The translations under genes and the position numbers were made by a program. The notes under the pieces were generated by a model. It searched no databases, had not been told where the DNA came from, and saw only the letters and a program-made list of their open reading frames with translations. Below, in pieces: positions 1 to 64,000 of a stretch of DNA of 64,000 nucleotides (positions within the stretch are counted from its first letter, which is position 1; each line of letters opens with the position of its first letter). Source of the DNA: Natronohydrobacter sp. (GTDB lineage Bacteria; Pseudomonadota; Alphaproteobacteria; Rhodobacterales; Rhodobacteraceae); NCBI GenBank assembly GCA_030603695.1, contig JAUVXF010000002.1, positions 124,001-188,000 on the forward strand, given 5' to 3'.

Positions 1-1
1 G

Positions 2-217
2 GTAGAGGTGCATTACCGGGGCATTCTGCCTGATCTGTTTTCCGAGAATGAGGGGATGGTCGGCACGGGCCGATTGATTGATGGTGTGTTTCAGGCCACA
101 GAGATTTTGGCCAAACATGATGAAACCTACATGCCGCGCGAAGTGATGGAAGCGCTGAAAGCGCAGGGGGAATGGCACGGCCCAGACCCTCAAAGCCTGC
201 CGGAGCCGCAAAGCTGA
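2..217 (+). CDS. ccmE: Cytochrome c-type biogenesis protein CcmE, C-terminal part (5' end outside window)
   Basis: CcmE is the periplasmic heme chaperone that binds heme covalently and passes it to CcmF/CcmH for attachment to apocytochrome c. The reading frame is open to the left edge, so only about the last 71 residues are present. They include the family pattern YRGILPDLF followed by [12 protein letters not shown], whose His (codon at 116-118) is the expected covalent heme-binding residue next to the conserved Tyr. The gene ends in a hairpin and converges on the PaaG-like gene. ccmF and ccmH lie just beyond that gene but on the opposite strand, so ccmE is not co-transcribed with them. Identification rests on the KHDExY motif and is strong. 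The N-terminal membrane anchor cannot be seen. Confidence 0.9.
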
Positions 218-236
218 AGGCCGCTTTAGCGGCCTT
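217..236. terminator. Hairpin between convergent ccmE and the PaaG-like gene
   Basis: A perfect 8-bp inverted repeat (AAGGCCGC, loop TTTA, GCGGCCTT) lies directly at the ccmE stop. Its loop holds the stop codon of the opposite gene. The position fits a bidirectional terminator, but neither side has a T-run. Confidence 0.5.
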
Positions 237-1002
237 CAAACTGTGGCGGGCGTTTGTCCAGAAAGGCCAGAACGCCTTCCTGAAAATCGCGCGTTTTTCC
301 GGTTTCGGATTGCAAGCGTGCTTCCAGCGCCAATTGGCCATCCAGACTGTTTGACAGGCTTGCCCGCACCGCACGGCGAATGTTGCGATAGGCAATTGTC
401 GGGCCTTGTGCCAACACCGCCGCGCGTGCCTGCCATGTGGCCGCAAAATCTGCATCTGGCACAGACTCCCAGATCATGCCCCAGTCTGCGGCCTGTTTGG
501 CGCTGATCTTTTCTGCAAACAGCATCGCCCCCATCGCGCGGGCAAATCCGATCTGGCGGGGCAGGAAATAGGTTCCACCTGCATCCGGGATCAGGCCAAT
601 CCGGCTGAAAGCCTGAACAAAGCTGGCCGATTCCGCTGCGATAACAACATCTGCCGCAAGTGCCAGATTCGCACCCGCACCCGCGGCCACACCATTTACC
701 GCAGCAATCACTGGCACGGGCGCGTTATAAATTGCGTGCAGCATGGGTTCATATTCTTCGCGCAGGGTGCGTTCCAGATCTATCTGGGTGGCATTGCCCC
801 CACTGCCCAGATCCTGACCAGAACAAAAGGCGCGCCCCTCACCCGTCAGCACCAGAACCCGCGCACCATCGGGGATAAATTTTAGCGCATGCGTCAACTC
901 TGCCCGCATCTGTTTGGAAAGCGCGTTCATCACTTCAGGGCGGTTCAGCGTGATCACGCAAATTCCCGCATCACTTTTTACACGCAATGTCTGGTAATCC
1001 AT
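226..1002 (-). CDS. Enoyl-CoA hydratase/isomerase family protein, PaaG-like
   Basis: This 258-aa crotonase-fold protein probably acts on a CoA thioester as a hydratase or isomerase. The CoA/oxyanion-hole segments are visible (RAFCSGQDL near residue 60 and VNGVAAGAGANLALAAD near 105), followed by FSRIGLIPDAGGTYFLPR with the acidic residue expected in the active site. The SGQDL and LIPDAGGTYFLPR segments resemble PaaG (1,2-epoxyphenylacetyl-CoA isomerase) more than FadB-type hydratases. No other paa genes are nearby, so a phenylacetate role is not supported by context. It lies 65 bp downstream of ccmH on the same strand and could be read through from ccmFH. General family is certain; substrate is unknown. 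Confidence 0.85.
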   Translation of the reverse strand: MDYQTLRVKSDAGICVITLNRPEVMNALSKQMRAELTHALKFIPDGARVLVLTGEGRAFCSGQDLGSGGNATQIDLERTLREEYEPMLHAIYNAPVPVIAAVNGVAAGAGANLALAADVVIAAESASFVQAFSRIGLIPDAGGTYFLPRQIGFARAMGAMLFAEKISAKQAADWGMIWESVPDADFAATWQARAAVLAQGPTIAYRNIRRAVRASLSNSLDGQLALEARLQSETGKTRDFQEGVLAFLDKRPPQFEGR

Positions 1003-1067
1003 CTGCCCTCCGGTTCTGTCTGCGCGATCATAACAAGCGCGCAGCCTAGCGAAAGGGCAAGATAGGG

Positions 1068-1532
1068 TTACTCTTCAAGAATTTCCCGCAAACGCTTTTG
1101 GTCTTGTGCGCTCAAGCCCTTTGTCGTCGGGTCTGGAGCCGCGCCACGCTGGCGCAGATACAGGCCCGCCGACACTATGGCGATCAGGAACAAAACCGGC
1201 GCCGCTACCCAAAGGATCATATTTGCGCCCTCGGTGGTGGGGCGCAGAAGGACATATTCGCCATAACGCTCTACGATAAAGGCAACAACCTCCGTGTTGC
1301 TGTCACCTTCTACCAACCGCTCACGCACCAAAAGCCGCATGTCGCGCGCCAGATCAGCGTTGGATTCGTCAATGGATTCGTTGCGGCATACCAGGCAGCG
1401 CAACCCTGCGGAAATGTCGCGCGCCCGCGATTCCAAGCCAGGATCTTCCAAAATCTCATCGGGTTGCACCGCCATAACCGGGCTTGCAAACCCCATGAAA
1501 AGGGCCAGCGCCAAAAGCGCAAACCCCCTCAT
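1068..1532 (-). CDS. ccmH: Cytochrome c-type biogenesis protein CcmH (CcmH/CycL)
   Basis: This 154-aa periplasmic, membrane-anchored thiol oxidoreductase reduces the CXXC of apocytochrome c and works with the heme lyase CcmF. It has an N-terminal signal peptide (about residues 1-21, ending near VMA), the diagnostic redox motif LRCLVCRNES near residue 44, a helical region, and one membrane segment near residues 105-125. Length matches the short CcmH/CycL type without the TPR (CcmI) extension. Its start overlaps the ccmF stop by 4 bp (ATGA), so the two genes are translationally coupled. No ccmI lies beside it in this window. Confidence 0.95.
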   Translation of the reverse strand: MRGFALLALALFMGFASPVMAVQPDEILEDPGLESRARDISAGLRCLVCRNESIDESNADLARDMRLLVRERLVEGDSNTEVVAFIVERYGEYVLLRPTTEGANMILWVAAPVLFLIAIVSAGLYLRQRGAAPDPTTKGLSAQDQKRLREILEE

Positions 1533-3502
1533 TCTGCCGGAACCGCGTTGCGGGGGTTGCGTTCGGCCCCGGCTGCGACACGGAAGCGCCGGTCACTCAG
1601 GCTGAAAATCCCGCCCAAGGCCATCAGGAAGCAGCCAAACCACAACCAGTTCGCAAATGGCTTGATATAGGTTCGGATCGCCCAGCCGCCATTATCTTGC
1701 GGATCACCCAGCGTGATATACAGATCGCGCGTGATGCTGTAGTCAATCGCCGCTTCCGTTGTTGGCATGCCCGCTATGGGGTAAAACCGCTTTTCGGGCT
1801 GCAAGATCGTCACCAGGCGGCCATCGCGCCACGCTTCCAGCGTCCCCATGGTCGAGACGAAATTAGGCCCTTGCACCCGATCCACGGCGGTAAGTGTCAG
1901 GGTATAGCCGCCTTTGTCAAAGCTCTCGCCAATCTGGACAACGCGGATATCTTCCGATTCCCATCCAACAAGGGCGGCAACGGCAAAGACCGATATCCCC
2001 AGCCCGATATGGGCGGTTGCCTTGCCCCAATCCGCGCGCGGAAGGCGGCCCAACCGGGCAAAGCGGTAGCCAAATGCGCCCCGCCCCGTGCGCGCCCAGA
2101 TATCCATGGCCGATCCAAGCACCACCCATATCCCCAATGCCAAACCAATCGGCACAAGCGGGGAATTTCCCGTCTGCAAGGCCCAGGTCAGCGCCCCCAT
2201 CGCGACAGAGAAGGCGGCAAGCCCCCAAAGCGGGCGCAGGGTGCGCACCAGATTGCCCCGTTTCCATGGCAACATCGCGCCAATTGGCAAGACCATGGCC
2301 AAAGCCACCATGAACGGTGTGAACGCCATGTTGAAAAACGGCGGCCCGACGGAAAGAACACGGTCAAACAGCATCTCTGCGATCAGTGGCCACATGGTGC
2401 CAATGAAGATCACAAAGCTGGAAACCGCCAGCAGCACGTTATTGATCACCAGCGCCGATTCGCGACTGACCGTCGCAAACACGCCTTTCGCTTCCAGCAC
2501 CGGGGCACGGAACGCAAACAGCGTCAGCGCCCCGCCCATGAAGGCCGCGAGAATCATCAGGATGAAAACGCCGCGCTCCGGGTCCATCGCAAAAGCATGG
2601 ACGGATGTCAGCAGGCCAGAGCGCACGATGAATGTGCCCATCAGCGAGAACCCAAAGCCAAGGATGGCCAAAAGGATCGTCCAGCTTTTCAGCGTTTCGC
2701 GTTTTTCCACCACTATGGCAGAATGCAACAGCGCTGCCGCAAACAGCCAAGGCATAAGGCTGGCATTTTCCACCGGGTCCCAGAACCAGAACCCGCCCCA
2801 GCCAAGCTCGTAATAGGCCCACCACGAACCGGTTGCGATGCCAATGGTCAGAAACACCCAGGCCGCCAGCGTCCAGGGCCGAACCCAACGCCCCCAGGCG
2901 GCATCAACCCGGCCCTCTATCAGCGCGGCAATCGCAAAACTAAACGCCATCGATAGCCCGACATAGCCAAGATACAGAAATGGCGGGTGAAAGGCCAAGC
3001 CAGGGTCTTGCAAAAGCGGATTCAGGTCAGTGCCGTCAAAGGGCGGGAATTCCAGCCGCTCGAACGGGTTGGAGGTAAAGATCGTAAAGGCCATGAAGGC
3101 CGCCGTGATCGCGGATTGCACCGCCAACACCCGCGCTTGCAGGCTGGCAGGCAGATTGCCCCCAAACCACGCGGCAGAGGCACCAAAAAGCGCCAAAATC
3201 AGAACCCATAGCAACAATGACCCTTCATGATTGCCCCAGACGCCTGATATCTTGTAAATCAGCGGCTTGAGCGTATGGGAATTGTCCACCACCAGCTTGA
3301 CCGAGAAATCAGATACCAGAAACGCATATGTCAGCGCAGCATAGCTGAAGGCCACCAGCATAAATTGGACAGTGGCCATGGGATTGGCCACCATCATCCA
3401 ATCGCGCCAGCCTTTATGTGCGCCAACCAGCGGGATTACGGTTTGGGCCAATGCCACGGCAAAGGCCAGAATCAGGGCGAAATGTCCGAGTTCTACTATC
3501 AT
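1529..3502 (-). CDS. ccmF: Heme lyase CcmF
   Basis: CcmF is the integral-membrane heme lyase of system I cytochrome c maturation. It receives heme from CcmE and joins it to apocytochrome c held by CcmH. The 657-aa product is very hydrophobic with many membrane segments and carries the tryptophan-rich WWD domain (GWGGFWFWDPVENASLMPWL, about residues 228-247). A periplasmic C-terminal region follows, then a final membrane helix near residue 620. Length is normal for the family. It is the first visible gene of ccmF-ccmH, and its leader faces the CoxD-like gene. The assigned ATG has no obvious Shine-Dalgarno sequence. Confidence 0.96.
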   Translation of the reverse strand: MIVELGHFALILAFAVALAQTVIPLVGAHKGWRDWMMVANPMATVQFMLVAFSYAALTYAFLVSDFSVKLVVDNSHTLKPLIYKISGVWGNHEGSLLLWVLILALFGASAAWFGGNLPASLQARVLAVQSAITAAFMAFTIFTSNPFERLEFPPFDGTDLNPLLQDPGLAFHPPFLYLGYVGLSMAFSFAIAALIEGRVDAAWGRWVRPWTLAAWVFLTIGIATGSWWAYYELGWGGFWFWDPVENASLMPWLFAAALLHSAIVVEKRETLKSWTILLAILGFGFSLMGTFIVRSGLLTSVHAFAMDPERGVFILMILAAFMGGALTLFAFRAPVLEAKGVFATVSRESALVINNVLLAVSSFVIFIGTMWPLIAEMLFDRVLSVGPPFFNMAFTPFMVALAMVLPIGAMLPWKRGNLVRTLRPLWGLAAFSVAMGALTWALQTGNSPLVPIGLALGIWVVLGSAMDIWARTGRGAFGYRFARLGRLPRADWGKATAHIGLGISVFAVAALVGWESEDIRVVQIGESFDKGGYTLTLTAVDRVQGPNFVSTMGTLEAWRDGRLVTILQPEKRFYPIAGMPTTEAAIDYSITRDLYITLGDPQDNGGWAIRTYIKPFANWLWFGCFLMALGGIFSLSDRRFRVAAGAERNPRNAVPAE

Positions 3503-3692
3503 GGTGGGTTTTTACTGCAAACTGCCGCCATCGCAAAGGGATAGCCGTGCAAATGGGCGCGGCCTTCGGTCACATCCGGGTCAGTGGTGCGGCACGGGCG
3601 CCCCTTGTCCATTGGTCGCAAAGCGTAATTGCTTGCTTGACCTTGCAGCCCCCGCGCGCCAGCCTTCCATCAAGGCTTCAGAGGGGCAGGGC

Positions 3693-4598
3693 ATGACGCA
3701 GGATATGGCAAGCATTGATGATGTGCAGGCGGCGCTTTCCAGCCAGTCCTATCTGGCCGATCGCGCGCTGGCGACAGTGGTCTTTCTCGCCCTCACCCTA
3801 AAACGCCCGATCTTCCTCGAAGGCGCGCCCGGAACCGGCAAGACAGAAATCGCCAAAGCCATCGCCACAGCCCTTGGGCGCCGCCTGATCCGGTTGCAAT
3901 GCTATGAAGGGCTGGATGCCGCCTCCGCCGTCTATGAATGGAATTTCGCGGCCCAGATGCTCGCCATCCGCGCGGCAGAGGCCTTGGGCACCCAAGACGG
4001 GTTGCAAACGCGCCTCTTTGGGCCAGAATTCCTGATCGAACGCCCGCTGTTGCAGGCCATGCGGCCCCAGCCCGGTGGCGCGCCGGTGCTCTTGATTGAC
4101 GAAATCGACCGCACGGACGAGCCATTCGAAGCCTTCCTGCTCGAAGCCCTGTCCGATTTTCAGGTCACAATCCCGGAACTGGGCACAATTGCCGCCGACA
4201 TGCCGCCGATTGTCATCCTCACCTCCAACCGCACCCGCGAGGTGCATGACGCGCTCAAGCGCCGCTGCCTCTATCACTGGGTGGATTACCCCGATTTCGC
4301 GCATGAACGCGCCATCCTTGCGGCCCGCGTGCCCGATGCCAGCGAAACCCTCTCGCGCGAGGTGGTGGCCTTTGTGCAGCGCCTACGCAGCGAAGACCTG
4401 TTCAAAAAGCCCGGCGTGGCCGAAACCATCGATTGGGCAAAATGCCTGCTCGCGCTGGATGTGATAACCCTCTCGCCCGAAGTCATCTCTGATACGCTCG
4501 GCGCAATCCTGAAGTATCAGGATGACATCGCGCGGATTCAGGGGCTGGAGGCCAGGAAAATCCTGGATGAGGCCCGCAAATCACTTGAATCCGCATGA
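3693..4598 (+). CDS. MoxR-family AAA+ ATPase, CoxD-like
   Basis: This 301-aa MoxR-type AAA+ ATPase belongs to a family that partners with VWA proteins in metalloenzyme maturation. In carboxydotrophs CoxD helps assemble the [CuSMoO2] centre. The Walker A motif GAPGTGKT is at residues 44-51 and Walker B (VLLIDEID) is near 132-139. A sensor segment (ILTSNRTREVHDALKRRC) follows near residue 175. The start is the ATG after a GAGGGGCAGGGC leader, because longer in-frame starts would read through poorly conserved sequence. A VWA protein follows 80 bp later, the usual CoxD-CoxE pairing. Coxlike structural genes lie about 53 kb away in the same window. The cox assignment is inference from family and context. 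Confidence 0.85.
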   Translation: MTQDMASIDDVQAALSSQSYLADRALATVVFLALTLKRPIFLEGAPGTGKTEIAKAIATALGRRLIRLQCYEGLDAASAVYEWNFAAQMLAIRAAEALGTQDGLQTRLFGPEFLIERPLLQAMRPQPGGAPVLLIDEIDRTDEPFEAFLLEALSDFQVTIPELGTIAADMPPIVILTSNRTREVHDALKRRCLYHWVDYPDFAHERAILAARVPDASETLSREVVAFVQRLRSEDLFKKPGVAETIDWAKCLLALDVITLSPEVISDTLGAILKYQDDIARIQGLEARKILDEARKSLESA

Positions 4599-4678
4599 AT
4601 TTCATCTTGGCAAAAATATCCTGGGGTGAATTGGGCCAAAGGCCCAAGAGGGGCAAAGCCCCTGGCCCGGGTTAAGCC
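4599..4678. repeat. Two-hairpin intergenic element between the CoxD- and CoxE-like genes
   Basis: The 80-bp gap holds an AT-rich piece (GGCAAAAATATCCTGGGG, about 4610-4627). Two short perfect hairpins follow it: GGGCC-AAA-GGCCC and AGGGGC-AAA-GCCCCT. From memory, this layout (AAAATA, then C/G-rich mini-hairpins with AAA or AGA loops) recurs between genes in Rhodobacteraceae genomes. Only one copy occurs in this window, so repeat status is an inference. Confidence 0.5.
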
Positions 4679-5938
4679 ATGGCGCAATATCCTGATCTCG
4701 CCCTCCCCGAAGATGGCAAATTGGTGGATAACATCACCCATTTTGCGCGCGCCTTGCGCCGGGCGGGCTTGCCCATCGGGCCGGGCCGGGTTCAGACGGC
4801 AATTGCAGCCGTTGCGGCGGCCGGGTTTGAGCGGCGCGCGGATTTCTACTGGGTGCTGCATTCCGTTTTCGTCAATCGGCCAGAAGAGCGGCAGGTTTTC
4901 AACCAGATTTTCCGGCTCTATTGGCGCGATCCGCGCTATCTGGAACATATGATGTCGCTGATGCTGCCTGCGATCCGCAATGTGGCCGAAGAAAAGGCGG
5001 CAGAAGCGGCGGCAAAGCGCGCGGCAGAGGCGCTGACAGATGGCGCGTTGGCGCCAGAGCGCCCCCAGGACAGCCGAGAGAGTGAGACGACCAAAATCGA
5101 AATCGACGCCTCCAATACGGCCGCAAGCACAGAGCGGTTGCGCAGCCTTGATTTCGAGCAGATGTCCACCGAGGAAGCCGCCGCCGCCCGGCATATGCTG
5201 GCGCGGTTGGCGCTGCCTGTCAAACCTCTCGCCACGCGCCGCCTGAAAGCCGATCCATTGGGGCGCAGGCCCGATTGGCAGCGCACATTGCGCGCCTCTC
5301 TGCGGCAGGGGGGCGAGGTTACGGCGCTGTACCATCGCCGCCCCGGCCAGCGCTGGCCCGCGCTGGTGGTTTTATGTGATATCTCCGGCTCCATGTCGCA
5401 ATATTCGCGCATGGTTTTGCATTTCGTGCATGCCGTGGCCAATCGGCAGGGGCAGGGCTGGGCCAAGGTGCATGCGTTCACCTTTGGCACGCGGCTGACA
5501 AATATCACCCGCCATCTGCGCGCGCGCGATGTGGATGCCGCATTGGCCGCGGCCGGGCGCGAGGCGCAGGACTGGCAGGGTGGCACGCGGATTGGGGCCT
5601 GTCTGCGCAGCTTCAATCTGTACTGGTCGCGCCGGGTGTTGGGGCAGGGGGCAGTTGTCCTGCTTATCTCGGACGGGCTGGACAGGGATGATCCTGCGGC
5701 GCTGGCACGAGAGATGGAGCGGCTGCATCTTTCCGCCCGCCGCCTGATCTGGCTGAACCCGCTTTTGCGCTGGGATGATTTCGCGCCCCGTGCACGCGGG
5801 ATCCGTGCAATGCTGCCCCATGTCGATGCGTTTCGCGCGGCCCATTCCATTGCCTCGCTGGAAGCATTGGCCGCCGCCATCTCTGACCCGCAGGACAAGG
5901 GCGAGAAGGCGCGGCTCATGGCGATGCTCGATCATTGA
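4679..5938 (+). CDS. VWA domain protein, CoxE-like
   Basis: This 419-aa protein has a C-terminal von Willebrand A domain. The MIDAS metal-binding motif DISGSMSQYSR sits near residue 234, a threonine-containing loop (GGTRIGACL) near 302, and the last motif (LLISDGLDRDD) near 325. This is the CoxE/DUF58-like type of VWA protein that works with a MoxR ATPase to insert or mature metal cofactors. The N-terminal 130 residues are helical, and an Ala/Glu-rich linker (about 105-135) joins the parts. It directly follows the MoxR gene, and the two are probably co-transcribed. Role in maturing the form II cox-like enzyme of this window is inference. Confidence 0.85.
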   Translation: MAQYPDLALPEDGKLVDNITHFARALRRAGLPIGPGRVQTAIAAVAAAGFERRADFYWVLHSVFVNRPEERQVFNQIFRLYWRDPRYLEHMMSLMLPAIRNVAEEKAAEAAAKRAAEALTDGALAPERPQDSRESETTKIEIDASNTAASTERLRSLDFEQMSTEEAAAARHMLARLALPVKPLATRRLKADPLGRRPDWQRTLRASLRQGGEVTALYHRRPGQRWPALVVLCDISGSMSQYSRMVLHFVHAVANRQGQGWAKVHAFTFGTRLTNITRHLRARDVDAALAAAGREAQDWQGGTRIGACLRSFNLYWSRRVLGQGAVVLLISDGLDRDDPAALAREMERLHLSARRLIWLNPLLRWDDFAPRARGIRAMLPHVDAFRAAHSIASLEALAAAISDPQDKGEKARLMAMLDH

Positions 5939-5989
5939 TCTTTGGCGCGCCTTGCCCCACCATGGGGCATGATTGCAAGGAGGGGAAAG

Positions 5990-6313
5990 ATGCAGATCGC
6001 AACCACTCATGATGGTCAGACAGTGATCACCACCTTCGAGATGACGCCGGGCACTTGTGCCGATGTGCTGGAAGCGCTGGAAGAGGCTTATGAAACAGTG
6101 ATCCGCCACCAGCCCGGATTTCGGGGCGTGGCCATTCATGTCAATGACGCCCAGACGCGTATTGCAACCTATTCGCAATGGCGCGCGCGCACCGATTTTC
6201 AGGCTATGCTGCGCAGCCCGGCGATGCGCGAACGCAATCGCGCCATCGGTGCCATATGTGCGCGGTTCGAACCTGTGATGTATGAGGTTGCTGCAACCTT
6301 TGAACCAGCATAA
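5990..6313 (+). CDS. Antibiotic biosynthesis monooxygenase (ABM)-fold protein
   Basis: This 107-aa protein has the size and pattern of the dimeric ABM ferredoxin-like fold. A central HQPGFRGVAIHVN segment is followed by YSQWRARTDFQAMLRSP, as in small heme-degrading or quinol monooxygenase-like proteins. The start is set by a strong AAGGAGG at 5977-5983, seven bases upstream of the ATG. It is followed by thpR after 10 bp and is probably in the same transcript. No specific substrate can be named. The family contains many proteins with no known activity. Confidence 0.7.
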   Translation: MQIATTHDGQTVITTFEMTPGTCADVLEALEEAYETVIRHQPGFRGVAIHVNDAQTRIATYSQWRARTDFQAMLRSPAMRERNRAIGAICARFEPVMYEVAATFEPA

Positions 6314-6323
6314 GGGCCAGATC

Positions 6324-6884
6324 ATGCGGGTTTTTCTGGCGCTTGATCTGCCTGCCGCCATTCGCAGCCAGCTTGTGTTGCAGCAATTCCTCTTGCCGGT
6401 CAAGCGCAAGCAGCCGCCAGAGAATTTCCATATCACGCTGGTGTTTTTGGGAGAGGCGCAGCCTGCGCAACTGGAAGAACTGGATTTGGCGCTGTCACGC
6501 TTGCAGCTTGCGCCTTTGACATTGCGCATTGCCGGGCTTGGCCTGTTTGGCAAAGTCAAGGCGCATAATCTGCATGCCCTTGTCACCCCCGCGCCGGAAT
6601 TGACGGCTTTGCAGGAAAAGCTTGTGCGCCTTGCGCGCGCCGCAGGCTTTGCGCCAGAGGCCCGCCGTTTTGTGCCCCATGTCACCCTTGCCTATCTTAG
6701 CCCCGGCCAGTTTAACCAAACCGAATTGGAAGCGGCAGTGGTGCGTGATGCAGGGTTTCAGACAGACAGTTTCGAGGTGTCGGAACTGTCGCTGTACCGG
6801 TCGCATCTGCGCGCCGATGGCGCGCAACATGATCTGTTAGAGCGCTATCCGTTTTCCGCCAAAGGCCGCGCGCTGAAACTGTAG
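6324..6884 (+). CDS. thpR: RNA 2',3'-cyclic phosphodiesterase
   Basis: This 186-aa 2H phosphoesterase (LigT/ThpR) hydrolyses 2',3'-cyclic phosphates at RNA ends. Both catalytic HxT motifs are present: HIT at residues 36-38 in NFHITLVFLG, and HVT at 119-121 in FVPHVTLAYLSP. The start at MRVFLALDLP matches the usual beginning of the family. Its last 40 bases overlap the end of the convergent metallopeptidase gene, so the two mRNAs are complementary at their 3' ends. Confidence 0.93.
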   Translation: MRVFLALDLPAAIRSQLVLQQFLLPVKRKQPPENFHITLVFLGEAQPAQLEELDLALSRLQLAPLTLRIAGLGLFGKVKAHNLHALVTPAPELTALQEKLVRLARAAGFAPEARRFVPHVTLAYLSPGQFNQTELEAAVVRDAGFQTDSFEVSELSLYRSHLRADGAQHDLLERYPFSAKGRALKL

Positions 6885-7603
6885 CTGTGCAACTCTGCGC
6901 CATGGGCGCGCAGCCATGCCCGGTGATGGGCGTAATCGGGCATTATTCCCCGCACGCAGGCCCAGAAGGCGGGCGAATGATCCATATGCGCCAGATGGGC
7001 GACCTCATGGGCGGCCACATAGTCCAGCACCTTTGGCGGGGCCATGATCAGCCGCCATGAATACATCAACCGCCCCTGCGCCGTGCAAGACCCCCAGCGC
7101 GAGCGTGTATCGCGCAAACTGATAGTGCTGAAACGGCGGCCAATCTGCTTTGCATAGCCCTCGCTTGCGGGCAGAAGCGCGGCTTGCGCGGCAGTTTTCA
7201 GATACGCGGCCACACGCAGCCCGGTGCGGCCGCCATGTGGATCAGGGGGCACCAGCAGCATATTGGGGGCCTCTGTCACGCGCGGCAGATGCTTGTGTTC
7301 CGTGATTCGCACGCGCACCCCGCGCAACAGAATTTCCGCGCCCGGCATAACGGGCCTTGGCCCGGCCACGCGCCCAACCGCCGCCCGCAGCCAGCTTTCC
7401 TTTTCGTGCAAAAAGGCCAGCGCCTCGGAGAGCGGCAGGCTGGTGGGCATGGACAGGCTGACACGGCCATCCAACCCGGAAACACGCAAATTCAGCCTGC
7501 GTGCCTGTGCCGAACGGCGCAGCGCGACCGGAACATCCGGCAGCCCCGGCAAATGCGCGGCACCATCCCTGATTTGCACCTCTGCACCCGTGTTTTCCAA
7601 CAT
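6845..7603 (-). CDS. YgjP-like (DUF45) zinc metallopeptidase
   Basis: This 252-aa protein belongs to the M48-related YgjP/DUF45 family of putative zinc metallopeptidases. The zinc site HEVAH is at residues 199-203 with a third ligand His at about 209 (HMDHSPAFW). The family signature RDTRSRWGSCT lies near 164-173. No signal peptide is visible, so it is probably cytoplasmic. It overlaps thpR tail-to-tail by 40 bp and is divergent from the FYDLN-acid protein gene. Physiological substrate is unknown for most members. Confidence 0.88.
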   Translation of the reverse strand: MLENTGAEVQIRDGAAHLPGLPDVPVALRRSAQARRLNLRVSGLDGRVSLSMPTSLPLSEALAFLHEKESWLRAAVGRVAGPRPVMPGAEILLRGVRVRITEHKHLPRVTEAPNMLLVPPDPHGGRTGLRVAAYLKTAAQAALLPASEGYAKQIGRRFSTISLRDTRSRWGSCTAQGRLMYSWRLIMAPPKVLDYVAAHEVAHLAHMDHSPAFWACVRGIMPDYAHHRAWLRAHGAELHSYSFSARPLAENG

Positions 7604-7730
7604 AGACAGCCCTTTCAGCCCGGAAAACGCCCCTTGCGCCCAGCTACGCGGCCCAGAGGTCTTTACAGCCTGTCCGAGTTATGGCACGGCACAGGGCTTG
7701 AAGGAAGGCACGCGAACAAAGGAAATGTCG

Positions 7731-8045
7731 ATGTCCAATCCAGAATGGGGCGTAAAGCGCGTCTGCCCGGAAACCGGTAAACGGTTTTATGATCTGAACA
7801 AGACCCCGATCATCAGCCCCTATACAGGGCAGGTTGTGGTCATTGAAACAAATGATCGCCGGGGCGATGCAGCGGCAGCGCTGGCCAAAGCCAAAGCAGC
7901 ATCCGTGAAGGATGTTGATGATGATGATCTGCTGGTCGATGACGAAGCAGGCGTTGAAGTGGATGATGATCTGCTGGAAGATGATGATGATGACACTGTC
8001 GCGCTGGATGATCTGGCCGATGTGGCATCGGATGACGACGACTGA
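7731..8045 (+). CDS. FYDLN-acid family protein (TIGR02300-like)
   Basis: This 104-aa protein starts with the conserved block WGVKRVCPETGKRFYDLNKT and then PIISPYTGQVV, the FYDLN-acid family of alphaproteobacteria. The C-terminal half is almost purely acidic, with several Asp runs, and was coded by GAT/GAC-rich DNA. An AAAGGAA stretch sits just upstream of two in-frame ATGs at 7725 and 7731. The second was chosen because its spacing is better. The function of this family is unknown. An acidic tail of this kind could bind basic proteins or metal, but that is speculation. Confidence 0.85.
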   Translation: MSNPEWGVKRVCPETGKRFYDLNKTPIISPYTGQVVVIETNDRRGDAAAALAKAKAASVKDVDDDDLLVDDEAGVEVDDDLLEDDDDDTVALDDLADVASDDDD

Positions 8046-8077
8046 TCATCATTTCGGCGCGCCGCGCATTTTTTCTG

Positions 8078-8106
8078 TTGCACTGCCCTGCGGGCTTTCG
8101 TAATAG
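8078..8106 (+). promoter_or_regulatory. Possible promoter of tRNA-Ala
   Basis: TTGCAC (8078-8083) is separated by 17 bases from TAATAG (8101-8106), with the tRNA starting about 33 bases later. The spacing is ideal, but each hexamer matches the sigma-70 consensus only partly. Confidence 0.35.
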
Positions 8107-8138
8107 GCAGCAACGCAGAAGAAATGACGCGGCAAAGT

Positions 8139-8214
<76 letters not shown>

Positions 8215-8370
8215 TATTCCAGCCGCTATAAGTGGTGGCGATAAAACAACAGGTTTTCCCGACAGGGTAAGGCAAGTTGCTGAGAAAATGTTATTTTCGC
8301 CGCGTGGCGCGTATAGTGGCAGTATAGATTTTCGGTAACACAGCCGGTTTCGCAGCAAGGCCAAATCTAT

Positions 8371-9285
8371 ATGAATATTGTTGCTGTGACCGCGCTTTAT
8401 AACATTGGCAGAGCGGGCGTTGATGGCCGCGATATGGGAACTTATATCGCTTGGCTGAATAAAACGCTGCAAGTTCCCCTAAAGTTTATTGTATTTCTTG
8501 ATCCAGATATAGACGCTTCCGAAATAGCGCTAAAGCCGGGTGATCAGATTATTTCCATTGCCAAGGATGATCTGGCAATGTTTGCCCATCGCGCGCGGGT
8601 AGAGGAAATTCTGGCCACCAGCCGCACGATTAACCGCAAGGATATTTCCTATCAGCTCAGCGATTATGGCATGATGGTCATGTCAAAAATTGATCTGATG
8701 CGGCGCGCGGCAAAGCTGGTTGATGCAGACTATCTAATGTGGCTGGATGCGGGCTTGTGCCGTTTTCTGCCAGATATGAAAGACGCCAAAATCATCCGCA
8801 CGCAAAAAGATGTGGATGGGGCCAGTATGCTGTTGAACACCACCTATTATTTTTCGCAGCGCCAGCGCCTTGGGAAAATTCCAAAGGTTTCCGTAAATGG
8901 TGCAAGGGCGCTAATGATGGCAGGTGATTTGTTCATCGCGCGCGCGTTTATCGATGAATTGGACGCGCGTTTCCGGTTTATGGTGGAAACGGAATGGCTG
9001 CCAAATGGGCTTTGGTCGAATGAGCAAGTTGCTCTTGGCACGCTTCTCTTTCGCAAAGCATTACCCGGCGCAAAAATTTTGCGCACGGAACTCAGCCCTC
9101 TGGCCGCGACAACCTGCTGGTTGTTCGGCGTGCCCTATTTCAAGCGCCGCATTCAGCTTTATGTCTGGAAAAGCTTTGTGCGCGATGAAATCCAGATTCG
9201 CCGGGCGCCCGCAGCACAATCTTTTCTGCCGGGCGATTTCCCCGAAGATGCGTTTCGCGCGTGGTGGCAGTCAAACCCGGCCTGA
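8371..9285 (+). CDS. HtrL/YibB-like putative glycosyltransferase
   Basis: This 304-aa protein resembles the HtrL/YibB (WlaTC) family, whose members sit in lipopolysaccharide or lipooligosaccharide loci and are presumed sugar transferases. Matching features are the N-terminal VAVTALYNIGR strand, DISYQLSDYGMMVMSKI near residue 90, and YLMWLDAGLCRF near 124, the putative donor/metal site. No signal peptide or membrane helix is seen. It stands alone downstream of tRNA-Ala, with an AT-richer 156-bp leader, and converges on a GT25 gene. Acceptor and sugar are unknown. Confidence 0.7.
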   Translation: MNIVAVTALYNIGRAGVDGRDMGTYIAWLNKTLQVPLKFIVFLDPDIDASEIALKPGDQIISIAKDDLAMFAHRARVEEILATSRTINRKDISYQLSDYGMMVMSKIDLMRRAAKLVDADYLMWLDAGLCRFLPDMKDAKIIRTQKDVDGASMLLNTTYYFSQRQRLGKIPKVSVNGARALMMAGDLFIARAFIDELDARFRFMVETEWLPNGLWSNEQVALGTLLFRKALPGAKILRTELSPLAATTCWLFGVPYFKRRIQLYVWKSFVRDEIQIRRAPAAQSFLPGDFPEDAFRAWWQSNPA

Positions 9286-9329
9286 TGCTCGAATTTTTTG
9301 TGGGGTCGCGTTATGCAGCCTTGCCGCTG

Positions 9330-10115
9330 TCAGGAAACGCGTATTGTCCATGGTCTGCGCGCCTTGCGCTTCCAATAAGATACCTGAAAAAATCGGTTAA
9401 ACCTGTTCACTGGGTTTTTCCTGTTCACTTGCTGCCGCCCACTTTCAAGAAAAGAGGGCGTTTTTTCGATTGGTGGCTGGTGCACCAAGCGCGGAACAGC
9501 CAGCAGCTTTGGAATCTGTGTCACATCGCAGGGCCAATCCGCAGGGCGCGTAATTGGCAAGCCATTCTCGCAAAGAAAAACGGCGGCATCATGGTTCAGG
9601 GTATAGCCTGTAATCGGATGCGCGATTTGTGCTGCAACCCCGGCTTTGAACCCCGCACCCAAATCAATATACCCGTCTTTCCGCCAGATAAGCCCGCCCG
9701 TATGATCCAATTGAATCAGCGCCCCGCCTGTGTAGCATTTTTCTGCCCGAAACCGGGCAAATTCGGGCGCGATTATGGCATCATCTTCCAGCACAATCGC
9801 ACCGGGCAGCCCTTCTTCAATGATCCGCTGATAAACCGACATATGAGAGAGCGCGCAGGCATACTCTCCATCCGACATGGCCCGTGTGAAATTGGTCTTG
9901 GTTCCCTCGCGATCTATCAAATACTCGTATTCAGCGGGCAGCTTTTTGCGCCCATCAATCGCATCCATAAATTCAAAGGGAATTGACAGTGCCGAAAGCT
10001 GCGCCGTGATGCTGGCGCGGCGTTCTGTGGCGTCTGACAGGGAAATAACGAAAACAGGCCAGAAATCCGTGTGTTTCGCATCGGGCGGCTGGATATCGTG
10101 CTGGCTGTTGGTCAT
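9330..10115 (-). CDS. Glycosyltransferase family 25 (LPS biosynthesis type)
   Basis: This 261-aa protein fits GT25, which adds galactose or related sugars to lipooligosaccharide. It has the start VFVISLSDATERRASI, the segment FEFMDAIDGRK, the central SDGEYACALSHMSVYQRI (about residues 80-97) and AIVLEDDAI (about 105-113), whose acidic residues bind the nucleotide sugar. The start ATG at 10115 has GGAAG just upstream; a longer start would overlap the GT32 gene. It lies immediately downstream of the GT32 gene, so the two are probably one operon. The C-terminal 50 residues are basic and less conserved. Confidence 0.85.
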   Translation of the reverse strand: MTNSQHDIQPPDAKHTDFWPVFVISLSDATERRASITAQLSALSIPFEFMDAIDGRKKLPAEYEYLIDREGTKTNFTRAMSDGEYACALSHMSVYQRIIEEGLPGAIVLEDDAIIAPEFARFRAEKCYTGGALIQLDHTGGLIWRKDGYIDLGAGFKAGVAAQIAHPITGYTLNHDAAVFLCENGLPITRPADWPCDVTQIPKLLAVPRLVHQPPIEKTPSFLESGRQQVNRKNPVNRFNRFFQVSYWKRKARRPWTIRVS

Positions 10116-10128
10116 GTATCTTCCAGTT

Positions 10129-11055
10129 TCAATCTTGTTTTGCAATCATCGCCTTGCGCGCCCAGCGGCGAGAGAGGCGGCGGTAATTCCACGCGCGCAG
10201 CAGGCTGAAGGGTTTATAGGTTGCCTCCAGCACCTGGTAGCGCAATCGCGCAAACCCGCCAAGCCCAACATCTGTCAGCGGGGGCAACATGGAGTGCATG
10301 TAATGGCCCGAATCAAGCCCCTGATGCGCTTTGAGATCCTCGAACATTGTGTAGCGCAGCCCTTCCTCCCATGCGCAAATCTTGCGGTGGGGGTGGTCAT
10401 TGCGCAGGGCGTGGATGGCGCGCGTGTAGGCGTTTGGCCCCATCACCTCTAGCACACCCTTGCCGCCATGGCCAAAGCGGAAGGGGGTATAGGTATCCAC
10501 ATTCTCCAGCACTCGTTCCAGAACAGCCGCAAGAAAGGGGTGGCCGGGTTGGGCGATGACAAACCATTGCTCATACTCGCCGCCCGGAATATCGCGCAAT
10601 GTTTTGCGCGTGCCCACGCCGGGAAACATGCCATCAGGCCCGTTATCCCATTGCGACAGGATAAAGCGATCATCGGGGCGCAGGATTTCATCCAACGGGC
10701 GTGTGGTGCCGCTTTTCAGATCAAGATACGCGCCGCCATGCAGATACACGGCCACATAGCGAAACAAATCCGCACGCGCGGCCCCATAGCGCGGCTGGAT
10801 GCGGGCATAGGCACGCAAAAAACGATCCGAGCAAACGGATTGCAGAAATTCAAGCTGGCGCGCATCGTCAAAAAGCCGATGTTCCCAGCCGGGATTGGTT
10901 TCCTTCAGCTTGGCGATGCAGCCAGCCAGTTCTGGCCGGATTTGCGCGCGGTCGCGCGTTGTCTGCCACAGGATGCGCGGAATGAAGGGCAGCGCCTCTG
11001 GCACCGGGTCTGGCCGGATGCCCGGCTTGAGAAAGCTGTCCAAGGTAGCGTTCAT
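10129..11055 (-). CDS. Glycosyltransferase family 32 (Och1-like)
   Basis: This 308-aa protein has the GT32 core: IPRILWQTT at about residue 25, NPGWEHRLFDD at 55, then RADLFRYVAVYLHGGAYLDL near 93-112. Where many GT32 enzymes show a DxD metal site after GGxY, this sequence has YLDLKS, so the second Asp is replaced by Lys. Another pattern at PGHPFL supports the family. The start at MNATLD was preferred over an upstream TTG. It heads a two-gene unit with the GT25 gene. A role in modifying a surface glycan is inferred from family and neighbour. Confidence 0.82.
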   Translation of the reverse strand: MNATLDSFLKPGIRPDPVPEALPFIPRILWQTTRDRAQIRPELAGCIAKLKETNPGWEHRLFDDARQLEFLQSVCSDRFLRAYARIQPRYGAARADLFRYVAVYLHGGAYLDLKSGTTRPLDEILRPDDRFILSQWDNGPDGMFPGVGTRKTLRDIPGGEYEQWFVIAQPGHPFLAAVLERVLENVDTYTPFRFGHGGKGVLEVMGPNAYTRAIHALRNDHPHRKICAWEEGLRYTMFEDLKAHQGLDSGHYMHSMLPPLTDVGLGGFARLRYQVLEATYKPFSLLRAWNYRRLSRRWARKAMIAKQD

Positions 11056-11135
11056 GCGTTTATCCGCTTTGCCTGCCAAAACCTGGCCGTCGCGGCCAAG
11101 GCCGGGCTGAGTGTGGTCATCTGCTCCAGAGATGG

Positions 11136-11166
11136 CTTGATCGCCTGATCCGGGCCTGTGATCAAG
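11136..11166. promoter_or_regulatory. Spaced inverted repeat upstream of the GT32-GT25 unit
   Basis: CTTGATC (11136-11142) and GATCAAG (11160-11166) form a perfect 7-bp inverted repeat separated by 17 bases, about 80-110 bases upstream of the GT32 start. It could be an operator for a dimeric regulator. No family can be named. Confidence 0.3.
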
Positions 11167-11203
11167 TGGTTTTCGCCTTTTGGCAGGCAGAACGGGGCAG
11201 GGC

Positions 11204-11230
11204 TGCGGGCCAGTGCTTCGCTGGCCCGCA
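11204..11230 (-). terminator. Hairpin downstream of the LldD-like gene
   Basis: A perfect 10-bp stem (TGCGGGCCAG/CTGGCCCGCA) with a 7-base loop lies 12 bases past the stop codon. No T-run follows on the minus strand, so it may block exonucleases rather than terminate on its own. Confidence 0.5.
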
Positions 11231-11242
11231 AGACAGATCAGG

Positions 11243-12412
11243 TTACAGGTTTATCGTCGGGTCGCCAAAGCCTTGGGGGACATACAGGTTATGCGGCCCA
11301 AGATCGGCCACATTGGTCTGGCCGCAGAGCGCCATGGTGATATCCAACTCTTTATGGATAATCTCCAGCGCCTTGGTGACGCCCGCTTGCCCCATCGCCC
11401 CCAGCCCATAGGTAAAGGCGCGGCCGATATATGTGCCCTTCGCGCCAAGGGCCAGCGCCTTGAGCACATCTTGCCCCGAACGTATGCCACTATCTAGATG
11501 GATTTCCACATCCTTGCCCACGGCATCCACAATAGAGGGCAACATACGGATAGAACTGACAGCCCCATCCAACTGCCGCCCCCCGTGGTTTGATACAACA
11601 ATCGCATCAGCGCCAATATCAGCCGCGCGGCGGGCATCTTCGGCCTCCATAATGCCCTTCACGATTATCTTGCCGCCCCACCATTCCTTGAATTGGGCAA
11701 TGCGATCCCAGTTCAGCGCGGGGTCAAAGGCTTCGGCCGTCCAGGTGCTCAGCGACGAGGGATCGCTTACGCCCTTTGCATGGCCCACGATATTGCCAAA
11801 GAAGCGCCGCTTCGTGCCCAGCATCTCCAACCCCCAGGGGATTTTTGTCATCATATTGGCGATGGATTTGGCGGTCAGTTTGGGCGGGGCCGACAGGCCA
11901 TTTTTCAAATCTTTGTGGCGTTGGCCCAGAACCTGCAAATCCACGGTTATGACAATGGCAGAACAGTTTGCCGCATGCGCGCGGTCAAACAGGCGGCGCA
12001 TGAAATCATCATCTTTCAGCGTATAGACCTGAAACCAGAACGGCGCCTTGGTATGCGCCGCCACATCCTCTATCGAACAGATCGACATGGTGGACAGGGT
12101 GAAGGGCACGCCAAATTTCTCTGCCGCGCGGGCAGCTTTGATTTCACCATCGGCAGATTGCATGCCTGTCAGCCCCACAGGGGCCAAGGCTACGGGCATT
12201 GCCACGTCTTGCCCCAGCATCTGTGCGCGGGTGCTGCGCCCTGACATATCCACCGCGACACGCTGTTTCAGGCGGATATGCTGAAAATCAGAGCTGTTCT
12301 CGCGGAAGGTTTGTTCGCTCCAGCTGCCTGATTCCGCGTAATCGTAGAACATGCGCGGGGTGCGCCGCTCGTATATCCGGCGCAGGTCTTCGATATTGGT
12401 GATGACGGGCAT
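11243..12412 (-). CDS. lldD: FMN-dependent alpha-hydroxy acid dehydrogenase, LldD-like
   Basis: This 389-aa flavoprotein oxidises a 2-hydroxy acid, most likely L-lactate to pyruvate, feeding electrons to the respiratory chain. The FMN-binding entry ALAPVGLTGMQ is near residue 78. The catalytic His lies in SNHGGRQLDG near residue 265, and the phosphate-binding end (DSGIRSGQDVLKALALGAKG) is near 295. The length is normal for LldD. It lies 76 bp downstream of the CoxG-like gene on the same strand, with GAGGGGGAG as ribosome site. Glycolate or mandelate cannot be excluded as substrate. Confidence 0.85.
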   Translation of the reverse strand: MPVITNIEDLRRIYERRTPRMFYDYAESGSWSEQTFRENSSDFQHIRLKQRVAVDMSGRSTRAQMLGQDVAMPVALAPVGLTGMQSADGEIKAARAAEKFGVPFTLSTMSICSIEDVAAHTKAPFWFQVYTLKDDDFMRRLFDRAHAANCSAIVITVDLQVLGQRHKDLKNGLSAPPKLTAKSIANMMTKIPWGLEMLGTKRRFFGNIVGHAKGVSDPSSLSTWTAEAFDPALNWDRIAQFKEWWGGKIIVKGIMEAEDARRAADIGADAIVVSNHGGRQLDGAVSSIRMLPSIVDAVGKDVEIHLDSGIRSGQDVLKALALGAKGTYIGRAFTYGLGAMGQAGVTKALEIIHKELDITMALCGQTNVADLGPHNLYVPQGFGDPTINL

Positions 12413-12488
12413 TCAGGCTCCCCCTCAGAATTGGTAAAAAAACTTTACCGAAAAGGCGGGGCTGGCACAAGCCTTCAGCGCATGCCCC

Positions 12489-13025
12489 TTAGCCCAGAAC
12501 GCGCTTGAACCAGCCTTTTTTCTCTGGCGTGGGCTGGTCATCGCTACTCGCCTCTGGTGCTTCGGCGGTCTCTGCCTCGGCGGGGCCTTCAATCTCTGCC
12601 TGAAAGCGGGTAAAAAACTCTCCTGCCATGCGCCGGGCGAACCCATCTACAATGCGGCTGCCAAGCTGCGCCAGCTTGCCGCCCACTTTGGCATCCACCT
12701 CATAGCGCAGCAGGGTGCTGCCATCTGGCCCGTCTGACAGGTGCACCCGCGCATCGCCCTTGGCAAAGCCCGCAGCGCCGCCTTTGCCTTCGCCCGACAG
12801 GGTGCAGCTTTCGCCCTCTACCACATCACTCATGGTGACAGTGCCTTTGAATGTGGCTTTTACCGGCCCCACTTTTTGCACCACAGTCGCCTCATACCCC
12901 TCTGCGGCAGAGCCTGACAGCTCTTGGCAGCCGGGCACGCAGGCTTTCAGCACCTCCGGATCAAACAAGGCGGCCCAGACCACGGGGCGCGGGGCTGCAA
13001 TCTGGCGTTCATCGGACATCTGCAT
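12489..13025 (-). CDS. CoxG family protein (SRPBCC fold)
   Basis: This 178-aa protein belongs to the CoxG family (carbon monoxide dehydrogenase subunit G), a START/SRPBCC-fold protein reported to help anchor or maturate CO dehydrogenase at the membrane. It shows APRPVVWAALFDPEVLKACVPGC near residue 10 (the family start), GPVKATFKG near 53, and the C-terminal pattern AQLGSRIVDGFA near 118. The tail is Glu/Pro-rich and ends with a basic-aromatic KKGWFKRVLG, which could touch the membrane. The start is fixed by AAGGGAGG upstream. It is not beside the coxSLM genes, which are 45 kb away in this window, but next to lldD and a GntR regulator. Confidence 0.85.
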   Translation of the reverse strand: MQMSDERQIAAPRPVVWAALFDPEVLKACVPGCQELSGSAAEGYEATVVQKVGPVKATFKGTVTMSDVVEGESCTLSGEGKGGAAGFAKGDARVHLSDGPDGSTLLRYEVDAKVGGKLAQLGSRIVDGFARRMAGEFFTRFQAEIEGPAEAETAEAPEASSDDQPTPEKKGWFKRVLG

Positions 13026-13149
13026 GGTTGGGCCTCCCTTATCCTTGCTGGCATCCAGACTATGCCAATTGCGCGCGATGGGGAAGAAAGGCTTTGGTCG
13101 CATGAACTTTGGTCGCAACTGACAGCGGGAATTGACCCAGCATCCGATT

Positions 13150-13159
13150 TGTGATCACA
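13150..13159. promoter_or_regulatory. Palindrome TGTGATCACA before the GntR regulator
   Basis: A perfect 10-bp palindrome lies 8 bases upstream of the likely ATG, and between the divergent CoxG-like and GntR genes. It may be an operator for the regulator itself. Confidence 0.3.
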
Positions 13160-13167
13160 GTTTGCAG

Positions 13168-13824
13168 ATGAACGAGCCTGTCACCCGCCAAGCCATATTG
13201 CCCGATCCCCCCGCGCATGACCGGGTATATCGCGGTTTGCGCCAAATGGTGATGCATGGAGAGATATTTCCCGGACAGGCCCTGACATTGCGCGGGATAG
13301 GGCGGCAATATGGGGTGTCCATGACCCCCGCACGAGAGGCGCTGCGCCGCTTGACGGCGGAAGGGGCGCTGACGCTCTCGGCCTCTGGCCGCGTGACCAC
13401 GCCAGAGCTGAGCAATGACCGGATCGAAGAGCTTGCCCAGATTCGCGCGCTTCTGGAACCAGAACTTGCCAGCCGCGCCTTGCGCCGCGCGCATCTGGCC
13501 TTGATCGACCGTATGGAAAGCATAAACGAGGCCAATGCCCGCGCCATCCACCGCCAAGACCCGGTGGAATATATCCGCACCAATCTGGAATTTCACCGCA
13601 CGCTTTACCTGCGCGCCCAAAGCCCGGCCATGCTGGGGCTGCTGGAAACTGTCTGGCTGCAACTTGGCCCGACCATGCGCGCGCTTTATACGCGGCTGCG
13701 CCGCACTACGGCACCGCCCCACCACCGGCTTATCCTAGAGGCGTTGCGCGCAGGCGATGATGCCGCTTTGCGTCTGGCCTTGCGCACGGATGTGACCCAG
13801 GGCTTGCGGCATTTGCAAGCCTGA
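13168..13824 (+). CDS. GntR-family regulator (FCD subfamily)
   Basis: This 218-aa transcription factor has an N-terminal winged helix, with the typical RVYRGLRQMVMHGEIFPGQ and YGVSMTPAREALRRLTAEG (about residues 18-70). An all-helical FCD ligand domain follows, with LLEPELASRAL near 101 and a His-rich metal/ligand region (FHRTLYL, about 145, and HHRLI near 190). It is divergent from the CoxG-lldD pair, which it may regulate, perhaps with a hydroxy acid as effector. This is inference. The start at ATG 13168 is uncertain; an in-frame TTG at 13132 would add 12 residues. Confidence 0.85.
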   Translation: MNEPVTRQAILPDPPAHDRVYRGLRQMVMHGEIFPGQALTLRGIGRQYGVSMTPAREALRRLTAEGALTLSASGRVTTPELSNDRIEELAQIRALLEPELASRALRRAHLALIDRMESINEANARAIHRQDPVEYIRTNLEFHRTLYLRAQSPAMLGLLETVWLQLGPTMRALYTRLRRTTAPPHHRLILEALRAGDDAALRLALRTDVTQGLRHLQA

Positions 13825-13838
13825 CAGGGCCATTGGCG

Positions 13839-14522
13839 CTAAACCGACATGATCTGCCCATCCTGCATGCGCACCATCCGATCCATACGCCGCGCAAGAT
13901 CAAGGTTATGGGTGGCAATCAGCGCCGAAAGCCCTGTTTCGCGCACCAAGGCCATCAGCGCGGCAAATACCTGATCCGAGGTGTTGGGATCAAGGTTGCC
14001 GGTTGGCTCGTCTGCCAGAAGCAGGCTAGGAGCATTGGCCAAGGCCCGGCAAAAGGCCACGCGCTGCTGTTCGCCCCCTGACAGGGCGGCGGGGCGGTGA
14101 TCGGCGCGCGCGCCCACGCCAACGCGCTCCAACAGATCGCGCGCGCGTGCTTCGGCCTGACGGGCTGGCACTGCATTTGCCAGTTGCGGCAGCACAATGT
14201 TTTCTAAGGCGCTGAATTCCGGCAAAAGGTGATGAAACTGATACACGAAGCCGATCTGCCCGCGCCGTGCCGCCGTGCGCGTGCGGTCGCCCAGCCGCGT
14301 CATATCCACCCCATCCACCAGCACGGCCCCGCGATCGGGCGTATCCAGCAGGCCCGCGATATGCAAAAGGGTTGATTTGCCCGCGCCAGACGGGGCGACA
14401 AGCGCCACAACTTCACCGCGTGCAATGCTGAGAGAGGCGTCACGCAGAACCCGAACCTCATTCGGCTTGCCCGCATTGTAGGTTTTATGGATGCCATCCA
14501 GAACAAGGGCCATGTCACTCAT
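13839..14522 (-). CDS. lolD: Lipoprotein-releasing ABC transporter ATP-binding protein LolD
   Basis: LolD is the ATPase of the complex that extracts outer-membrane-directed lipoproteins from the inner membrane. The 227-aa protein has Walker A (APSGAGKST, residues 43-51), the Q-loop region [17 protein letters not shown] typical of LolD, the signature [15 protein letters not shown], and Walker [13 protein letters not shown]. Its start overlaps the lolC/E stop by 8 bp, showing coupled translation. It converges on the GntR gene with only 14 bp between. Confidence 0.93.
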
Positions 14523-15801
14523 AGCGCAGCGCCTCTACCGGGTTCATGCGCGCCGCGCGGCGTGCCGGGAAAATTGTAACAATGAACGACAATGCTAAAG
14601 ACAGGCCCACCGCTTTGAGCACATCCGCCAGCCGCAATTGCGCCGGCAATTCGTAAATGCCTCGGATAGAGGGATCCCAGACCCCGCCGCCAGAGAGATA
14701 GTTCACAAAGCTGAAAACCTGGTCAATATAGATTGCAAACAGGCAGCCCAGCACCACGCCTGCCGCCGTGCCAAGCACGCCCACGCTGGCCCCGCAAATG
14801 AAAAAGACCCGCAGAACCGATGCCTCGCTTAGCCCCATTGTGCGCAAGATACCAATATCGCGCCCCTTGTTCTTCACCAGCATGATCAGGCCAGAGATGA
14901 TATTCATCGCCGCAATCAGCACAAGGATGGAGAGGATCACAAACATCACATTATCCTCCACATCCAGCGCGCGCAAAAACGCCCCGGCAGAATCGCGCCA
15001 TGTCCAGAGCATCGCGCGCTCGCCGCCTGCGCGCAGCAAATCCATCTGCATGGCGTCAATCTGGTCGGGATTGGCGACCATCACCTCCATTTCATCGGCA
15101 ACGCCATCGCGGTTGAAATAGATTTGCGCCTCTGCAAACGGCATGTATATCCGCGTGCGATCAATATCATACCGCCCAGCGGTGAAGATATAGACCACCT
15201 CATAGGCCGAAATGCGCGGGCTGGTTCCAAAAGCGGTGCGCGCCCCGTCTGGAGAGATCAGGCGGATGGACTCTCCGATGCCCACACCCAATTCGCGAGC
15301 AATGCCCGAACCTATGGCAATCCCGTTTTCAAATCGGGTTATGTCGCCCAAAGCTTGCTCTGGATCGGCCACGCGGGGGATTGTCAGCAAATTTTCCGCG
15401 CTGATGCCAAAGACTTCGGCACCAGTGTTGCGCCCATGCGCAGAGGCCATAACCTGCCCGCGAATAAGCGGTGCAACCCGCGTGACGCCGGGCACGGCAG
15501 ACAGGCGCTCTGCCATATCGGCGTAATCATCTATCACCCGGCTGGTGCGCCCGCCCTCATCGACATGCACACTGGAATAGACGGTGACATGGGCATTCGC
15601 GCCCAAAATCGTATCCACAAACTCTGCCCGAAAGCCAGAACGCACAGAAAGCGTGGCGATCAGGGCAAAGACGGCCAGCATAATCCCCAGAAAAGAGATC
15701 ACCGTCATTGCGCTTACGCCACCCTCGGCCCGGCGCGCGCGCAGGTATCGCCAGGCGATCATCCATTCAAAGGCTGCGAAAGGGGGCGTCTTGCCTGTCA
15801 T
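14515..15801 (-). CDS. Lipoprotein-releasing ABC transporter permease LolC/LolE
   Basis: This 428-aa inner-membrane permease has the MacB/FtsX topology. One helix is near residues 28-50, followed by a large periplasmic domain (about 50-270), then three helices near 275-300, 325-350 and 385-410. The start [18 protein letters not shown] and the end [11 protein letters not shown] are family hallmarks. Only one permease gene is present, so the complex probably uses a single LolC/E-type (LolF-like) homodimer, as in many alphaproteobacteria. It is the upstream gene of the pair with lolD. Confidence 0.92.
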
Positions 15802-15925
15802 CTAAAAGGTTCCTGCTTGTTCTGCCGGGCTAGGTTGTCGGAATGCGGCCTTGGGTCAAGCGCAAAGGCGCTTGCGGCTATCGGTTGGGCCAGAACCTTT
15901 GCCAAGCGCCATCTCACGCATGATT

Positions 15926-15954
15926 GCCCCGCATCAGCTGCCGTGATGCGGGGC
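15926..15954 (-). terminator. Hairpin downstream of the DsbA-like gene
   Basis: A perfect 11-bp stem (GCCCCGCATCA/TGATGCGGGGC) with a 7-base loop lies 19 bases past the dsbA-like stop, ahead of lolC/E. It has no T-run on the minus strand. Confidence 0.5.
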
Positions 15955-15973
15955 CACGTTTTGTTTGCGCTGC

Positions 15974-16837
15974 TCAGTCGCGCAGGCTTTCGGCAATATC
16001 AATCAACGCCTCGGCAGGCACAAAGCCACGGATCATTTCGGTTTCCATAACAAAGGTGGGGGTTCCCGAAATTTGCAGGCGTTGGGCCAGCGCCCGGTTC
16101 TCCATCAGGATATCGGTTACAGCATCGCTTTCCATCTCGGCGGCGACAGCGGCGAAATCAAGGCCCTCACCCCCGGCCAGTTCTTCCAGAAACTCCAGCG
16201 TGATCGCATCATCATGGCGCATCAGTCGGTCTTGCAATACCGCATAAACATCATCCCCCCCAAGGCGCAGGCTGGCCACTGCAAAGCGCGACGCCAGTTC
16301 GGATTCTGGCCCCAGAATCGGGAATTCTTTCAATATCAATCTGATACCGCCATCTGCTTCCAAAAGTGCGGCCACTTCATCATGGGCGCGTTTGCAAAAG
16401 CCGCAACGGTAGTCAATGAATTCCACCAATGTGATATCACCTTGCGGGTTTCCACCCACCCAGGAATGGCCATCGTTGAACAGCGCATCTGCATTCGCCT
16501 CTAGGATGGCGCGATCCATATCACCTTGCGCTTCCGCCGTGCGTTGCTCATAGGCCGCCACAGCCTCGAAGATCACTTCGGGGTTTTGCAACAAATAGGC
16601 CCGCACCTGCGCGCCGAATTCGGCATCCACAGCCTGCACGCCCGCCAACGGGGCCGCGCCCAGATCGGCCAGAATATCGGGTGCTGCGCCAACAGTTTCT
16701 GTCTGCTCTGCGGTGATTTGAGCCACCGGGCTGCTGGCTGTGCTGCTTCCACCGCCCGATGTCAGAACCAAAAGCCCCAGCGCCGAGGCCGCAAGGCACG
16801 ATCCGATAAGGGCAGTGTCGGTCAGGGGAAGTGTCAT
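15974..16837 (-). CDS. DsbA-family periplasmic thiol oxidoreductase
   Basis: This 287-aa protein has an N-terminal membrane anchor or signal segment (about residues 8-28), a variable Ala/Thr/Glu linker, a helical region, and then a thioredoxin-fold DsbA domain. The redox motif CGFC is at residues 145-148 (FIDYRCGFCKR) and the cis-Pro loop is ISGTPTFVM near 262. It resembles the BdbD/ScsC-like group often found in alphaproteobacteria. AAGGAGC upstream fixes the start. It is divergent from the amidase gene across 233 bp. Whether it oxidises or isomerises disulfides cannot be read from sequence. Confidence 0.88.
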   Translation of the reverse strand: MTLPLTDTALIGSCLAASALGLLVLTSGGGSSTASSPVAQITAEQTETVGAAPDILADLGAAPLAGVQAVDAEFGAQVRAYLLQNPEVIFEAVAAYEQRTAEAQGDMDRAILEANADALFNDGHSWVGGNPQGDITLVEFIDYRCGFCKRAHDEVAALLEADGGIRLILKEFPILGPESELASRFAVASLRLGGDDVYAVLQDRLMRHDDAITLEFLEELAGGEGLDFAAVAAEMESDAVTDILMENRALAQRLQISGTPTFVMETEMIRGFVPAEALIDIAESLRD

Positions 16838-17070
16838 CTTAGGCTCCTTGTTTCTTCGGCCTGTCGCGCGCAGGGCGAATTTGGCGCATCTCTTTTTCGC
16901 GCCTGTTAAAGCTTGTGCAAGGCCGGGAATCAACCCTTTCGGCTGCGGCAAATTGCGGGTTTCGCGGAAGTGATCGTTTTTATCATGCGCCGATATGGTC
17001 TGAATGGTTTCCTGCGTGCCAAAGCCGGTGTATTGCTGCGCGGCGGGGTTTAAACAGGCGGGAGTGCTGT

Positions 17071-18336
17071 GTGACACTGGCAGGGCATATCCGGTTGATC
17101 TGCGCCATTCTGGCGCTGTGGATGCTGCTGCCTGTGGCTGCGGCTGTGGCGCAATCGGCAAACGGTGCGCGGAGCATGGGCGGACAGGCGCATGTGCTGG
17201 AACAGGGCACGGCCTTGTCCGTCACGCGCGAGGCTGTGGCTTTTGATCTGTCGTTAAGCCAGCCTGTGCCCTATCGGCTGCGCCTGATCGGCGCGCCGCC
17301 GCGTCTGGTGATGGATCTGAATACAATTTCCTGGGGAGAAACAGATTTGCAGGCCCTTGCAGATGCGCAGGGTCTTGCGGGCTTGCGCTTGGGGCATTTG
17401 CCCGATGGCTGGGCGCGGCTGGTCTTGGATCTGGGTGGGCCTTTTGTGATTTCCAGTTCGGAACAGCGCATAGAGGCGGAATCGGGCCGGGCAGTGATTA
17501 CACTGCGCCTGCGCCGCGCGGGTCTGGAAGAGTTTGAGGCGGCGGCCTGGGATGAAGCGCAATTTCTGGCCCAGAGTGTCGGGGATCTGCTGCACCCGGC
17601 GGCGCGCGGGGCCATGGCCGCCGTGGTTGCCCGAAAACCCCTTGTCATGCTTGACCCCGGACATGGCGGAATAGACCCCGGCGCAGAGCGGGAGGGGCTG
17701 CGCGAGGCCGATCTGGTTTTGGCCTTTGCGCGGCACTTGCGCGAAATCCTGCTGCGGCGCGGGGTGTTCGATGTGGCCATGACGCGCGATGCGGATGAGT
17801 TTGTTTCGCTTGATGGGCGCATTCGGGCGGCGCGCGGGGCCTCTGCGAATGTGTTTGTGTCGCTGCACGCAGATGCTTTGCCCGAAGGGATGGCAAGCGG
17901 CGCGGTGATGTATTTGCTGGGCGATGCGGCCAGTGACGATTCCGCCGCCTATCTGGCCGAACGCCATGACCGTGCCGATATGCTGGCGGGGGTAGATTTG
18001 AGCGGTGCCACTGATGACATTGCGCGGGTTCTGATGTCGGTGGCCTGGCAAGACACGCAGCCGCGTGCGCGCGCCCTTGCAGAGGCTTTGGTGGAAGGGG
18101 TTGCCGGGGCTGGTTTGCGGCTGCACCGCAGGCCCATCCAATCGGGCGCCTTTACGGTGCTGCGTGCCGTGGATATGCCTTCGGTTCTGGTTGAACTGGG
18201 GTTCATGTCAAACCCGCGCGATCTGGCGAATTTGCGCGATCCGGCATGGATGAACACCATGGCCGAGGCGCTGGCCGATGCGCTGGAACTGTGGCATTTG
18301 CGCGATCAGGCCCAAGCGCCTTTGCGCCGCCGCTAA
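17071..18336 (+). CDS. amiC: N-acetylmuramoyl-L-alanine amidase (AmiC type)
   Basis: This 421-aa zinc amidase cleaves the stem peptide from muramic acid and splits septal peptidoglycan during daughter-cell separation. It has a signal peptide (about residues 1-29), an AMIN domain (about 45-140) for septal targeting, and an Amidase_3 catalytic domain. The zinc ligands are in LDPGHGGIDPGA (His near 197), READLVL (Glu near 212) and FVSLHAD (His near 268). The catalytic Glu is in VLVELGFMSN near 374. The start is a GTG with GGGAG upstream. PBP1A follows 104 bp later, so growth and splitting enzymes are adjacent. Confidence 0.93.
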   Translation: MTLAGHIRLICAILALWMLLPVAAAVAQSANGARSMGGQAHVLEQGTALSVTREAVAFDLSLSQPVPYRLRLIGAPPRLVMDLNTISWGETDLQALADAQGLAGLRLGHLPDGWARLVLDLGGPFVISSSEQRIEAESGRAVITLRLRRAGLEEFEAAAWDEAQFLAQSVGDLLHPAARGAMAAVVARKPLVMLDPGHGGIDPGAEREGLREADLVLAFARHLREILLRRGVFDVAMTRDADEFVSLDGRIRAARGASANVFVSLHADALPEGMASGAVMYLLGDAASDDSAAYLAERHDRADMLAGVDLSGATDDIARVLMSVAWQDTQPRARALAEALVEGVAGAGLRLHRRPIQSGAFTVLRAVDMPSVLVELGFMSNPRDLANLRDPAWMNTMAEALADALELWHLRDQAQAPLRRR

Positions 18337-18440
18337 CGGCCGCGTCAAACCCTTGTGACTGCGCATCATTTGCGCCGCGCGGTTTTGACCTTCTGCGCCA
18401 ACTCCCGTATAGATGAGGGCGTCTATGCAAGAGGGTTCCA

Positions 18441-20984
18441 GTGCTGCGCGCGATTCTGTCTTTTTTCGGGGGGCTGTTCAGCTTCGCCATTACATCGGCG
18501 TTTTTTGCCGTTGTGGCCCTTGGCGGGGTGTTCTGGTTCTACAGTCAGGATTTGCCCAGCTATGAACAGCTTGCCAGCTACGCCCCCCCATCCATCAGCC
18601 GCATTTATTCTGCCGAAGGGCGCTTGATAGACGAATTCGCGCTGGAACGGCGTCTGTTCACTCCGATTGATGATATTCCAGAGCAGGTGAAGAACGCCTT
18701 TATCGCTGCCGAAGACCGCAATTTCTACAGCCATGGGGGCTTTGATGCCCGTGCGATTGCTGTGGCGGCCTATGAGGCGATTGCCTCGCGCGGGGAGAAT
18801 TTGCGGGGTGCATCCACCATTACCCAGCAGGTGATGAAAAACTTTCTGCTGTCGGGGGATCGGACGGGCGAGCGCAAGATCAAGGAATTGATCCTTGCCA
18901 CCCGCGTTGAGGGCACGCTGAGCAAAGACCAGATACTTGAACTCTATCTGAACGAAATTTTTCTGGGTCAGAATTCATATGGTGTCACTGCGGCCGCGCA
19001 GACCTATTTCAACAAAACGCTGGACGAGCTTGACCTGCATGAAATGGCCTTTCTGGCGGCGTTGCCACAGGCCCCCTCTAACTACCATCCTGTGCGCAAC
19101 CGTGATCGCGTGACAGCGCGGCGCAACTATGTGTTGGGAGAGATGTTGCGCAATGGCTTCATCTCGCGTGCTGAACATGACGCGGCGCGCGACATGCCGC
19201 TTTTGACTGTGCAATCGGGCGATTTTCCAAGCCCACGCGCCAACATGCCCGCGCGCGACTATTTCACAGACGAGGTGCGGCGCCAGCTTTCAGGAAGTTT
19301 TGGGGAAGAAGAGTTTTTTGCGGGCGGCTTATCCATTCGCGCCACGATAGACCCTGAAATGCAGGTGCATGCGGCCCACGCCCTGCAACGCGCGCTTGAA
19401 CAATATGATCGCGGTTTGGGACGGTTGCGCACCACAGGCCAGACCATTGCACTCGATTTGCTGGCAGATGAACAGGCATGGCGCAGCGCCTTGGCGGAAC
19501 TGGAACTTGCGCGCGATGTAACGCTTGGCGGGCGCTGGTATCCGGCCGTTGTGCTGGAGGTCAGCGCGGACAGCGCGCGGCTGGGGATAGAGGCCGTGGC
19601 GGCGGATTACCATGCCCCCCATGTGGTAGAGCGTGCAGATATCTCTTGGGCGCGCGGCTCGCTCTCGGATAATCTGGATGTGGGGGATGTGGTCTATGTG
19701 CGCCGCGTCACCTCTGACAGTGATGGCAGCCATATCCGCTGGTCTTTGCGCCAGATCCCGGAAGTGCAGGGCGGCTTCATGGCGATGGATGTCAATACTG
19801 GCCGTGTGATCGCCATGCAGGGGGGCTTTTCCTATCAGCATTCGGTGTTCAACCGCGCCACACAAGCACAGCGCCAGCCCGGTTCGGCCTATAAGCCCTT
19901 TGTCTATGCCGCCGCGCTGGATTCGGGCTATACCCCCGCCACCATCATCGTGGATGCGCCAATCGAGATTGAAACCCCTCAGGGGCTGTGGCGTCCGACC
20001 AATGCGTCCAACGAGTTTTATGGGCCAACACCGGTGCGCCGGGGCATAGAGATGTCGCGCAACCTGATGACAGTTCGGCTGGCGCAGGAAATCGGGATGG
20101 ATCTGGTGGGCGGCTATGCCGAACGCTTTGGCGTTTATGACCGCGCGCAGCAATTCCTTGCGGCGTCGCTTGGTTCGCAGGAAACAACGCTGTTTCGGAT
20201 GGTTGCCGCCTATGCGATGTTCGCCAATGGCGGAGAGCGCGTGGAACCAACATTGGTTGACCGTGTGCAGGATCGTTGGGGAAATACGATTTACCGCCAT
20301 GATCAGCGCAACTGCGTGGATTGTGCCGAACGCGCCATGCCCGCCGGGCGCACGCCTTGGATCACCTCTCAGCGTGCCCGCGTGATGGATGCTGTGACCG
20401 CCTATCAGTTGACTTCGATGATGCAGGGCGTAGTTGAACGCGGGACTGCGGCGCGCACTGTCAACCTGCCCGTGCCCACAGCGGGCAAGACCGGAACCAC
20501 AAACGAGGCGCGTGATGTCTGGTTCGTGGGCTATACGTCGAACATCGTGGCTGGCTGTTACATCGGGTTTGACCAGCCCCGCCCCTTGGGGCGCGGGGCA
20601 GGGGGTGGCACAATGTGCGGCCCTGTCTTTAATGATTTCATGCTGGAAGCTGTAAAGAAATACGGTGGCGGGCGCTTTCGTGTGCCAGAGGGCGGCTATT
20701 TCATCAAGATCGACCGCGATACAGGGGCACGTCTGCCCGACAGCGCCACGGGCGCCAATGTTGTAACCGAATTTTTCCGCGAAGGGATCGAGCCTATCTT
20801 TGGCCTTGCTGCAATCATTGATGGCGGATTTTCCCTTGGCTCTGATCTGCCCATCTTTGCCCCCGGAGAAAGCTATGACGCCTTGCAGCGCGAAGATGAT
20901 GGGATGGGTTCCTTGCCTGAACCAAGCACAACACCCAGCGGCCCCGCGTCTTTGGGCAGTGTGTCCACGGGCGGATTGTATTGA
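18441..20984 (+). CDS. mrcA: Penicillin-binding protein 1A (bifunctional)
   Basis: This 847-aa class A PBP polymerises and cross-links peptidoglycan in the periplasm. It has a membrane anchor (about residues 8-30), then a GT51 glycosyltransferase domain. EDRNFYSHGGFD near residue 90 holds the catalytic Glu, and GASTITQQVMKNFLL is near 128. An OB-like insert (about 310-430) and a transpeptidase domain follow. The transpeptidase shows SAYK (nucleophile Ser near 481), SRN (near 536) and KTGTT near 680. The start is GTG, with AGAGGG upstream. The C-terminal 60 residues are Gly/Pro/Ser-rich. Confidence 0.95.
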   Translation: MLRAILSFFGGLFSFAITSAFFAVVALGGVFWFYSQDLPSYEQLASYAPPSISRIYSAEGRLIDEFALERRLFTPIDDIPEQVKNAFIAAEDRNFYSHGGFDARAIAVAAYEAIASRGENLRGASTITQQVMKNFLLSGDRTGERKIKELILATRVEGTLSKDQILELYLNEIFLGQNSYGVTAAAQTYFNKTLDELDLHEMAFLAALPQAPSNYHPVRNRDRVTARRNYVLGEMLRNGFISRAEHDAARDMPLLTVQSGDFPSPRANMPARDYFTDEVRRQLSGSFGEEEFFAGGLSIRATIDPEMQVHAAHALQRALEQYDRGLGRLRTTGQTIALDLLADEQAWRSALAELELARDVTLGGRWYPAVVLEVSADSARLGIEAVAADYHAPHVVERADISWARGSLSDNLDVGDVVYVRRVTSDSDGSHIRWSLRQIPEVQGGFMAMDVNTGRVIAMQGGFSYQHSVFNRATQAQRQPGSAYKPFVYAAALDSGYTPATIIVDAPIEIETPQGLWRPTNASNEFYGPTPVRRGIEMSRNLMTVRLAQEIGMDLVGGYAERFGVYDRAQQFLAASLGSQETTLFRMVAAYAMFANGGERVEPTLVDRVQDRWGNTIYRHDQRNCVDCAERAMPAGRTPWITSQRARVMDAVTAYQLTSMMQGVVERGTAARTVNLPVPTAGKTGTTNEARDVWFVGYTSNIVAGCYIGFDQPRPLGRGAGGGTMCGPVFNDFMLEAVKKYGGGRFRVPEGGYFIKIDRDTGARLPDSATGANVVTEFFREGIEPIFGLAAIIDGGFSLGSDLPIFAPGESYDALQREDDGMGSLPEPSTTPSGPASLGSVSTGGLY

Positions 20985-21096
20985 TCTACGGATTTGCAGA
21001 TGGCGCGCCGTGCAGGCCGCGCGAATGCTTGCCCCCCGCGCAGGGTCGCGCTATGCACGGCGCGAACTGACAGCCCATCAACCAAGGTGATACGGA

Positions 21097-22224
21097 ATGC
21101 GCTCCGAGACGCTCAACACAATTGACGCGATCCGCAAATCGCTTGCCCTTCTGGGGCAGCGTATGGATATCGAGACTGCGCCGCACCGGCTGGAAGAATT
21201 TGACGCAATGACGGAAAACCCCGATTTGTGGAATGATCCGGCTCGCGCGCAAGAACTGATGCGCGATCGCAGGCTTTTGGCCGATGCGCTGGAAACCTAT
21301 CGCAAGATCAAGCAGGAGCTGGAAGATCAGATCGGCTTGATCGAAATGGGCGAGGCCGAGGGTGACAGCGATATCATAGCAGAGGCTGAGGCGGAACTTG
21401 CCGCTCTTGGCAAGCTTGCGGCCGCCAAGGAATTGGAAGCGCTTTTGAATGGCGAGGCCGATTCCAATGATACTTTCCTTGAAATCAACGCTGGTGCGGG
21501 CGGCACGGAAAGCTGTGATTGGGCGTCCATGCTGGCGCGGATGTATGTCCGTTGGGCCGAGAAGAAGGGCTATACCGTAGAATTGATGTCCGAAAGCGCT
21601 GGCGAGGAAGCGGGCATTCGCTCTGTCGCTTACAAGATTTCGGGCCATAATGCCTATGGCTGGCTAAAATCGGAATCTGGTGTGCACCGCTTGGTGCGCA
21701 TTTCGCCCTTTGATGGCTCTGCCCGGCGGCACACATCCTTCAGCTCTGTCTGGGCTTATCCGGTTGTGGATGACAATATCGAGATAGAGATCAACCCTTC
21801 TGATATCCGCATCGATACTTACCGTTCTTCCGGGGCGGGCGGGCAGCATGTGAACACCACCGATTCTGCCGTGCGGATCACGCATATCCCCACCGGGATC
21901 GTGACCACCTCTAGCCAGAAATCACAGCACCAGAACCGCGAAATTGCAATGAATGCCCTGAAATCGCGCCTGTATGAGATGGAATTGCGCAAGCGCACAG
22001 AGGCGATTGAGGCCGCGCATGACGCCAAAGGCGATGCGGGCTGGGGCAATCAGATTCGATCCTATGTGCTGCACCCCTACCAGATGGTAAAGGACCTGCG
22101 CACAGGGCATGAGACATCAGACAGCCAAGGCGTGCTGGATGGTGCTTTGGACGGGTTTATGGCGGCAACTCTGGCGCAGAACGTGGCCGGAAAATCTCGG
22201 GCAGAGGCGACGGCAAGCGATTAA
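21097..22224 (+). CDS. prfB: Peptide chain release factor 2
   Basis: RF2 reads UAA and UGA and triggers peptide release. The 375-aa product has the helical N-terminal domain, the anticodon-like tripeptide SPF in RISPFDGSARRHTSF (near residue 205), and the catalytic GGQ loop in SSGAGGQHVNTTDSAVR (near 250). The gene is one continuous frame: no in-frame stop and no programmed +1 frameshift, unlike E. coli prfB. Downstream is an unrelated membrane protein gene. Confidence 0.97.
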   Translation: MRSETLNTIDAIRKSLALLGQRMDIETAPHRLEEFDAMTENPDLWNDPARAQELMRDRRLLADALETYRKIKQELEDQIGLIEMGEAEGDSDIIAEAEAELAALGKLAAAKELEALLNGEADSNDTFLEINAGAGGTESCDWASMLARMYVRWAEKKGYTVELMSESAGEEAGIRSVAYKISGHNAYGWLKSESGVHRLVRISPFDGSARRHTSFSSVWAYPVVDDNIEIEINPSDIRIDTYRSSGAGGQHVNTTDSAVRITHIPTGIVTTSSQKSQHQNREIAMNALKSRLYEMELRKRTEAIEAAHDAKGDAGWGNQIRSYVLHPYQMVKDLRTGHETSDSQGVLDGALDGFMAATLAQNVAGKSRAEATASD

Positions 22225-22306
22225 CCCGAATACGGGCGCCGCAGTTTCCACTTGCGCGGCGGAATGTCGCAGACATATGCTTTCCCGAAAGGGAGGGGAA
22301 CACATC

Positions 22307-23089
22307 ATGTCCGAGCATCTGTCAGAGCCAGCGCATCTTCCACCGTCTGAAATACCGCAGCCCCAACAGATTGGACTGTCTGATCTGGGCGCTATCCTCA
22401 GGGCGGGCGCGCAGGATTTCCGCCGCGCGCCCCTGTTCGGGATAGCATTTTCGCTGGTCTATGTTCTGGGCGGGTTGATCTTGTATGCGATCTTCCTGGC
22501 ATCCGGGCAAAGCTGGTGGTTTATCCCGATTGCAGTGGGATTTCCGCTATTGGCCCCATTTGCCGCAACTGGGCTATATGAGGTAAGCCGCAGGCTGGAG
22601 CAGGGCGCGCCGCTAAGTTGGGCGGCAGTTGCGGGCTGCGTGCTGGCCCAGAAAGACCGGCAAATTCCATCAATGGCGATGGTGATCATGCTGGCCTTCA
22701 TGTTCTGGGTCTTTGTCGCGCATACAATATTCGCGCTGTTTTTCGGGCTGCAACCCATTACCAGTTCCACCGCAGATATGTTGATCTCTGCGCCGGGGGT
22801 AAAAATGCTGATCGTGGGCGGCACGATTGGCGGGGGGATGGCGGCGGTTCTGTTCGGTCTGACAGTGGTTTCCCTGCCGTTGCTTCTTGATCGGGAAGTG
22901 GATTTCATCACGGCCATGATCACCTCGTTCAATGTGGTTCTGGTCAATCTGCTGCCGATGCTGGTTTGGGCCGCCTTGATCGCAGGGTTACTTTTTCTGG
23001 GCATGCTGCCCATGTTTCTTGGCCTATTTGTGGTTCTGCCTGTTCTGGGCCATGCGACATGGCATTTGTATCGGCGGGTTCTGCCCTGA
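22307..23089 (+). CDS. DUF2189 integral membrane protein
   Basis: This 260-aa protein has six or so hydrophobic segments between residues 45 and 255. The typical DUF2189 pattern is visible: DFRRAPLFGIAFSLVYVLGG near the start, then PLLAPFAATGLYEVSRRLE, and a late FNVVLVNLLPMLVWAALIA. The N-terminal 30 residues are soluble and Pro-rich. The start ATG has GGGAGGGG upstream. The family is common in alphaproteobacteria and is sometimes annotated as a cytochrome c oxidase subunit I-like protein, but no function is established. Confidence 0.8.
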   Translation: MSEHLSEPAHLPPSEIPQPQQIGLSDLGAILRAGAQDFRRAPLFGIAFSLVYVLGGLILYAIFLASGQSWWFIPIAVGFPLLAPFAATGLYEVSRRLEQGAPLSWAAVAGCVLAQKDRQIPSMAMVIMLAFMFWVFVAHTIFALFFGLQPITSSTADMLISAPGVKMLIVGGTIGGGMAAVLFGLTVVSLPLLLDREVDFITAMITSFNVVLVNLLPMLVWAALIAGLLFLGMLPMFLGLFVVLPVLGHATWHLYRRVLP

Positions 23090-23170
23090 ATTTGAACACT
23101 GCAATAGCCTTGCCGGGGCTGGACACTCCGCGCAGGGCAGGGCAATCTGCACCAAAAAGGGGAGTGGATC

Positions 23171-23611
23171 ATGCCCGTAACAGCGCATCGTAGCCTGATA
23201 ATGACAGTTTTTGGGGTTCTTGGAACCCTTTGGTTTGCGCTCCATGCGGTAGAGTATGTCTACGCCCGCTATGACGCCTTGCAGGCGCGATTGCCGCTGC
23301 CTGATCCGCTGGGCCTGTCAGAGGTTTTTGCGGCCATGCCGGAATGGGCGGCAATCGCGCTGACAGCCGCCATCTGGCTTGGGCTTTTGGGGGCTGTGCT
23401 CTTGCTGTTGCGGGATTCGGCTGCCGTGCTAATCCTGTCGCTGACGCTGATTGCGACTTTGCCAGTTGCCGTTTGGGCGGTCATCGCCTTTTTTGGCGGC
23501 GTGGCTTTTGTTGCGGGTGTAAACCTTCTTTTCTTTGCGGGTGGACAGGTGGCAGTAACGCTTGGTCTTTGGCTTTACGCCCGCACGGCCAAGCGCTACG
23601 GCCTCTTCTGA
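23171..23611 (+). CDS. Small four-helix membrane protein of unknown function
   Basis: This 146-aa protein has four predicted membrane helices (about residues 9-30, 57-80, 83-107 and 112-138), a Tyr-rich first loop and a basic C-terminus (YARTAKRYGLF). I do not recognise a named family. AAAAGGGGAG upstream supports the start. It lies between the DUF2189 gene and cysK on the same strand. Confidence 0.65.
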   Translation: MPVTAHRSLIMTVFGVLGTLWFALHAVEYVYARYDALQARLPLPDPLGLSEVFAAMPEWAAIALTAAIWLGLLGAVLLLLRDSAAVLILSLTLIATLPVAVWAVIAFFGGVAFVAGVNLLFFAGGQVAVTLGLWLYARTAKRYGLF

Positions 23612-23698
23612 TCCCTTCGCGTCTGCCAGCCTGAAAGGGCTGGCTCGGCTGTAATTTCCGTTTGGCTGCGCGCGCGGCGAAAAACACCGGAGCAAAAC

Positions 23699-24730
23699 AT
23701 GACAATCCACGCCAATCTGTCACAAGCCATCGGCAATACGCCCCTTATCCGCTTGAACAAGGTCAGCGCGGCGACAGGCTGTGAAATTCTGGGCAAGGCA
23801 GAGTTTCTGAACCCCGGCCAATCTGTAAAAGACCGCGCGGCCCTCTATATCATCCGCGATGCGGTTGCACGCGGCGCGCTGCGCCCCGGCGGCACGATTG
23901 TGGAAGGGACGGCCGGCAATACCGGTATCGGGCTTGCGCTTGTGGGCGCCTCCATGGGGTTTCGGACAGTTATCGTGATTCCTGAAACCCAAAGTCAGGA
24001 AAAGAAGGATATGTTGCGTCTGGCCGGGGCAGAACTGGTAGAGGTTCCTGCGGCCCCGTACCGCAACCCGAATAACTATGTGCGCTATTCCGGGCGTCTG
24101 GCAGAGGAATTGGCCAAGACCGAACCCAATGGCGCAATTTGGGCAAATCAGTTTGACAATATCGCCAACCGTCAGGCGCATATAGAGACCACGGCACCCG
24201 AAATCTGGGCGCAGACCGGCGGCAAGGTGGATGGGTTCATCTGCGCTGTCGGGTCAGGCGGGACATTGGCAGGCGTTGCGCAGGTGTTGCAGCCCAAAGG
24301 CGTGAAAATCGGTCTGGCCGATCCGATGGGGGCCGCCCTCTACAGCTTTTACACCACAGGCACATTGGCGTCAGAGGGTGGCTCTATTACCGAAGGGATA
24401 GGACAAGGGCGCATTACCGCCAATCTGGAGGGGTTTACCCCCGATTTTTGCGCGCAAATCCCCGATGAAGAAGCGCTGCCAATCGTGTTTGATCTGCTGG
24501 CAGAGGAAGGTTTGTGCCTTGGCGGGTCATCCGGGATAAATGTGGCGGGGGCCATGCGCATGGCGCAGCACATGGGGCCGGGGCATACCATTGTCACGAT
24601 CCTGTGCGATTATGGCACGCGCTATCAATCCAAGCTGTTCAATCCCGATTTCTTGCGATCTAAATCGCTGCCTGTGCCGGAATGGCTGGATCGTGGTTCT
24701 CGCACCCTTCCCGATGTCTCTGAAGGCTGA
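23699..24730 (+). CDS. cysK: Cysteine synthase A
   Basis: CysK makes cysteine from O-acetylserine and sulfide using PLP. The 343-aa protein has the substrate loop IGNTPLIRLNKV, the PLP lysine K44 in PGQSVKDRAAL, the phosphate-binding GTAGNTGIGLA near residue 70, and GSGGTLAG near 185. It is about 20-30 residues longer than enteric CysK; the extra residues are at the C-terminus. The leader GGAG fixes the start. It is followed 12 bp later by a mechanosensitive channel gene, so read-through is possible. Confidence 0.94.
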   Translation: MTIHANLSQAIGNTPLIRLNKVSAATGCEILGKAEFLNPGQSVKDRAALYIIRDAVARGALRPGGTIVEGTAGNTGIGLALVGASMGFRTVIVIPETQSQEKKDMLRLAGAELVEVPAAPYRNPNNYVRYSGRLAEELAKTEPNGAIWANQFDNIANRQAHIETTAPEIWAQTGGKVDGFICAVGSGGTLAGVAQVLQPKGVKIGLADPMGAALYSFYTTGTLASEGGSITEGIGQGRITANLEGFTPDFCAQIPDEEALPIVFDLLAEEGLCLGGSSGINVAGAMRMAQHMGPGHTIVTILCDYGTRYQSKLFNPDFLRSKSLPVPEWLDRGSRTLPDVSEG

Positions 24731-24742
24731 TAAGGTCTTCTC

Positions 24743-27196
24743 ATGCAGATGATAAAAACTCTCCTTTTGGCGCTGATCTGCGCCACATATTTTGTTGCAC
24801 CGGCCATGGTGCAGGCCCAATCCACCGCGCAGGCACCTGCGCAAAGCGCAAATGGCGCCCCGGATTACGAGGCATGGCGCAGCTTTGCCCAAAATGCCGA
24901 AGCGCTCTTGGATCGGCCCGGTGCCAGCAATGAAGAATTGGCTGAACTTCGCGGGGAATTGGTAAATTTCCGGGCGCGGTTTCTGGCGGTGCAGAATGCG
25001 GATCAATCGCGGATCGTAAGCCTGCGCGAACAGATCGCAGCACTTGGCCCGCCCCCGGAAGAGGGCGCAACAGAGGCCGCCGAAATTTCTGAGCGCCGGG
25101 CCGAATTGTCAGAGCAACTGACCGTATTGCAAGCCCCCGGCATTGCCGCACAAGAAGCGTTTCGCCGTGCGGATGGTCTGATCCGCCAGATTGATATCAC
25201 CTTGCGCGAACGCGATGCAGAAGCATTGCTCTCGCTCTGGCCCTCGCCTGTCAATCCGGTGAATTGGGTCTTGGCTGCTGATGCGGTTTGGGGCACGACC
25301 TTCACCTTCGCAACCCAGATCATCGGGGCCACCGAAGACCCCGCGCGGATGCGTGAATTCCGCTCCAACTTGCCGGTTTCGCTGGTGTTGCTGTTGTTTT
25401 CGGGCTTTGTGTTGTGGCGCGGGCGCGAATGGATAGAGAAAGTCGTCTCGCGCCTGTTGGATGCAGGGGGATCGCGGCGCAGCAAGCGGGTTTTGGCGCG
25501 GCTTATGTCATTGGCGCAAATCATCGTGCCTGTGACTGCCGTATTCGCCCTGACATTTGCGCTGGAACTGACATCGCTCTTTGGCAATATCGGCAGTGAA
25601 TTGGCCGTTGGCCTTGCGGCGGCGGGATTTGCCTATTTTACATCCCGCTGGGCAGGACGGCAGATTTTTCCGATTATCGACAGTAAATCTGCCGCATTGA
25701 ACCTGCCGCAGGGCCGCCGCCGTGAGGGGCGGTTCTGGGCAAATCTGATCGGCGCGGCACTGGCTTTTCATGCAATATTGATTGCGTTTTTGCCGCCACA
25801 GAATCAGAGCGATGCGGCAAATGCTGTTATCGTATTTCCGGTTCTCGCCTTTAGCGGGATTATCTTGTTCCGTATCGGGATGCTGCTGAACCAGCATAAC
25901 CGCCATGATACCGGCATGACCCGCGAAAACCGGTTCTTTGATCGGCTGGTTCCGGTTTTGGGCAAGGTCGTGATGGCAGTGGGCATTGGCGCCCCGCTAT
26001 TTGCGGCCATCGGCTATGTGCAGGCAGCGCAGGCGTTGTTATTTCCGACCATCGTGTCGCTTGGGGTTATTGTTGTCTTGCTGTTCCTGATGGATTTGCA
26101 AGAAGATGTGTTTGGCATTCTCACCAAATGTGACGAGGAAGTAACGGATACCCCGCTTATCCCGTCTTTGGTGAATTTCGCGCTGGTGATAGTCTCTTTG
26201 CCTGTATTCGCCCTGATCTGGGGGGTGCGGCCCACAGAATTGCTGGAATTCTGGCAAATGCTGCGCGAAGGGTTCCGCATTGGCGAAACGCGAATTTCGC
26301 CGGCCAATATTCTCAGTTTCGTGATTGTCTTTTCGATTGGCTATGTGATCACGCGAATGATCCAGGGCGCGCTGGAAAGCTCTGTCCTGCCCAAAACGAA
26401 AATCGACAAGGGTGGGCAGAAGGCGATCAAATCCGGCACGGGCTATGTGGGTATATTCATTGCCGCCCTTGTGGCCATTTCTACAGCAGGGATTGATTTG
26501 TCGGGCCTTGCCATTGTTGCAGGTGCGTTGTCTGTGGGCATTGGCTTCGGCTTGCAAAATATCGTGTCGAATTTCATCTCAGGCGTGATTTTGTTGATAG
26601 AGCGGCCCGTGGCAGAGGGTGACTGGATCGAGGTGGGGGGCACGATGGGGACGGTGCGGTCTATCTCTGTGCGCTCTACCGTAATCGAGACATTTGACCG
26701 AACAGATGTGATTGTCCCCAATGCCGATCTGATTTCTGGCACGGTTACGAACTGGACACGCTACAACTCTCTGGGGCGTATCATCATTCCGGTCGGGGTG
26801 GCTTATGGATCAGACAGCCGCAAAGTTGCGCGTATTCTGCAAGAGATTGGCGAGAATGAACCGCTTGCGCTTATCGATCCCAAACCGCAGGTGCATTTCG
26901 TGAATTTCGGCGCGGATGCGCTGGAATTCGAATTGCGCCTTGTGCTGAGTGATGTAAGCTTTGGGCTGTCAGTGCGCACAGAATTGCGCCACCAGATTAC
27001 AGAGCGCTTCCGGGCCGAGGGGATTGAGATACCCTTTGCACAGCGCGACATCTGGTTGCGCAATCCCGAAGCGCTGCGCGCAGATGTGCCGCCGCCCCGC
27101 GAAATCGTGCCAGAGCGTGAAGTGCAGCGCACGGAAATGCGGCGGAACGAGATTGAGGCCGATGGCGATAGCGGGACGGGTGACGACGCGCGATAA
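24743..27196 (+). CDS. DUF3772-containing mechanosensitive channel (large MscS type)
   Basis: This 817-aa inner-membrane protein has a signal peptide (about residues 1-27) and a periplasmic coiled-coil DUF3772 region (about 60-170), rich in Glu/Ala and with SEQLTVLQAPG. Many membrane helices follow from about 210 to 600, then the MscS pore and beta domain. The pore helix is near AIVAGALSVGIGFGLQNIVSNF (about 590-612), and the vestibule segment IERPVAEGDWIEVGG follows. It probably opens under membrane tension to release solutes on hypo-osmotic shock. The C-terminal tail is charged. Either of two close Met codons could start it. Confidence 0.9.
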   Translation: MQMIKTLLLALICATYFVAPAMVQAQSTAQAPAQSANGAPDYEAWRSFAQNAEALLDRPGASNEELAELRGELVNFRARFLAVQNADQSRIVSLREQIAALGPPPEEGATEAAEISERRAELSEQLTVLQAPGIAAQEAFRRADGLIRQIDITLRERDAEALLSLWPSPVNPVNWVLAADAVWGTTFTFATQIIGATEDPARMREFRSNLPVSLVLLLFSGFVLWRGREWIEKVVSRLLDAGGSRRSKRVLARLMSLAQIIVPVTAVFALTFALELTSLFGNIGSELAVGLAAAGFAYFTSRWAGRQIFPIIDSKSAALNLPQGRRREGRFWANLIGAALAFHAILIAFLPPQNQSDAANAVIVFPVLAFSGIILFRIGMLLNQHNRHDTGMTRENRFFDRLVPVLGKVVMAVGIGAPLFAAIGYVQAAQALLFPTIVSLGVIVVLLFLMDLQEDVFGILTKCDEEVTDTPLIPSLVNFALVIVSLPVFALIWGVRPTELLEFWQMLREGFRIGETRISPANILSFVIVFSIGYVITRMIQGALESSVLPKTKIDKGGQKAIKSGTGYVGIFIAALVAISTAGIDLSGLAIVAGALSVGIGFGLQNIVSNFISGVILLIERPVAEGDWIEVGGTMGTVRSISVRSTVIETFDRTDVIVPNADLISGTVTNWTRYNSLGRIIIPVGVAYGSDSRKVARILQEIGENEPLALIDPKPQVHFVNFGADALEFELRLVLSDVSFGLSVRTELRHQITERFRAEGIEIPFAQRDIWLRNPEALRADVPPPREIVPEREVQRTEMRRNEIEADGDSGTGDDAR

Positions 27197-27206
27197 GGCA
27201 AGCAAT

Positions 27207-27220
27207 TTGTTCCAGATCAA
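27207..27220. promoter_or_regulatory. FNR/FnrL-like box
   Basis: TTGTT-CCAG-ATCAA differs from the consensus TTGAT-N4-ATCAA at one base. Its centre lies about 41 bases upstream of a plausible start site preceded by TAGTGT (27242-27247), which is the class II activator geometry. It would put the YdcH-like gene under oxygen control. Confidence 0.5.
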
Positions 27221-27276
27221 AGCGTTGTCGCGCTAAGCTGGTAGTGTCAGGGGCAGATGGAAAGAGGAGTTACCCC

Positions 27277-27519
27277 ATGTCGCACACCCCGCATGAATTG
27301 GCCGAAGAATTTCCGCAAGCTGTGGAATTGATGCACAAGCTGAAGCTGGATAACGCCCATTTCGCCCGGCTGGCAGAGGAATATCATGACGTGAACCGCG
27401 CCATTCACCGCGCCGAAACCTTGGTAGAGCCTGTCTCGGATGCGCATGAAACAGAGATGCGCCGCAAGCGCATGGCGCTGAAAGACGAGATTGCCCGCAT
27501 CTTGTCGGAAGCGGCATAA
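27277..27519 (+). CDS. YdcH-like protein (DUF465)
   Basis: This 80-aa all-helical protein matches the DUF465/YdcH family. It contains LMHKLKLDNAHFARLAEEYHDVNRAIHRAE near residues 18-48 and a basic helix ETEMRRKRMALKDEIARIL at the end, which should form a helical hairpin. The start is set by AAGAGGAG. A probable FNR-type box lies upstream and a double hairpin downstream, so it is an independent unit. The molecular function of the family is unknown. Confidence 0.85.
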   Translation: MSHTPHELAEEFPQAVELMHKLKLDNAHFARLAEEYHDVNRAIHRAETLVEPVSDAHETEMRRKRMALKDEIARILSEAA

Positions 27520-27527
27520 AGCCAGCG

Positions 27528-27550
27528 TGCCGGGCCTGAATGGCCCGGCA
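27528..27550. terminator. Hairpin between the convergent YdcH-like and FAH genes
   Basis: A perfect 9-bp stem (TGCCGGGCC/GGCCCGGCA) with loop TGAAT is followed by TTTCC on the plus strand. A second perfect 7-bp stem follows immediately (27556-27574) and includes the FAH stop codon. Together they form a two-way barrier. Confidence 0.65.
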
Positions 27551-27566
27551 TTTCCCCCCTTATGGC

Positions 27567-28409
27567 TTAAGGGGCAATCACGGCGCAGGCCTGCGCGCCC
27601 AGACCATCGATTGCAAGCCGCACGCGATCACCTGCGTGCAGGAATTGCGGTGGTGAAAGCCCAATTCCCACCCCGGAAGGTGTGCCAGTTGCGATAATGT
27701 CGCCGGGCAGCAATTCCATATAGTGCGACATGTGGGAAATGATCTGCGCGACGGTGAAAATCATATCGGCGGTTGTCGAATCCTGCCGCAATATGTCATT
27801 CACCCAAAGCCGCAAACCCAGCGCTTGCGGGTTGGGGATGTCGTCTTTCGTGACCAGCACAGGGCCGATCTTGCCAAAGCCGGGGCAGGATTTCCCCTTG
27901 ATCCATTGGCCCCCATGATTGAACTGATACTCCCGCTCTGACAGGTCATTGACGGCGCAATAGCCTGCCACATAGTCCAGCGCTTCTGCTTCTGATATGC
28001 GATAGGCACGCGTTCCGATCACCACGCCAAGCTCTACTTCCCAATCCGTTTTTTGTGATCCGCCCGGCAGAAGGATAGGGTCTTGCGGCCCGGACAGGCA
28101 GGCGCTGGCCTTGGAAAATAGGATCGGCTCTGCCGGTGTGGCGGCGCCGGTCTCTGCGGCATGCAGGGCGTAATTCAGGCCAATGCAATAGAAATTGGGC
28201 ACAAAGGCAAGGGGCGCGCCCAGCCGGGGTTGGCCTTCGACAACAGGCGCTTTGTTCAGATCAATCTGGCGCAGGACGTCAAGCGCGGCGCAGGATACAC
28301 TATCGCCCCCGAAATCCGCGCTCACAGCGCTGAGGTCACGAAGCTGCCCGGTATCATCCAGACAGCCCGGTTTTTCGTGGCCTTGCGGCCCATAGCGAAC
28401 AAGCTTCAT
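27567..28409 (-). CDS. Fumarylacetoacetate hydrolase family protein
   Basis: This 280-aa protein has the FAH-fold C-terminal domain. It shows FYCIGLNYALHAAETG near residue 72, the metal-binding DWEVELGVVIG near 121, and NDLSEREYQ near 150. LPGDIIATGTPSGVGIG near 245 is the pyruvate/oxalate-binding loop seen in acylpyruvases and 2-keto-acid hydratases. Such enzymes cleave or decarboxylate beta-diketone acids from aromatic or sugar acid catabolism. The start with AAAGGAA upstream was chosen. Exact reaction cannot be assigned because no catabolic genes are adjacent. Confidence 0.85.
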   Translation of the reverse strand: MKLVRYGPQGHEKPGCLDDTGQLRDLSAVSADFGGDSVSCAALDVLRQIDLNKAPVVEGQPRLGAPLAFVPNFYCIGLNYALHAAETGAATPAEPILFSKASACLSGPQDPILLPGGSQKTDWEVELGVVIGTRAYRISEAEALDYVAGYCAVNDLSEREYQFNHGGQWIKGKSCPGFGKIGPVLVTKDDIPNPQALGLRLWVNDILRQDSTTADMIFTVAQIISHMSHYMELLPGDIIATGTPSGVGIGLSPPQFLHAGDRVRLAIDGLGAQACAVIAP

Positions 28410-28468
28410 CGCGTTTCCTTTTTCGCGCACCAAGGCTGCGGCCCAAATCCGCACCCCAGTGGCAGGGG

Positions 28469-28930
28469 TTAACCCTTTGAAATGGCTTCCAACCTGTCGC
28501 GTGACAATTCCCCCGGAACGATGGTGATGGGAATGGGCAAGCTGCCGGAATTGCGCGACATCTGTGTGACCAGCGGGCCGGGCGTGTTGCCCTCTGTGCC
28601 CGCACCCAGAACAAGAATGCCGATTTCGGGGTCGGATTGGATTTGCGCCAATATCTCTTCCACCGGTTCGCCCTCGCGGATGACAAGTTCGGGGTTTATG
28701 CCCTGTCTGTCGCGCATCCATTTGGCGAAAACCTCGAAATGGGCCTCTATCCTTTCGCGTGCTTCGGCGCGCATCAGATCGGCCACGCCAATCCAGCCCT
28801 GAAATTCATCGGGGCTGATGATAGAGAGGATTTGCACCTGCCCACCCGTCTGCGCCGCGCGCAGCGCAGCAAAGCGCATTGCGTTCAGACATTCGCGGCT
28901 GTCATCAAGGACGACCAGAAATTTACGCAT
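28469..28930 (-). CDS. Universal stress protein (UspA family)
   Basis: This 153-aa protein has the Usp fold: N-terminal KFLVVLDDSRECLNAMRFA, then a helical middle, and IGILVLGAGTEGNTPGPLV near residue 108. The ATP-binding G-2X-G-9X-G(S/T) motif is only partly present (LGAGTEGN), so nucleotide binding is uncertain. The GGAG upstream sets the start. It sits between the FAH gene and the response regulator, all on the minus strand. Confidence 0.85.
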   Translation of the reverse strand: MRKFLVVLDDSRECLNAMRFAALRAAQTGGQVQILSIISPDEFQGWIGVADLMRAEARERIEAHFEVFAKWMRDRQGINPELVIREGEPVEEILAQIQSDPEIGILVLGAGTEGNTPGPLVTQMSRNSGSLPIPITIVPGELSRDRLEAISKG

Positions 28931-29004
28931 GCAGGCTCCGTTCGCTGTGGCAGGCTCTCTATCTTGGCCAAAAGCAGCGGCCATGTAAACACAAAGACAA
29001 TAGC

Positions 29005-29709
29005 CTAGCCCCAGATCACATCGCCCAGAAAGATATACCCCGCACCATAGATGGTCTTTATCAGGCGCGGATTGCGCGGGTCTTCATCCAGTTTGGTGCG
29101 CAGGCGGGATATCCGCACATCCATGGCGCGATCAAAGCTTTCACCTGCACTGCCGCCAAGAGCGTCCAGCATCTGCGCGCGTGAAATCAGGCGTTTGGGG
29201 CTGTCCAGAAACAGGCGCAAAACCTCGCCTTCGGCATGGCTGAACGGGATTTCCCGGCCTTTGGCATCTATCAGCACATAGCGGTCAAACTCGGCTGTCC
29301 AGCCGTTGAATCTGGCGCGCGCGGCCCGCGCTTCTGGCTGGGTGCCGGGTTTGCGCAGCCGTGCCCGAATGCGCGCAACCACTTCTGCGGGGTCAAAGGG
29401 TTTGATGATGTAATCATCTGCGCCCAGTTCCAGCCCCGTCACGCGGTCTTGCACCTGCGCGCGCCCAGAGATGATGATAATCGTCGCGCCCGATTCCAGC
29501 GCAAGCCGGTGCACCAGCGCCAGCCCATCACGATCGGGCAGGCCCAAATCCACAAGGCAAACATCTGGTGTCATGCGTTTCAGCGCCGCTTCAAACTCTG
29601 TGGCGCGCGCATAGGTGGTTGTCTGAAATCCCGCCTCTTGCAGCGCATGCGATAAAACCTGCCGGATTTCGGGTTCATCATCCAGAATGGCGATATGGGG
29701 TTGGGTCAT
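29005..29709 (-). CDS. OmpR-family response regulator
   Basis: This 234-aa protein has a receiver domain (residues 1-120: acidic pair DDE near 10, phospho-acceptor Asp in CLVDLGLPDRDG near 54, Lys in DDYIIKPFD near 104). It is followed by an OmpR/PhoB winged-helix DNA-binding domain (about 135-230, ending TIYGAGYIFLGDVIWG). Its start overlaps the stop of the sensor kinase gene by 4 bp, so the two are a coupled two-component pair. The unit is divergent from the acyl-CoA ligase/LIV operon, its likely target. Confidence 0.92.
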   Translation of the reverse strand: MTQPHIAILDDEPEIRQVLSHALQEAGFQTTTYARATEFEAALKRMTPDVCLVDLGLPDRDGLALVHRLALESGATIIIISGRAQVQDRVTGLELGADDYIIKPFDPAEVVARIRARLRKPGTQPEARAARARFNGWTAEFDRYVLIDAKGREIPFSHAEGEVLRLFLDSPKRLISRAQMLDALGGSAGESFDRAMDVRISRLRTKLDEDPRNPRLIKTIYGAGYIFLGDVIWG

Positions 29710-31634
29710 TGCGAATGCTCCAGCGCGGCGCGCAGGGCGGGCAGCGCAAAGGGTTTGGCCAGAACCGGGAATTCAGCCGCTGCCTCGCGCCGCAAGCGAT
29801 CATTTGGCGGCAGGGCTGTCATCAGATGCAGGCGGGGCAGCCCACGCGCGCGGCAGATGCGCAAGAGATCAAGCCCCGATCCGCCCCCGACCAGATTTAT
29901 ATCTGACAAAACCAGCCCGATTCCGGGCAGATCAATCAGGCCCAGGGCCTCGTCATGGCTGGCGGCCTCTATCACGCTATGGCCCAGATCGCGCAGCATT
30001 TCGCGCACGCTTTCGCGGATGCTGTCCGTATCTTCCACCAACAATGCCAAGGCGCGCCCGCCGGGATCGGTGGGGGTATTGGCCAGCTTCAGTGGCAGGC
30101 GCAGCGTTACCTTTGCCCCGCCAGACGCGCGGTTGGCCAGCCGCACTGTGCCACCTGACAGCGTGATCTGGTCATAGACCATTGCCAGCCCAAGGCCAGA
30201 ACCCGCGCTGCCCTTGGTGGTAAAGAAGGGATCAAGGCCCTTTTCCAGCGCATGCGCGCTAAAGCCGCTGCCTGTGTCAGTCACACAGATTTCCAGCCAT
30301 GTGGTGCTCACGCGCCGGGCGTCCAGCCGGATCACGCCGGCAGGCCCTGCCAAAGCATCGCGCGCGTTCAGGATCAGATTCAGCAATGTATCTTGCAATC
30401 CGCCCGCATCCAGCATCAGGGGGGGAAGATCTTCGGCCAAGGCAACCTCCAATCTGACATCAGGCGGCAGGGCCGGGCGGGCCATAAGCTGTAGATCATC
30501 CAGCAGCGCGGCCAGATCGGTGGGTTGGGGGCGCAATTCGCGGTGGCCCGAAATGGTGGCAATGCGTTCAAGCAACACGCCCCCCCGGCGCGCAGCCGCA
30601 CTGGTGGATTGCGCAATTTGCGCAATCTCTGGCGGCAAATCGGGTTTGCGGGCCAACTGCCCTTGCAGGCCAAGAATGATGGTGAGTAGATTGCCAAAAT
30701 CATGCGCCAGACCAGAAGACAGCTGCGCGGCAAGTTCGCGCTTGCGCGTTTGCGCAAGTGCGGCGCGGGCCTGTGTTTCCTCTGTGACATCCATCGACAT
30801 CACATAGATCCCGTTGATCGGCCCGTCCTCCAGTTGATCGGGGGTCAGGGACAGGCGGATGCGGCGGCCACTGGCGTCATGGGTGAATTCATGCACCAGA
30901 TTTTCGCCCGCCAAGGCGCGCTCCAGCAAGGGCGCAATTTTCTCGAACACTTCGCCCAGCGCCTGTTGTGCGTCCAAACCCACAATATTCTGGGGCAAGC
31001 CCGGAAAGACTGCGGATAATCGGCGGTTGGAAAAGGTGTAGCGCAAGTTGCGGTCGATATGGGCAATATGGGCAGGCATCATTTCGGTTGTCAGACGGGT
31101 GCGCGCTTCCATTTCCGTCAATTCGCGCTTGGCCTCTTCCAGCGCCGCATTAGAGGCCGCAAGTGCGCGGTTCGTTTGCGCCAATCGCTTGGTATGGGCC
31201 ATCAATTCGCCCGACAGTTCGGCCGAATGGGCCTGCAACAGGCGCTCTTGCAGCTTTACTTCGGTGATATCGGTATAAACTGTTACCCAGCCGCCCTGCG
31301 GCAAGGGGGCCCCTTCCACGCTTATCCAGCGACCATTCGCGCGCTCGCGTTCCATGTAATGCGGGACGAAATCGCGCGCGGCCTCGACGCGGATACGCAC
31401 GGCATCTTCGGTATCCTGCACTGGCCCATATTCGCCGCGCGTGACCAGATAGCGGATGGTGTCTTCAAATTCCGCACCCGGTTCAACCAGCCAATCGGGC
31501 AGTTCAAACATTTCCTGATAGCGCCGGTTGCAGACTGACAGGCGCAAATCACGGTCAAAGATGGAAAGCGCCTGCTGAATCATGTTCAGCCCGGCCCCCA
31601 TCAGTTTGATGCGCGTTTCCTCGGTTCGGCTCAT
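29706..31634 (-). CDS. Hybrid sensor histidine kinase with two PAS domains
   Basis: This 642-aa protein has no membrane helix, so it is a cytoplasmic sensor. Order: a PAS-7 domain (about residues 10-120, IFDRDLRLSVCNRRYQEMF), a coiled coil (about 125-185), a second PAS (about 190-300), then a dimerisation helix with phospho-His in SSGLAHDFGNLL near 320. An HATPase domain (N box LNLILNARDAL, G box TDTGSG and GSGLGLAMVYDQ) and a C-terminal receiver (Asp in VLSDINLVGG near 585) follow. The His box has HDFGN where HDFNN is common. No Hpt domain is seen. The start was taken at MSRTEE; a longer one is possible. Confidence 0.9.
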   Translation of the reverse strand: MSRTEETRIKLMGAGLNMIQQALSIFDRDLRLSVCNRRYQEMFELPDWLVEPGAEFEDTIRYLVTRGEYGPVQDTEDAVRIRVEAARDFVPHYMERERANGRWISVEGAPLPQGGWVTVYTDITEVKLQERLLQAHSAELSGELMAHTKRLAQTNRALAASNAALEEAKRELTEMEARTRLTTEMMPAHIAHIDRNLRYTFSNRRLSAVFPGLPQNIVGLDAQQALGEVFEKIAPLLERALAGENLVHEFTHDASGRRIRLSLTPDQLEDGPINGIYVMSMDVTEETQARAALAQTRKRELAAQLSSGLAHDFGNLLTIILGLQGQLARKPDLPPEIAQIAQSTSAAARRGGVLLERIATISGHRELRPQPTDLAALLDDLQLMARPALPPDVRLEVALAEDLPPLMLDAGGLQDTLLNLILNARDALAGPAGVIRLDARRVSTTWLEICVTDTGSGFSAHALEKGLDPFFTTKGSAGSGLGLAMVYDQITLSGGTVRLANRASGGAKVTLRLPLKLANTPTDPGGRALALLVEDTDSIRESVREMLRDLGHSVIEAASHDEALGLIDLPGIGLVLSDINLVGGGSGLDLLRICRARGLPRLHLMTALPPNDRLRREAAAEFPVLAKPFALPALRAALEHSQ

Positions 31635-31706
31635 CGCGGTCTCATTCGTGATTTTCGCCAAGGTTAGACGGCAAGCGCGCTGACGGAAAGCCCAGATCAT
31701 GCCGCG

Positions 31707-31730
31707 TTACAATTCGTAAGGATTGCGCAA
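31707..31730. promoter_or_regulatory. Two small palindromes in the divergent promoter region
   Basis: TTAC-AATTC-GTAA (31707-31719) is followed by TTGCGCAA (31723-31730). They lie between the sensor kinase start and the acyl-CoA ligase start, where the response regulator would be expected to bind. Confidence 0.35.
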
Positions 31731-31824
31731 AACTGGGGCAAGAATCACCGCACCAGATGGCACATAGGGAGAAGACAGGCGGCCCAGCCAGCCTGCATAT
31801 CTATCGCCGAGAGGAGGAGGCCCC

Positions 31825-33807
31825 GTGATTGACACGGCCCAGACCAGCCAAGAGCTGGACGCGTTTTGTTCGATCCCCGCGCTATTGGCCCGCAATGCCG
31901 AACGCTTTGGCGCGCAAACCGCCTATCGGGAAAAGGAATTCGGCATCTGGCAAAGCTGGACATGGCGCGAGACACAGGCCGAAGTGCGGGCTATGGCGCT
32001 TGGGTTTCTGGCCTTGGGCATGGCGCGCGGCGATTATGTGGCCATCATCGGGCGCAACCGGCCTGCGCTCTATTGGGCGATGGTTGCAGCGCAATCGGTG
32101 GGGGCAATCCCCGTGCCGCTGTATCAAGACGCGGTGGCCGAAGAGATGGCCTATGTGCTGGAACATTGCGGCGCCCGGTTTGTGGTCTGCGGCGATCAGG
32201 AGCAAGTGGATAAGGTTCTGGAAGTGCAGGAAAATGTAACCTGCATAGAGGAAATCACCTATCTGGATAAGCGCGGAATGCGCAAATACGATCACACCCA
32301 TATGAATTGGCTGGAAGATGTGATGCGCGAAGGCCGCGCGGCCCAAACCCGGCTGGGGCCCGAGTTGGATAAGCGCATGGCCGAACTGACGCTCGATCAC
32401 ACCTGCGTCATGCTTTATACATCCGGCACGACAGGCAAGCCCAAGGGTGTGGTTCTGTCCAACCGCAATATCATTGTCACATCTAAAAATTCGTCCGAAT
32501 TTGACAATCTGCGCCCCGGAGACGAGATTCTCGCCTATCTGCCGATGGCTTGGGTGGGGGATTTCATCTTTGCCATCGGGCAGGCCTATTGGACGGGGTT
32601 TTGCGTAAATTGCCCTGAATCCGCCCAAACCATGCTCACGGATTTGCGCGAAATCGGGCCAACCTATTACTTCGCCCCGCCGCGCATATTCGAAACCATG
32701 CTGACCACTGTCATGATCCGCATGGAAGATGCCTCTCCTCTGAAGCGGCGGTTGTTTCATTACTTCATGGAACATGCGCGCGATGTTGGGCCAAAGCTTT
32801 TGGATGGCAAGCCCGTGGGGTTGGGCGAGAAGCTGAAATATGCCATCGGCAATGTGCTGGTCTATGGCCCGCTGAAAGATACGCTGGGCCTGCGCCGTAT
32901 TCGCGTGGCCTATACGGCGGGCGAGGCAATCGGGCCAGAGATTTTCGATTTCTACCGCGCTTTGGGGATCAACCTCAAACAGCTTTACGGCCAGACAGAG
33001 GCCAGCGTCTTTATCACCCAGCAGCCCGATGGGCAGGTGCGTTCCGATACCGTGGGCGTGCCTTCACCGGGGGTAGAGGTGCGTATTGCCGAAACTGGCG
33101 AGGTTTTCTACCGCTCTGCGGGCACGTTTGAAAGCTATTACAAGAACCCCGAAAGCACGGCCTCTACCAAGGATGCCGAAGGTTGGGTCGCGACCGGCGA
33201 TGCCGGCTTTTTCGAGGAAAGCACAGGCCATCTGCGCATCATAGACCGGGCCAAGGATGTGGGCAAAATGGCAGACGGCAGCATGTTTGCGCCCAAATAT
33301 GTTGAAAACAAGCTGAAATTCTTTCCCAATATTCTAGAGGCCGTGGTCTTTGGCAATGGCCGCGAAAACTGTGTGGCCTTCATCAATATTGATCTGGGCG
33401 CGGTAGGGTCTTGGGCAGAGCGTAACAACATTGCCTATTCCAGCTATCAGGAACTTGCAGGCCTGAAGCCGGTGCTGGATCAGATTCAGGCCCATGTTGA
33501 ACAGGTCAATGACAGTGTGGCCAAGGATAAGATGCTATCTGGCTGCCAAATTCACCGTTTTCTTGTCTTGCACAAGGAACTGGATGCCGATGATGGCGAG
33601 ATGACGCGCACCCGCAAAGTGCGCCGCCGCATTGTGGAAGAGAAATTCTCGGATCTGATTGCGGCGCTCTATGGTGGCGCGGGCAGCATCTCTACCGAAA
33701 CCGAAGTCACCTATGAAGATGGCCGCAAAGGCAAACTGAAAGCCACATTGGAAATCCGCGATGCGCGCGTTCATGGCGTACGCGCGCAGCAAGTGGCCGC
33801 ACAATGA
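31825..33807 (+). CDS. Long-chain acyl-CoA synthetase-like AMP-binding enzyme
   Basis: This 660-aa ANL-superfamily enzyme activates a carboxylic acid to its CoA thioester through an acyl-adenylate. The P-loop is visible as YTSGTTGKPKGV near residue 198. LYGQTEASVFI (near 390), DAGFFEE and a RAKDVGKM loop (near 475) follow, the latter two binding AMP and acting in the domain swing. Its length and insert resemble FadD/ACSBG-like ligases rather than acetyl-CoA synthetase. The start is GTG with GAGGAGG upstream. Its stop overlaps livG by 4 bp, so it is the first gene of the transporter operon. The substrate acid is unknown. Confidence 0.9.
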   Translation: MIDTAQTSQELDAFCSIPALLARNAERFGAQTAYREKEFGIWQSWTWRETQAEVRAMALGFLALGMARGDYVAIIGRNRPALYWAMVAAQSVGAIPVPLYQDAVAEEMAYVLEHCGARFVVCGDQEQVDKVLEVQENVTCIEEITYLDKRGMRKYDHTHMNWLEDVMREGRAAQTRLGPELDKRMAELTLDHTCVMLYTSGTTGKPKGVVLSNRNIIVTSKNSSEFDNLRPGDEILAYLPMAWVGDFIFAIGQAYWTGFCVNCPESAQTMLTDLREIGPTYYFAPPRIFETMLTTVMIRMEDASPLKRRLFHYFMEHARDVGPKLLDGKPVGLGEKLKYAIGNVLVYGPLKDTLGLRRIRVAYTAGEAIGPEIFDFYRALGINLKQLYGQTEASVFITQQPDGQVRSDTVGVPSPGVEVRIAETGEVFYRSAGTFESYYKNPESTASTKDAEGWVATGDAGFFEESTGHLRIIDRAKDVGKMADGSMFAPKYVENKLKFFPNILEAVVFGNGRENCVAFINIDLGAVGSWAERNNIAYSSYQELAGLKPVLDQIQAHVEQVNDSVAKDKMLSGCQIHRFLVLHKELDADDGEMTRTRKVRRRIVEEKFSDLIAALYGGAGSISTETEVTYEDGRKGKLKATLEIRDARVHGVRAQQVAAQ

Positions 33808-34649
33808 GCGGGCAGGGAGAGGCGATGCGCGATATACAGGCAGATGACGGCTACATGACCGCCGATGGCCGCAAGATTGGCGGGGTGGCGATGGAGCTGC
33901 GCAATATTACCCTGCGCTTTGGCGGGGTGGTTGCGATCAAGGATATCAGCTTCGATATACGCTGGGGGGAAATCCGCGCGATTATCGGGCCGAATGGTGC
34001 GGGCAAATCCTCGATGCTCAACATCATTTCGGGCTTTTATCATCCGCAAGAGGGCGACGTTATCTACAAGGGTTTCAAACGCCCCCGGATGCGCCCCTAT
34101 GAGATTTCGCGCCAAGGGATAGCGCGCACCTTCCAGAATATCGCCTTGTTTGAGGGGATGAGCGTTCTGGACAATATCATGACCGGGCGCTTGCACCATA
34201 TGAAGGCCAATCTGTTCCAGCAGGCAATCTGGTGGGGGAAGGCCCAGCGCGAGGAAGAGGAAAACCGCGCGCAGGTGGAAAAGATCATCGATTTTCTGGA
34301 AATCCAGCATATCCGCAAAACCCCGGTGGCGCGCTTGCCCTATGGGCTGAAAAAGCGCGTGGAACTGGCGCGCGCACTGGCGGCAGAACCTGCAATCTTG
34401 CTGCTGGATGAACCCATGGCCGGCATGAATGTGGAAGAGAAAGAGGATATGTGCCGCTTCATTCTGGATGTGAATGATGAATTTGGCACAACCACTGTTC
34501 TGATCGAGCACGATATGGGCGTGGTGATGGATCTGTCAGACCGTGTGGTGGTCATGGATTATGGCCGCAAGATTGGCGATGGCACGCCCGATGAGGTGCG
34601 CAACAATGACGAAGTTATCAAAGCCTATCTGGGGGTGGCGCATGAGTGA
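33804..34649 (+). CDS. livG: LIV-type ABC transporter ATP-binding protein LivG-like
   Basis: This 281-aa ATPase powers a branched-chain amino acid-type importer. Walker A is GPNGAGKSS near residue 63, and a Walker B LLLDEPMAGMN near 197 follows a modified signature. Its C-terminal LIEHDMGVVMDLSDRVVVMDYG is typical of LivG. The N-terminal 25 residues (DIQADDGYMTADGRKIGG) are an extension not usual in E. coli LivG. The ABC signature reads RLPYGLKKRVELARAL. In this operon the transporter is probably not for leucine but for the acid activated by the flanking ligases. Confidence 0.9.
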   Translation: MSGQGEAMRDIQADDGYMTADGRKIGGVAMELRNITLRFGGVVAIKDISFDIRWGEIRAIIGPNGAGKSSMLNIISGFYHPQEGDVIYKGFKRPRMRPYEISRQGIARTFQNIALFEGMSVLDNIMTGRLHHMKANLFQQAIWWGKAQREEEENRAQVEKIIDFLEIQHIRKTPVARLPYGLKKRVELARALAAEPAILLLDEPMAGMNVEEKEDMCRFILDVNDEFGTTTVLIEHDMGVVMDLSDRVVVMDYGRKIGDGTPDEVRNNDEVIKAYLGVAHE

Positions 34650-34669
34650 TTGCAGCGTGACGGGGGGGT

Positions 34670-35662
34670 ATGGCCATGTCTGATACGCTTCTTTTCGCAT
34701 TGGAGGCCACGTTAAACGGCCTGACAGCCGGTGTGATGTATGCGCTGGTCGCGCTTGGCTTTGTGCTGATCTTCAAGGCCAGTGGGATTTTCAACTTTGC
34801 GCAAGGCGTCATGGCGCTGTTTGCCGCGCTGACGCTGGTGGGGTTTCAATCTGGCCAAGTTCCATTCTCGCACCTCATCAACGCGATATTCGGAACCAAG
34901 CTGCATCATTTCGGCTGGAACATGCCCACAGTGCTGGCCATTCCCGCCACAGTGCTGGTGATGATTGCGCTGGCCATCTTGATCGAGCGCTACATCCTCA
35001 AACACCTCGTCAATCAAGAGCCGATCATCCTGTTCATGGCCACAATCGGGCTTGCCTATCTGTTGGAAGGGCTGGGCGATGTGATGTGGGGCGCAGAGGT
35101 GAAGGCGCTGGATGTGGGCCTGCCCAAGGGCATGTCGGGCGCAGTGGATGACATGACATTCGCTTGGTTCGGCTATGGTTTTTACATTGACAGGCTGGAA
35201 CTGTGGGCAGCGGGGATCGCGGCGGTTCTGGTGGCCTCTCTGACCGTGTTTTCGCAATACACCAAACAGGGCCGCGCGCTGCGCGCTGTGGCCGATGACC
35301 ATCAGGCCGCGCTGTCGGTGGGCATATCGCTGCGCTTTATCTGGGTGCTGACATGGTCAATCGCGGGCATCGTGGCGCTGGTTGCAGGCATTATGTGGGG
35401 GTCGAAATCGGGGGTGCAATTCTCGCTTTCGCTGATCGCGCTCAAGGCGCTGCCAGTGCTGATCTTGGGCGGATTCACCTCTATCCCCGGTGCGATTATC
35501 GGCGGGCTGATTATCGGGGTGGGCGAGAAGCTGTTTGATTTCTTCATGCAGCCCGTCATTGGCGGGGCCACGGAAAACTGGTTTGCCTATATGCTGGCGC
35601 TCGTGTTCCTGCTGTTCCGCCCGCAAGGCCTGTTTGGCGAAAAAATCATCGAGAGGGTGTAG
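34670..35662 (+). CDS. livH: LIV-type ABC transporter permease LivH-like
   Basis: This 330-aa permease has about eight membrane helices. The start (LEATLNGLTAGVMYALVALG) and FNFAQGVMALFAA near residue 40 are LivH hallmarks. The cytoplasmic coupling segment GRALRAVADDHQAALSVGI is near 205. It is 330 residues, slightly longer than E. coli LivH. It is preceded by a short 20-bp gap after livG. The start could be either of two nearby Met codons. Confidence 0.92.
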   Translation: MAMSDTLLFALEATLNGLTAGVMYALVALGFVLIFKASGIFNFAQGVMALFAALTLVGFQSGQVPFSHLINAIFGTKLHHFGWNMPTVLAIPATVLVMIALAILIERYILKHLVNQEPIILFMATIGLAYLLEGLGDVMWGAEVKALDVGLPKGMSGAVDDMTFAWFGYGFYIDRLELWAAGIAAVLVASLTVFSQYTKQGRALRAVADDHQAALSVGISLRFIWVLTWSIAGIVALVAGIMWGSKSGVQFSLSLIALKALPVLILGGFTSIPGAIIGGLIIGVGEKLFDFFMQPVIGGATENWFAYMLALVFLLFRPQGLFGEKIIERV

Positions 35663-35666
35663 AAAG

Positions 35667-36743
35667 ATGCTGTATCGTGAAGCCGGTGATTTCAAGACAA
35701 ACTATGTCGCCGATAGCCAGACCTTTCCCATCAAATTTGATCGCTACGGCTATTACTTTCTGTTGGGCTTTGCCTTTCTGGTCATGCCGCTGATCATCAA
35801 TGACTATTGGGCCAATTCCATCGTTGTGCCCTTTCTGATCTACACCATCGCCGCGCTGGGGCTGAATATCCTGATCGGCTATTGTGGCCAGCTCTCGCTT
35901 GGGACGGGCGCATTCATGGCGGTGGGGGCCTATGCCAGTTACAAACTGATGACAGCCTTTCCCGAACTGAATATTGTCTTTGTTGTCGTTTTTGCGGGCA
36001 TTGTCACGGCGGCGGTGGGGGTGCTTTTTGGCCTGCCATCCCTTCGGATCAAGGGGTTTTATCTGGCCGTGGCCACTTTGGCCGCGCAGTTCTTCCTGAT
36101 CTGGCTGTTCACCCGGCAGCCGTGGTTTTACAACTATTCGCCCACAGGCATGATCTCTGCCCCGCAAAGAGAGCTGTTTGGCGTGGCTGTCACCGGCCCG
36201 CGCGCAAGTGCGGTGGCGATGTATATGTTCTGCCTGTGTTTTCTTGTCTCTCTGGCATGGCTGGCGCGCAATCTGACGCGCGGCACGCTGGGGCGGCAAT
36301 GGATGGCCATTCGCGACATGGATATTGCGGCAGAGATCATCGGGGTCAACCCGCTGATGGCCAAACTGACAGCCTTTGCGGTGTCTAGCTTCTTTGTGGG
36401 GATCGCAGGTGCGCTGTTGTTCACTGTCTATCTGGGCGCGGCAGAGGCAGGAGAGGCCTTCGGGATCGACAAGTCTTTCCTTGTTCTCTTCATGGTCATC
36501 ATCGGGGGGCTTGGGTCTATCTTCGGGGCATTTGCGGGCGCGGCTTTTCTGATAATCGGGCCGGTTTTGCTGAAACTCTTGCTGGTCAACACGCTGGGTT
36601 GGCCCACCGATCTGGCCGCGCATCTGGAGATCATGATCATCGGCGCCCTGATCCTTGGTTTCCTGATCCTGGAGCCGCATGGCATCGCCGCACTCTGGCG
36701 CACGATCAAGGAAAAACTACGCCTCTGGCCTTTCCCCTACTAA
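35667..36743 (+). CDS. livM: LIV-type ABC transporter permease LivM-like
   Basis: This 358-aa permease partners with LivH. It contains LGLNILIGYCGQLSLGTGAFMAVGAYASY (the segment near residue 63), RIKGFYLAVATLAAQFF near 125, and the coupling pattern RQWMAIRDMDIAAEIIGV near 210. AGAAAG sits just upstream of the ATG, four bases after the livH stop. The N-terminal 25 residues are hydrophilic and probably cytoplasmic. Confidence 0.92.
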   Translation: MLYREAGDFKTNYVADSQTFPIKFDRYGYYFLLGFAFLVMPLIINDYWANSIVVPFLIYTIAALGLNILIGYCGQLSLGTGAFMAVGAYASYKLMTAFPELNIVFVVVFAGIVTAAVGVLFGLPSLRIKGFYLAVATLAAQFFLIWLFTRQPWFYNYSPTGMISAPQRELFGVAVTGPRASAVAMYMFCLCFLVSLAWLARNLTRGTLGRQWMAIRDMDIAAEIIGVNPLMAKLTAFAVSSFFVGIAGALLFTVYLGAAEAGEAFGIDKSFLVLFMVIIGGLGSIFGAFAGAAFLIIGPVLLKLLLVNTLGWPTDLAAHLEIMIIGALILGFLILEPHGIAALWRTIKEKLRLWPFPY

Positions 36744-36804
36744 GGGGGCGGGCCGCCCTGAAAGACGAAACCAGAAATCTGTCATCCATATGGGAGGAGA
36801 ACCG

Positions 36805-38097
36805 ATGAAGATGCGCAGACTTGCCACAGCCTTTGTGGCCACAATGATCGCAGCCGCGCCAACTCTGGCCGATACGCTGCATTTCCCCTCGCTCAGCTAC
36901 CGGACGGGGCCTTTCGCGGCAGGGGGCATTCCCTTCGCCGATGGCTATTCCGATTACCTGACGCTGATCAATGAGCGCGATGGCGGCATTGGTGGCGTGC
37001 CGATCCGGCAATCGGAATGTGAAACCGCCTATAACACCGAACGCGGGGTGGAATGCTACCAATCCATCCGGGGCGATAACCCGCTGGTGCTGCAACCCTT
37101 GTCCACGGGCATTACCTACCAGCTGATCCCGCGCACCATTGAAGATGGGATTCCCATGCATACCATGGGCTATGGGCGCACATCCGCGCTTAATGGCGAA
37201 GTGTTCAACTGGACATTCAACTACCCCGCAAACTACTGGGACGGGGCCAGCGTGATCATCAATTACCTGTTGGAGGAAAATGGCGGCGCGTTGGATGGCA
37301 AGAAGATTGTGCTTCTCTACCACAACTCTGCCTATGGCCGCGAACCTATCCCCACGCTGACACGTCTGGCGGAACGCCACGGCTATGAATTGCTGACAAT
37401 CGGCGTCGATAGCCCCGGTCAGGAACAGGGCAGCCAGTGGCTGCAAATCCGGCGGGAACGGCCTGATTATGTGGTGATGTGGGGCTGGGGCGTGATGAAC
37501 CCGACAGCCATTCAGGAAGCCGCAAATATCCGCTTCCCGATGGAAAATTTCATCGGTGTATGGTGGTCAGGCTCGCAACAGGATGTGTTGCCTGTGGGCG
37601 CGGGGGCGCATGGCTACAAGGCGCTGGCCATGCATGGCACAGGCATGGATTACCCAATCTATGCTGATATGCAGCGCTATGTGATCGACACAGGCAAACA
37701 GGCAGGCACAGGCGCAGAGGTGGGCACAGTGCTGTATTCGCGCGGCATGTATGCGGCCATGCTGGCCGTAGAAGCCGCCAAGAAAGCGCAGGAAATCCAC
37801 GGTGTTGCCGCGATTACCCCGGCCATGATGCGCGACGGGATGGCCAATCTGGAAATCACCGAAGAGCTTATGGCAGAGCTTGGCTTGCCCAATTTTGGCC
37901 CGGCTTTCTCGGTGTCTTGTCAGAACCATGGCGGCTCTGGCGCTGCGATGATCCAGCAATGGGATGCCAATGCCGGCGAATGGAACCTGATTACCGACTG
38001 GATCCAGCCTGATCGCGAATTGATCATGGAAATGGCAATGGAAGACAGCCTTGCCTTTGCCGCGGAAAACAACATGACCCCGGCCTGCCTGAACTAA
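36805..38097 (+). CDS. ABC transporter periplasmic substrate-binding protein (LivJ-like)
   Basis: This 430-aa type I periplasmic binding protein has a signal peptide (residues 1-22, cut after TLA). Ligand-site features near the start include RTGPFAAGGIPFADG, which holds the usual Thr/Gly loop, and GGIGGVPI. LLYHNSAYGREPIPTLTRLAERHGYEL is near residue 165. The position after livGHM and before livF marks it as the receptor of this importer. The ligand is not readable from sequence, but adjacent acyl-CoA ligases suggest an organic acid. A strong GGGAGGAGA ribosome site and a 3' hairpin fit high expression. Confidence 0.88.
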   Translation: MKMRRLATAFVATMIAAAPTLADTLHFPSLSYRTGPFAAGGIPFADGYSDYLTLINERDGGIGGVPIRQSECETAYNTERGVECYQSIRGDNPLVLQPLSTGITYQLIPRTIEDGIPMHTMGYGRTSALNGEVFNWTFNYPANYWDGASVIINYLLEENGGALDGKKIVLLYHNSAYGREPIPTLTRLAERHGYELLTIGVDSPGQEQGSQWLQIRRERPDYVVMWGWGVMNPTAIQEAANIRFPMENFIGVWWSGSQQDVLPVGAGAHGYKALAMHGTGMDYPIYADMQRYVIDTGKQAGTGAEVGTVLYSRGMYAAMLAVEAAKKAQEIHGVAAITPAMMRDGMANLEITEELMAELGLPNFGPAFSVSCQNHGGSGAAMIQQWDANAGEWNLITDWIQPDRELIMEMAMEDSLAFAAENNMTPACLN

Positions 38098-38106
38098 GCG
38101 CAGCCT

Positions 38107-38131
38107 TGGCCCCGGCCATGTGCCGGGGCCA
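38107..38131 (+). terminator. GC-rich hairpin after the substrate-binding protein gene
   Basis: A perfect 10-bp stem (TGGCCCCGGC/GCCGGGGCCA) with loop CATGT lies nine bases past the stop codon and before livF. It has no T-run, so it probably protects upstream mRNA and lowers livF expression rather than ending transcription. Confidence 0.6.
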
Positions 38132-38163
38132 GTTATCCGGCCCGATAGCGAAAGCCCGATCCG

Positions 38164-38988
38164 ATGCTAGATACCAGCCCCACACAGACAACACTTCTCG
38201 AAGTCAACAATATCGAAGTGCTTTACAACCATGTGATCCTTGCTTTGAAGGGGGTTAGCCTGTCTGTGCCCAAAGGTGGGATTACGGCGCTTTTGGGTGG
38301 TAATGGTGCGGGCAAATCCACCACGCTCAAAGCCATCTCGAACCTGATCCATTCCGAACGGGGCGAGGTGACAAAGGGCACGATCCTCTATGACGGCAAG
38401 AATATGGTCGGCCTAGACCCGGCTGATCTGGTCAAGGCGGGCGTTGTGCAGGTGATGGAAGGGCGGCATTGTTTCGAGCATCTGACAGTTGAAGAAAACC
38501 TGTTGACCGGTGCTTATACCCGCACAGATGGGCGCGCCGCCACTGCCGCCGATCTGGACATGGTCTATGAATATTTCCCACGCCTGAAAGAGCGGCGCAA
38601 ATCGCAGGCGGGCTATACTTCTGGCGGCGAGCAGCAGATGACAGCCATTGGCCGCGCGCTGATGTCGCGCCCTTCCATGATCTTGCTGGATGAGCCGTCC
38701 ATGGGCCTCGCGCCTCAGCTTGTGGAACAGATTTTCGAGATTGTCTCGCGCCTGAACCGCGAACAGGGCGTGACATTCCTTCTCGCCGAACAGAATACCA
38801 ATGTGGCGCTGCGCTATGCCCATACCGGGTTCATCATGGAAAACGGGCGCATTGTGATGGAAGGCAACGCGCAGGATTTGCGCGAAAATCCCGATGTGAA
38901 GGAATTTTATCTGGGCATGTCCGACAAGGGCCGCAAGAGCTTTCGGGATGTGCGCTCTTATCGCCGCCGCAAGCGTTGGTTGGCGTGA
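38164..38988 (+). CDS. livF: LIV-type ABC transporter ATP-binding protein LivF-like
   Basis: This 274-aa ATPase has Walker A GGNGAGKST near residue 44, the LivF-like YTSGGEQQMTAIGRALMSRP signature near 154 (Y-T-S-G-G-E-Q), and Walker B ILLDEPSMGLAPQ. It pairs with LivG in a heterodimer. The C-terminal 20 residues are very basic and not part of the usual E. coli LivF. The next gene begins at the stop codon or 47 bp later, so it is co-transcribed. Confidence 0.91.
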   Translation: MLDTSPTQTTLLEVNNIEVLYNHVILALKGVSLSVPKGGITALLGGNGAGKSTTLKAISNLIHSERGEVTKGTILYDGKNMVGLDPADLVKAGVVQVMEGRHCFEHLTVEENLLTGAYTRTDGRAATAADLDMVYEYFPRLKERRKSQAGYTSGGEQQMTAIGRALMSRPSMILLDEPSMGLAPQLVEQIFEIVSRLNREQGVTFLLAEQNTNVALRYAHTGFIMENGRIVMEGNAQDLRENPDVKEFYLGMSDKGRKSFRDVRSYRRRKRWLA

Positions 38989-39035
38989 TGACGGCCCATA
39001 TCGCCCCCTCTCACCCAGTCGCAAAGAGCTTTGCC

Positions 39036-40253
39036 ATGTCCCCTTATGACACTCTGGAAACCCGCTCTCCTGATGCCCGCGCGGCCGCGCTTGCGGTGGC
39101 GTTGCCTGCTGCGATTGCCCGCGCACAGATTGCGCCGGGGCAGGCCGCATTTCTGGCGGGGGTGGATGCAGAAACGATCACCGATCGTGCGGCGCTGGCG
39201 CGGTTGCCAGTGCTGCGCAAATCCGCCCTTGTTGCCGCGCAGGCGGCACGGCCCCCTTTTGGCGGGCTAAGTGCGCGGCCCTTGGCCGCGTTTGAGCATG
39301 TCTTTCAATCCCCCGGCCCGATCTATGAGCCAGGGCGCATTGGCCAGGATTGGTGGCGTCTGGGCCGGTTTCTGCATGCCTCTGGCGTGGGGCAGGGCGA
39401 TATTGTGCAAAACTGCTTTTCCTATCATCTGGTGCCCGCTGGCATGATGTTTGAAAACGCGGCCCGCGCTGTGGGAGCCACGGTTTTGCCTGCGGGCACG
39501 GGCCAGACCGAATTGCAGGTCATGGCCGCGCGCGATATTGGCTGCACTGCTTATGCAGGCACGCCGGATTTTCTGAAAATCATTCTGGAAAAGGCCGATG
39601 AAATGGGGGTTTCCCTGTCTTTCAGCAAGGCTGTTGTCGGGGGTGGGGCACTGTTTCCCAGCTTGCGCGCCTATTATGCCGATCGCGGGATAACCTGCCG
39701 CCAATGCTATGCTACTGCCGATCTGGGCAATATCGCGCATGAAACCGATGCGATGGAGGGGATGGTGGTGGATGAAGGCGTGATTGTGGAAATCGTGCGC
39801 CCCGGCACAGGCGATCCCTTGCCAGAGGGAGAGGTGGGCGAGGTGGTTGTCACCAGCCTGAACCCCGATTATCCGCTGATCCGCTTTGCCACGGGTGATC
39901 TGAGCGCGGTTTTGCCGGGCCAAAGCCCATGTGGGCGCACCAATATGCGGATCAAGGGCTGGATGGGCCGGGCCGACCAAACCACCAAGATAAAGGGCAT
40001 GTTTGTGCGCCCCGAACAGGTGGCGGCCTTTGTTGCACGCCACGCCGAAGTGCACCGCGCGCGCGTTATTGCCACGCGATCTGGTGAAAAGGATGTGATG
40101 ACAGTGCGAATTGAAACCCGCGCCGTCAATCCGGCATTGTATGAAGAGAGTGTGCTCTCTACTCTGAAGCTGAAGGGTGAGGTCGAGCTTGTGCCACCGG
40201 GGTCTTTGCCCAATGACGGGTTGGTGATCGAGGATTTGCGCCGCTACGACTGA
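39036..40253 (+). CDS. Phenylacetate-CoA ligase-like AMP-binding enzyme (PaaK-like)
   Basis: This 405-aa protein belongs to the PaaK/CapK family of CoA ligases. It begins SPYDTLETRSPDARAAAL, the usual PaaK-family start. YHLVPAGMMFENAARAVGATVLP follows near residue 130, then CYATADLGNIAHE near 225 (adenylate-binding) and IKGWMGRADQTTKIKGMFV near 305 with the late catalytic Lys region. The classic P-loop is lacking, as expected for this family. The start at 39036 matches that pattern; a start at 38988, overlapping livF, is possible. A second ligase at the end of the LIV operon means two acids, or two steps, may be served. Confidence 0.85.
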   Translation: MSPYDTLETRSPDARAAALAVALPAAIARAQIAPGQAAFLAGVDAETITDRAALARLPVLRKSALVAAQAARPPFGGLSARPLAAFEHVFQSPGPIYEPGRIGQDWWRLGRFLHASGVGQGDIVQNCFSYHLVPAGMMFENAARAVGATVLPAGTGQTELQVMAARDIGCTAYAGTPDFLKIILEKADEMGVSLSFSKAVVGGGALFPSLRAYYADRGITCRQCYATADLGNIAHETDAMEGMVVDEGVIVEIVRPGTGDPLPEGEVGEVVVTSLNPDYPLIRFATGDLSAVLPGQSPCGRTNMRIKGWMGRADQTTKIKGMFVRPEQVAAFVARHAEVHRARVIATRSGEKDVMTVRIETRAVNPALYEESVLSTLKLKGEVELVPPGSLPNDGLVIEDLRRYD

Positions 40254-40285
40254 ACCCGCCCGCGAAAGCGACAGGAGGGCTGGCG

Positions 40286-41929
40286 ATGCGCAATGCGATT
40301 CTGGGGGCGGTTCTTGCGATTGGGCTTGCCGGGCCACTGGCTGCCGAAAACATAGCGCTTGTGATTGGCAACCAAAGCTATGCCGCTCTGTCAGAGGCCC
40401 GCGGTGCAGGGCAGATGGCGGATGCTGTCGCCCTGTTGGAAGATATGGGCTTTACGGTAATCTCCGGTGCTGATGTGTCTGCGCCCGAGATGCGCGAAGA
40501 CCTTGCCGCCTTGCATACCCAGATTGCAGATACAGGGGCAGAGCGGGTTGTGGTCGTGCTTGCAGGGCATTTCGCGCATTCCCAAAGCGGGGCATGGCTG
40601 ATGGGCGCGCCGGCAGAGCGTTTGGGCCTTGCGCGCGCCGATGGGCAGGGTTTGCGGCTGGAACCGGTGCTGGAAATCGCGGCGCTGGCCAAAGATGCTG
40701 CCGTTATCTGGCTGGCGGAAACGCCTGTGGGGGAAAGTTATGGTCTTGGGTTGCAACCGGGCCTGCCTGAACGGCTGATGGTTCCGCAGGGCGTTGGCGT
40801 GGTGCGCGGGCAGCCCGATGCGATACTTGCGGGCATGCGCGCGCTCTTGCGCCCCGGCACGGCGCTTGCGCCTGTCGTGGATCGCAATCGCAACCTGACA
40901 GGCGAAGGCACGATTCCAGCACTGATCCCCTTCCTGCCTGCTGGCTATGCCCCCGGTGCGCGCGCTGATTTGCGCGCTTTTGCTACCGCCCAAGAGCAAG
41001 ATACCGAAGCGGCCTATCTGGCCTATCTGGACGCATTTCCCAATGGTCAGAACGCGCAAGCCGCCCGCGCGGCTTTGGAGCGGTTGCGCAACGCGCCCGA
41101 ACGCGTGGAAGAACGTCTGTTGCTAACTCGCGATGAACGCCGCGCCATTCAGCGTGATCTGACAGTTTTGGGCCATGATACCCGTGGTATTGACGGTCTT
41201 TTCGGCCCTGCCACCCGCCGCGCGATCACGCTTTGGCAGGGCCAAAGCGGCGCAGAGCAGACAGGCTATCTGACCCGCGATCAGATTTTCACCCTCGCCG
41301 CAGAGTCTGCCCGCCGCAGTGCCCAGATAGAAGCCGAAGAACGCGCCGCCCGCGAGGCGTTGGAGCGTGCGGATCGCGAGTTTTGGGCCATGACAGGCGC
41401 GGCAGGCGATGCGCCGGGATTGCGCAGCTATCTGGAACGCTACCCAAGCGGCATTTTTGCATCGCTGGCCCGTGATCGTCTGGAAACTTTGGCAGAGATT
41501 TCGCGCGCCGAAGACCGCGCGCGCGATCTGGAAGCATGGCGCCGTGCGCGTGCCGCAGATACCGACAGCGCCTATCAATCCTATATCAGGGATTTCCCGG
41601 AGGGAGAGTTTGCCCCCGCAGCGCGTGCCACTTTGGCCGCCCGCGCCCCCAGCCCCCCAGCCCCCGAAGCCGAGGAGAGCGCCGCAATTGCCGCAGCCCT
41701 TGGCGCAGAGCGCGCGCTTGGGCTAAGCCAGCCCACCCGCCTTTTGATCGAACAGCGCCTATCGCGGCTTGGCTATGATCCCGGCCCGCTGGATGGGGTA
41801 TTTGATGACCAGTCGCGCCGCGCAATCGCTCAGGCGCAACAAGCGTTTGGGTTAGATGATACCGGCTTTGTGTCGCAAGATCTGGTGACAGCACTTCTCA
41901 GCAACCTGTTGCGCGATTTCTTTGATTGA
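40286..41929 (+). CDS. Caspase-fold protein with two peptidoglycan-binding domains, no cysteine
   Basis: This 547-aa exported protein starts with a signal peptide (about residues 1-20). A caspase-like domain follows (ENIALVIGNQSYAAL, AADAVALLEDMGFTVI-type start, and VVVVLAGHFAHSQSG near 95). Then come three copies of a Y-x2-Y-x3-F/Y-P-x-G repeat (about 233-265, 370-400 and 423-455) and two PG_binding_1 domains (about 285-330 and 485-545, with DGLFGPATRRAI and DGVFDDQSRRAI). The whole protein has no cysteine, and the catalytic region reads WLAETPVG, so it cannot be an active caspase-type peptidase. It probably has a scaffolding or envelope-binding role. Confidence 0.75.
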   Translation: MRNAILGAVLAIGLAGPLAAENIALVIGNQSYAALSEARGAGQMADAVALLEDMGFTVISGADVSAPEMREDLAALHTQIADTGAERVVVVLAGHFAHSQSGAWLMGAPAERLGLARADGQGLRLEPVLEIAALAKDAAVIWLAETPVGESYGLGLQPGLPERLMVPQGVGVVRGQPDAILAGMRALLRPGTALAPVVDRNRNLTGEGTIPALIPFLPAGYAPGARADLRAFATAQEQDTEAAYLAYLDAFPNGQNAQAARAALERLRNAPERVEERLLLTRDERRAIQRDLTVLGHDTRGIDGLFGPATRRAITLWQGQSGAEQTGYLTRDQIFTLAAESARRSAQIEAEERAAREALERADREFWAMTGAAGDAPGLRSYLERYPSGIFASLARDRLETLAEISRAEDRARDLEAWRRARAADTDSAYQSYIRDFPEGEFAPAARATLAARAPSPPAPEAEESAAIAAALGAERALGLSQPTRLLIEQRLSRLGYDPGPLDGVFDDQSRRAIAQAQQAFGLDDTGFVSQDLVTALLSNLLRDFFD

Positions 41930-42057
41930 TCCTCTGCCCTGTCTCATGAGCACCGGAAAACAGCCCCCCGCGTGCCAGCTTCGCCACAGGGGCAGTTGCG
42001 TGGGGCGCCATGCTGGCCTATGCGGTGGCTGAGCCAGATTTTGCGGAGTTTTGCCCC

Positions 42058-42774
42058 ATGTCGCACCCCACCCCCCTTGCCGATGACCGCCTGATCGTGG
42101 CGCTTGATGTTCCCAATGCACTGGCCGGGTTGGCCCTTGCGGAAAAGCTGGGCGATGCCGTGTCATTTTACAAGATCGGCCTTGGCATGCTGACAGGCGG
42201 TGGGCTGGCGCTGGCCAACGAGTTGAAGCAGGAACATGGCAAGCGCATTTTTCTGGATATGAAATTCTTCGATATTGGCGCAACCATCACGGCGGCGGTG
42301 CGCGGGATTGCGCAATATGATCTGGATTTCCTGACAGTGCATGGTGATCCACATGTGGTGCGCGCGGCCAAAGAGGGGGTGGGCGGCTCTGGCCTGAAAA
42401 TTCTTGCCGTGACAGTGCTTACCTCGCTGGATCGCGCTGATCTGGATGAAGGGCTTATGCGCCCCGGCGATTTGGCAGACCTGACATTGGAACGCGCAGC
42501 GCGTGCGCTGTCTGCCGGGGCAGATGGGGTTATCGCCAGCCCGCAGGAAGCGGCCGCCATTCGTGCGCTGCCCGAAGCAGTGGGCAAGCTGATTGTGACC
42601 CCCGGCGTGCGCCCGGCAGGCGCTGATCTGGGCGATCAGAAACGTGTAGCCACGCCGCGCAATGCCTTGCAGGCCGGGGCCGACCATGTGGTGATTGGCC
42701 GCCCCATCTGGCAAGCGCCTGATCCGCGCGCCGCCGCACAGGCCGTGCTGGCCGAGATGGCGCAGGCGAAATAG
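42058..42774 (+). CDS. pyrF: Orotidine 5'-phosphate decarboxylase
   Basis: PyrF converts OMP to UMP, the last step of de novo pyrimidine synthesis. The 238-aa protein has the catalytic Asp-Lys-Asp set in FLDMKFFDIGATI near residue 66, and the start DDRLIVALDVPNA. TPGVRPAGADLGDQKRV near 181 and GADHVVIGRPIW near 205 form the phosphate-binding end. The start with GGAG upstream was chosen over an earlier in-frame ATG. Confidence 0.95.
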   Translation: MSHPTPLADDRLIVALDVPNALAGLALAEKLGDAVSFYKIGLGMLTGGGLALANELKQEHGKRIFLDMKFFDIGATITAAVRGIAQYDLDFLTVHGDPHVVRAAKEGVGGSGLKILAVTVLTSLDRADLDEGLMRPGDLADLTLERAARALSAGADGVIASPQEAAAIRALPEAVGKLIVTPGVRPAGADLGDQKRVATPRNALQAGADHVVIGRPIWQAPDPRAAAQAVLAEMAQAK

Positions 42775-43183
42775 GCCGCGCTAGTGTTTTGCGCTCAAGG
42801 GCAGGTTTGAGCGGGTTAGGGGGACGTTGGAGCTGAACACCAAGCGCGGAATCAAGGCCGAAGGCCGCCGCGCATCGCCGGGCCGCCCCCCCGGCACGGC
42901 GATTTGGCTACAACCTGCGCTTAGCTTCGATTTCGTTCGGACATTGCCGCCATAAAGTAACATAGCCTCAAGGCCAGATCGCCGAACCGCGGCCCGACGC
43001 TGCGCGGCTTTGTGAATGTCCCCATCCCCCGCAAAGCTGCCCGTCATGCCGCAACCCTCCGTCAGGTGTAGGCCACCAGAGTGCGTTGCGTTCGTCCGCA
43101 GTCACGCAACACACTCCACCCCCCCCCTGTGGCCTGTGGCCGCGTGTTGTTTGCAAAACCGCTTCCCAGCTTTGCGCGATACG
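42775..43183. other. Gene-free 409-bp stretch with an inverted repeat
   Basis: No convincing gene is visible between pyrF and the KpsM-like gene. One minus-strand frame (42781-43047, 88 codons) is open, but has no ribosome site and no recognised family. The stretch holds short C-runs (around 42885-42892 and 43119-43127) and one imperfect hairpin at 43081-43114. It might be a non-coding element, a decayed repeat or an IS remnant. Confidence 0.5.
43081..43114. repeat. Imperfect 11-bp inverted repeat
   Basis: GTGCGTTGCGT and ACGCAACACAC pair at 10 of 11 positions around a 12-base loop. A C-run follows on the plus strand. No protein-coding explanation is evident. Confidence 0.5.
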
Positions 43184-44005
43184 CTAATGCTTCGCCCCCC
43201 AACTGAGAGAGGCATGCTGGCGGGTATAGAACTCTCCCAGCAGCCCCAAAAACAATGCGACCAGTGAGAAAAGCAGCGGATACAGCGCCGATGTGTGAAT
43301 GGGGCTATAATTGATGAATGCGAAACCGCGCGCCTGATCTATGGCATGAAAAAGCGGGTTCCACATGAAATATGTCAGGTAGGATTCGGGCAGCGAATTG
43401 GCCAGAAAGAACTTGCCCGATGCAATCATGTTGATCCGGCTTATCACCTGCGTCAGCAATTTGCTGGCAGAAGGCGCCCATGGTTTTAACGCATAAAGAA
43501 TAACCCCGATTGCCACGCCTGCCAGCCACCCGGCCAACAACATGCTGAAGGCGGCGATCGGCATATACACTTCTACAGGTGTCCAGATGACATGATACAA
43601 GAACAAGATCACAACCACGGAAAGTGTCTGGATATACAGCTCTGCCAGCGCCGCGCCGCCAATGGCCACAATCGGGTTCATGGGCCTGTGTTTCATCATG
43701 GCAGATGTCGGCCCCTCTGCGGCGCTGACAGCCCCCAGCACTTTGATATGCGCCATGAACAGGAACACCCCGGTCATCAGATAGATCAACGCATCCCCGC
43801 GCACGGCAGAACCGCTCATGCCGGAGAACACGAAAATCAGCATGAACACGGCCACAAGGATCATGGTTTGCAGAATGTTCAGCAACAATCCAATGATGGC
43901 GTTGCCATGATTCTTGCGGACATCCCGCACCGCCTGATTGAAGATCAATTCGCAGGTGGTGTAGAACAAGGCGAAGGTGGAGATGCGGCGGGTCTTGCTG
44001 AACAT
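43184..44005 (-). CDS. ABC-2 type polysaccharide export permease, KpsM-like
   Basis: This 273-aa membrane protein has six predicted helices and the ABC-2 pattern of capsule and polysaccharide exporters of the KpsM/BexB group. Features include LFYTTCELIFNQAVRDVRKNHG near the start, MTGVFLFMAHIKVLGAV near 100, MNPIVAIGGAALAELYIQ near 135, and LPESYLTYFMWNPLFHAIDQAR near 215. A matching ATPase (KpsT) is not adjacent, so it must come from elsewhere in the genome. It is divergent from cysQ and lies at the edge of a glycan gene cluster. The chosen start has AAGGAA upstream, though at a long spacing. Confidence 0.85.
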   Translation of the reverse strand: MFSKTRRISTFALFYTTCELIFNQAVRDVRKNHGNAIIGLLLNILQTMILVAVFMLIFVFSGMSGSAVRGDALIYLMTGVFLFMAHIKVLGAVSAAEGPTSAMMKHRPMNPIVAIGGAALAELYIQTLSVVVILFLYHVIWTPVEVYMPIAAFSMLLAGWLAGVAIGVILYALKPWAPSASKLLTQVISRINMIASGKFFLANSLPESYLTYFMWNPLFHAIDQARGFAFINYSPIHTSALYPLLFSLVALFLGLLGEFYTRQHASLSWGAKH

Positions 44006-44135
44006 GCTTCGCGTATTCCTTGCGCCCAAGGGTTTTGCTCTGTCTGAATATGCCCTAAAGATACTGGATGACAGCTTAAGATGCAATTGTCGCGCCATAG
44101 GCAGCGCATGGCCCACAGAAAAGGACGCAAGAGCA

Positions 44136-44945
44136 ATGAGCGATCTGGATTTTGCCGCCGTGGAAAGCGTGTTGCGTCACTTGGCCTTGCAGGCCGGGGC
44201 CGCGATCATGGAGGTGTATAACCGCCCGGAAATCGCGGTGGTGCATAAGGCAGATGCCAGCCCGGTAACAGAGGCCGATAAGGCGGCGGATCGGCTGATA
44301 TGTGCCGGGCTGCAAGCGGCTTTTGCAGATATTCCGGTTGTCACCGAAGAACAGGCCGATAGCCACAGCATTTCCGCGACACGGTTTTTTATTGTTGATC
44401 CGCTGGATGGAACCAAGGAATTCATTCAGCGCCGCGGCGAGTTTACCGTCAATATTGCGCTTGTCGAAGATGGCAATCCCTTGCGCGGCATTGTCTATGC
44501 CCCCGCGCAAGCGCGGATGTTCTACACGCGCGCCGATGGCAGGGCGACCGAGGAAATTGGCCCGTTTTCCGATGCTGGCCCACAGCTGCGCCGGCCCTTG
44601 CAGATGCGCGCCCCTGATCCGGGGGGCTTGGTCATTGTGGCCTCGAAATCCCATCGTGATGCTGCGACAGAGGCGTATATTCAGCGCTACCCGGTGTCAG
44701 AATCGCGTGCGGCTGGATCATCGTTGAAATTTTGCCTGCTGGCCGCGGGCGAGGCTGATTTCTATCCCCGGCTTGGGCGCACAATGGAATGGGACACAGC
44801 CGCCGGGCAGGCCGTGTTGCAAGCCGCAGGGGGCGAGGTGTTGGATTTCCATACCCATGCCCCGTTGCGCTATGGCAAGCCGATGTTTGAAAACCCTTTT
44901 TTCCTTGCCCGTCACCCCGATGTCGCGCTTGTCGCACCCGAATAG
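44136..44945 (+). CDS. cysQ: 3'(2'),5'-bisphosphate nucleotidase
   Basis: CysQ removes the 3'-phosphate from PAP, the toxic by-product of PAPS-dependent sulfotransferases, and also acts on PAPS. The 269-aa inositol-monophosphatase-family protein has the metal-binding site VTEEQADS near residue 70, DPLDGTKEFIQR near 88-99 (a signature of CysQ rather than IMPase), and EWDTAAGQAVLQAAGG near 216. It lies divergent from the KpsM-like gene and ahead of galU. The sulfotransferase in the same cluster would make PAP, giving a clear local reason for cysQ here. Confidence 0.93.
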   Translation: MSDLDFAAVESVLRHLALQAGAAIMEVYNRPEIAVVHKADASPVTEADKAADRLICAGLQAAFADIPVVTEEQADSHSISATRFFIVDPLDGTKEFIQRRGEFTVNIALVEDGNPLRGIVYAPAQARMFYTRADGRATEEIGPFSDAGPQLRRPLQMRAPDPGGLVIVASKSHRDAATEAYIQRYPVSESRAAGSSLKFCLLAAGEADFYPRLGRTMEWDTAAGQAVLQAAGGEVLDFHTHAPLRYGKPMFENPFFLARHPDVALVAPE

Positions 44946-45029
44946 CCGAGCGCGCATTGGGGCAACAGCCTGACGAAAAGCCTGCAAAATGTCACCTTTC
45001 CTGCGCAATTCATCACAAACCCGCCGGAA

Positions 45030-45045
45030 TTAACCGGTTATTTAC
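45030..45045. promoter_or_regulatory. CtrA-like site upstream of galU
   Basis: TTAA-N7-TTTAC matches the full CtrA consensus TTAA-N7-TTAAC with one mismatch, and includes the palindrome TAACCGGTTA (45031-45040). It is 40-55 bases before the galU start. Confidence 0.35.
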
Positions 45046-45084
45046 GAATACCAAGACCAAAGTTTATTGCAGTAGGAACATGAT

Positions 45085-45978
45085 ATGACACGCAAGGTTA
45101 CCAAAGCTGTATTTCCTGTCGCTGGTATGGGCACGCGTTTTTTGCCCGCAACAAAATCTGTTCCCAAAGAGATCATGACGCTGGTTGACCGGCCCTTGAT
45201 TCAATACGCGATTGATGAAGCGCGCGAGGCGGGCATAACGGAATTCATCTTTGTTACCTCGCGCGGCAAAGGCGCGCTGGAAGATTACTTTGATCGCGCC
45301 CCGGAACTGGAAGCCTCGCTTATTGCCAAAGGCAAGACAGAGCTTTTGGCAACGCTGAACGCCACCAATATGGATAGCGGTGCCATTGCCTATGTGCGCC
45401 AGCATCAGGCGCTTGGTCTGGGCCATGCTGTGTGGTGCGCGCGTCATCTGATCGGAGATGAACCCTTTGCCGTCCTGTTGCCCGATGATGTGATCGCCGC
45501 TGACAAACCGTGCCTGAAGCAGATGGTCGAAGCCTATGCCCAGACAGGTGGCAATATGATTGCTGCGATGGAAGTGGCGCCGGACAAAGCCTCCAGCTAT
45601 GGGATAATGGATGTGCCGCCAGCGATTGGCCGCGTGCTGCCCATGCGCGGGATGGTGGAAAAACCTGCCCCCGGCACGCAGCCTTCCAATCTGGCAGCTA
45701 TTGGGCGCTATATCCTGTCGCCCGATATCATGCGCCATTTGGGCCAGATCACCCCCGGCGTGGGCGGTGAAATTCAGCTGACCGATGCCATCGCCCGCGA
45801 GATTGCCGAGAAACAAAATGTCTATGGCTTCCGCTTTGATGGGCAGCGCTATGATTGCGGATCGAAAGCGGGGTTCTTGCAAGCCACGGTGGCTTTCGGG
45901 CTAGCCCGGAGTGAACTTTGCGAGGAGTTGGGCGATTTCCTGCTGGACATGATGGCCCAGCGCAGCGCCGCACAATGA
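45085..45978 (+). CDS. galU: UTP-glucose-1-phosphate uridylyltransferase
   Basis: GalU makes UDP-glucose from UTP and glucose-1-phosphate, the sugar donor for surface glycans and trehalose. The 297-aa protein starts TKAVFPVAGMGTRFLPATKS, with the nucleotide-binding GXGTRxLPxTK loop near residue 13-24. PLIQYAIDEAREAGI follows near 39, HAVWCARHLIGDEPFAVLLPDDV near 115-137, and FDGQRYDCGSKAGFL near 253. TAGGAACATGAT leads into the start. It is followed by two glycosyltransferase genes on the same strand. Confidence 0.95.
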   Translation: MTRKVTKAVFPVAGMGTRFLPATKSVPKEIMTLVDRPLIQYAIDEAREAGITEFIFVTSRGKGALEDYFDRAPELEASLIAKGKTELLATLNATNMDSGAIAYVRQHQALGLGHAVWCARHLIGDEPFAVLLPDDVIAADKPCLKQMVEAYAQTGGNMIAAMEVAPDKASSYGIMDVPPAIGRVLPMRGMVEKPAPGTQPSNLAAIGRYILSPDIMRHLGQITPGVGGEIQLTDAIAREIAEKQNVYGFRFDGQRYDCGSKAGFLQATVAFGLARSELCEELGDFLLDMMAQRSAAQ

Positions 45979-46036
45979 GGGCGGCCCCTGCGCCTTGCGC
46001 CTGCGTGATTGGGCATTGGGCGCAGGGCGCAGAGTC

Positions 46037-47065
46037 ATGCTAGGCAGGCTTCCCCCATGGCAAGACCGCTGGTTTGCGTTTCGCATGGTGTGGAAGCGCC
46101 GCCGCTATCAGATGCGCGCCCTCGCAAAAGCGCGAGAATTGACATGTTTGCAGCGAGGGCACTGGCCGAGGGGCGCGATCTTGCTGTTTTGCACCCTACG
46201 CAACGAGGCAGAGCGCATTGACTGGTTCTTGCAGCATTATCGCGCGCTGGGGGTGGGGCATTTCATCTTTGTGGATAATGCCAGCACCGATGGCACGCGC
46301 GCGCGCCTGTTGGCGCAGCCCGATTGCACGGTTTACAGCACAGATTCCAGCTACAAGGCCGCGCGTTTCGGGATGGACTGGATCAACTGGCTGATGCTGC
46401 GCCATGCGCGCGGCCATTGGTGTGTGGTGGCGGATGCCGATGAATTGCTGATCTATCCGCATTGGCCCGACCGCCCGTTGCCCGCGCTGACAAACTGGCT
46501 GGATCGGCAGGGTCAACAGATCATGCCCGCCATGATGCTGGAACTTTATCCCAAAGGCCCGCTAGACCAGGCGCCCTGCCATGCGGGCATGAACCCGCTT
46601 TCTGCGCTGGAATGGTTTGACGCGGCCAATTACACGATCACCCACAAATCCTTGCTGGATTGCCTGCTGATCCAAGGGGGGCCGCGCGCGCGCCTGTTTT
46701 TTGCAGATACCCCAAATCGTGCACCCACACTGACAAAACTGCCACTTGTGAAATGGCGCGCGCGCAATGCCTGGGTGAACTCCACGCATAGCATCCTTCC
46801 GCGTGCCCTGAATCGGGCATTTTCAACGGATGGCGGGGAGGGGATTTCAGGCGCGTTGTTGCACACAAAATTTCTGGCCACGGTGGTCGAAAAATCGCGC
46901 ATCGAGAAGGCACGCGCCGAACATTTTGGCAATGCCCCGGTCTTTGATGCCTATTACGACCACCTCGCCCAAGCGCCTGATCTGTGGTGCATGCACTCTA
47001 CCCGCTACGAGGGGTGGGAACAGTTGGAAACGCTTGGTCTGATCTCGCGGGGCGGATGGGGCTAG
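46037..47065 (+). CDS. GT2-like glycosyltransferase, copy 1 of a tandem pair
   Basis: This 342-aa protein is of the Glyco_tranf_2_4 type found in Rhodobacterales. Motifs: LFCTLRNEAERIDWFLQHYRALG near residue 51, FIFVDNASTDGT near 74 (nucleotide-sugar site), and VVADADELLIYP near 132 (DxD-like). STHSILPRALNRAF and ALLHTKF near 240-275 follow. No signal peptide. It resembles its neighbour at 47212-48222 along its length, so they arose by duplication. The start is uncertain; a TTG at 45995 is also in frame. It sits just after galU, suggesting use of UDP-glucose or a derivative, which is inference. Confidence 0.8.
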   Translation: MLGRLPPWQDRWFAFRMVWKRRRYQMRALAKARELTCLQRGHWPRGAILLFCTLRNEAERIDWFLQHYRALGVGHFIFVDNASTDGTRARLLAQPDCTVYSTDSSYKAARFGMDWINWLMLRHARGHWCVVADADELLIYPHWPDRPLPALTNWLDRQGQQIMPAMMLELYPKGPLDQAPCHAGMNPLSALEWFDAANYTITHKSLLDCLLIQGGPRARLFFADTPNRAPTLTKLPLVKWRARNAWVNSTHSILPRALNRAFSTDGGEGISGALLHTKFLATVVEKSRIEKARAEHFGNAPVFDAYYDHLAQAPDLWCMHSTRYEGWEQLETLGLISRGGWG

Positions 47066-47211
47066 GGGATGGCGCGATCTTTGTTGCAATTCATGCCGTT
47101 GTTCGGCAAAAGAACATATAAAACAACTTAAGTTACATAAAAGCATTGCGCGAGACGTAAAGCGCTCAGGCCCTGTTGGGCCAAGGGCGCTGGGTGAGGG
47201 GCGGCAGGTTC

Positions 47212-48222
47212 ATGGGGATGCTTGGTCAGTTCCGGCTGCGCGCAGAACGGCATATGAAGCTGTTTCGCTGCTTGCGCAAAAGTGCGGCATTGCGCAAGCG
47301 GATCACGCGCACAGACAGCATTCGGCCGGGCGATGTTCTGGCCTTTGTGGTGCTGCGCAATGAACTGGTGCGGTTGCCGTATTTTCTGGAATATTACCGC
47401 GCGCAGGGCGTGCGGCATTTTCTGATGGTGGATAACGGATCAGATGATGGCACGGCGGAGTATCTGGAGCGCCAGCGCGATGTATCGCTATGGACAACGC
47501 AAGCCAGCTACAAGGGCGCAAGCTTTGGCGTCGATTGGCTGAATCATCTGCTTTGGCTGTATGGTGTCGGGCATTGGGTGCTTGTGTTGGATGTCGATGA
47601 ATTTCTGGTCTATCCGTTTTGCGACACCCGCCCGCTCTCTGCGCTGACAGACTGGCTGGATAGCCAGGGGCGGCGCTCTTTCGGGGCGATGTTGCTGGAT
47701 ATGTATCCCAAAGGCCCGATTTCGGCGCAGCCCTACCAGTCTGGCCAAAACCCGTTTGAAATAGCGCGCTTTTTCGATTCAGGCAATCTGGGGATACGGC
47801 GCAATGCCCCCTATCAGAACCTTTGGATACAAGGCGGCGTGCGCCAGCGCGTGATCATGGCCACCCAGCCCAAAGCCGCCCCAGCGCTGAATAAAATACC
47901 GCTTGTGCGTTGGCAGCGCCAATATGCCTATATCAGTTCCACCCACACGCTTTTGCCGCGCGCGCTGAACAAGGTTTATGATGATAGCGGCGGTGAATTC
48001 GCCTCTGGCGTCTTGCTGCATGCAAAGTTTCTGGACACGATTTTGGCAAAAACACGCGAAGAACTGACGCGCGCAGAGCATTATGCCGCCAGCCGCGAAT
48101 ACCAGGCCTATGCGGCCAGTCTGGCGCAGGGTCAGGATTTGTGGTGCGAATGGTCGAGCGAATACATCAACTGGCGCCAGTTGGAGATATTGGGCCTGAT
48201 GTCCAAGGGGGATTGGGCATGA
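47212..48222 (+). CDS. GT2-like glycosyltransferase, copy 2 of a tandem pair
   Basis: This 336-aa paralogue of the previous protein has the same order of motifs: FVVLRNELVRLPYFLEYYRAQG, FLMVDNGSDDGTAEYL and LVLDVDEFLVYPF. SSTHTLLPRALNKVY and LHAKFLDTI follow near the end. It begins after a 146-bp AT-richer gap containing the palindrome AACTTAAGTT (47125-47134), so it may have its own promoter. Its stop overlaps the GT14 gene start by 4 bp. Substrate is unknown. Confidence 0.8.
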   Translation: MGMLGQFRLRAERHMKLFRCLRKSAALRKRITRTDSIRPGDVLAFVVLRNELVRLPYFLEYYRAQGVRHFLMVDNGSDDGTAEYLERQRDVSLWTTQASYKGASFGVDWLNHLLWLYGVGHWVLVLDVDEFLVYPFCDTRPLSALTDWLDSQGRRSFGAMLLDMYPKGPISAQPYQSGQNPFEIARFFDSGNLGIRRNAPYQNLWIQGGVRQRVIMATQPKAAPALNKIPLVRWQRQYAYISSTHTLLPRALNKVYDDSGGEFASGVLLHAKFLDTILAKTREELTRAEHYAASREYQAYAASLAQGQDLWCEWSSEYINWRQLEILGLMSKGDWA

Positions 48223-49883
48223 GCGGGCAGGGCGCGCCTTTGGGCATCATCATGTTGTGCCATACGGCCTTGCACCGTGCGGCGCAGGTGGCGCGGTTCT
48301 GGCTGGATGCAGGATGTCCGGTTGTCATCCATCTGGATCGCGCGGTCTCTCATGCGGATAGGGATGCAATGCGCGCCGCACTTGGCGCGCATCCGCTTGT
48401 GCGTTTCAGCCCGCGCCATCGCTGTGCCTGGGGGTCTTGGCAGTTGGTTGCCGCCACGCAAGATGCCGCCGAACTGATGCTGCGCGATTTTCCTCAGACC
48501 GGGCATGTGATGCTGATATCGGGGGCCTGTCTGCCTCTGCGCCCGGCGTCAGAATTGCAAGCCCATCTTGCCGCCCATCCGCAGACGGATTTTATCGAAT
48601 CCGTCGCGATTGAACATGCGGAATGGATTACAGGCGGCTTGTCCGAAGAGCGCTTTACCCTTTATTTTCCATTCAACTGGCACAAACAGCGCTTGGCTTT
48701 TGATACATTTGTGGATGTTCAGCGCAAGCTGGGTATCCGGCGCGAGATCCCGCGTCCCTTGCGCCCGCATATGGGATCGCAATGGTGGTGCCTGACGCGC
48801 AAAACCTTGTCGGCCATTCTGACAGACCCAAGGCGCAAGCGCTATGATCGCTATTTCCGCCAAAACTGGATACCGGACGAATCCTATTTCCAGACCCTTG
48901 CACGGGTGCATGCGGCCCAGATTGACAGCCGTTCCCTGACGCTGGTCAAGTTTGATCGCAATGGCAGGCCAAACCTGTTTTACGATGATCATCTGCAACT
49001 CTTGCGCCGCTCTGATTGTTTTGTGGCGCGCAAGATATGGCCAGAGGCCAACAGGCTCTATGATTTCTTTCTGTCAGATCAACTGGCCAGACAGCCCCGC
49101 TTGCCTGCCGAGCCTGCCAAGATTGACCGCTATTTTGAATTGGCCGAACAGCAACGGCGCGAGGGGCGGGCGGGGCTGTATATGCAAAGCCGCTTTCCCG
49201 CCCATGACAGCGCTGCTGCCAAAACAGCCGGGCCATATTCGGTTTTCAGCGGCTTTGATCATCTGTTTGAAAATTTTGAACATTGGCTTGGGCAGGTAAG
49301 TGGCGCGCGCGCGCATGGCCATCTCTTTGCGTCTGAGCGCGTGCAGTTTCATGGGGGCGCGCGCGTCTGGCATGGGGCAATCAGCGATTCCGCCGCCATA
49401 CGCGACTACAATCCGCGCATGTTTCTGACCAATCTGTTATGGGCGGCACGCGGAGAGCGGCAATGCTTCGCCTATGGCCCCGAAGATATGATGGATCACG
49501 AAGTCAACTGGTTCATGGCCACCGATACCAATGCAGAGATACAGGTCATTCGGGGCGCGTGGATATTGCCGCTCTGGCGGCGCGGTGTGGTGTCGGATGC
49601 CGTGGTGGCCGAGGTTGCGCGCCTGCAAAAGCGCGAACAACTTTGGCTGGAGGTGCTGGAATCGCGTTGGGTATTGGCAAAATGCAAGATTTGGACAGTT
49701 TCTGAAATCTGTGCCGCACCGGAACAATGCCTTGCTATGGCGGTGCAAGACAGCGCCAATGCCGCAGCGCTGACGGCCCATGGGCTGGCCCAATTATACC
49801 GGCTGGAGGGGTTGCCAGAATTCCTGACCGCGTTGCGAAATCAGGGGCTTCCGCCGCAAAACTTCAAAGATTTCAATTTTTAA
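48219..49883 (+). CDS. GT14-type glycosyltransferase with DUF5928 domain
   Basis: This 554-aa protein begins with a Branch (GT14, beta-1,6-N-acetylglucosaminyltransferase-like) domain of about 300 residues. LGIIMLCHTALHRAAQVARF is at the start, VVIHLDRAVSHADRDAM near 33, and WGSWQLVAATQDAAELML near 67. LISGACLPLRP near 95 and MGSQWWCLTRKTLSAIL near 187 follow. Its C-terminal half (about 310-554) resembles DUF5928, seen in Rhodobacterales. It overlaps the second GT2 gene by 4 bp. A branching sugar transferase acting on an exopolysaccharide or glycoprotein is plausible, but the acceptor is unknown. Confidence 0.8.
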   Translation: MSGQGAPLGIIMLCHTALHRAAQVARFWLDAGCPVVIHLDRAVSHADRDAMRAALGAHPLVRFSPRHRCAWGSWQLVAATQDAAELMLRDFPQTGHVMLISGACLPLRPASELQAHLAAHPQTDFIESVAIEHAEWITGGLSEERFTLYFPFNWHKQRLAFDTFVDVQRKLGIRREIPRPLRPHMGSQWWCLTRKTLSAILTDPRRKRYDRYFRQNWIPDESYFQTLARVHAAQIDSRSLTLVKFDRNGRPNLFYDDHLQLLRRSDCFVARKIWPEANRLYDFFLSDQLARQPRLPAEPAKIDRYFELAEQQRREGRAGLYMQSRFPAHDSAAAKTAGPYSVFSGFDHLFENFEHWLGQVSGARAHGHLFASERVQFHGGARVWHGAISDSAAIRDYNPRMFLTNLLWAARGERQCFAYGPEDMMDHEVNWFMATDTNAEIQVIRGAWILPLWRRGVVSDAVVAEVARLQKREQLWLEVLESRWVLAKCKIWTVSEICAAPEQCLAMAVQDSANAAALTAHGLAQLYRLEGLPEFLTALRNQGLPPQNFKDFNF

Positions 49884-49908
49884 AAGATCAAAGTTCACAG
49901 ATAAGATT

Positions 49909-51339
49909 ATGTCACACCCTCCCAGATTTCAGTATTTTGTCATTCTTGCAGATATGCGCACCGGGTCTAACCTGCTGGAAGCTTGTTTGAACAGCTTTGC
50001 AGGCGTGGCCTGTCTGGGAGAAGTGTTTAATCCCCATTTCATCGGCCAACCCAAGACCGAGACTGTTTTGGGCTTTGACAAAGCGGCCCGCGATGCCGAT
50101 CCCGCAGCCGTGGTGGCACGCTTTGCCCAAAACCCCACTCTTGCCGGGTTTCGCTTCTTCCATGATCACGATCCGCGCGCATTGGCGCAGTTCCTGCCCG
50201 ATCCGGCCTGTGCGAAAATCATTCTCACCCGCAACCCGCTGGATAGCTATATCTCGCTCAAGATTGCGCGGCAAACCCATCAATGGCGGCTGGGGGATGT
50301 AAGCCAGCGCAAGGGCGCGCAGATTGTCTTTGATCCAGCCGAATTTCAGGCCCATGTCGCAACACTGCAAGAGTTTCAACTTCAGGTGCAAGCAGGGTTG
50401 CAGCGCAGTGGGCAAACTGCATTTTACTTGTCTTATGAAGATATTACAGAATTGGATGTCCTGAATGGCCTTGCTGCGTGGCTGGGTCTGACGGACAGGA
50501 TAAAAGAGCTTCCGAAAAAGCTGAAACGCCAAAACCCGGAACCTTTGGGCGAAAAACTGATCAACCCCGAAGCTTTGGCAGACGGTGTGGCGCGCTTGGA
50601 TCGGTTCAATCTGGCGCGCAGCCCCAGTTTCGAGCCGCGTCACCCGCCTGTGCTCTGGGCCTATCGGGCCTGCCGCAGCCAGCCGCTTGTTTACGCCCCT
50701 GTGCCGGGATGCCGTGAAGATGCCATATTGGAATGGATGGCACGGATTGACGGCGTGGGGGTGCAAGATTTGTTGGCGGATTTCACCCCTGCTATGTGGC
50801 AAGACTGGCAACGCGCAACGCCCCGGCGCGTGGCTTTCAGCGTGTTGCGCCATCCGGTGTGGCGCGCGCATGAATGCTTTGTGGATCAGGTGCTTTTGGG
50901 CAAGCGCGAGAATGTTCGCGCCTTTATCCAGCAGGTGACAGGGCAGGAATTGCCACGCCGCGCCGATGATTTGGCACATTGGGCTTCAGCACAGCATCAC
51001 GCCGCATTTATGGCCTATCTGGGGTTTGTCAAAGCCAATCTGAACGGGCAGACAGCGCTGCCCATTCGGCCGGTCTGGGCCAGCCAATCACGCCTGATAG
51101 AGGCGATCTCTGCGCAATGCCCGCTGCACCGCCTGATCCGGGAAGAGCATTTGCAAGATGAATTGCCGCAAATCGCGGTTGGCCTTGGTCAGGCGCTGCC
51201 GCCCTTCAGGCCAACACAGCGCAAGCCTGCGCTTGATTTGGCTGAAATCTATGATGCGCGCATAGAAGGCGCTGCGCAGGCCGCCTACGGCCATGATTAC
51301 GCCCTGCTTGCATTCGGGCCGTGGCGCAGCGCGGCATAA
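49909..51339 (+). CDS. Two-part sulfotransferase (NodH-like), second half degenerate
   Basis: This 476-aa protein begins with a sulfotransferase domain: 5'-phosphosulfate loop ILADMRTGSNLLEACLNSF (residues 11-30) and 3'-phosphate loop KIILTRNPLDSYISLKIARQ near residue 104-123. It is similar to the NodH/Stf0 type. A second half (about 255-470) repeats the layout weakly: VYAPVPGCREDAILEWM near 263 stands where the first loop would be, and RRVAFSVLRHPVWRAHECF near 307 resembles the 3'-loop. The second 5'-loop lacks the usual Lys/Arg-Thr-Gly pattern. This suggests a duplication in which one half has lost PAPS binding. It follows the GT14 gene by 25 bp. Confidence 0.8.
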   Translation: MSHPPRFQYFVILADMRTGSNLLEACLNSFAGVACLGEVFNPHFIGQPKTETVLGFDKAARDADPAAVVARFAQNPTLAGFRFFHDHDPRALAQFLPDPACAKIILTRNPLDSYISLKIARQTHQWRLGDVSQRKGAQIVFDPAEFQAHVATLQEFQLQVQAGLQRSGQTAFYLSYEDITELDVLNGLAAWLGLTDRIKELPKKLKRQNPEPLGEKLINPEALADGVARLDRFNLARSPSFEPRHPPVLWAYRACRSQPLVYAPVPGCREDAILEWMARIDGVGVQDLLADFTPAMWQDWQRATPRRVAFSVLRHPVWRAHECFVDQVLLGKRENVRAFIQQVTGQELPRRADDLAHWASAQHHAAFMAYLGFVKANLNGQTALPIRPVWASQSRLIEAISAQCPLHRLIREEHLQDELPQIAVGLGQALPPFRPTQRKPALDLAEIYDARIEGAAQAAYGHDYALLAFGPWRSAA

Positions 51340-51348
51340 ACCGCGCGC

Positions 51349-51813
51349 TCAGGCCGCTTTGCTGGATTCGGTGCTGCTCAGGATCGCAAAAATCTTCGCT
51401 GGATCTTCGTTCGCGCGCAGCTTTTCGCAGATTTGCGGGTTGCGCAATGTGCGAGAGATGAAGGCCAGCGCTTTCAGATGCTCTACCCCGGCTTCGCGCG
51501 GGGCAAACAGGGCAAAGACCAGATCAACTGGCGCTTTATCGACAGAGCCGTAATCAAGCGGCTTTTCCAGCCGGAAAAACACCCCAAGCACTTGGTCGAT
51601 CATGTCCAGCCGCGCATGGGGCACGGCAACGCCATGTCCAACGCCTGTCGGGCCAAGGGTTTCACGTTCTTGCAGCGCGCCGATAACCGTTTCCGTATCC
51701 AATCCATACACGCTTTGGGCCACTTCCGCGATACTTTGAAACAGACGCTTCTTAGATGTTGCTGCGCCGATAAAGCGTACAGCCTTCGGATTCAGAAGCG
51801 TTGTCATATCCAT
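51349..51813 (-). CDS. ptsN: Nitrogen PTS IIA component
   Basis: PtsN (EIIA-Ntr) is a phosphoacceptor of the nitrogen PTS that affects potassium, nitrogen and stress responses. The 154-aa protein has the PTS EIIA type-2 fold. The phospho-His is in GHGVAVPHARLDMIDQ near residue 66. It has a typical length and start (MDMTTLLNPKAVRF), with GGAG upstream. It follows hpf after a long hairpin, so the two may be differentially expressed. Confidence 0.93.
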   Translation of the reverse strand: MDMTTLLNPKAVRFIGAATSKKRLFQSIAEVAQSVYGLDTETVIGALQERETLGPTGVGHGVAVPHARLDMIDQVLGVFFRLEKPLDYGSVDKAPVDLVFALFAPREAGVEHLKALAFISRTLRNPQICEKLRANEDPAKIFAILSSTESSKAA

Positions 51814-51845
51814 TATCGGGAATCTCCAGATGTATGATACAGGAA

Positions 51846-51873
51846 CCACCCTCAGGGCCGCGCCTGAGGGTGG
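51846..51873 (-). terminator. Perfect 11-bp hairpin between hpf and ptsN
   Basis: CCACCCTCAGG and CCTGAGGGTGG form a perfect 11-bp stem with a 6-base loop. On the minus strand no T-run follows, and ptsN starts about 33 bases later. It may attenuate read-through into ptsN or stabilise hpf mRNA. Confidence 0.55.
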
Positions 51874-51892
51874 CGTTTTGAGCAGTCAAATC

Positions 51893-52459
51893 TTATTGCG
51901 GGTCAATCCAGCCAATATTGCCATCATCGCGCCGATATACCACATTCAGCCCGCCATGGCGTTCATTGCGGAACACCAAAACAGGGGCATGGGCCAGTTC
52001 CATTTGCATAACTGCCTCTCCTGCGCTCAGCGATGGAATGCGTGTTTCCATCTCTGCAATGATGATTGGCTGCAACGAGTCTGGCTCGACCGCCGCATCG
52101 GTTTCATCCGAGGCGACGATATACGAGGATGCGTCGGCGAATTCAACAGGGGTCGCGCGTTCGCGGTGATGGTCTTTCAGGCGGCGCTTGTAGCGGCGCA
52201 GCTGTTTGTCCAGTTTTTCGCGGCAGGATTCGAATGCGGCATATATTTCGCTGGCTTGCGCGCGCGCTGCCGCTGTCAGGCCAGTTGAAAGATGCAGCGT
52301 GGCTTCGCAGACATGATTATGGGCATCGCGCGAAAAAATCACCACCGCTTCTGTCGGGCGCTGCTGGTATTTCTCGACGAGTTCGCCGAACTCGGCCTTT
52401 ACATGTGTTTGCAAAGCCTCGCCAATGTCTATTTGTCTGCCGCTGATCTGATACCGCAT
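51893..52459 (-). CDS. hpf: Ribosome hibernation promoting factor, long form
   Basis: This 188-aa protein binds 70S ribosomes and, through its C-terminal domain, joins them into inactive 100S pairs in starvation. The N-terminal S30AE domain (1-105: MRYQISGRQIDIGEAL, FSRDAHNHVCEATLHLS) and the C-terminal dimerisation tail (about 135-188) show it is the long form. The linker is acidic. Its leader has a strong hairpin and a GAGGAG ribosome site. Unlike E. coli, no rpoN gene lies between lptB and hpf. Confidence 0.94.
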   Translation of the reverse strand: MRYQISGRQIDIGEALQTHVKAEFGELVEKYQQRPTEAVVIFSRDAHNHVCEATLHLSTGLTAAARAQASEIYAAFESCREKLDKQLRRYKRRLKDHHRERATPVEFADASSYIVASDETDAAVEPDSLQPIIIAEMETRIPSLSAGEAVMQMELAHAPVLVFRNERHGGLNVVYRRDDGNIGWIDPQ

Positions 52460-52479
52460 GCGCTTCTCCTCGCTGTTTT

Positions 52480-52499
52480 GGCGGGGCGGTTGCCCCGCC
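52480..52499 (-). promoter_or_regulatory. Hairpin in the hpf leader
   Basis: An 8-bp stem (GGCGGGGC/GCCCCGCC) with a 4-base loop lies just upstream of the hpf Shine-Dalgarno sequence GAGGAG. It could affect mRNA stability or translation. Confidence 0.45.
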
Positions 52500-52577
52500 G
52501 GGTAATGCTGCGCTGCTTGCCTTGGGGTGCGTGCGGTTCTTGGTCTCTCGCCGCTACCTTGGCCTGCCTCTTGGGGG

Positions 52578-52608
52578 TATTTGGCAACGGATTACAGGAA
52601 GATGTCAA
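52578..52608 (-). promoter_or_regulatory. Candidate hpf promoter
   Basis: A perfect -35 hexamer TTGACA (minus strand, 52608-52603) is followed after 19 bases by CAAATA (52583-52578). The spacing is long and the -10 weak. hpf starts about 120 bases further, past the hairpin. Confidence 0.35.
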
Positions 52609-52643
52609 TGGTTTCCGACGGTCTTGGTTGCGTGATCGCTACT

Positions 52644-53396
52644 CTAGTCCAGCCGGAAATCGGCCCCCAGATAGACGCGCCGCACATCTGTATCGGCCAC
52701 CACCTCTGCGGGGGTGCCCTCTTTGAGAACGCGGCCATCATGCAGAATATAGGCCCTGTCCACGATGGCGAGGGTCTGACTGACATTGTGATCTGTGATA
52801 AGCACACCCAGGCCACGGGTTTTCAGATCGGCCACAAGCGCGCGGATTTCGCCAACGGCAATCGGATCTACGCCGGCAAAGGGTTCATCCAGCAGCACAT
52901 AGCGCGGATTTGCAGCAAGGGCGCGCGCAATTTCCACACGTCGCCTTTCGCCACCTGACAAGGCCAGTGCGGGCGAATCGTGCAGATGCTCTATCGAGAA
53001 TTCCTGCAACAATTCCTTCAGGCGCGGCGCGCGGCGCGCGCGGTCAGGTTCGGCGATTTCCAGCACTGCCATAATGTTCTGGGCCACGCTTAGCCCGCGG
53101 AAAATAGACATTTCCTGCGGCAGATAGCCCAGCCCAAGGCGCGCGCGGCGATAAAGCGGCAGACCAGTTGCATCTTCGCCATCAATTCGCACTGCCCCGC
53201 CTTCGTGGCGCACAATGCCCGCGATGCAATAAAAGCAGGTTGTCTTGCCGCACCCATTTGGCCCCAGCAGTGCCACAACTTCGCCGGGGCGCAGATGCAA
53301 GGAAACATCGCTGATGATAACGCGCTTGCCATAGCGTTTTTGCAGATGCGCAACCTCTAGACAGGCCGTATCGGGATCAGACAATTCTGGTTGCAT
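52644..53396 (-). CDS. lptB: LPS export ABC transporter ATP-binding protein
   Basis: LptB is the ATPase that, with LptF and LptG, lifts lipopolysaccharide from the inner membrane to the LptC-LptA bridge. The 250-aa protein has Walker A GPNGCGKTT near residue 44. The Q-loop segment LGYLPQEMSIFRGLSVAQNI follows, then the signature LSGGERRRVEIARALA and Walker B VLLDEPFAGVDPIAVGEI. These features are LptB-specific. It follows lptA by 4 bp, on the minus strand. It has a downstream 184-bp gap before hpf. Confidence 0.95.
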   Translation of the reverse strand: MQPELSDPDTACLEVAHLQKRYGKRVIISDVSLHLRPGEVVALLGPNGCGKTTCFYCIAGIVRHEGGAVRIDGEDATGLPLYRRARLGLGYLPQEMSIFRGLSVAQNIMAVLEIAEPDRARRAPRLKELLQEFSIEHLHDSPALALSGGERRRVEIARALAANPRYVLLDEPFAGVDPIAVGEIRALVADLKTRGLGVLITDHNVSQTLAIVDRAYILHDGRVLKEGTPAEVVADTDVRRVYLGADFRLD

Positions 53397-53400
53397 GGTG

Positions 53401-53895
53401 TCAGGGATTGGTCTGGATCAGGGTGCGCACATTGCCATCCATCCGGCCCTGGCCCGTGCGCAGGTTCACATCAAGCCTGTCACCTGACAGTATATTTTGC
53501 CCCTGTGTCAGGATCACTGCGCCCAGCATGCGCACTGTGCCCTGTTCCACCTCATAGACGGCGCTTTGCGCCTCTGCGGCTTCCTCTGCGGTGACAAGCG
53601 TTACCCCGCCCGATGCTTCCAGCCGTTCGATGCGCTGCGTTCCTTGGGTTGTGTAGATAATGCGGATCACAGGGGCGGCAATGCGCATCTCTCCCTGACC
53701 CAAAACGGCATTGCCGGAAAACACGGTTTCTCCGGTGGTGTTGTCAACTTCCAGCTGGTCGGCGCGGATTTCGACAGGAAGGCCGCGCACAGCATTCATG
53801 CCAGAAAGGGTCAGACTGGTGCCCTGCGCTGCCAAAGGCGCGCTGCCAAGCGCGATCAACAGCGCGGCTGTCATGGAATATGTCAAAAACCGCAC
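53401..53895 (-). CDS. lptA: LPS periplasmic bridge protein LptA
   Basis: LptA forms the periplasmic filament that carries LPS to the outer membrane. The 164-aa protein has a signal peptide (1-22, ending LAAQ) and the OstA-type beta-jelly roll: VEIRADQLEVDNTTGETVFSGNAVLGQGEMRI near residue 38, IERLEASGGVTLVTAEEAA near 84, and ILSGDRLDVNLRTGQGRMDGNV near 132. The start is the GTG that follows GAGGGA, because the later ATG would remove part of the signal peptide. It sits 13 bp after lptC. Confidence 0.9.
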   Translation of the reverse strand: MRFLTYSMTAALLIALGSAPLAAQGTSLTLSGMNAVRGLPVEIRADQLEVDNTTGETVFSGNAVLGQGEMRIAAPVIRIIYTTQGTQRIERLEASGGVTLVTAEEAAEAQSAVYEVEQGTVRMLGAVILTQGQNILSGDRLDVNLRTGQGRMDGNVRTLIQTNP

Positions 53896-53908
53896 GCAGC
53901 TATCCCTC

Positions 53909-54538
53909 TTATTCTTCTGGCAGATATAACAGCCTAACATTGCCCCGGAAGGCAAGCAAATATCCGCCGGAATTTGCTGGGCTTGGGGTCAGTTCCACAG
54001 AATCGGCTGAAATTGTGCCCGGCGGGCCTTCGGCAGTGATCCCGCCAATGCCTTCAATATGGGTTTTGCTCAGCGCCGCGCGTAGTTCCGGCATCTGGGC
54101 GATATACCCATCAGAGGTTTCCAGCCAGACATCCCCCTCCAATCGCATCACATCTGCCGCCTGATCGATCCGGCCCGCCATGCCACGGAATTCCACCAAA
54201 CGGTCGCGCGGAAAACTCAGCGCGCCGGCGGGGTGGTCAAGGCTAAGCAAAATGGGGGCATCTTGCTGCAAATCCTGGCCAGAGCGCACAGTCTGTGCCG
54301 TCACGGTAAGGGCCGTGTTTTCCTGCGTTACAGCCGCAAAACGTGCCGTGCCGATCCGCGGTTCGCGTGTCAGTTCGGCAATGTCTATATCCGCCAGCTC
54401 TACCGCGCGTTGAGGATCAATGCTGCGCGAAAACAAAAACACCGTGGATAACAGTGCAACCGCGCCCAAGGGCAAGACCAGCCGCGCCAAACGCAGTATC
54501 TGTGCCTTTGTGCTGGAGTATCGGCGCGCGGTTGCCAT
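53909..54538 (-). CDS. lptC: LPS export protein LptC
   Basis: LptC is the membrane-anchored periplasmic protein that receives LPS from LptBFG and hands it to LptA. The 209-aa protein has a basic N-terminus, one membrane helix (about residues 24-44) and a beta-rich region with DVWLETSDGYIAQMPELRAAL near residue 150. The identification depends on the fold-like pattern and the position before lptA-lptB. The start was taken at the ATG after GAGGG. Upstream is rnd, whose end lies 8 bp before this start. Confidence 0.85.
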   Translation of the reverse strand: MATARRYSSTKAQILRLARLVLPLGAVALLSTVFLFSRSIDPQRAVELADIDIAELTREPRIGTARFAAVTQENTALTVTAQTVRSGQDLQQDAPILLSLDHPAGALSFPRDRLVEFRGMAGRIDQAADVMRLEGDVWLETSDGYIAQMPELRAALSKTHIEGIGGITAEGPPGTISADSVELTPSPANSGGYLLAFRGNVRLLYLPEE

Positions 54539-54546
54539 AGTGGCCC

Positions 54547-55158
54547 TCAATGGGTGAAAATATCTGTTTCAGGCCATCCCAGAAGGTCTAGCTCTGCGCG
54601 CACGGGCAGGAAGGCGAAGCACTGTTGGGCCAATTGCGTGCGGCCCTCGCGCGCCAGCATGCCATCCAGAACATCGCGCAATCTGTGCAGATGCAGCACA
54701 TCAGAGGCCGCATAGCTTTGTTGCGCCTCACTCAGCCGTTCCGCGCCCCAGTCAGAGCTTTGTTGCTGCTTGGAGATATCCACCCCCAGCAATTCCGCCA
54801 GCAGATATTTCAGGCCATGCCTGTCGGTATAGGTGCGCACCAGCTTGGAGGCGATCTTGGTGCAATAGACAGGGGATGTGGTTACGCCGTAACTGTGGCG
54901 CAGAAGGGCGATATCGAACCGGCCAAAGTGAAACAGCTTCAGCACAGTCTGATCGGCCAAGAGCCGTATCAGATTTGGCGCTGGCTTTATGTCGCGCGCA
55001 ACCTGAACCAGATGTGCGCTGCCATCGCCGCCGGACAGTTGCACAACACACAGCCTGTCGCGATGTGGGTTCAGGCCCATGGCTTCGCAATCAATGGCCA
55101 CCACTGGCCCAAGATCCAAGCCATCGGGCAAATCATCGGCGTGTAGGTGAATGCTCAT
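54547..55158 (-). CDS. rnd: Ribonuclease D, short form
   Basis: This 203-aa 3'-5' exonuclease of the DEDDy family trims RNA 3' ends, such as tRNA precursors. The motifs are Exo I VVAIDCEAMGL near residue 18, Exo II LKLFHFGRFDIALL near 75, and Exo III YAASDVLHLHRL near 150. It is about half the length of E. coli RNase D, lacking the HRDC domains, as is usual in alphaproteobacteria. It overlaps no neighbour, but is 8 bp ahead of lptC. Confidence 0.92.
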   Translation of the reverse strand: MSIHLHADDLPDGLDLGPVVAIDCEAMGLNPHRDRLCVVQLSGGDGSAHLVQVARDIKPAPNLIRLLADQTVLKLFHFGRFDIALLRHSYGVTTSPVYCTKIASKLVRTYTDRHGLKYLLAELLGVDISKQQQSSDWGAERLSEAQQSYAASDVLHLHRLRDVLDGMLAREGRTQLAQQCFAFLPVRAELDLLGWPETDIFTH

Positions 55159-55227
55159 GCGCGCCCCGTTTCGTGTGTGTTATCCTTTGCGTGGGGCTAG
55201 GCGGAATGGGGCCGGAAATCAAGCGAT

Positions 55228-56001
55228 TTAGCCAAGGCCGTGCCATGCCGCGCGCTGCTCCAGAACCTTTCGCAACAGCGTGGGTTTGTCGGTGATCACC
55301 CCATCAACGCCCAGATCAAGCAGGCGCGTCATCTCTGCCCCCTCGTTGATCGTCCAGACTTGCACCGCAATACCTGCATCATGCGCGGCGCGCAAAAAGC
55401 GCGGTGTTATCAGGTTCAGCCCTTTCCAGCGCATCGGGATTTGCACCAGCCCAAAGCCCGCCAGTGGCAGTGCCAGACCCCAACCCCGCGCCCAAAGCCG
55501 CGCCACTTGTGCATGGGCGGGCGACCATAACAAACCCGGCCCAAGCCGGGCCACAGCCTCTGCGGTGGCGGCAGGATCAAAGCCGCCGATGCAAACACGA
55601 TCCAGCGCGCCAAGCCGGGCAATCAGATCACATAGGGGCGCAACGGCTGCGCGCGATTTCACCTCTATCACTGTATAAAGCGCGGGAAAATCGGACAACA
55701 GTGCTTCCAGAGTTGGAATTTCGGCGCCCGCGCGCGTGCGGATCTGGCGCAACTGCGCATAATCCAGCGCCGCAATCGCGCGCGGGTCATCACATAGGCG
55801 CATCAGATCTGGGTCATGGTGGATAACCACAACACCATCGCGCGTGGCGTGAACATCCAGTTCCACATGGCTGTAGCCAAGCGCTACGGCTTTGGCAAAA
55901 GCGGGCAGGGTGTTTTCCTCTGCTTCCAGCGCGCCGCCACGATGCGCGATTGCAATCGCACCGGGGGCTGCAAGAAACGGGTGTGATATCTGCACGCTCA
56001 T
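55228..56001 (-). CDS. ugpQ: Glycerophosphodiester phosphodiesterase
   Basis: This 257-aa GDPD hydrolyses glycerophosphodiesters to glycerol-3-phosphate and an alcohol. The catalytic motifs are AIAHRGGALEAEENTLPAF near residue 18, VELDVHATRDGVVVIHHD near 41 and VIEVKSRA near 111. DLGVDGVITDKPTLL near the end is typical. It is cytoplasmic, with no signal peptide. It is transcribed toward rnd and lptC, 69 bp away. Confidence 0.92.
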   Translation of the reverse strand: MSVQISHPFLAAPGAIAIAHRGGALEAEENTLPAFAKAVALGYSHVELDVHATRDGVVVIHHDPDLMRLCDDPRAIAALDYAQLRQIRTRAGAEIPTLEALLSDFPALYTVIEVKSRAAVAPLCDLIARLGALDRVCIGGFDPAATAEAVARLGPGLLWSPAHAQVARLWARGWGLALPLAGFGLVQIPMRWKGLNLITPRFLRAAHDAGIAVQVWTINEGAEMTRLLDLGVDGVITDKPTLLRKVLEQRAAWHGLG

Positions 56002-56123
56002 TCCCCTTTGTTGCCGCGTTTTTTGGCCATGTCGAGAGGGCGAATGCCAGAGGGTTTGATCTGGGTCATATTTTGCGCTTTCGGCGGTTGTTAATTTTGA
56101 TATGTTGGCGGGGGGGAACGCTT

Positions 56124-56315
56124 ATGTCAGATACTGCGCGCGATGTTTCACAGCATATACCACGCAAGATTTGCCGAAACACCGAGGCGCATGAAACAGC
56201 TATTCTGACATTGGCCTTGCGCTCTTTGATGACGGTGAAGGCCGAGCATGATGCAAGCTGGCCCTTCCGGGTGCAGCCTTTGTGCCAGATATCCCAGCCC
56301 AGTCGTTTGTTCTGA
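56124..56315 (+). CDS. Possible small protein of unknown function
   Basis: A 63-codon open frame begins with an ATG nine bases after a G-rich stretch. The product has no recognised family. It lies alone in a 395-bp gap between the GDPD and xdhC genes. The frame may be coincidental. Confidence 0.25.
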   Translation: MSDTARDVSQHIPRKICRNTEAHETAILTLALRSLMTVKAEHDASWPFRVQPLCQISQPSRLF

Positions 56316-56396
56316 ATGCCAAGATGACAGCACGCCTATGCGCCCAAGGTCGCATTTGCCAAGCTGCCAGCAAGCTGCCATCCTGAGGCCCTAGAA

Positions 56397-57398
56397 ATGG
56401 GCGCGGGGGGCACTATGGACGGATATGACCAGATACCCGAAATCGCGCTGGCGTGGCATGAGGCCGGGCAGGGCGCCGTGATTGTAACAGTGGTGCAGAC
56501 ATGGGGGTCTGCGCCACGGCAGGCGGGCAGCCAGTTGGCCATTTCTGGCGCGGGCGAGATGATGGGCTCTGTCTCTGGCGGGTGTGTGGAAGGGGCCGTG
56601 GTTATGGAGGCAATGGAGGCGCTGGCCAAAGGCCAGCCGCGCCTGTTGCGCTACGGTGTGGCTGATGAAACTGCCTTTGATGTGGGCTTGGCCTGTGGCG
56701 GCACAATAGAAATTTTGGTGGAACCCGTGGGCGAACAGACGCCAGCCTTTCCTATTGCGCTGTTGCGCGATCTGGTCGCCGCGCGGGCCGCGCGCCGCCC
56801 CATCGCCTGCGTGACAGAGTTTGACACATGGGCGCGCAGCCTGTGCGGGCCAGATGTGCCAGATATGGCAGCCGCCTTTCGGGCCGATCTGTCGGGCCGT
56901 GATGCGGCAGGGCGTATGGTCACAGTCCATAACCCGCCCTTGCGGCTGGTGGTGGTGGGGGCGGTGCATATCGCGCAGGCGCTGATGCCCATGGCGCGGC
57001 TTGCAGGCTATGCGCCCCTGCTGGTCGATCCGAGAGAGGCTTTTGCCACCTCCGCCCGTTTCCCTGGCGAGGTGATCTTGCATGACTGGCCTGATGCCGC
57101 GTTGGATGGCATGGGCCTTGATGCGCGCAGCGCCGTTGTCACCCTTACCCATGATCCAAAACTGGATGATCCCGCCATTTTGGCCGCGCTGCATTCGGAT
57201 GTATTTTATCTGGGCTGTCTGGGATCAACCCGCACGCATGCCAAGCGGTTGGAGAGGTTGCGCGCGGCTGGCATGGGTGCCGAACAGCTTGCCCGTATTT
57301 CGGCCCCCGTGGGCCTCAATATCGGGGCGCGCACGCCAGCAGAGATTGCCATTGCAACACTGGCTCAGATCACGCTTGCCCTGCGGGGGGCACGATGA
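56397..57398 (+). CDS. XdhC/CoxI-family molybdenum cofactor insertion protein
   Basis: XdhC proteins bind the molybdenum cofactor and help its sulfuration and insertion into xanthine dehydrogenase-type enzymes. The 333-aa protein has an N-terminal XdhC_CoxI region (QTWGSAPRQAGSQLAIS near residue 36, GSVSGGCVEGAVV near 57, CGG near 100) and a C-terminal Rossmann domain (about 195-330, VVVGAVHIAQALMPMARLAGY, LGCLGSTRTHAKRLERL near 280). Usually these are two regions of one protein, as here. It is the first gene of the cox-like operon and overlaps the next by 4 bp. ATG at 56397 has GAGG upstream; 56415 is also possible. Confidence 0.9.
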   Translation: MGAGGTMDGYDQIPEIALAWHEAGQGAVIVTVVQTWGSAPRQAGSQLAISGAGEMMGSVSGGCVEGAVVMEAMEALAKGQPRLLRYGVADETAFDVGLACGGTIEILVEPVGEQTPAFPIALLRDLVAARAARRPIACVTEFDTWARSLCGPDVPDMAAAFRADLSGRDAAGRMVTVHNPPLRLVVVGAVHIAQALMPMARLAGYAPLLVDPREAFATSARFPGEVILHDWPDAALDGMGLDARSAVVTLTHDPKLDDPAILAALHSDVFYLGCLGSTRTHAKRLERLRAAGMGAEQLARISAPVGLNIGARTPAEIAIATLAQITLALRGAR

Positions 57399-58426
57399 AG
57401 TTCGGGCCTGTGCCACTGGCCAAGGCCGAGGGCGCAATCCTCGCGCATTCTGTGGCCCTCGGCGCGGGGCGGTTGCGCAAGGGGCGGGTTCTGGATAGCG
57501 CCGATCTGGCGGCATTGCGCGCGGCCGGGTATGACAGCCTGACAGTGGCGCGGCTTGATCCGGGCGATATGCAAGAAGATGCAGCCGCGCTGGCACTGGC
57601 GCAAGCTCTGGTGCCTGATCCGGCAGCGGCGGGGGTGGCGTTGCGCGCCGTGGGCACAGGGCGGGTGAATGTGATCGCCACAGGGCCGGGGCTGGTGCAA
57701 CTGGACGGCGCGCGCATAAACGCGCTGAACCATATTGATAGTGCGATGACGGTTGCCACCTTGCCCGATCTGATGCGCATAGAGGCAGGCGCGATGCTGG
57801 CCACGATCAAGATCATCCCTTACGCTGTTGCAAGCAGCGCCGTGGCGCGTGCTTGCGCCGCAGTGCAGGGGGCAGGGGCTGGCGCGTTGCGTCTGTTGCC
57901 CCCCGTCATCCGCCGCGCAACCCTGATCCAGACCTTTGTCAACACCGGGGATACGGGCGCGAAAGGCCATGCCGTCACGGCCGCGCGACTGGCGCGCCGT
58001 GGGGTTTCGCTCGATCCGCTGTGCCTTGTGGCGCATGATGTGGCCCCTCTGGCGAAAGCGCTGGCGCAGGCCGGGGGCGAGGTGGTGCTTATCCTCACAG
58101 GCTCTGCAACCTCTGACAGTTATGATACCGCGCCGCAGGCCCTGCGTGCGGTGGGGGGCGAAATGGTGCATTTCGGCATGCCGGTTGATCCGGGCAATCT
58201 GCTGTTTCTGGGCAGGCTGGGCGCCCGCCCTGTAATTGGCCTGCCGGGTTGCGCCAAAAGCCCCGCGCTCAATGGGGCAGACTGGGTGATGGAGCGGGTC
58301 ATTTGCGGGCTGGAGGTGACACCCGCCGCCATTATGTCCTTGGGCGTGGGCGGGTTGCTGACTGAAATCCCCACCCGGCCCAGACCAAGGCGGCAGGGCG
58401 AAACTGCGCCCTTTGCCGCAGACTAA
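57395..58426 (+). CDS. Molybdopterin-binding (MoeA/MogA-fold) protein
   Basis: This 343-aa protein resembles the molybdopterin-binding domain family of alphaproteobacteria, related to MoeA. The start KFGPVPLAKAEGAILAHSVAL is characteristic, and LILTGSATSDSYDTAPQALRAVGG (near residue 230) matches the MPT-binding loop. GLPGCAKSPALNGADWVMERV follows near 277. Related proteins are often fused to a MobA-like nucleotidyltransferase at the C-terminus; this one ends after the MPT region, so that half is missing or encoded elsewhere. It lies between xdhC and coxS and is presumably part of cofactor supply for the cox-like enzyme. Confidence 0.8.
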   Translation: MKFGPVPLAKAEGAILAHSVALGAGRLRKGRVLDSADLAALRAAGYDSLTVARLDPGDMQEDAAALALAQALVPDPAAAGVALRAVGTGRVNVIATGPGLVQLDGARINALNHIDSAMTVATLPDLMRIEAGAMLATIKIIPYAVASSAVARACAAVQGAGAGALRLLPPVIRRATLIQTFVNTGDTGAKGHAVTAARLARRGVSLDPLCLVAHDVAPLAKALAQAGGEVVLILTGSATSDSYDTAPQALRAVGGEMVHFGMPVDPGNLLFLGRLGARPVIGLPGCAKSPALNGADWVMERVICGLEVTPAAIMSLGVGGLLTEIPTRPRPRRQGETAPFAAD

Positions 58427-58494
58427 GCCGAAGGTCGCATAGGCGGCACGGCAAAAGCGTGGTCAACTGTGCGTAGCATTCAAGGGAGGATTTG

Positions 58495-58980
58495 ATGGCA
58501 CATGTGAAGATGAAGGTGAACGGGCGCGAAATGGGCGCCAGCGTAGAGGGGCGCACATTGCTGTCCAGCTATCTGCGCGATCTGCTGGGGCTGACGGGCA
58601 CGCATGTTGGCTGCGATACCAGCCAATGCGGGGCCTGTGTAGTGCTGGTCAATGGGCAGGCGATCAAATCCTGCACCGCTTTCGCCGCCGATCTGGACGG
58701 GGCAGAGGTGACAACCGTGGAGGGCATGGCCAATTCCGATGGCAGCCTTGGGCGCATTCAACAGGCGTTTCAGGATTACCACGGCTTGCAATGCGGCTTT
58801 TGCACGCCGGGGATGGTGATGTCCACCGCCGCCCTTCTGGCCGAAAACCCCAAACCCACCGAAGAAGAGGTGCGTCATTATCTGGAGGGCAATATCTGCC
58901 GCTGCACCGGATATCAGAATATCGTGCGCGCCGTGATGGCCGCGTCCGGGCAGGATGCCGGGGCGCTTGCCGCTGAATAA
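58495..58980 (+). CDS. coxS: Molybdenum hydroxylase small subunit, CoxS-like (2Fe-2S)
   Basis: This 161-aa subunit carries two [2Fe-2S] clusters and passes electrons from the molybdenum site to the FAD subunit. The first cluster is bound by Cys40, Cys45, Cys48 and Cys60 in a ferredoxin fold ([12 protein letters not shown]). The second is bound by Cys100, Cys103, Cys135 and Cys137 in helical domains (CGFCTPGM and CRCTGY). All eight ligands are present. AAGGGAGG upstream sets the start. The gene name reflects the family; the enzyme is probably not a true CO dehydrogenase. Confidence 0.93.
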
Positions 58981-58990
58981 TAGCCCGATG

Positions 58991-59011
58991 AATGCGTGGC
59001 TTCCACGCATT
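58991..59011 (+). promoter_or_regulatory. Stem-loop between coxS and coxL
   Basis: AATGCGTGG and CCACGCATT form a perfect 9-bp stem with a 3-base loop, starting 11 bases past the coxS stop. It may set the relative amount of the subunits by mRNA processing or stability. Confidence 0.5.
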
Positions 59012-59037
59012 GCACCAGCCAGTTTTAGGAGGATCAC

Positions 59038-61410
59038 ATGCCAAAAGATGACGGCATTGGCGCCAGCACAAAGCGGCGCGAAGACCTGCGTTTCCTGACA
59101 GGAAATGGCAAATACACGGATGATATCAACCTGCGCGGCCAGTCTTATGTGCATTTCCTGCGCTCGGATGTGGCACATGGCAGGATCAATGGCATTGACA
59201 CCGCCGCCGCCGCCGCGATGCCCGGCGTGCTGAAGATTTTCACCGCCGCCGATTTCGCCTCTGCGGGCGGTATTCCCTGCGGCTGGCAGGTGACAGACCG
59301 CTTTGGCAAGCCCATGCAGGAACCCAAGCACCCCATTCTGGCCGATGGCAAGGTGCGCCATGTGGGCGATCCCATTGCAGCAGTGGTGGCCGAAACCTAT
59401 GAGCAGGCCCGCGATGCGGCAGAGGCGATAGACCTGGATATCGAAGAGCTGGAGCCCGTGATCGACATGAAAGCCGCGCTCGCACCCGATGCGCCCAAAG
59501 TGCATGACGATCTGACATCAAACCTCTGCTACGATTGGGGCTTTGTCGAGGAGAACCGCGAAGCGGTGAACGCAGCCTTTGACAGTGCCGCCCATGTTGT
59601 CAGTCTGGAACTGACAAATAACCGCCTTGTTGCAAACCCGATGGAACCGCGCGTGGCTGTGGGGGATTATGATCCCTGGGGCGATAGTCACACGCTTTAC
59701 ACCACCAGCCAGAATCCGCATGTGATCCGGCTGTTGATGGGGGCTTTTGTGCTCAATATCCCGGAACACAAGCTGCGCGTTGTCGCGCCCGATGTGGGTG
59801 GGGGCTTTGGCTCAAAGATCTATCACTATGCCGAAGAGGCGTTTTGCACCTATGCCGCCAAAGTGCTCAAGCGGCCCGTGAAATGGACAAGCTCGCGCTC
59901 AGAGGCGTTCATCTCTGATGCCCATGGACGCGACCATAAAACCACCATCGAACTGGCGCTGGATGCCGATCATAACTTCCTGGCCATCCGCACCGATACT
60001 TATGCCAATATGGGTGCCTATCTCAGCACCTTCGCGCCCTCTATCCCCACTTGGCTGCATGGCACGCTGATGGCGGGCAATTACAAAACCCCGCTGATCT
60101 ATGTGAATGTGAAGGCCGTTTTCACCAATACCGTGCCAGTCGATGCCTATCGCGGCGCGGGCCGGCCAGAGGCCACCTTCCAGCTGGAACGGCTGGTGGA
60201 TAAGGCCGCGCGCGAATTGGGGGTTGATCCCGTAGAATTGCGGCGCAAGAACTTCATCAAGCCCGACCAATTCCCGTATCAGACTCCGGTTGCGGTTGTG
60301 TATGATACAGGCAATTACGATGCCACACTCGACAAGATGCTAGAGCTTGCCGATTACGCCAATTTCGATGCGCGTGTGGCCGAAAGCAAAGCGCGCGGCA
60401 AGCTGCGCGGCTTTGGCATAGCCCATTACATCGAGGCGTGTGGCATCGCGCCATCAAACCTTGTGGGCCAGCTTGGCGCGCGGGCGGGGCTTTATGAAAG
60501 CGCCTCGGTGCGGGTGAATGCGACAGGCTCCATCTCTGTCTATACGGGCAGCCACAGCCACGGGCAGGGGCATGAAACCACCTTTGCCCAAGTTGTGGCC
60601 GATATGATCGGGGTGGATGCATCCAGCATTGAAATCCATCATGGCGATACATCGAATACGCCCATGGGGATGGGCACATATGGCTCGCGCTCGCTGGCGG
60701 TGGGGGGGTCGGCTATTGTGAAAGCCACCAACAAGATCATCGACAAGGCCAAGAAAATCGCCGCCCATCTGCTAGAAGCCGCACCAGAGGATATAGAGTT
60801 GAAGGACGGCAAATTCTCTGTCGCGGGCACGGATAAATCCGTGGATTGGACAGGGGTGACATTGGCGGCCTATGTGCCCCATAACTACCCTCTGGAAGAT
60901 CTGGAACCGGGGCTGGAAGAGACGGCTTTCTATGATCCGTCAAACTTCACCTATCCCTCTGGCGCCTATGGCTGCGAGATAGAGCTTGACCCCGAAACCG
61001 GCAAGATTGACATCCTGCGCTTTATCGCTGCCGATGATTTCGGTAATATCGTGAACCCGATGATCGTAGAGGGGCAGGTGCATGGCGGGCTTGCACAGGG
61101 CATTGGCCAGGCGCTGCTGGAAAGCTGCGTCTATGATGATCAGGGCCAGCTTTTGTCGGGCAGTTTCATGGATTACGCCATGCCACGCGCCGATGATGTG
61201 CGCGGCTTTACCGTGGATCATAGCTGCATCACACCTTGCACCCATAACCCGCTTGGGGTGAAAGGCTGCGGCGAGGCGGGGGCAATCGGATCGCCCCCCG
61301 CCGTTGTGAATGCCGCGATCGATGCACTGCACCGCGCGGGCCATAGCCATATCACCCATATCGACATGCCCCTGACGCCTTCGCGCGTTTGGGCGGCGAT
61401 GAATCGCTGA
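59038..61410 (+). CDS. coxL: Molybdenum hydroxylase large subunit, form II CoxL-like
   Basis: This 790-aa subunit binds the molybdopterin cofactor and the substrate. It shows the xanthine oxidase-family layout: [18 protein letters not shown] at the start, [11 protein letters not shown] near residue 258, and [12 protein letters not shown] near 510. The catalytic Glu is in [13 protein letters not shown] at about 746. The active-site loop reads AYRGAGR at residues 370-376. True form I CO dehydrogenases have AYRCSFR with the copper-binding Cys, so this belongs to the form II group whose substrate is usually unknown. The start has TAGGAGGATC upstream. It is followed by the FAD subunit gene. Confidence 0.93.
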
Positions 61411-61425
61411 GGGAGGAGAGAGAAC

Positions 61426-62214
61426 ATGCATAATTTCGAGTTCGTAAAACCCTCGACACTGGCAGAGGCCGTGGCCGCTTTGGGCACTGACGAGGCGCAG
61501 CCGCTTTCGGGCGGCCAAACCCTGATCCCATCCATGAAAGCGCGCCTGAATGCGCCGGGTGTGCTGGTGAGCCTGACAGGCATTGCAGAGTTGAAGGGCG
61601 TCTGCCGCGAAGGGGATACGCTGGTGATCGGCGCGGCCACGACGCATGCCACTGTTGCCGCCGATGCGGCCGCAGATTTCCCGGGCCTTGCCGCGCTTGC
61701 GGGCCAGATCGGGGATCCTGCTGTACGCAACCGGGGCACGATTGGCGGCTCTCTGGCCAATAACGATCCTTCTGCCTGCTACCCGTCTGCCGCACTTGGC
61801 ACCGGCGCAACCATTGTCACCAATGCGCGCGAAATCGCGGCGGATGATTACTTTCAGGGCATGTTCACCACGGCGCTGGAAGAAGGAGAGATCATCACCT
61901 CTATCCGCTTTCCCATCCCGCAACGGGCGGCCTATGCAAAATTCCTGCAACCGGCCTCGCGTTTCGCGCTGACAGGGGTGTTTGTGGCGCAATATGCCGC
62001 TGGCGTGCGGGTGGCTGTTACGGGGGCGTCTGAAGGCGGGGTGTTCCGCTGGGCAGAGGCAGAGGCCGCCCTTTCGGCCCAGTTTAACGCTGATGCGGTG
62101 GCAGGCCTGTCGCACCCCGCAGATGGCATGATTTCCGATTTGCATGGCACATCGGAGTATCGCGCCCATCTGGTGCGGGTCATGACCCAGCGCGCTGTGC
62201 GTGCCGCGCAATAG
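61426..62214 (+). CDS. coxM: Molybdenum hydroxylase FAD subunit, CoxM-like
   Basis: This 262-aa subunit binds FAD and passes electrons onward. It contains the FAD-binding signatures LSGGQTLIPSMKARL near residue 28 and NRGTIGGSLANNDPSACYP near 104, which hold the pyrophosphate, plus a C-terminal domain (about 170-260). Length is a little short of many CoxM (about 285). The start follows GAGGAGAG, 15 bp after coxL. It ends the operon before a strong terminator. Confidence 0.93.
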   Translation: MHNFEFVKPSTLAEAVAALGTDEAQPLSGGQTLIPSMKARLNAPGVLVSLTGIAELKGVCREGDTLVIGAATTHATVAADAAADFPGLAALAGQIGDPAVRNRGTIGGSLANNDPSACYPSAALGTGATIVTNAREIAADDYFQGMFTTALEEGEIITSIRFPIPQRAAYAKFLQPASRFALTGVFVAQYAAGVRVAVTGASEGGVFRWAEAEAALSAQFNADAVAGLSHPADGMISDLHGTSEYRAHLVRVMTQRAVRAAQ

Positions 62215-62237
62215 CGCGCGCCGCCTGTGCAGAAATG

Positions 62238-62265
62238 AAGGGGGCCTTTGCGGCCCCCTTTTTCG
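62238..62265 (+). terminator. Rho-independent terminator of the cox-like operon
   Basis: A 9-bp stem (AAGGGGGCC/GGCCCCCTT) with loop TTTGC runs directly into a T-rich tract (TTTTTCGTTTT). This is the clearest intrinsic terminator in the window and lies 23 bases past the coxM stop. Confidence 0.9.
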
Positions 62266-62331
62266 TTTTGGCCTTGGAATTCGCGCATGGATGCTTAGCT
62301 TGTGCAGCAATTCGCATTCACAGGAGGCTTT

Positions 62332-63033
62332 ATGAGCATTGATCTACATTACTGGCCCACGCCGAATGGCTGGAAAATCTCTATCGCGCTGGAGGAGATG
62401 GGCCTGCCCTATGATGTGCATTTCGTAAATATCGGCGCAGGTGATCAGTTCAAACCCGAATTTCTGAAAATTGCGCCCAATAACCGTATGCCTGCAATTG
62501 TCGATCCCGACGGGCCGGATGGTGCGCCCATCTCTATTTTTGAATCTGGCGCAATCTTGCAGTATCTGGCGCGCAAGACGGGCAAATTCTATGGCGAAAG
62601 CGCGCGCGACCGTGTGGCGGTTGATCAATGGCTGATGTGGCAAATGGGCGGGCTTGGCCCAATGGCGGGACAGGCGCACCATTTCCTGAAATATGCTCCG
62701 GCATTGGAACCGGCCCAAGACCTGCCCTATGCGAAAGATCGCTACCGCAACGAAGTTGCGCGCCTGTTGGGGGTGCTGAACAAGCAACTGGCCGATAACC
62801 GCTATGTGGCAGGCGATTTCTATTCCATTGCAGATATGGCCATCTGGCCATGGGCGATTTTGTGGGAAGGGCAGGAACAAACGCTAGAGGATAAACCTCA
62901 TCTGGCCCGCTGGCTGGACGAGGTGGGCGCGCGCGCGGCAGTGCAAAAGGGCAAGGCCCTTGCCGAAGAAAAGCGCGCAAATGTTCAGACAGACCGCGAG
63001 GCGCAGAAAGTTCTGTTCGGCAAGCGGGATTAA
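62332..63033 (+). CDS. Glutathione S-transferase-like, YfcG type
   Basis: This 233-aa protein has a thioredoxin-like N-terminal domain with YWPTPNGWKISIALEEMGL near residue 6. FVNIGAGDQFKPEFLKIAPNNRMPAIVD near 33-60 is the hallmark of the YfcG/YghU (Nu-class) disulfide-bond oxidoreductases, followed by FESGAILQYLARKTGKFYG near 70. An all-helical C-terminal domain follows. AGGAGG sits seven bases upstream of the ATG. It is separated from the cox operon by a terminator. Confidence 0.9.
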   Translation: MSIDLHYWPTPNGWKISIALEEMGLPYDVHFVNIGAGDQFKPEFLKIAPNNRMPAIVDPDGPDGAPISIFESGAILQYLARKTGKFYGESARDRVAVDQWLMWQMGGLGPMAGQAHHFLKYAPALEPAQDLPYAKDRYRNEVARLLGVLNKQLADNRYVAGDFYSIADMAIWPWAILWEGQEQTLEDKPHLARWLDEVGARAAVQKGKALAEEKRANVQTDREAQKVLFGKRD

Positions 63034-63067
63034 GCACTTGGCGCGCGGCGGCAACCCTGCCGCGCGC

Positions 63068-63667
63068 TTAGTCTTTTGGGGCAGAGCTGTAGCGCTCAAA
63101 CAGCTTTGCCTGTGCCATGAAGAACGCAAACAGTGCCAAGGGCAGCACGAAAGTACGGAAATTTACCCACATATCCGTAGACATGCTGCGCCAGACAATT
63201 TCATTTGCCAGCGCCATGGCCGCAAACATCAAAGCCAAGCGTTTTGTCAACAGCATCCAGCCTTCATGGCGCAGGGGCAATGCCCCTTCCATCACCAGTT
63301 CCAACCAGCTTTGCCCCCGCGCAAGCCCGATGAACAGCAAAAGCGCAAAAATGGAATACACGGCGGTGGGCTTCATCTTGAAAAACCGCTCGTCATTCAG
63401 CCAGACTGTCAGCCCGCCAAAGACAACCACCATCACAAGCGTGACAAGCTGCAATTTGCTGAGGCGTCCAGACAATTTCCACAAAACAAAGGTTGCCAGC
63501 GCCATAACCGGAATAAAGGCGGCAGTCAGCAAGATGAAGGCGTCATATTCAGTGCCGCCAAAGCTGTAGCTTTGCCCGCGTGTGGTGATATAGCCCACGA
63601 AAAACAGAAATACCGGCCCCAGTTCGAGCGCGATTTTCACTGCGGGGGATACCTGCCTCTCTGTCAT
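63068..63667 (-). CDS. yciB: Inner membrane-spanning protein YciB
   Basis: This 199-aa protein has five to six membrane helices and matches YciB/IspZ (intracellular septation protein A). KIALELGPVFLFFVGY is near residue 11, TAVYSIFALLLFIGLARGQSWLELVMEGALPL near 104, and EIVWRSMSTDMWVNFRTFVLPL near 163. Members affect cell envelope synthesis and septation. It is transcribed toward the YfcG-like gene, tail-to-tail, with only a 34-bp gap. Confidence 0.92.
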   Translation of the reverse strand: MTERQVSPAVKIALELGPVFLFFVGYITTRGQSYSFGGTEYDAFILLTAAFIPVMALATFVLWKLSGRLSKLQLVTLVMVVVFGGLTVWLNDERFFKMKPTAVYSIFALLLFIGLARGQSWLELVMEGALPLRHEGWMLLTKRLALMFAAMALANEIVWRSMSTDMWVNFRTFVLPLALFAFFMAQAKLFERYSSAPKD

Positions 63668-63709
63668 GTCAATCCTTGTTTGCTAAGCGTCAGCGCTGCT
63701 TATCACGGC

Positions 63710-64000
63710 TCAGGAGGCCAGACGCAAGACCACATCACGCCCCCGCCGGATATAGCGCAATTCGCTATCGCCAATAGCAACAACCTGCCCGCCGTCCAGC
63801 GTCTCTCCCACCCGCACTGTCACAACATTGCCATTGGACAGGCGCACAAGTGCCCGCCGGTTGGAAGGCGTGCCCATAACGCCAATCAGGTTGATCTGGC
63901 GCAGGTTGATGGCGCGGGCCTGTGTGGCTTCGCGCGCCACAGATGCCGATGTCGGGATGGCTGGCACGGCGGAAACTGCCGCGCGCGCGGTCTGCACCGG
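63710..64000 (-). CDS. C-terminal part of an unidentified protein (runs off the right edge)
   Basis: An open frame enters from the right edge on the minus strand and ends at 63710, giving about 97 residues. The visible segment contains INLIGVMGTPSNRRALVRLSN, then NVVTVRVGETLDGGQVVAIG and LRYIRRGRDVVLRLAS. This resembles the beta-rich, GspC/PilP-like C-terminal domain of large Ala/Pro-rich proteins in Rhodobacterales, but I cannot name the gene. It lies 42 bp upstream of yciB on the same strand. Confidence 0.65.
   Translation of the reverse strand, partial: PVQTARAAVSAVPAIPTSASVAREATQARAINLRQINLIGVMGTPSNRRALVRLSNGNVVTVRVGETLDGGQVVAIGDSELRYIRRGRDVVLRLAS

Follow-up and report, generated by a model that had tools for sequence, protein, structure and literature searches.

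Does the group of genes at 43184-51339 of the window, by which we mean the whole 64,000-nucleotide stretch of Natronohydrobacter sp. DNA analyzed here, direct the assembly and export of a sulfated polysaccharide, and does it do so on its own? An earlier note had placed a KpsM-like permease, cysQ, galU, two GT2 enzymes, a GT14 protein and a sulfotransferase within about 8 kb, and this inventory was borne out by open reading frames and family matches. We report here how these genes are distributed in the family and what they may do together.

Gene content and layout of the locus

Each of the seven genes is an open reading frame at this place (Table 1), and their grouping is beyond chance, as it is conserved throughout the family. 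The starts of kpsM (44005), cysQ (44136) and the GT14 gene (48219) were trimmed by reading the sequence, since those in the list of open reading frames were too long. The gtB stop and the GT14 start overlap by 4 bases, and the same overlap was seen in 65 of the 79 loci with both genes. At the other end, the sulfotransferase gene and ptsN are convergent and at most 400 bases apart in 41 of the 60 loci of at least 20 kb. Genes similar to lptB and LptA adjoin the locus. A scan for promoters and terminators gave a result at chance level.

Table 1 Features of the locus and its right-hand boundary (positions in the window)
Feature	Position	Strand	Basis and remarks
kpsM, capsule ABC exporter inner-membrane permease (273 aa)	43184..44005	-	NCBIfam; divergent from cysQ
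cysQ, 3'(2'),5'-bisphosphate nucleotidase	44136..44945	+	TIGR01331; general-purpose, position conserved
galU, UTP-glucose-1-phosphate uridylyltransferase	45085..45978	+	TIGR01099
gtA, GT2 glycosyltransferase (PF13704), DADE motif	45995..47065	+	start codon uncertain
gtB, GT2 glycosyltransferase (PF13704), DVDE motif	47176..48222	+	start codon uncertain
GT14 glycosyltransferase (Core-2/I-branching, xylosyltransferase-like) with C-terminal DUF5927	48219..49883	+	PF02485, PF19349
Sulfotransferase N-terminal half, residues 1-232, Stf0/NodH-like	49909..50604	+	PDB 9vki, model, Foldseek, motifs
Sulfotransferase C-terminal half, residues 250-476	50656..51336	+	Sulfotransfer_2-like in relatives; motif columns, model
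ptsN, at the conserved right-hand boundary and followed by hpf and lptB	51349..51849	-	outside pathway

A Kps set split over three contigs

The kpsM product matched the NCBIfam models for VexB of the Vi capsule (2e-14) and for KpsM (2.4e-12), both weak but specific and far below the equivalog cut-offs. It had no match in Pfam, and a search of its own genome returned only the protein itself. Contig 7 of the genome carries KpsE (TIGR01010, 3.6e-53, below the NCBIfam cut-off) and, on a contig different from that of KpsM, a VexC-like KpsT (3.2e-24, below the equivalog cut-off; ABC_tran, 1.8e-16). Contig 36 carries KpsS (NF050054, 1e-64, under the cut-off), a VexA-like KpsD (3.1e-36, below the NCBIfam cut-off; also PF02563) and KpsC, with PF05159 above its cut-off in both KpsC and KpsS. 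The scores of KpsM and the other Kps proteins were well below equivalog cut-offs. As judged from these matches, the genome is predicted to hold a complete Kps set, with KpsM and KpsT, KpsE and KpsD, and KpsC and KpsS all represented, split over three contigs. The idea of an assembly and export locus is retained, with a probably sulfated surface polysaccharide as its product, but the locus is not self-contained: KpsT and KpsE, and KpsS, KpsD and KpsC, are on other contigs.

A tandem sulfotransferase with one degenerate half

The sulfotransferase gave a weak match in Pfam (PF13469, E = 0.001, below cut-off), and its closest solved relative was PDB 9vki, titled LPS sulfotransferase NodH (1.6e-9). 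The best Foldseek matches to its model were sulfotransferases, with Stf0 among the top ones. Sequence and model together indicate a tandem protein, in which an Stf0/NodH-like half with intact PAPS motifs precedes a degenerate Sulfotransfer_2-like half. The motifs of the N-terminal half are MRTGSN and TRNPLDSYIS in the window; MRTGSN was found in 110 of 110 proteins and TRNxxxSYxS in 104 of 110. M16-N21, T107-R108-N109, S113 and S116, which we take to be the residues that make up these motifs, were invariant in 55 of 55. The putative 5' and 3' PAPS motifs of the Stf0/NodH type, together with the predicted fold, were found in the N-terminal half only.

The C-terminal half is probably non-catalytic, as judged from its motif columns. 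The consensus at its 5' PAPS loop is P-x-x-[GS]-G-P with only the first P invariant, and a histidine occupies, in 55 of 55 proteins, the position where presumably the 3' PAPS serine would be expected; neither an intact loop nor the serine could be recognized in this half. PF03567 was matched at E up to 1 by 37 of 48 C-terminal halves (best 5.6e-9), the window's own not among them, and at E up to 0.01 by 42 of 55 whole sulfotransferase proteins. Comparison of their profiles revealed no similarity between the two halves (4% probability), and the C-terminal profile matched none of the solved chains at E up to 10.

Glycosyltransferases and DUF5927

The two GT2 proteins matched PF13704 at 7.6e-32 and 2.6e-32. 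The pair of paralogous GT2 enzymes described earlier is present here but is one of several arrangements, as 35 of the 60 loci tallied from L054-L133 have a GT4 and a further GT2 in its place. Counts of D-x-D motifs in the GT2 proteins of relatives (45 and 53, then 72 and 73, of 109) were discarded because the patterns were too narrow.

The next protein belongs to GT14 by both the Branch profile (PF02485, 2.8e-19) and its fold: it matched human XYLT1 by profile (3.3e-6) and in Foldseek (9.8e-15), where C2GnT was also found. The motif W[IV]PDESYF occurs in 100 of 110 GT14 proteins. The C-terminal domain of the window's protein, starting at about 49029, is DUF5927 (PF19349, 5.9e-99) and not DUF5928 as it had been labeled; DUF5928 had no match in the window's genome, and the same search gave none in any control genome either. 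Of 35 genus mates, the two in which DUF5927 was missed have incomplete genomes (79 and 71%).

A degenerate sulfotransferase fold was considered for DUF5927, whose order of helices and strands looks, by eye, like that of the sulfotransferase. The comparison of the two profiles was not significant (1.2% probability), the DUF5927 profile matched none of the solved chains at E up to 10, and Pfam found in the 42 DUF5927 members only DUF5927 itself, apart from stray matches that each occurred in no more than 2 of them. The 50 Foldseek matches listed for the whole GT14-DUF5927 protein included no sulfotransferase; glycosyltransferases made up most of them, and lysyl hydroxylase LH3 and ADP-glucose pyrophosphorylase were also present. 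As profiles, Pfam and Foldseek do not support it, the sulfotransferase fold of DUF5927 is kept only as a speculative reading.

Conservation and co-loss across the family

We examined 149 genomes sampled from the order at a completeness filter of 95%, all of which belong to one family (72 genera). The host itself is a member of the Rhodobacteraceae that resembles Roseinatronobacter/Roseibaca. A full-length sulfotransferase was found in 142 and DUF5927 beyond a remnant in 143; in 142 of 142, the sulfotransferase gene adjoins the GT14-DUF5927 gene on the same strand. The presence of the core genes side by side in almost all sampled relatives suggests an old, shared cell coat. The 80 loci that were compared are the best 80 of 389, a choice that biases them to close relatives, and the pairwise comparison used the 45 of these with all nine genes complete. 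The sets L021-L053 and L054-L133 probably share some contigs, and tallies over both count some twice.

Six genomes from six genera are without both the sulfotransferase and GT14-DUF5927, although one of them keeps a DUF5927 remnant of 52 positions. The orthologous KpsM is absent from all six, a co-loss count taken without phylogenetic correction. Matches to KpsC/S (PF05159) in these genomes numbered zero in two and one weak match in two, and were of an outlying type in the remaining two. Genus mates had been sampled for only two of the six genera, and they keep all of the genes (3/3 in g61 and 3/3 in g48). In G153, one of the capsule-less genomes, kpsM, the glycosyltransferase genes, GT14 and the sulfotransferase gene are lost, while cysQ, kdsB, galU and the ptsN-hpf-lptB flank are kept. 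A seventh genome, G118, is without the sulfotransferase only, which is missing from between GT14 and ptsN; the loss of this gene alone is expected for a late decoration step.

cysQ and galU are neighbors rather than dedicated parts of the pathway. The cysQ product is well matched (TIGR01331, 4.7e-80, above cut-off), and the best cysQ lies upstream of the sulfotransferase gene, on the same strand and within 20 kb, in 135 of the 142 genomes having the latter, with 7 exceptions. The galU match falls just short of its cut-off (TIGR01099, 1.3e-97; 326.4 bits, cut-off 326.8), and the gene was detected in 51 of the 60 loci that are 20 kb or longer. The synteny of cysQ and galU with the transferases, which the earlier note had proposed as a check, is to this extent largely upheld. 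However, all 149 genomes have cysQ, the 7 that lack a full-length sulfotransferase among them, and CysQ as a dedicated scavenger of the by-product PAP is therefore rejected. Similarly, galU is retained in 4 of the 6 stretches without capsule genes. PAPS synthesis was uninformative as a co-lost marker, since an APS kinase match was present in 148 of 149 genomes and G097, the one without, has the sulfotransferase. As neither CysQ nor APS kinase is co-lost, the genes of PAPS turnover lend no support to sulfation. By the search for APS kinase, PAPS synthesis is encoded outside the cluster: the genome's one match is on contig 1, and the window is on contig 33. kdsB was found in 29 of the 60 tallied loci, in 0 of the 19 from the window's genus, and in 4 of the 6 capsule-less stretches; because it survives capsule loss and is absent from these loci of the genus, it is no capsule marker.

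A probable sulfated capsule and its alternatives

The locus probably belongs to a capsule system of the Kps type, which depends on an ABC transporter and is carried by most members of the family; the glycan of this system is probably sulfated by the two-domain sulfotransferase. From the genes, their families, co-occurrence, order and co-loss, we infer the polymer, its linker, the acceptor sugar and the sequence of steps, including the sulfate on the exported glycan. KpsS and KpsC, encoded elsewhere in the genome, would build a Kdo linker on a lipid in the cytoplasm. The GT2 enzymes and GT14-DUF5927 would attach sugars, with nucleotide sugars such as UDP-glucose as donors. With PAPS as sulfate donor, the N-terminal half of the sulfotransferase would sulfate the glycan during its growth or once it is finished. 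KpsM and KpsT would then export the chain and KpsE and KpsD bring it to the surface. CysQ would clear PAP in this pathway as it does throughout the cell. A bolder version is doubtful and offered tentatively: that nearly all family members inherit vertically, at a fixed chromosomal place and unlike the usual strain-variable locus, one ancestral sulfated capsule, made by a GT14 enzyme with a degenerate sulfotransferase-fold DUF5927 beside a tandem sulfotransferase of which one half is active and the other inactive. This would couple the addition of sugars physically to sulfation.

The acceptor could conceivably be LPS instead, because the closest solved relative bears the title of an LPS sulfotransferase and because lptB and an LptA-like gene lie next door. 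The GT2 and GT14 enzymes would then make part of the core or O-chain, the NodH-like enzyme would sulfate it, and the adjacency of KpsM would be historical. This is unlikely given that the six genomes without the sulfotransferase and GT14-DUF5927 also lack the orthologous KpsM, that KpsC/S is matched in four of them either not at all or once and weakly, and that the ptsN-hpf-lptB flank persists in G153. It is very unlikely that a capsule system as described exists but the sulfate is placed on a lipid or small glycolipid instead of the polymer. Stf0, which sulfates trehalose, is a top fold match and was solved with this small sugar, which would fit such an acceptor. Also in its favor, roseobacters are described as making a sulfur-containing aminolipid whose early steps are given as not established (PMC8319176). 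The linkage to KpsM and the glycosyltransferases argues otherwise, as does the resemblance of the C-terminal half to Sulfotransfer_2, a family that includes carbohydrate sulfotransferases. Finally, the capsule could be real and unsulfated, with the sulfotransferase-like protein a non-catalytic partner of the GT14 enzyme. The C-terminal half without a normal PAPS loop and the rest of the locus kept in G118 would fit this, but the invariant N-terminal motifs make it highly improbable.

Members of the Rhodobacteraceae are common in the sea and in salt water. If most of them have a sulfated coat in common, this would bear on algal attachment, on the adsorption of phages and gene transfer agents, and on marine sulfated carbon. 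The six natural genomes without the capsule unit and the one without the sulfotransferase only provide a test set at hand. DUF5927 would gain a pathway, and the two-part sulfotransferase is open to enzymology.

Comparison with known systems

We know of no sulfotransferase in the Vi system. Its exporter VexABCD resembles the one here in that KpsM, KpsT, KpsD and KpsE match the VexB, VexC, VexA and VexD models of NCBIfam, although all of these matches are far below the equivalog cut-offs. The N-terminal half of the sulfotransferase shares fold and PAPS motifs with Stf0/NodH (PDB 1tex, 9vki) but is fused here to a second, degenerate Sulfotransfer_2-like half. Likewise, the GT-A half of the GT14 protein resembles peptide O-xylosyltransferase 1 and Core-2 GlcNAc-transferase, whereas the protein here is bacterial and carries a C-terminal DUF5927.

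Capsule clusters with kps and sulfotransferase genes have already been published for Cobetia and Vibrio, and a sulfotransferase gene is in the cluster here as well. The cluster of Cobetia marina KMM 1449, whose polymer was shown to carry sulfate, includes kpsETMD, kpsSC, cysQ, glycosyltransferase genes and a sulfotransferase gene (PMC11766843). The earlier statement that no described pathway has this exact gene set must be narrowed accordingly, although no GT14-DUF5927 appears in the Cobetia gene content as far as consulted (PMC11766843). By the same comparison, GT14-DUF5927 and the tandem sulfotransferase are distinctive of the locus here. The Cobetia cluster is gammaproteobacterial and has about 70 genes, with cysN/C, cysD and Rha/Man pathways of its own, whereas here the kps parts are spread over three contigs and the APS kinase gene is outside the locus. 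Vibrio sp. KMM 8419 is described as exporting its sulfated capsule by an ABC transporter, with kps genes spread over several regions of the cluster and with GT2 enzymes among others, but it has cysNDC copies and Rha/Glc pathways of its own. In another strain of that species its authors describe a completely different cluster (PMC11641403), in contrast to the family-wide conservation here. What appears to be new is the near-universal, apparently vertical inheritance in the family, together with the protein architectures.

The capsule that serves as receptor for the gene transfer agent (GTA) of Rhodobacter capsulatus (rcc01081-rcc01086) is also a surface polysaccharide in a related bacterium, but the literature names wzc, wzb and wza for a Wza-type export and other biosynthetic genes (PMC10218006); judged by gene names, it was set aside as the identity of the locus. 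The sulfur aminolipid pathway was also set aside: its known gene, salA, encodes an acyltransferase, and the word sulfotransferase does not occur in the text of the paper (PMC8319176). The EPS of Salipiger mucosus is reported to contain sulfate (PMC2953402).

A near-universal locus with a variable centre

The seven genes proposed in the earlier note were confirmed as open reading frames at their coordinates, each with family-profile support; the C-terminus of the GT14 protein, labelled DUF5928 there, is actually DUF5927 (PF19349, 5.9e-99). In the window genome (2.95 Mb, 40 contigs), the six plus-strand genes are tightly packed and kpsM diverges from cysQ across a 130-base gap, as measured between starts that we chose from the sequence. 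The second GT2 stop and the GT14 start overlap by 4 bases, as they do in 65 of the 79 loci having both genes.

Gene order was compared in loci of the best 80 of 389 sulfotransferase relatives, a sample biased to near relatives; the closest named ones include Roseinatronobacter, Natronohydrobacter and Roseibaca (identity 82 to 53%). The GT14 gene lies directly upstream of the sulfotransferase in all 80. Among the 60 loci of at least 20 kb, kpsM is present in 56, cysQ in 52 and galU in 51, with the divergent kpsM/cysQ pair in 52. The stretch from cysQ to the last GT2 is variable in gene content: of the tallied loci, 15 of 19 in L021-L053 and 10 of 60 in L054-L133 (numbered stretches from relatives) have the window's galU-GT2-GT2 arrangement, the alternatives carrying kdsB, a further GT2, galE and GT4 in differing sets (GT4 in 35 of the latter 60).

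We examined co-occurrence in 149 genomes sampled from the order after filtering for 95% completeness. Every one belongs to the window genome's family (72 genera), and the same set served the searches for the sulfotransferase, DUF5927, PF05159, cysQ and APS kinase. A full-length sulfotransferase (503 bits or more) was detected in 142, always adjacent to the DUF5927 gene on the same strand. It had no match in G119, G134, G144, G153, G169 and G199, which are spread over six genera, and only a distant C-half match at another place in G118. DUF5927 was found in 143 genomes (partial in G176 and G198) and as a 52-position remnant in G134, with no match in G119, G144, G153, G169 and G199. That all six DUF5927-less genomes fall within the seven lacking the sulfotransferase has a chance of 5e-10 by simple counting, uncorrected for phylogeny. 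Among 15 chosen genomes, nine (G118 included) have an orthologous KpsM of 296 bits or more; the other six, with no KpsM match or one of no more than 38.3 bits, are precisely those lacking both genes. In a separate search of 60 genomes, DUF5927 was found in 34, namely the window genome and 33 of 35 genus mates, and in none of 24 from other families of the class.

Pairwise identities were compared in the 45 of the 80 loci with nine complete genes, again with a near-relative bias. The Mantel r against hpf, lptB and the rnd-like gene was 0.74 for kpsM, 0.69 for the second GT2, 0.73 for GT14 and 0.76 for the sulfotransferase; the largest r in 999 permutations was 0.27 to 0.49. Such tracking of the flank genes is the pattern that vertical descent would give and would not be expected of a strain-variable capsule locus.

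Remnants of the locus and the role of CysQ

In G118 the sulfotransferase alone is missing, the order being kpsM, cysQ, kdsB, GT2, galU, galE, GT4, GT2, GT14 and then ptsN. The six capsule-less genomes retain less: G153 has cysQ, kdsB, galU and the ptsN-hpf-lptB flank, with the remainder of the locus gone; G169 has cysQ, kdsB, galU and a gt4 relative; G199 has cysQ, kdsB and galE; G119 has cysQ and galU; and in G144 cysQ is the only locus gene seen within the stretch taken. In G134, cysQ, kdsB, galU and galE adjoin remnants that include a GT2 fragment. PF05159 (KpsC/KpsS), searched in all 149 genomes, had zero matches in G144 and G153 and a single weak match each in G119 and G134, while G169 and G199 hold the two best scores, of an outlying type. 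These last two genomes carry different kps genes, as though the ancestral capsule had given way to another.

CysQ had been proposed to clear the by-product PAP for this pathway. As a neighbour of the locus it holds up (52 of 60 loci), but not as a linked part, since cysQ occurs in 149 of 149 genomes and is kept in the capsule-less stretches, which point the same way. APS kinase was found in 148 genomes (one match in the window genome, on contig 1), and the sole exception, G097, has the sulfotransferase. PAP removal and PAPS supply thus look like general functions here.

Properties of the sulfotransferase and GT14-DUF5927 proteins

In the predicted sulfotransferase model (mean pLDDT 89.6, pTM 0.63), a low-confidence linker (233-243) connects two halves. 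The model's three best solved matches, 3rnl, Stf0 1tex and 4gbm, are all sulfotransferases (E 4.5e-5 to 4.7e-4); the TM-scores are modest, which may reflect the two-domain build of the query. In the N-half, MRTGSN, T107-R108-N109, S113 and S116 are invariant across 55 aligned relatives. With E values up to 1 allowed, Sulfotransfer_2 was matched by the C-halves of 37 of 48 members (best 5.6e-9), the window's own protein giving no match at that threshold. As its 5' loop and 3' serine are apparently replaced in the 55 aligned relatives, we take the C-half as probably non-catalytic, perhaps acceptor-binding. The GT14 half is xylosyltransferase/Core-2-like, and sequence searches with DUF5927 gave no meaningful match besides DUF5927 itself.

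Relation to described capsule systems

The locus is probably a unit that assembles and exports a capsule and includes a predicted PAPS sulfotransferase, a reading well supported on the genetic side. Its surprising part is the near-universal presence and stability of the locus in the family. In the open-access literature, to which the search was confined, no paper was recognised as describing this locus and DUF5927 was not mentioned. The nearest systems described there are the sulfated capsule clusters of Cobetia and Vibrio. Salipiger mucosus EPS is reported to contain 0.9% sulfate (PMC2953402). The locus is present in other Salipiger species, and this EPS may have other genes as its source.

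The window genome has a single KpsM. KpsE (TIGR01010, 1.2e-53) lies on contig 7, adjoined by a VexC-like KpsT, and KpsS, a VexA-like KpsD and KpsC are adjacent on contig 36. As their NCBIfam scores are below the equivalog cut-offs, these are relatives, not close members, of the described proteins. KpsE/T/S-like genes were also seen in a stretch of G199 (L155), and a KpsS-like gene in one of G169 (L154). Further observations are collected in the table.

Coordinates of additional features
Feature	Location	Position	Strand
Periplasmic binding protein	window	36679-38097	
Apparent ABC ATPase	window	38164-38988	
Short AMP-binding-enzyme protein, behind the two preceding genes	window	38976-40253	+
547-aa protein, weak caspase-like start (Peptidase_C14, 1e-4), two peptidoglycan-binding repeats	window	40286-41929	+
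Second polysaccharide exporter; Poly_export protein adjoins 751-aa protein with weak KpsE-type match	L143 (G000 contig 26)	about 29-34 kb	
Capsule-locus remnants: GT2 fragment (~72 residues) and DUF5927 piece	L148 (G134)	about 7990-9190
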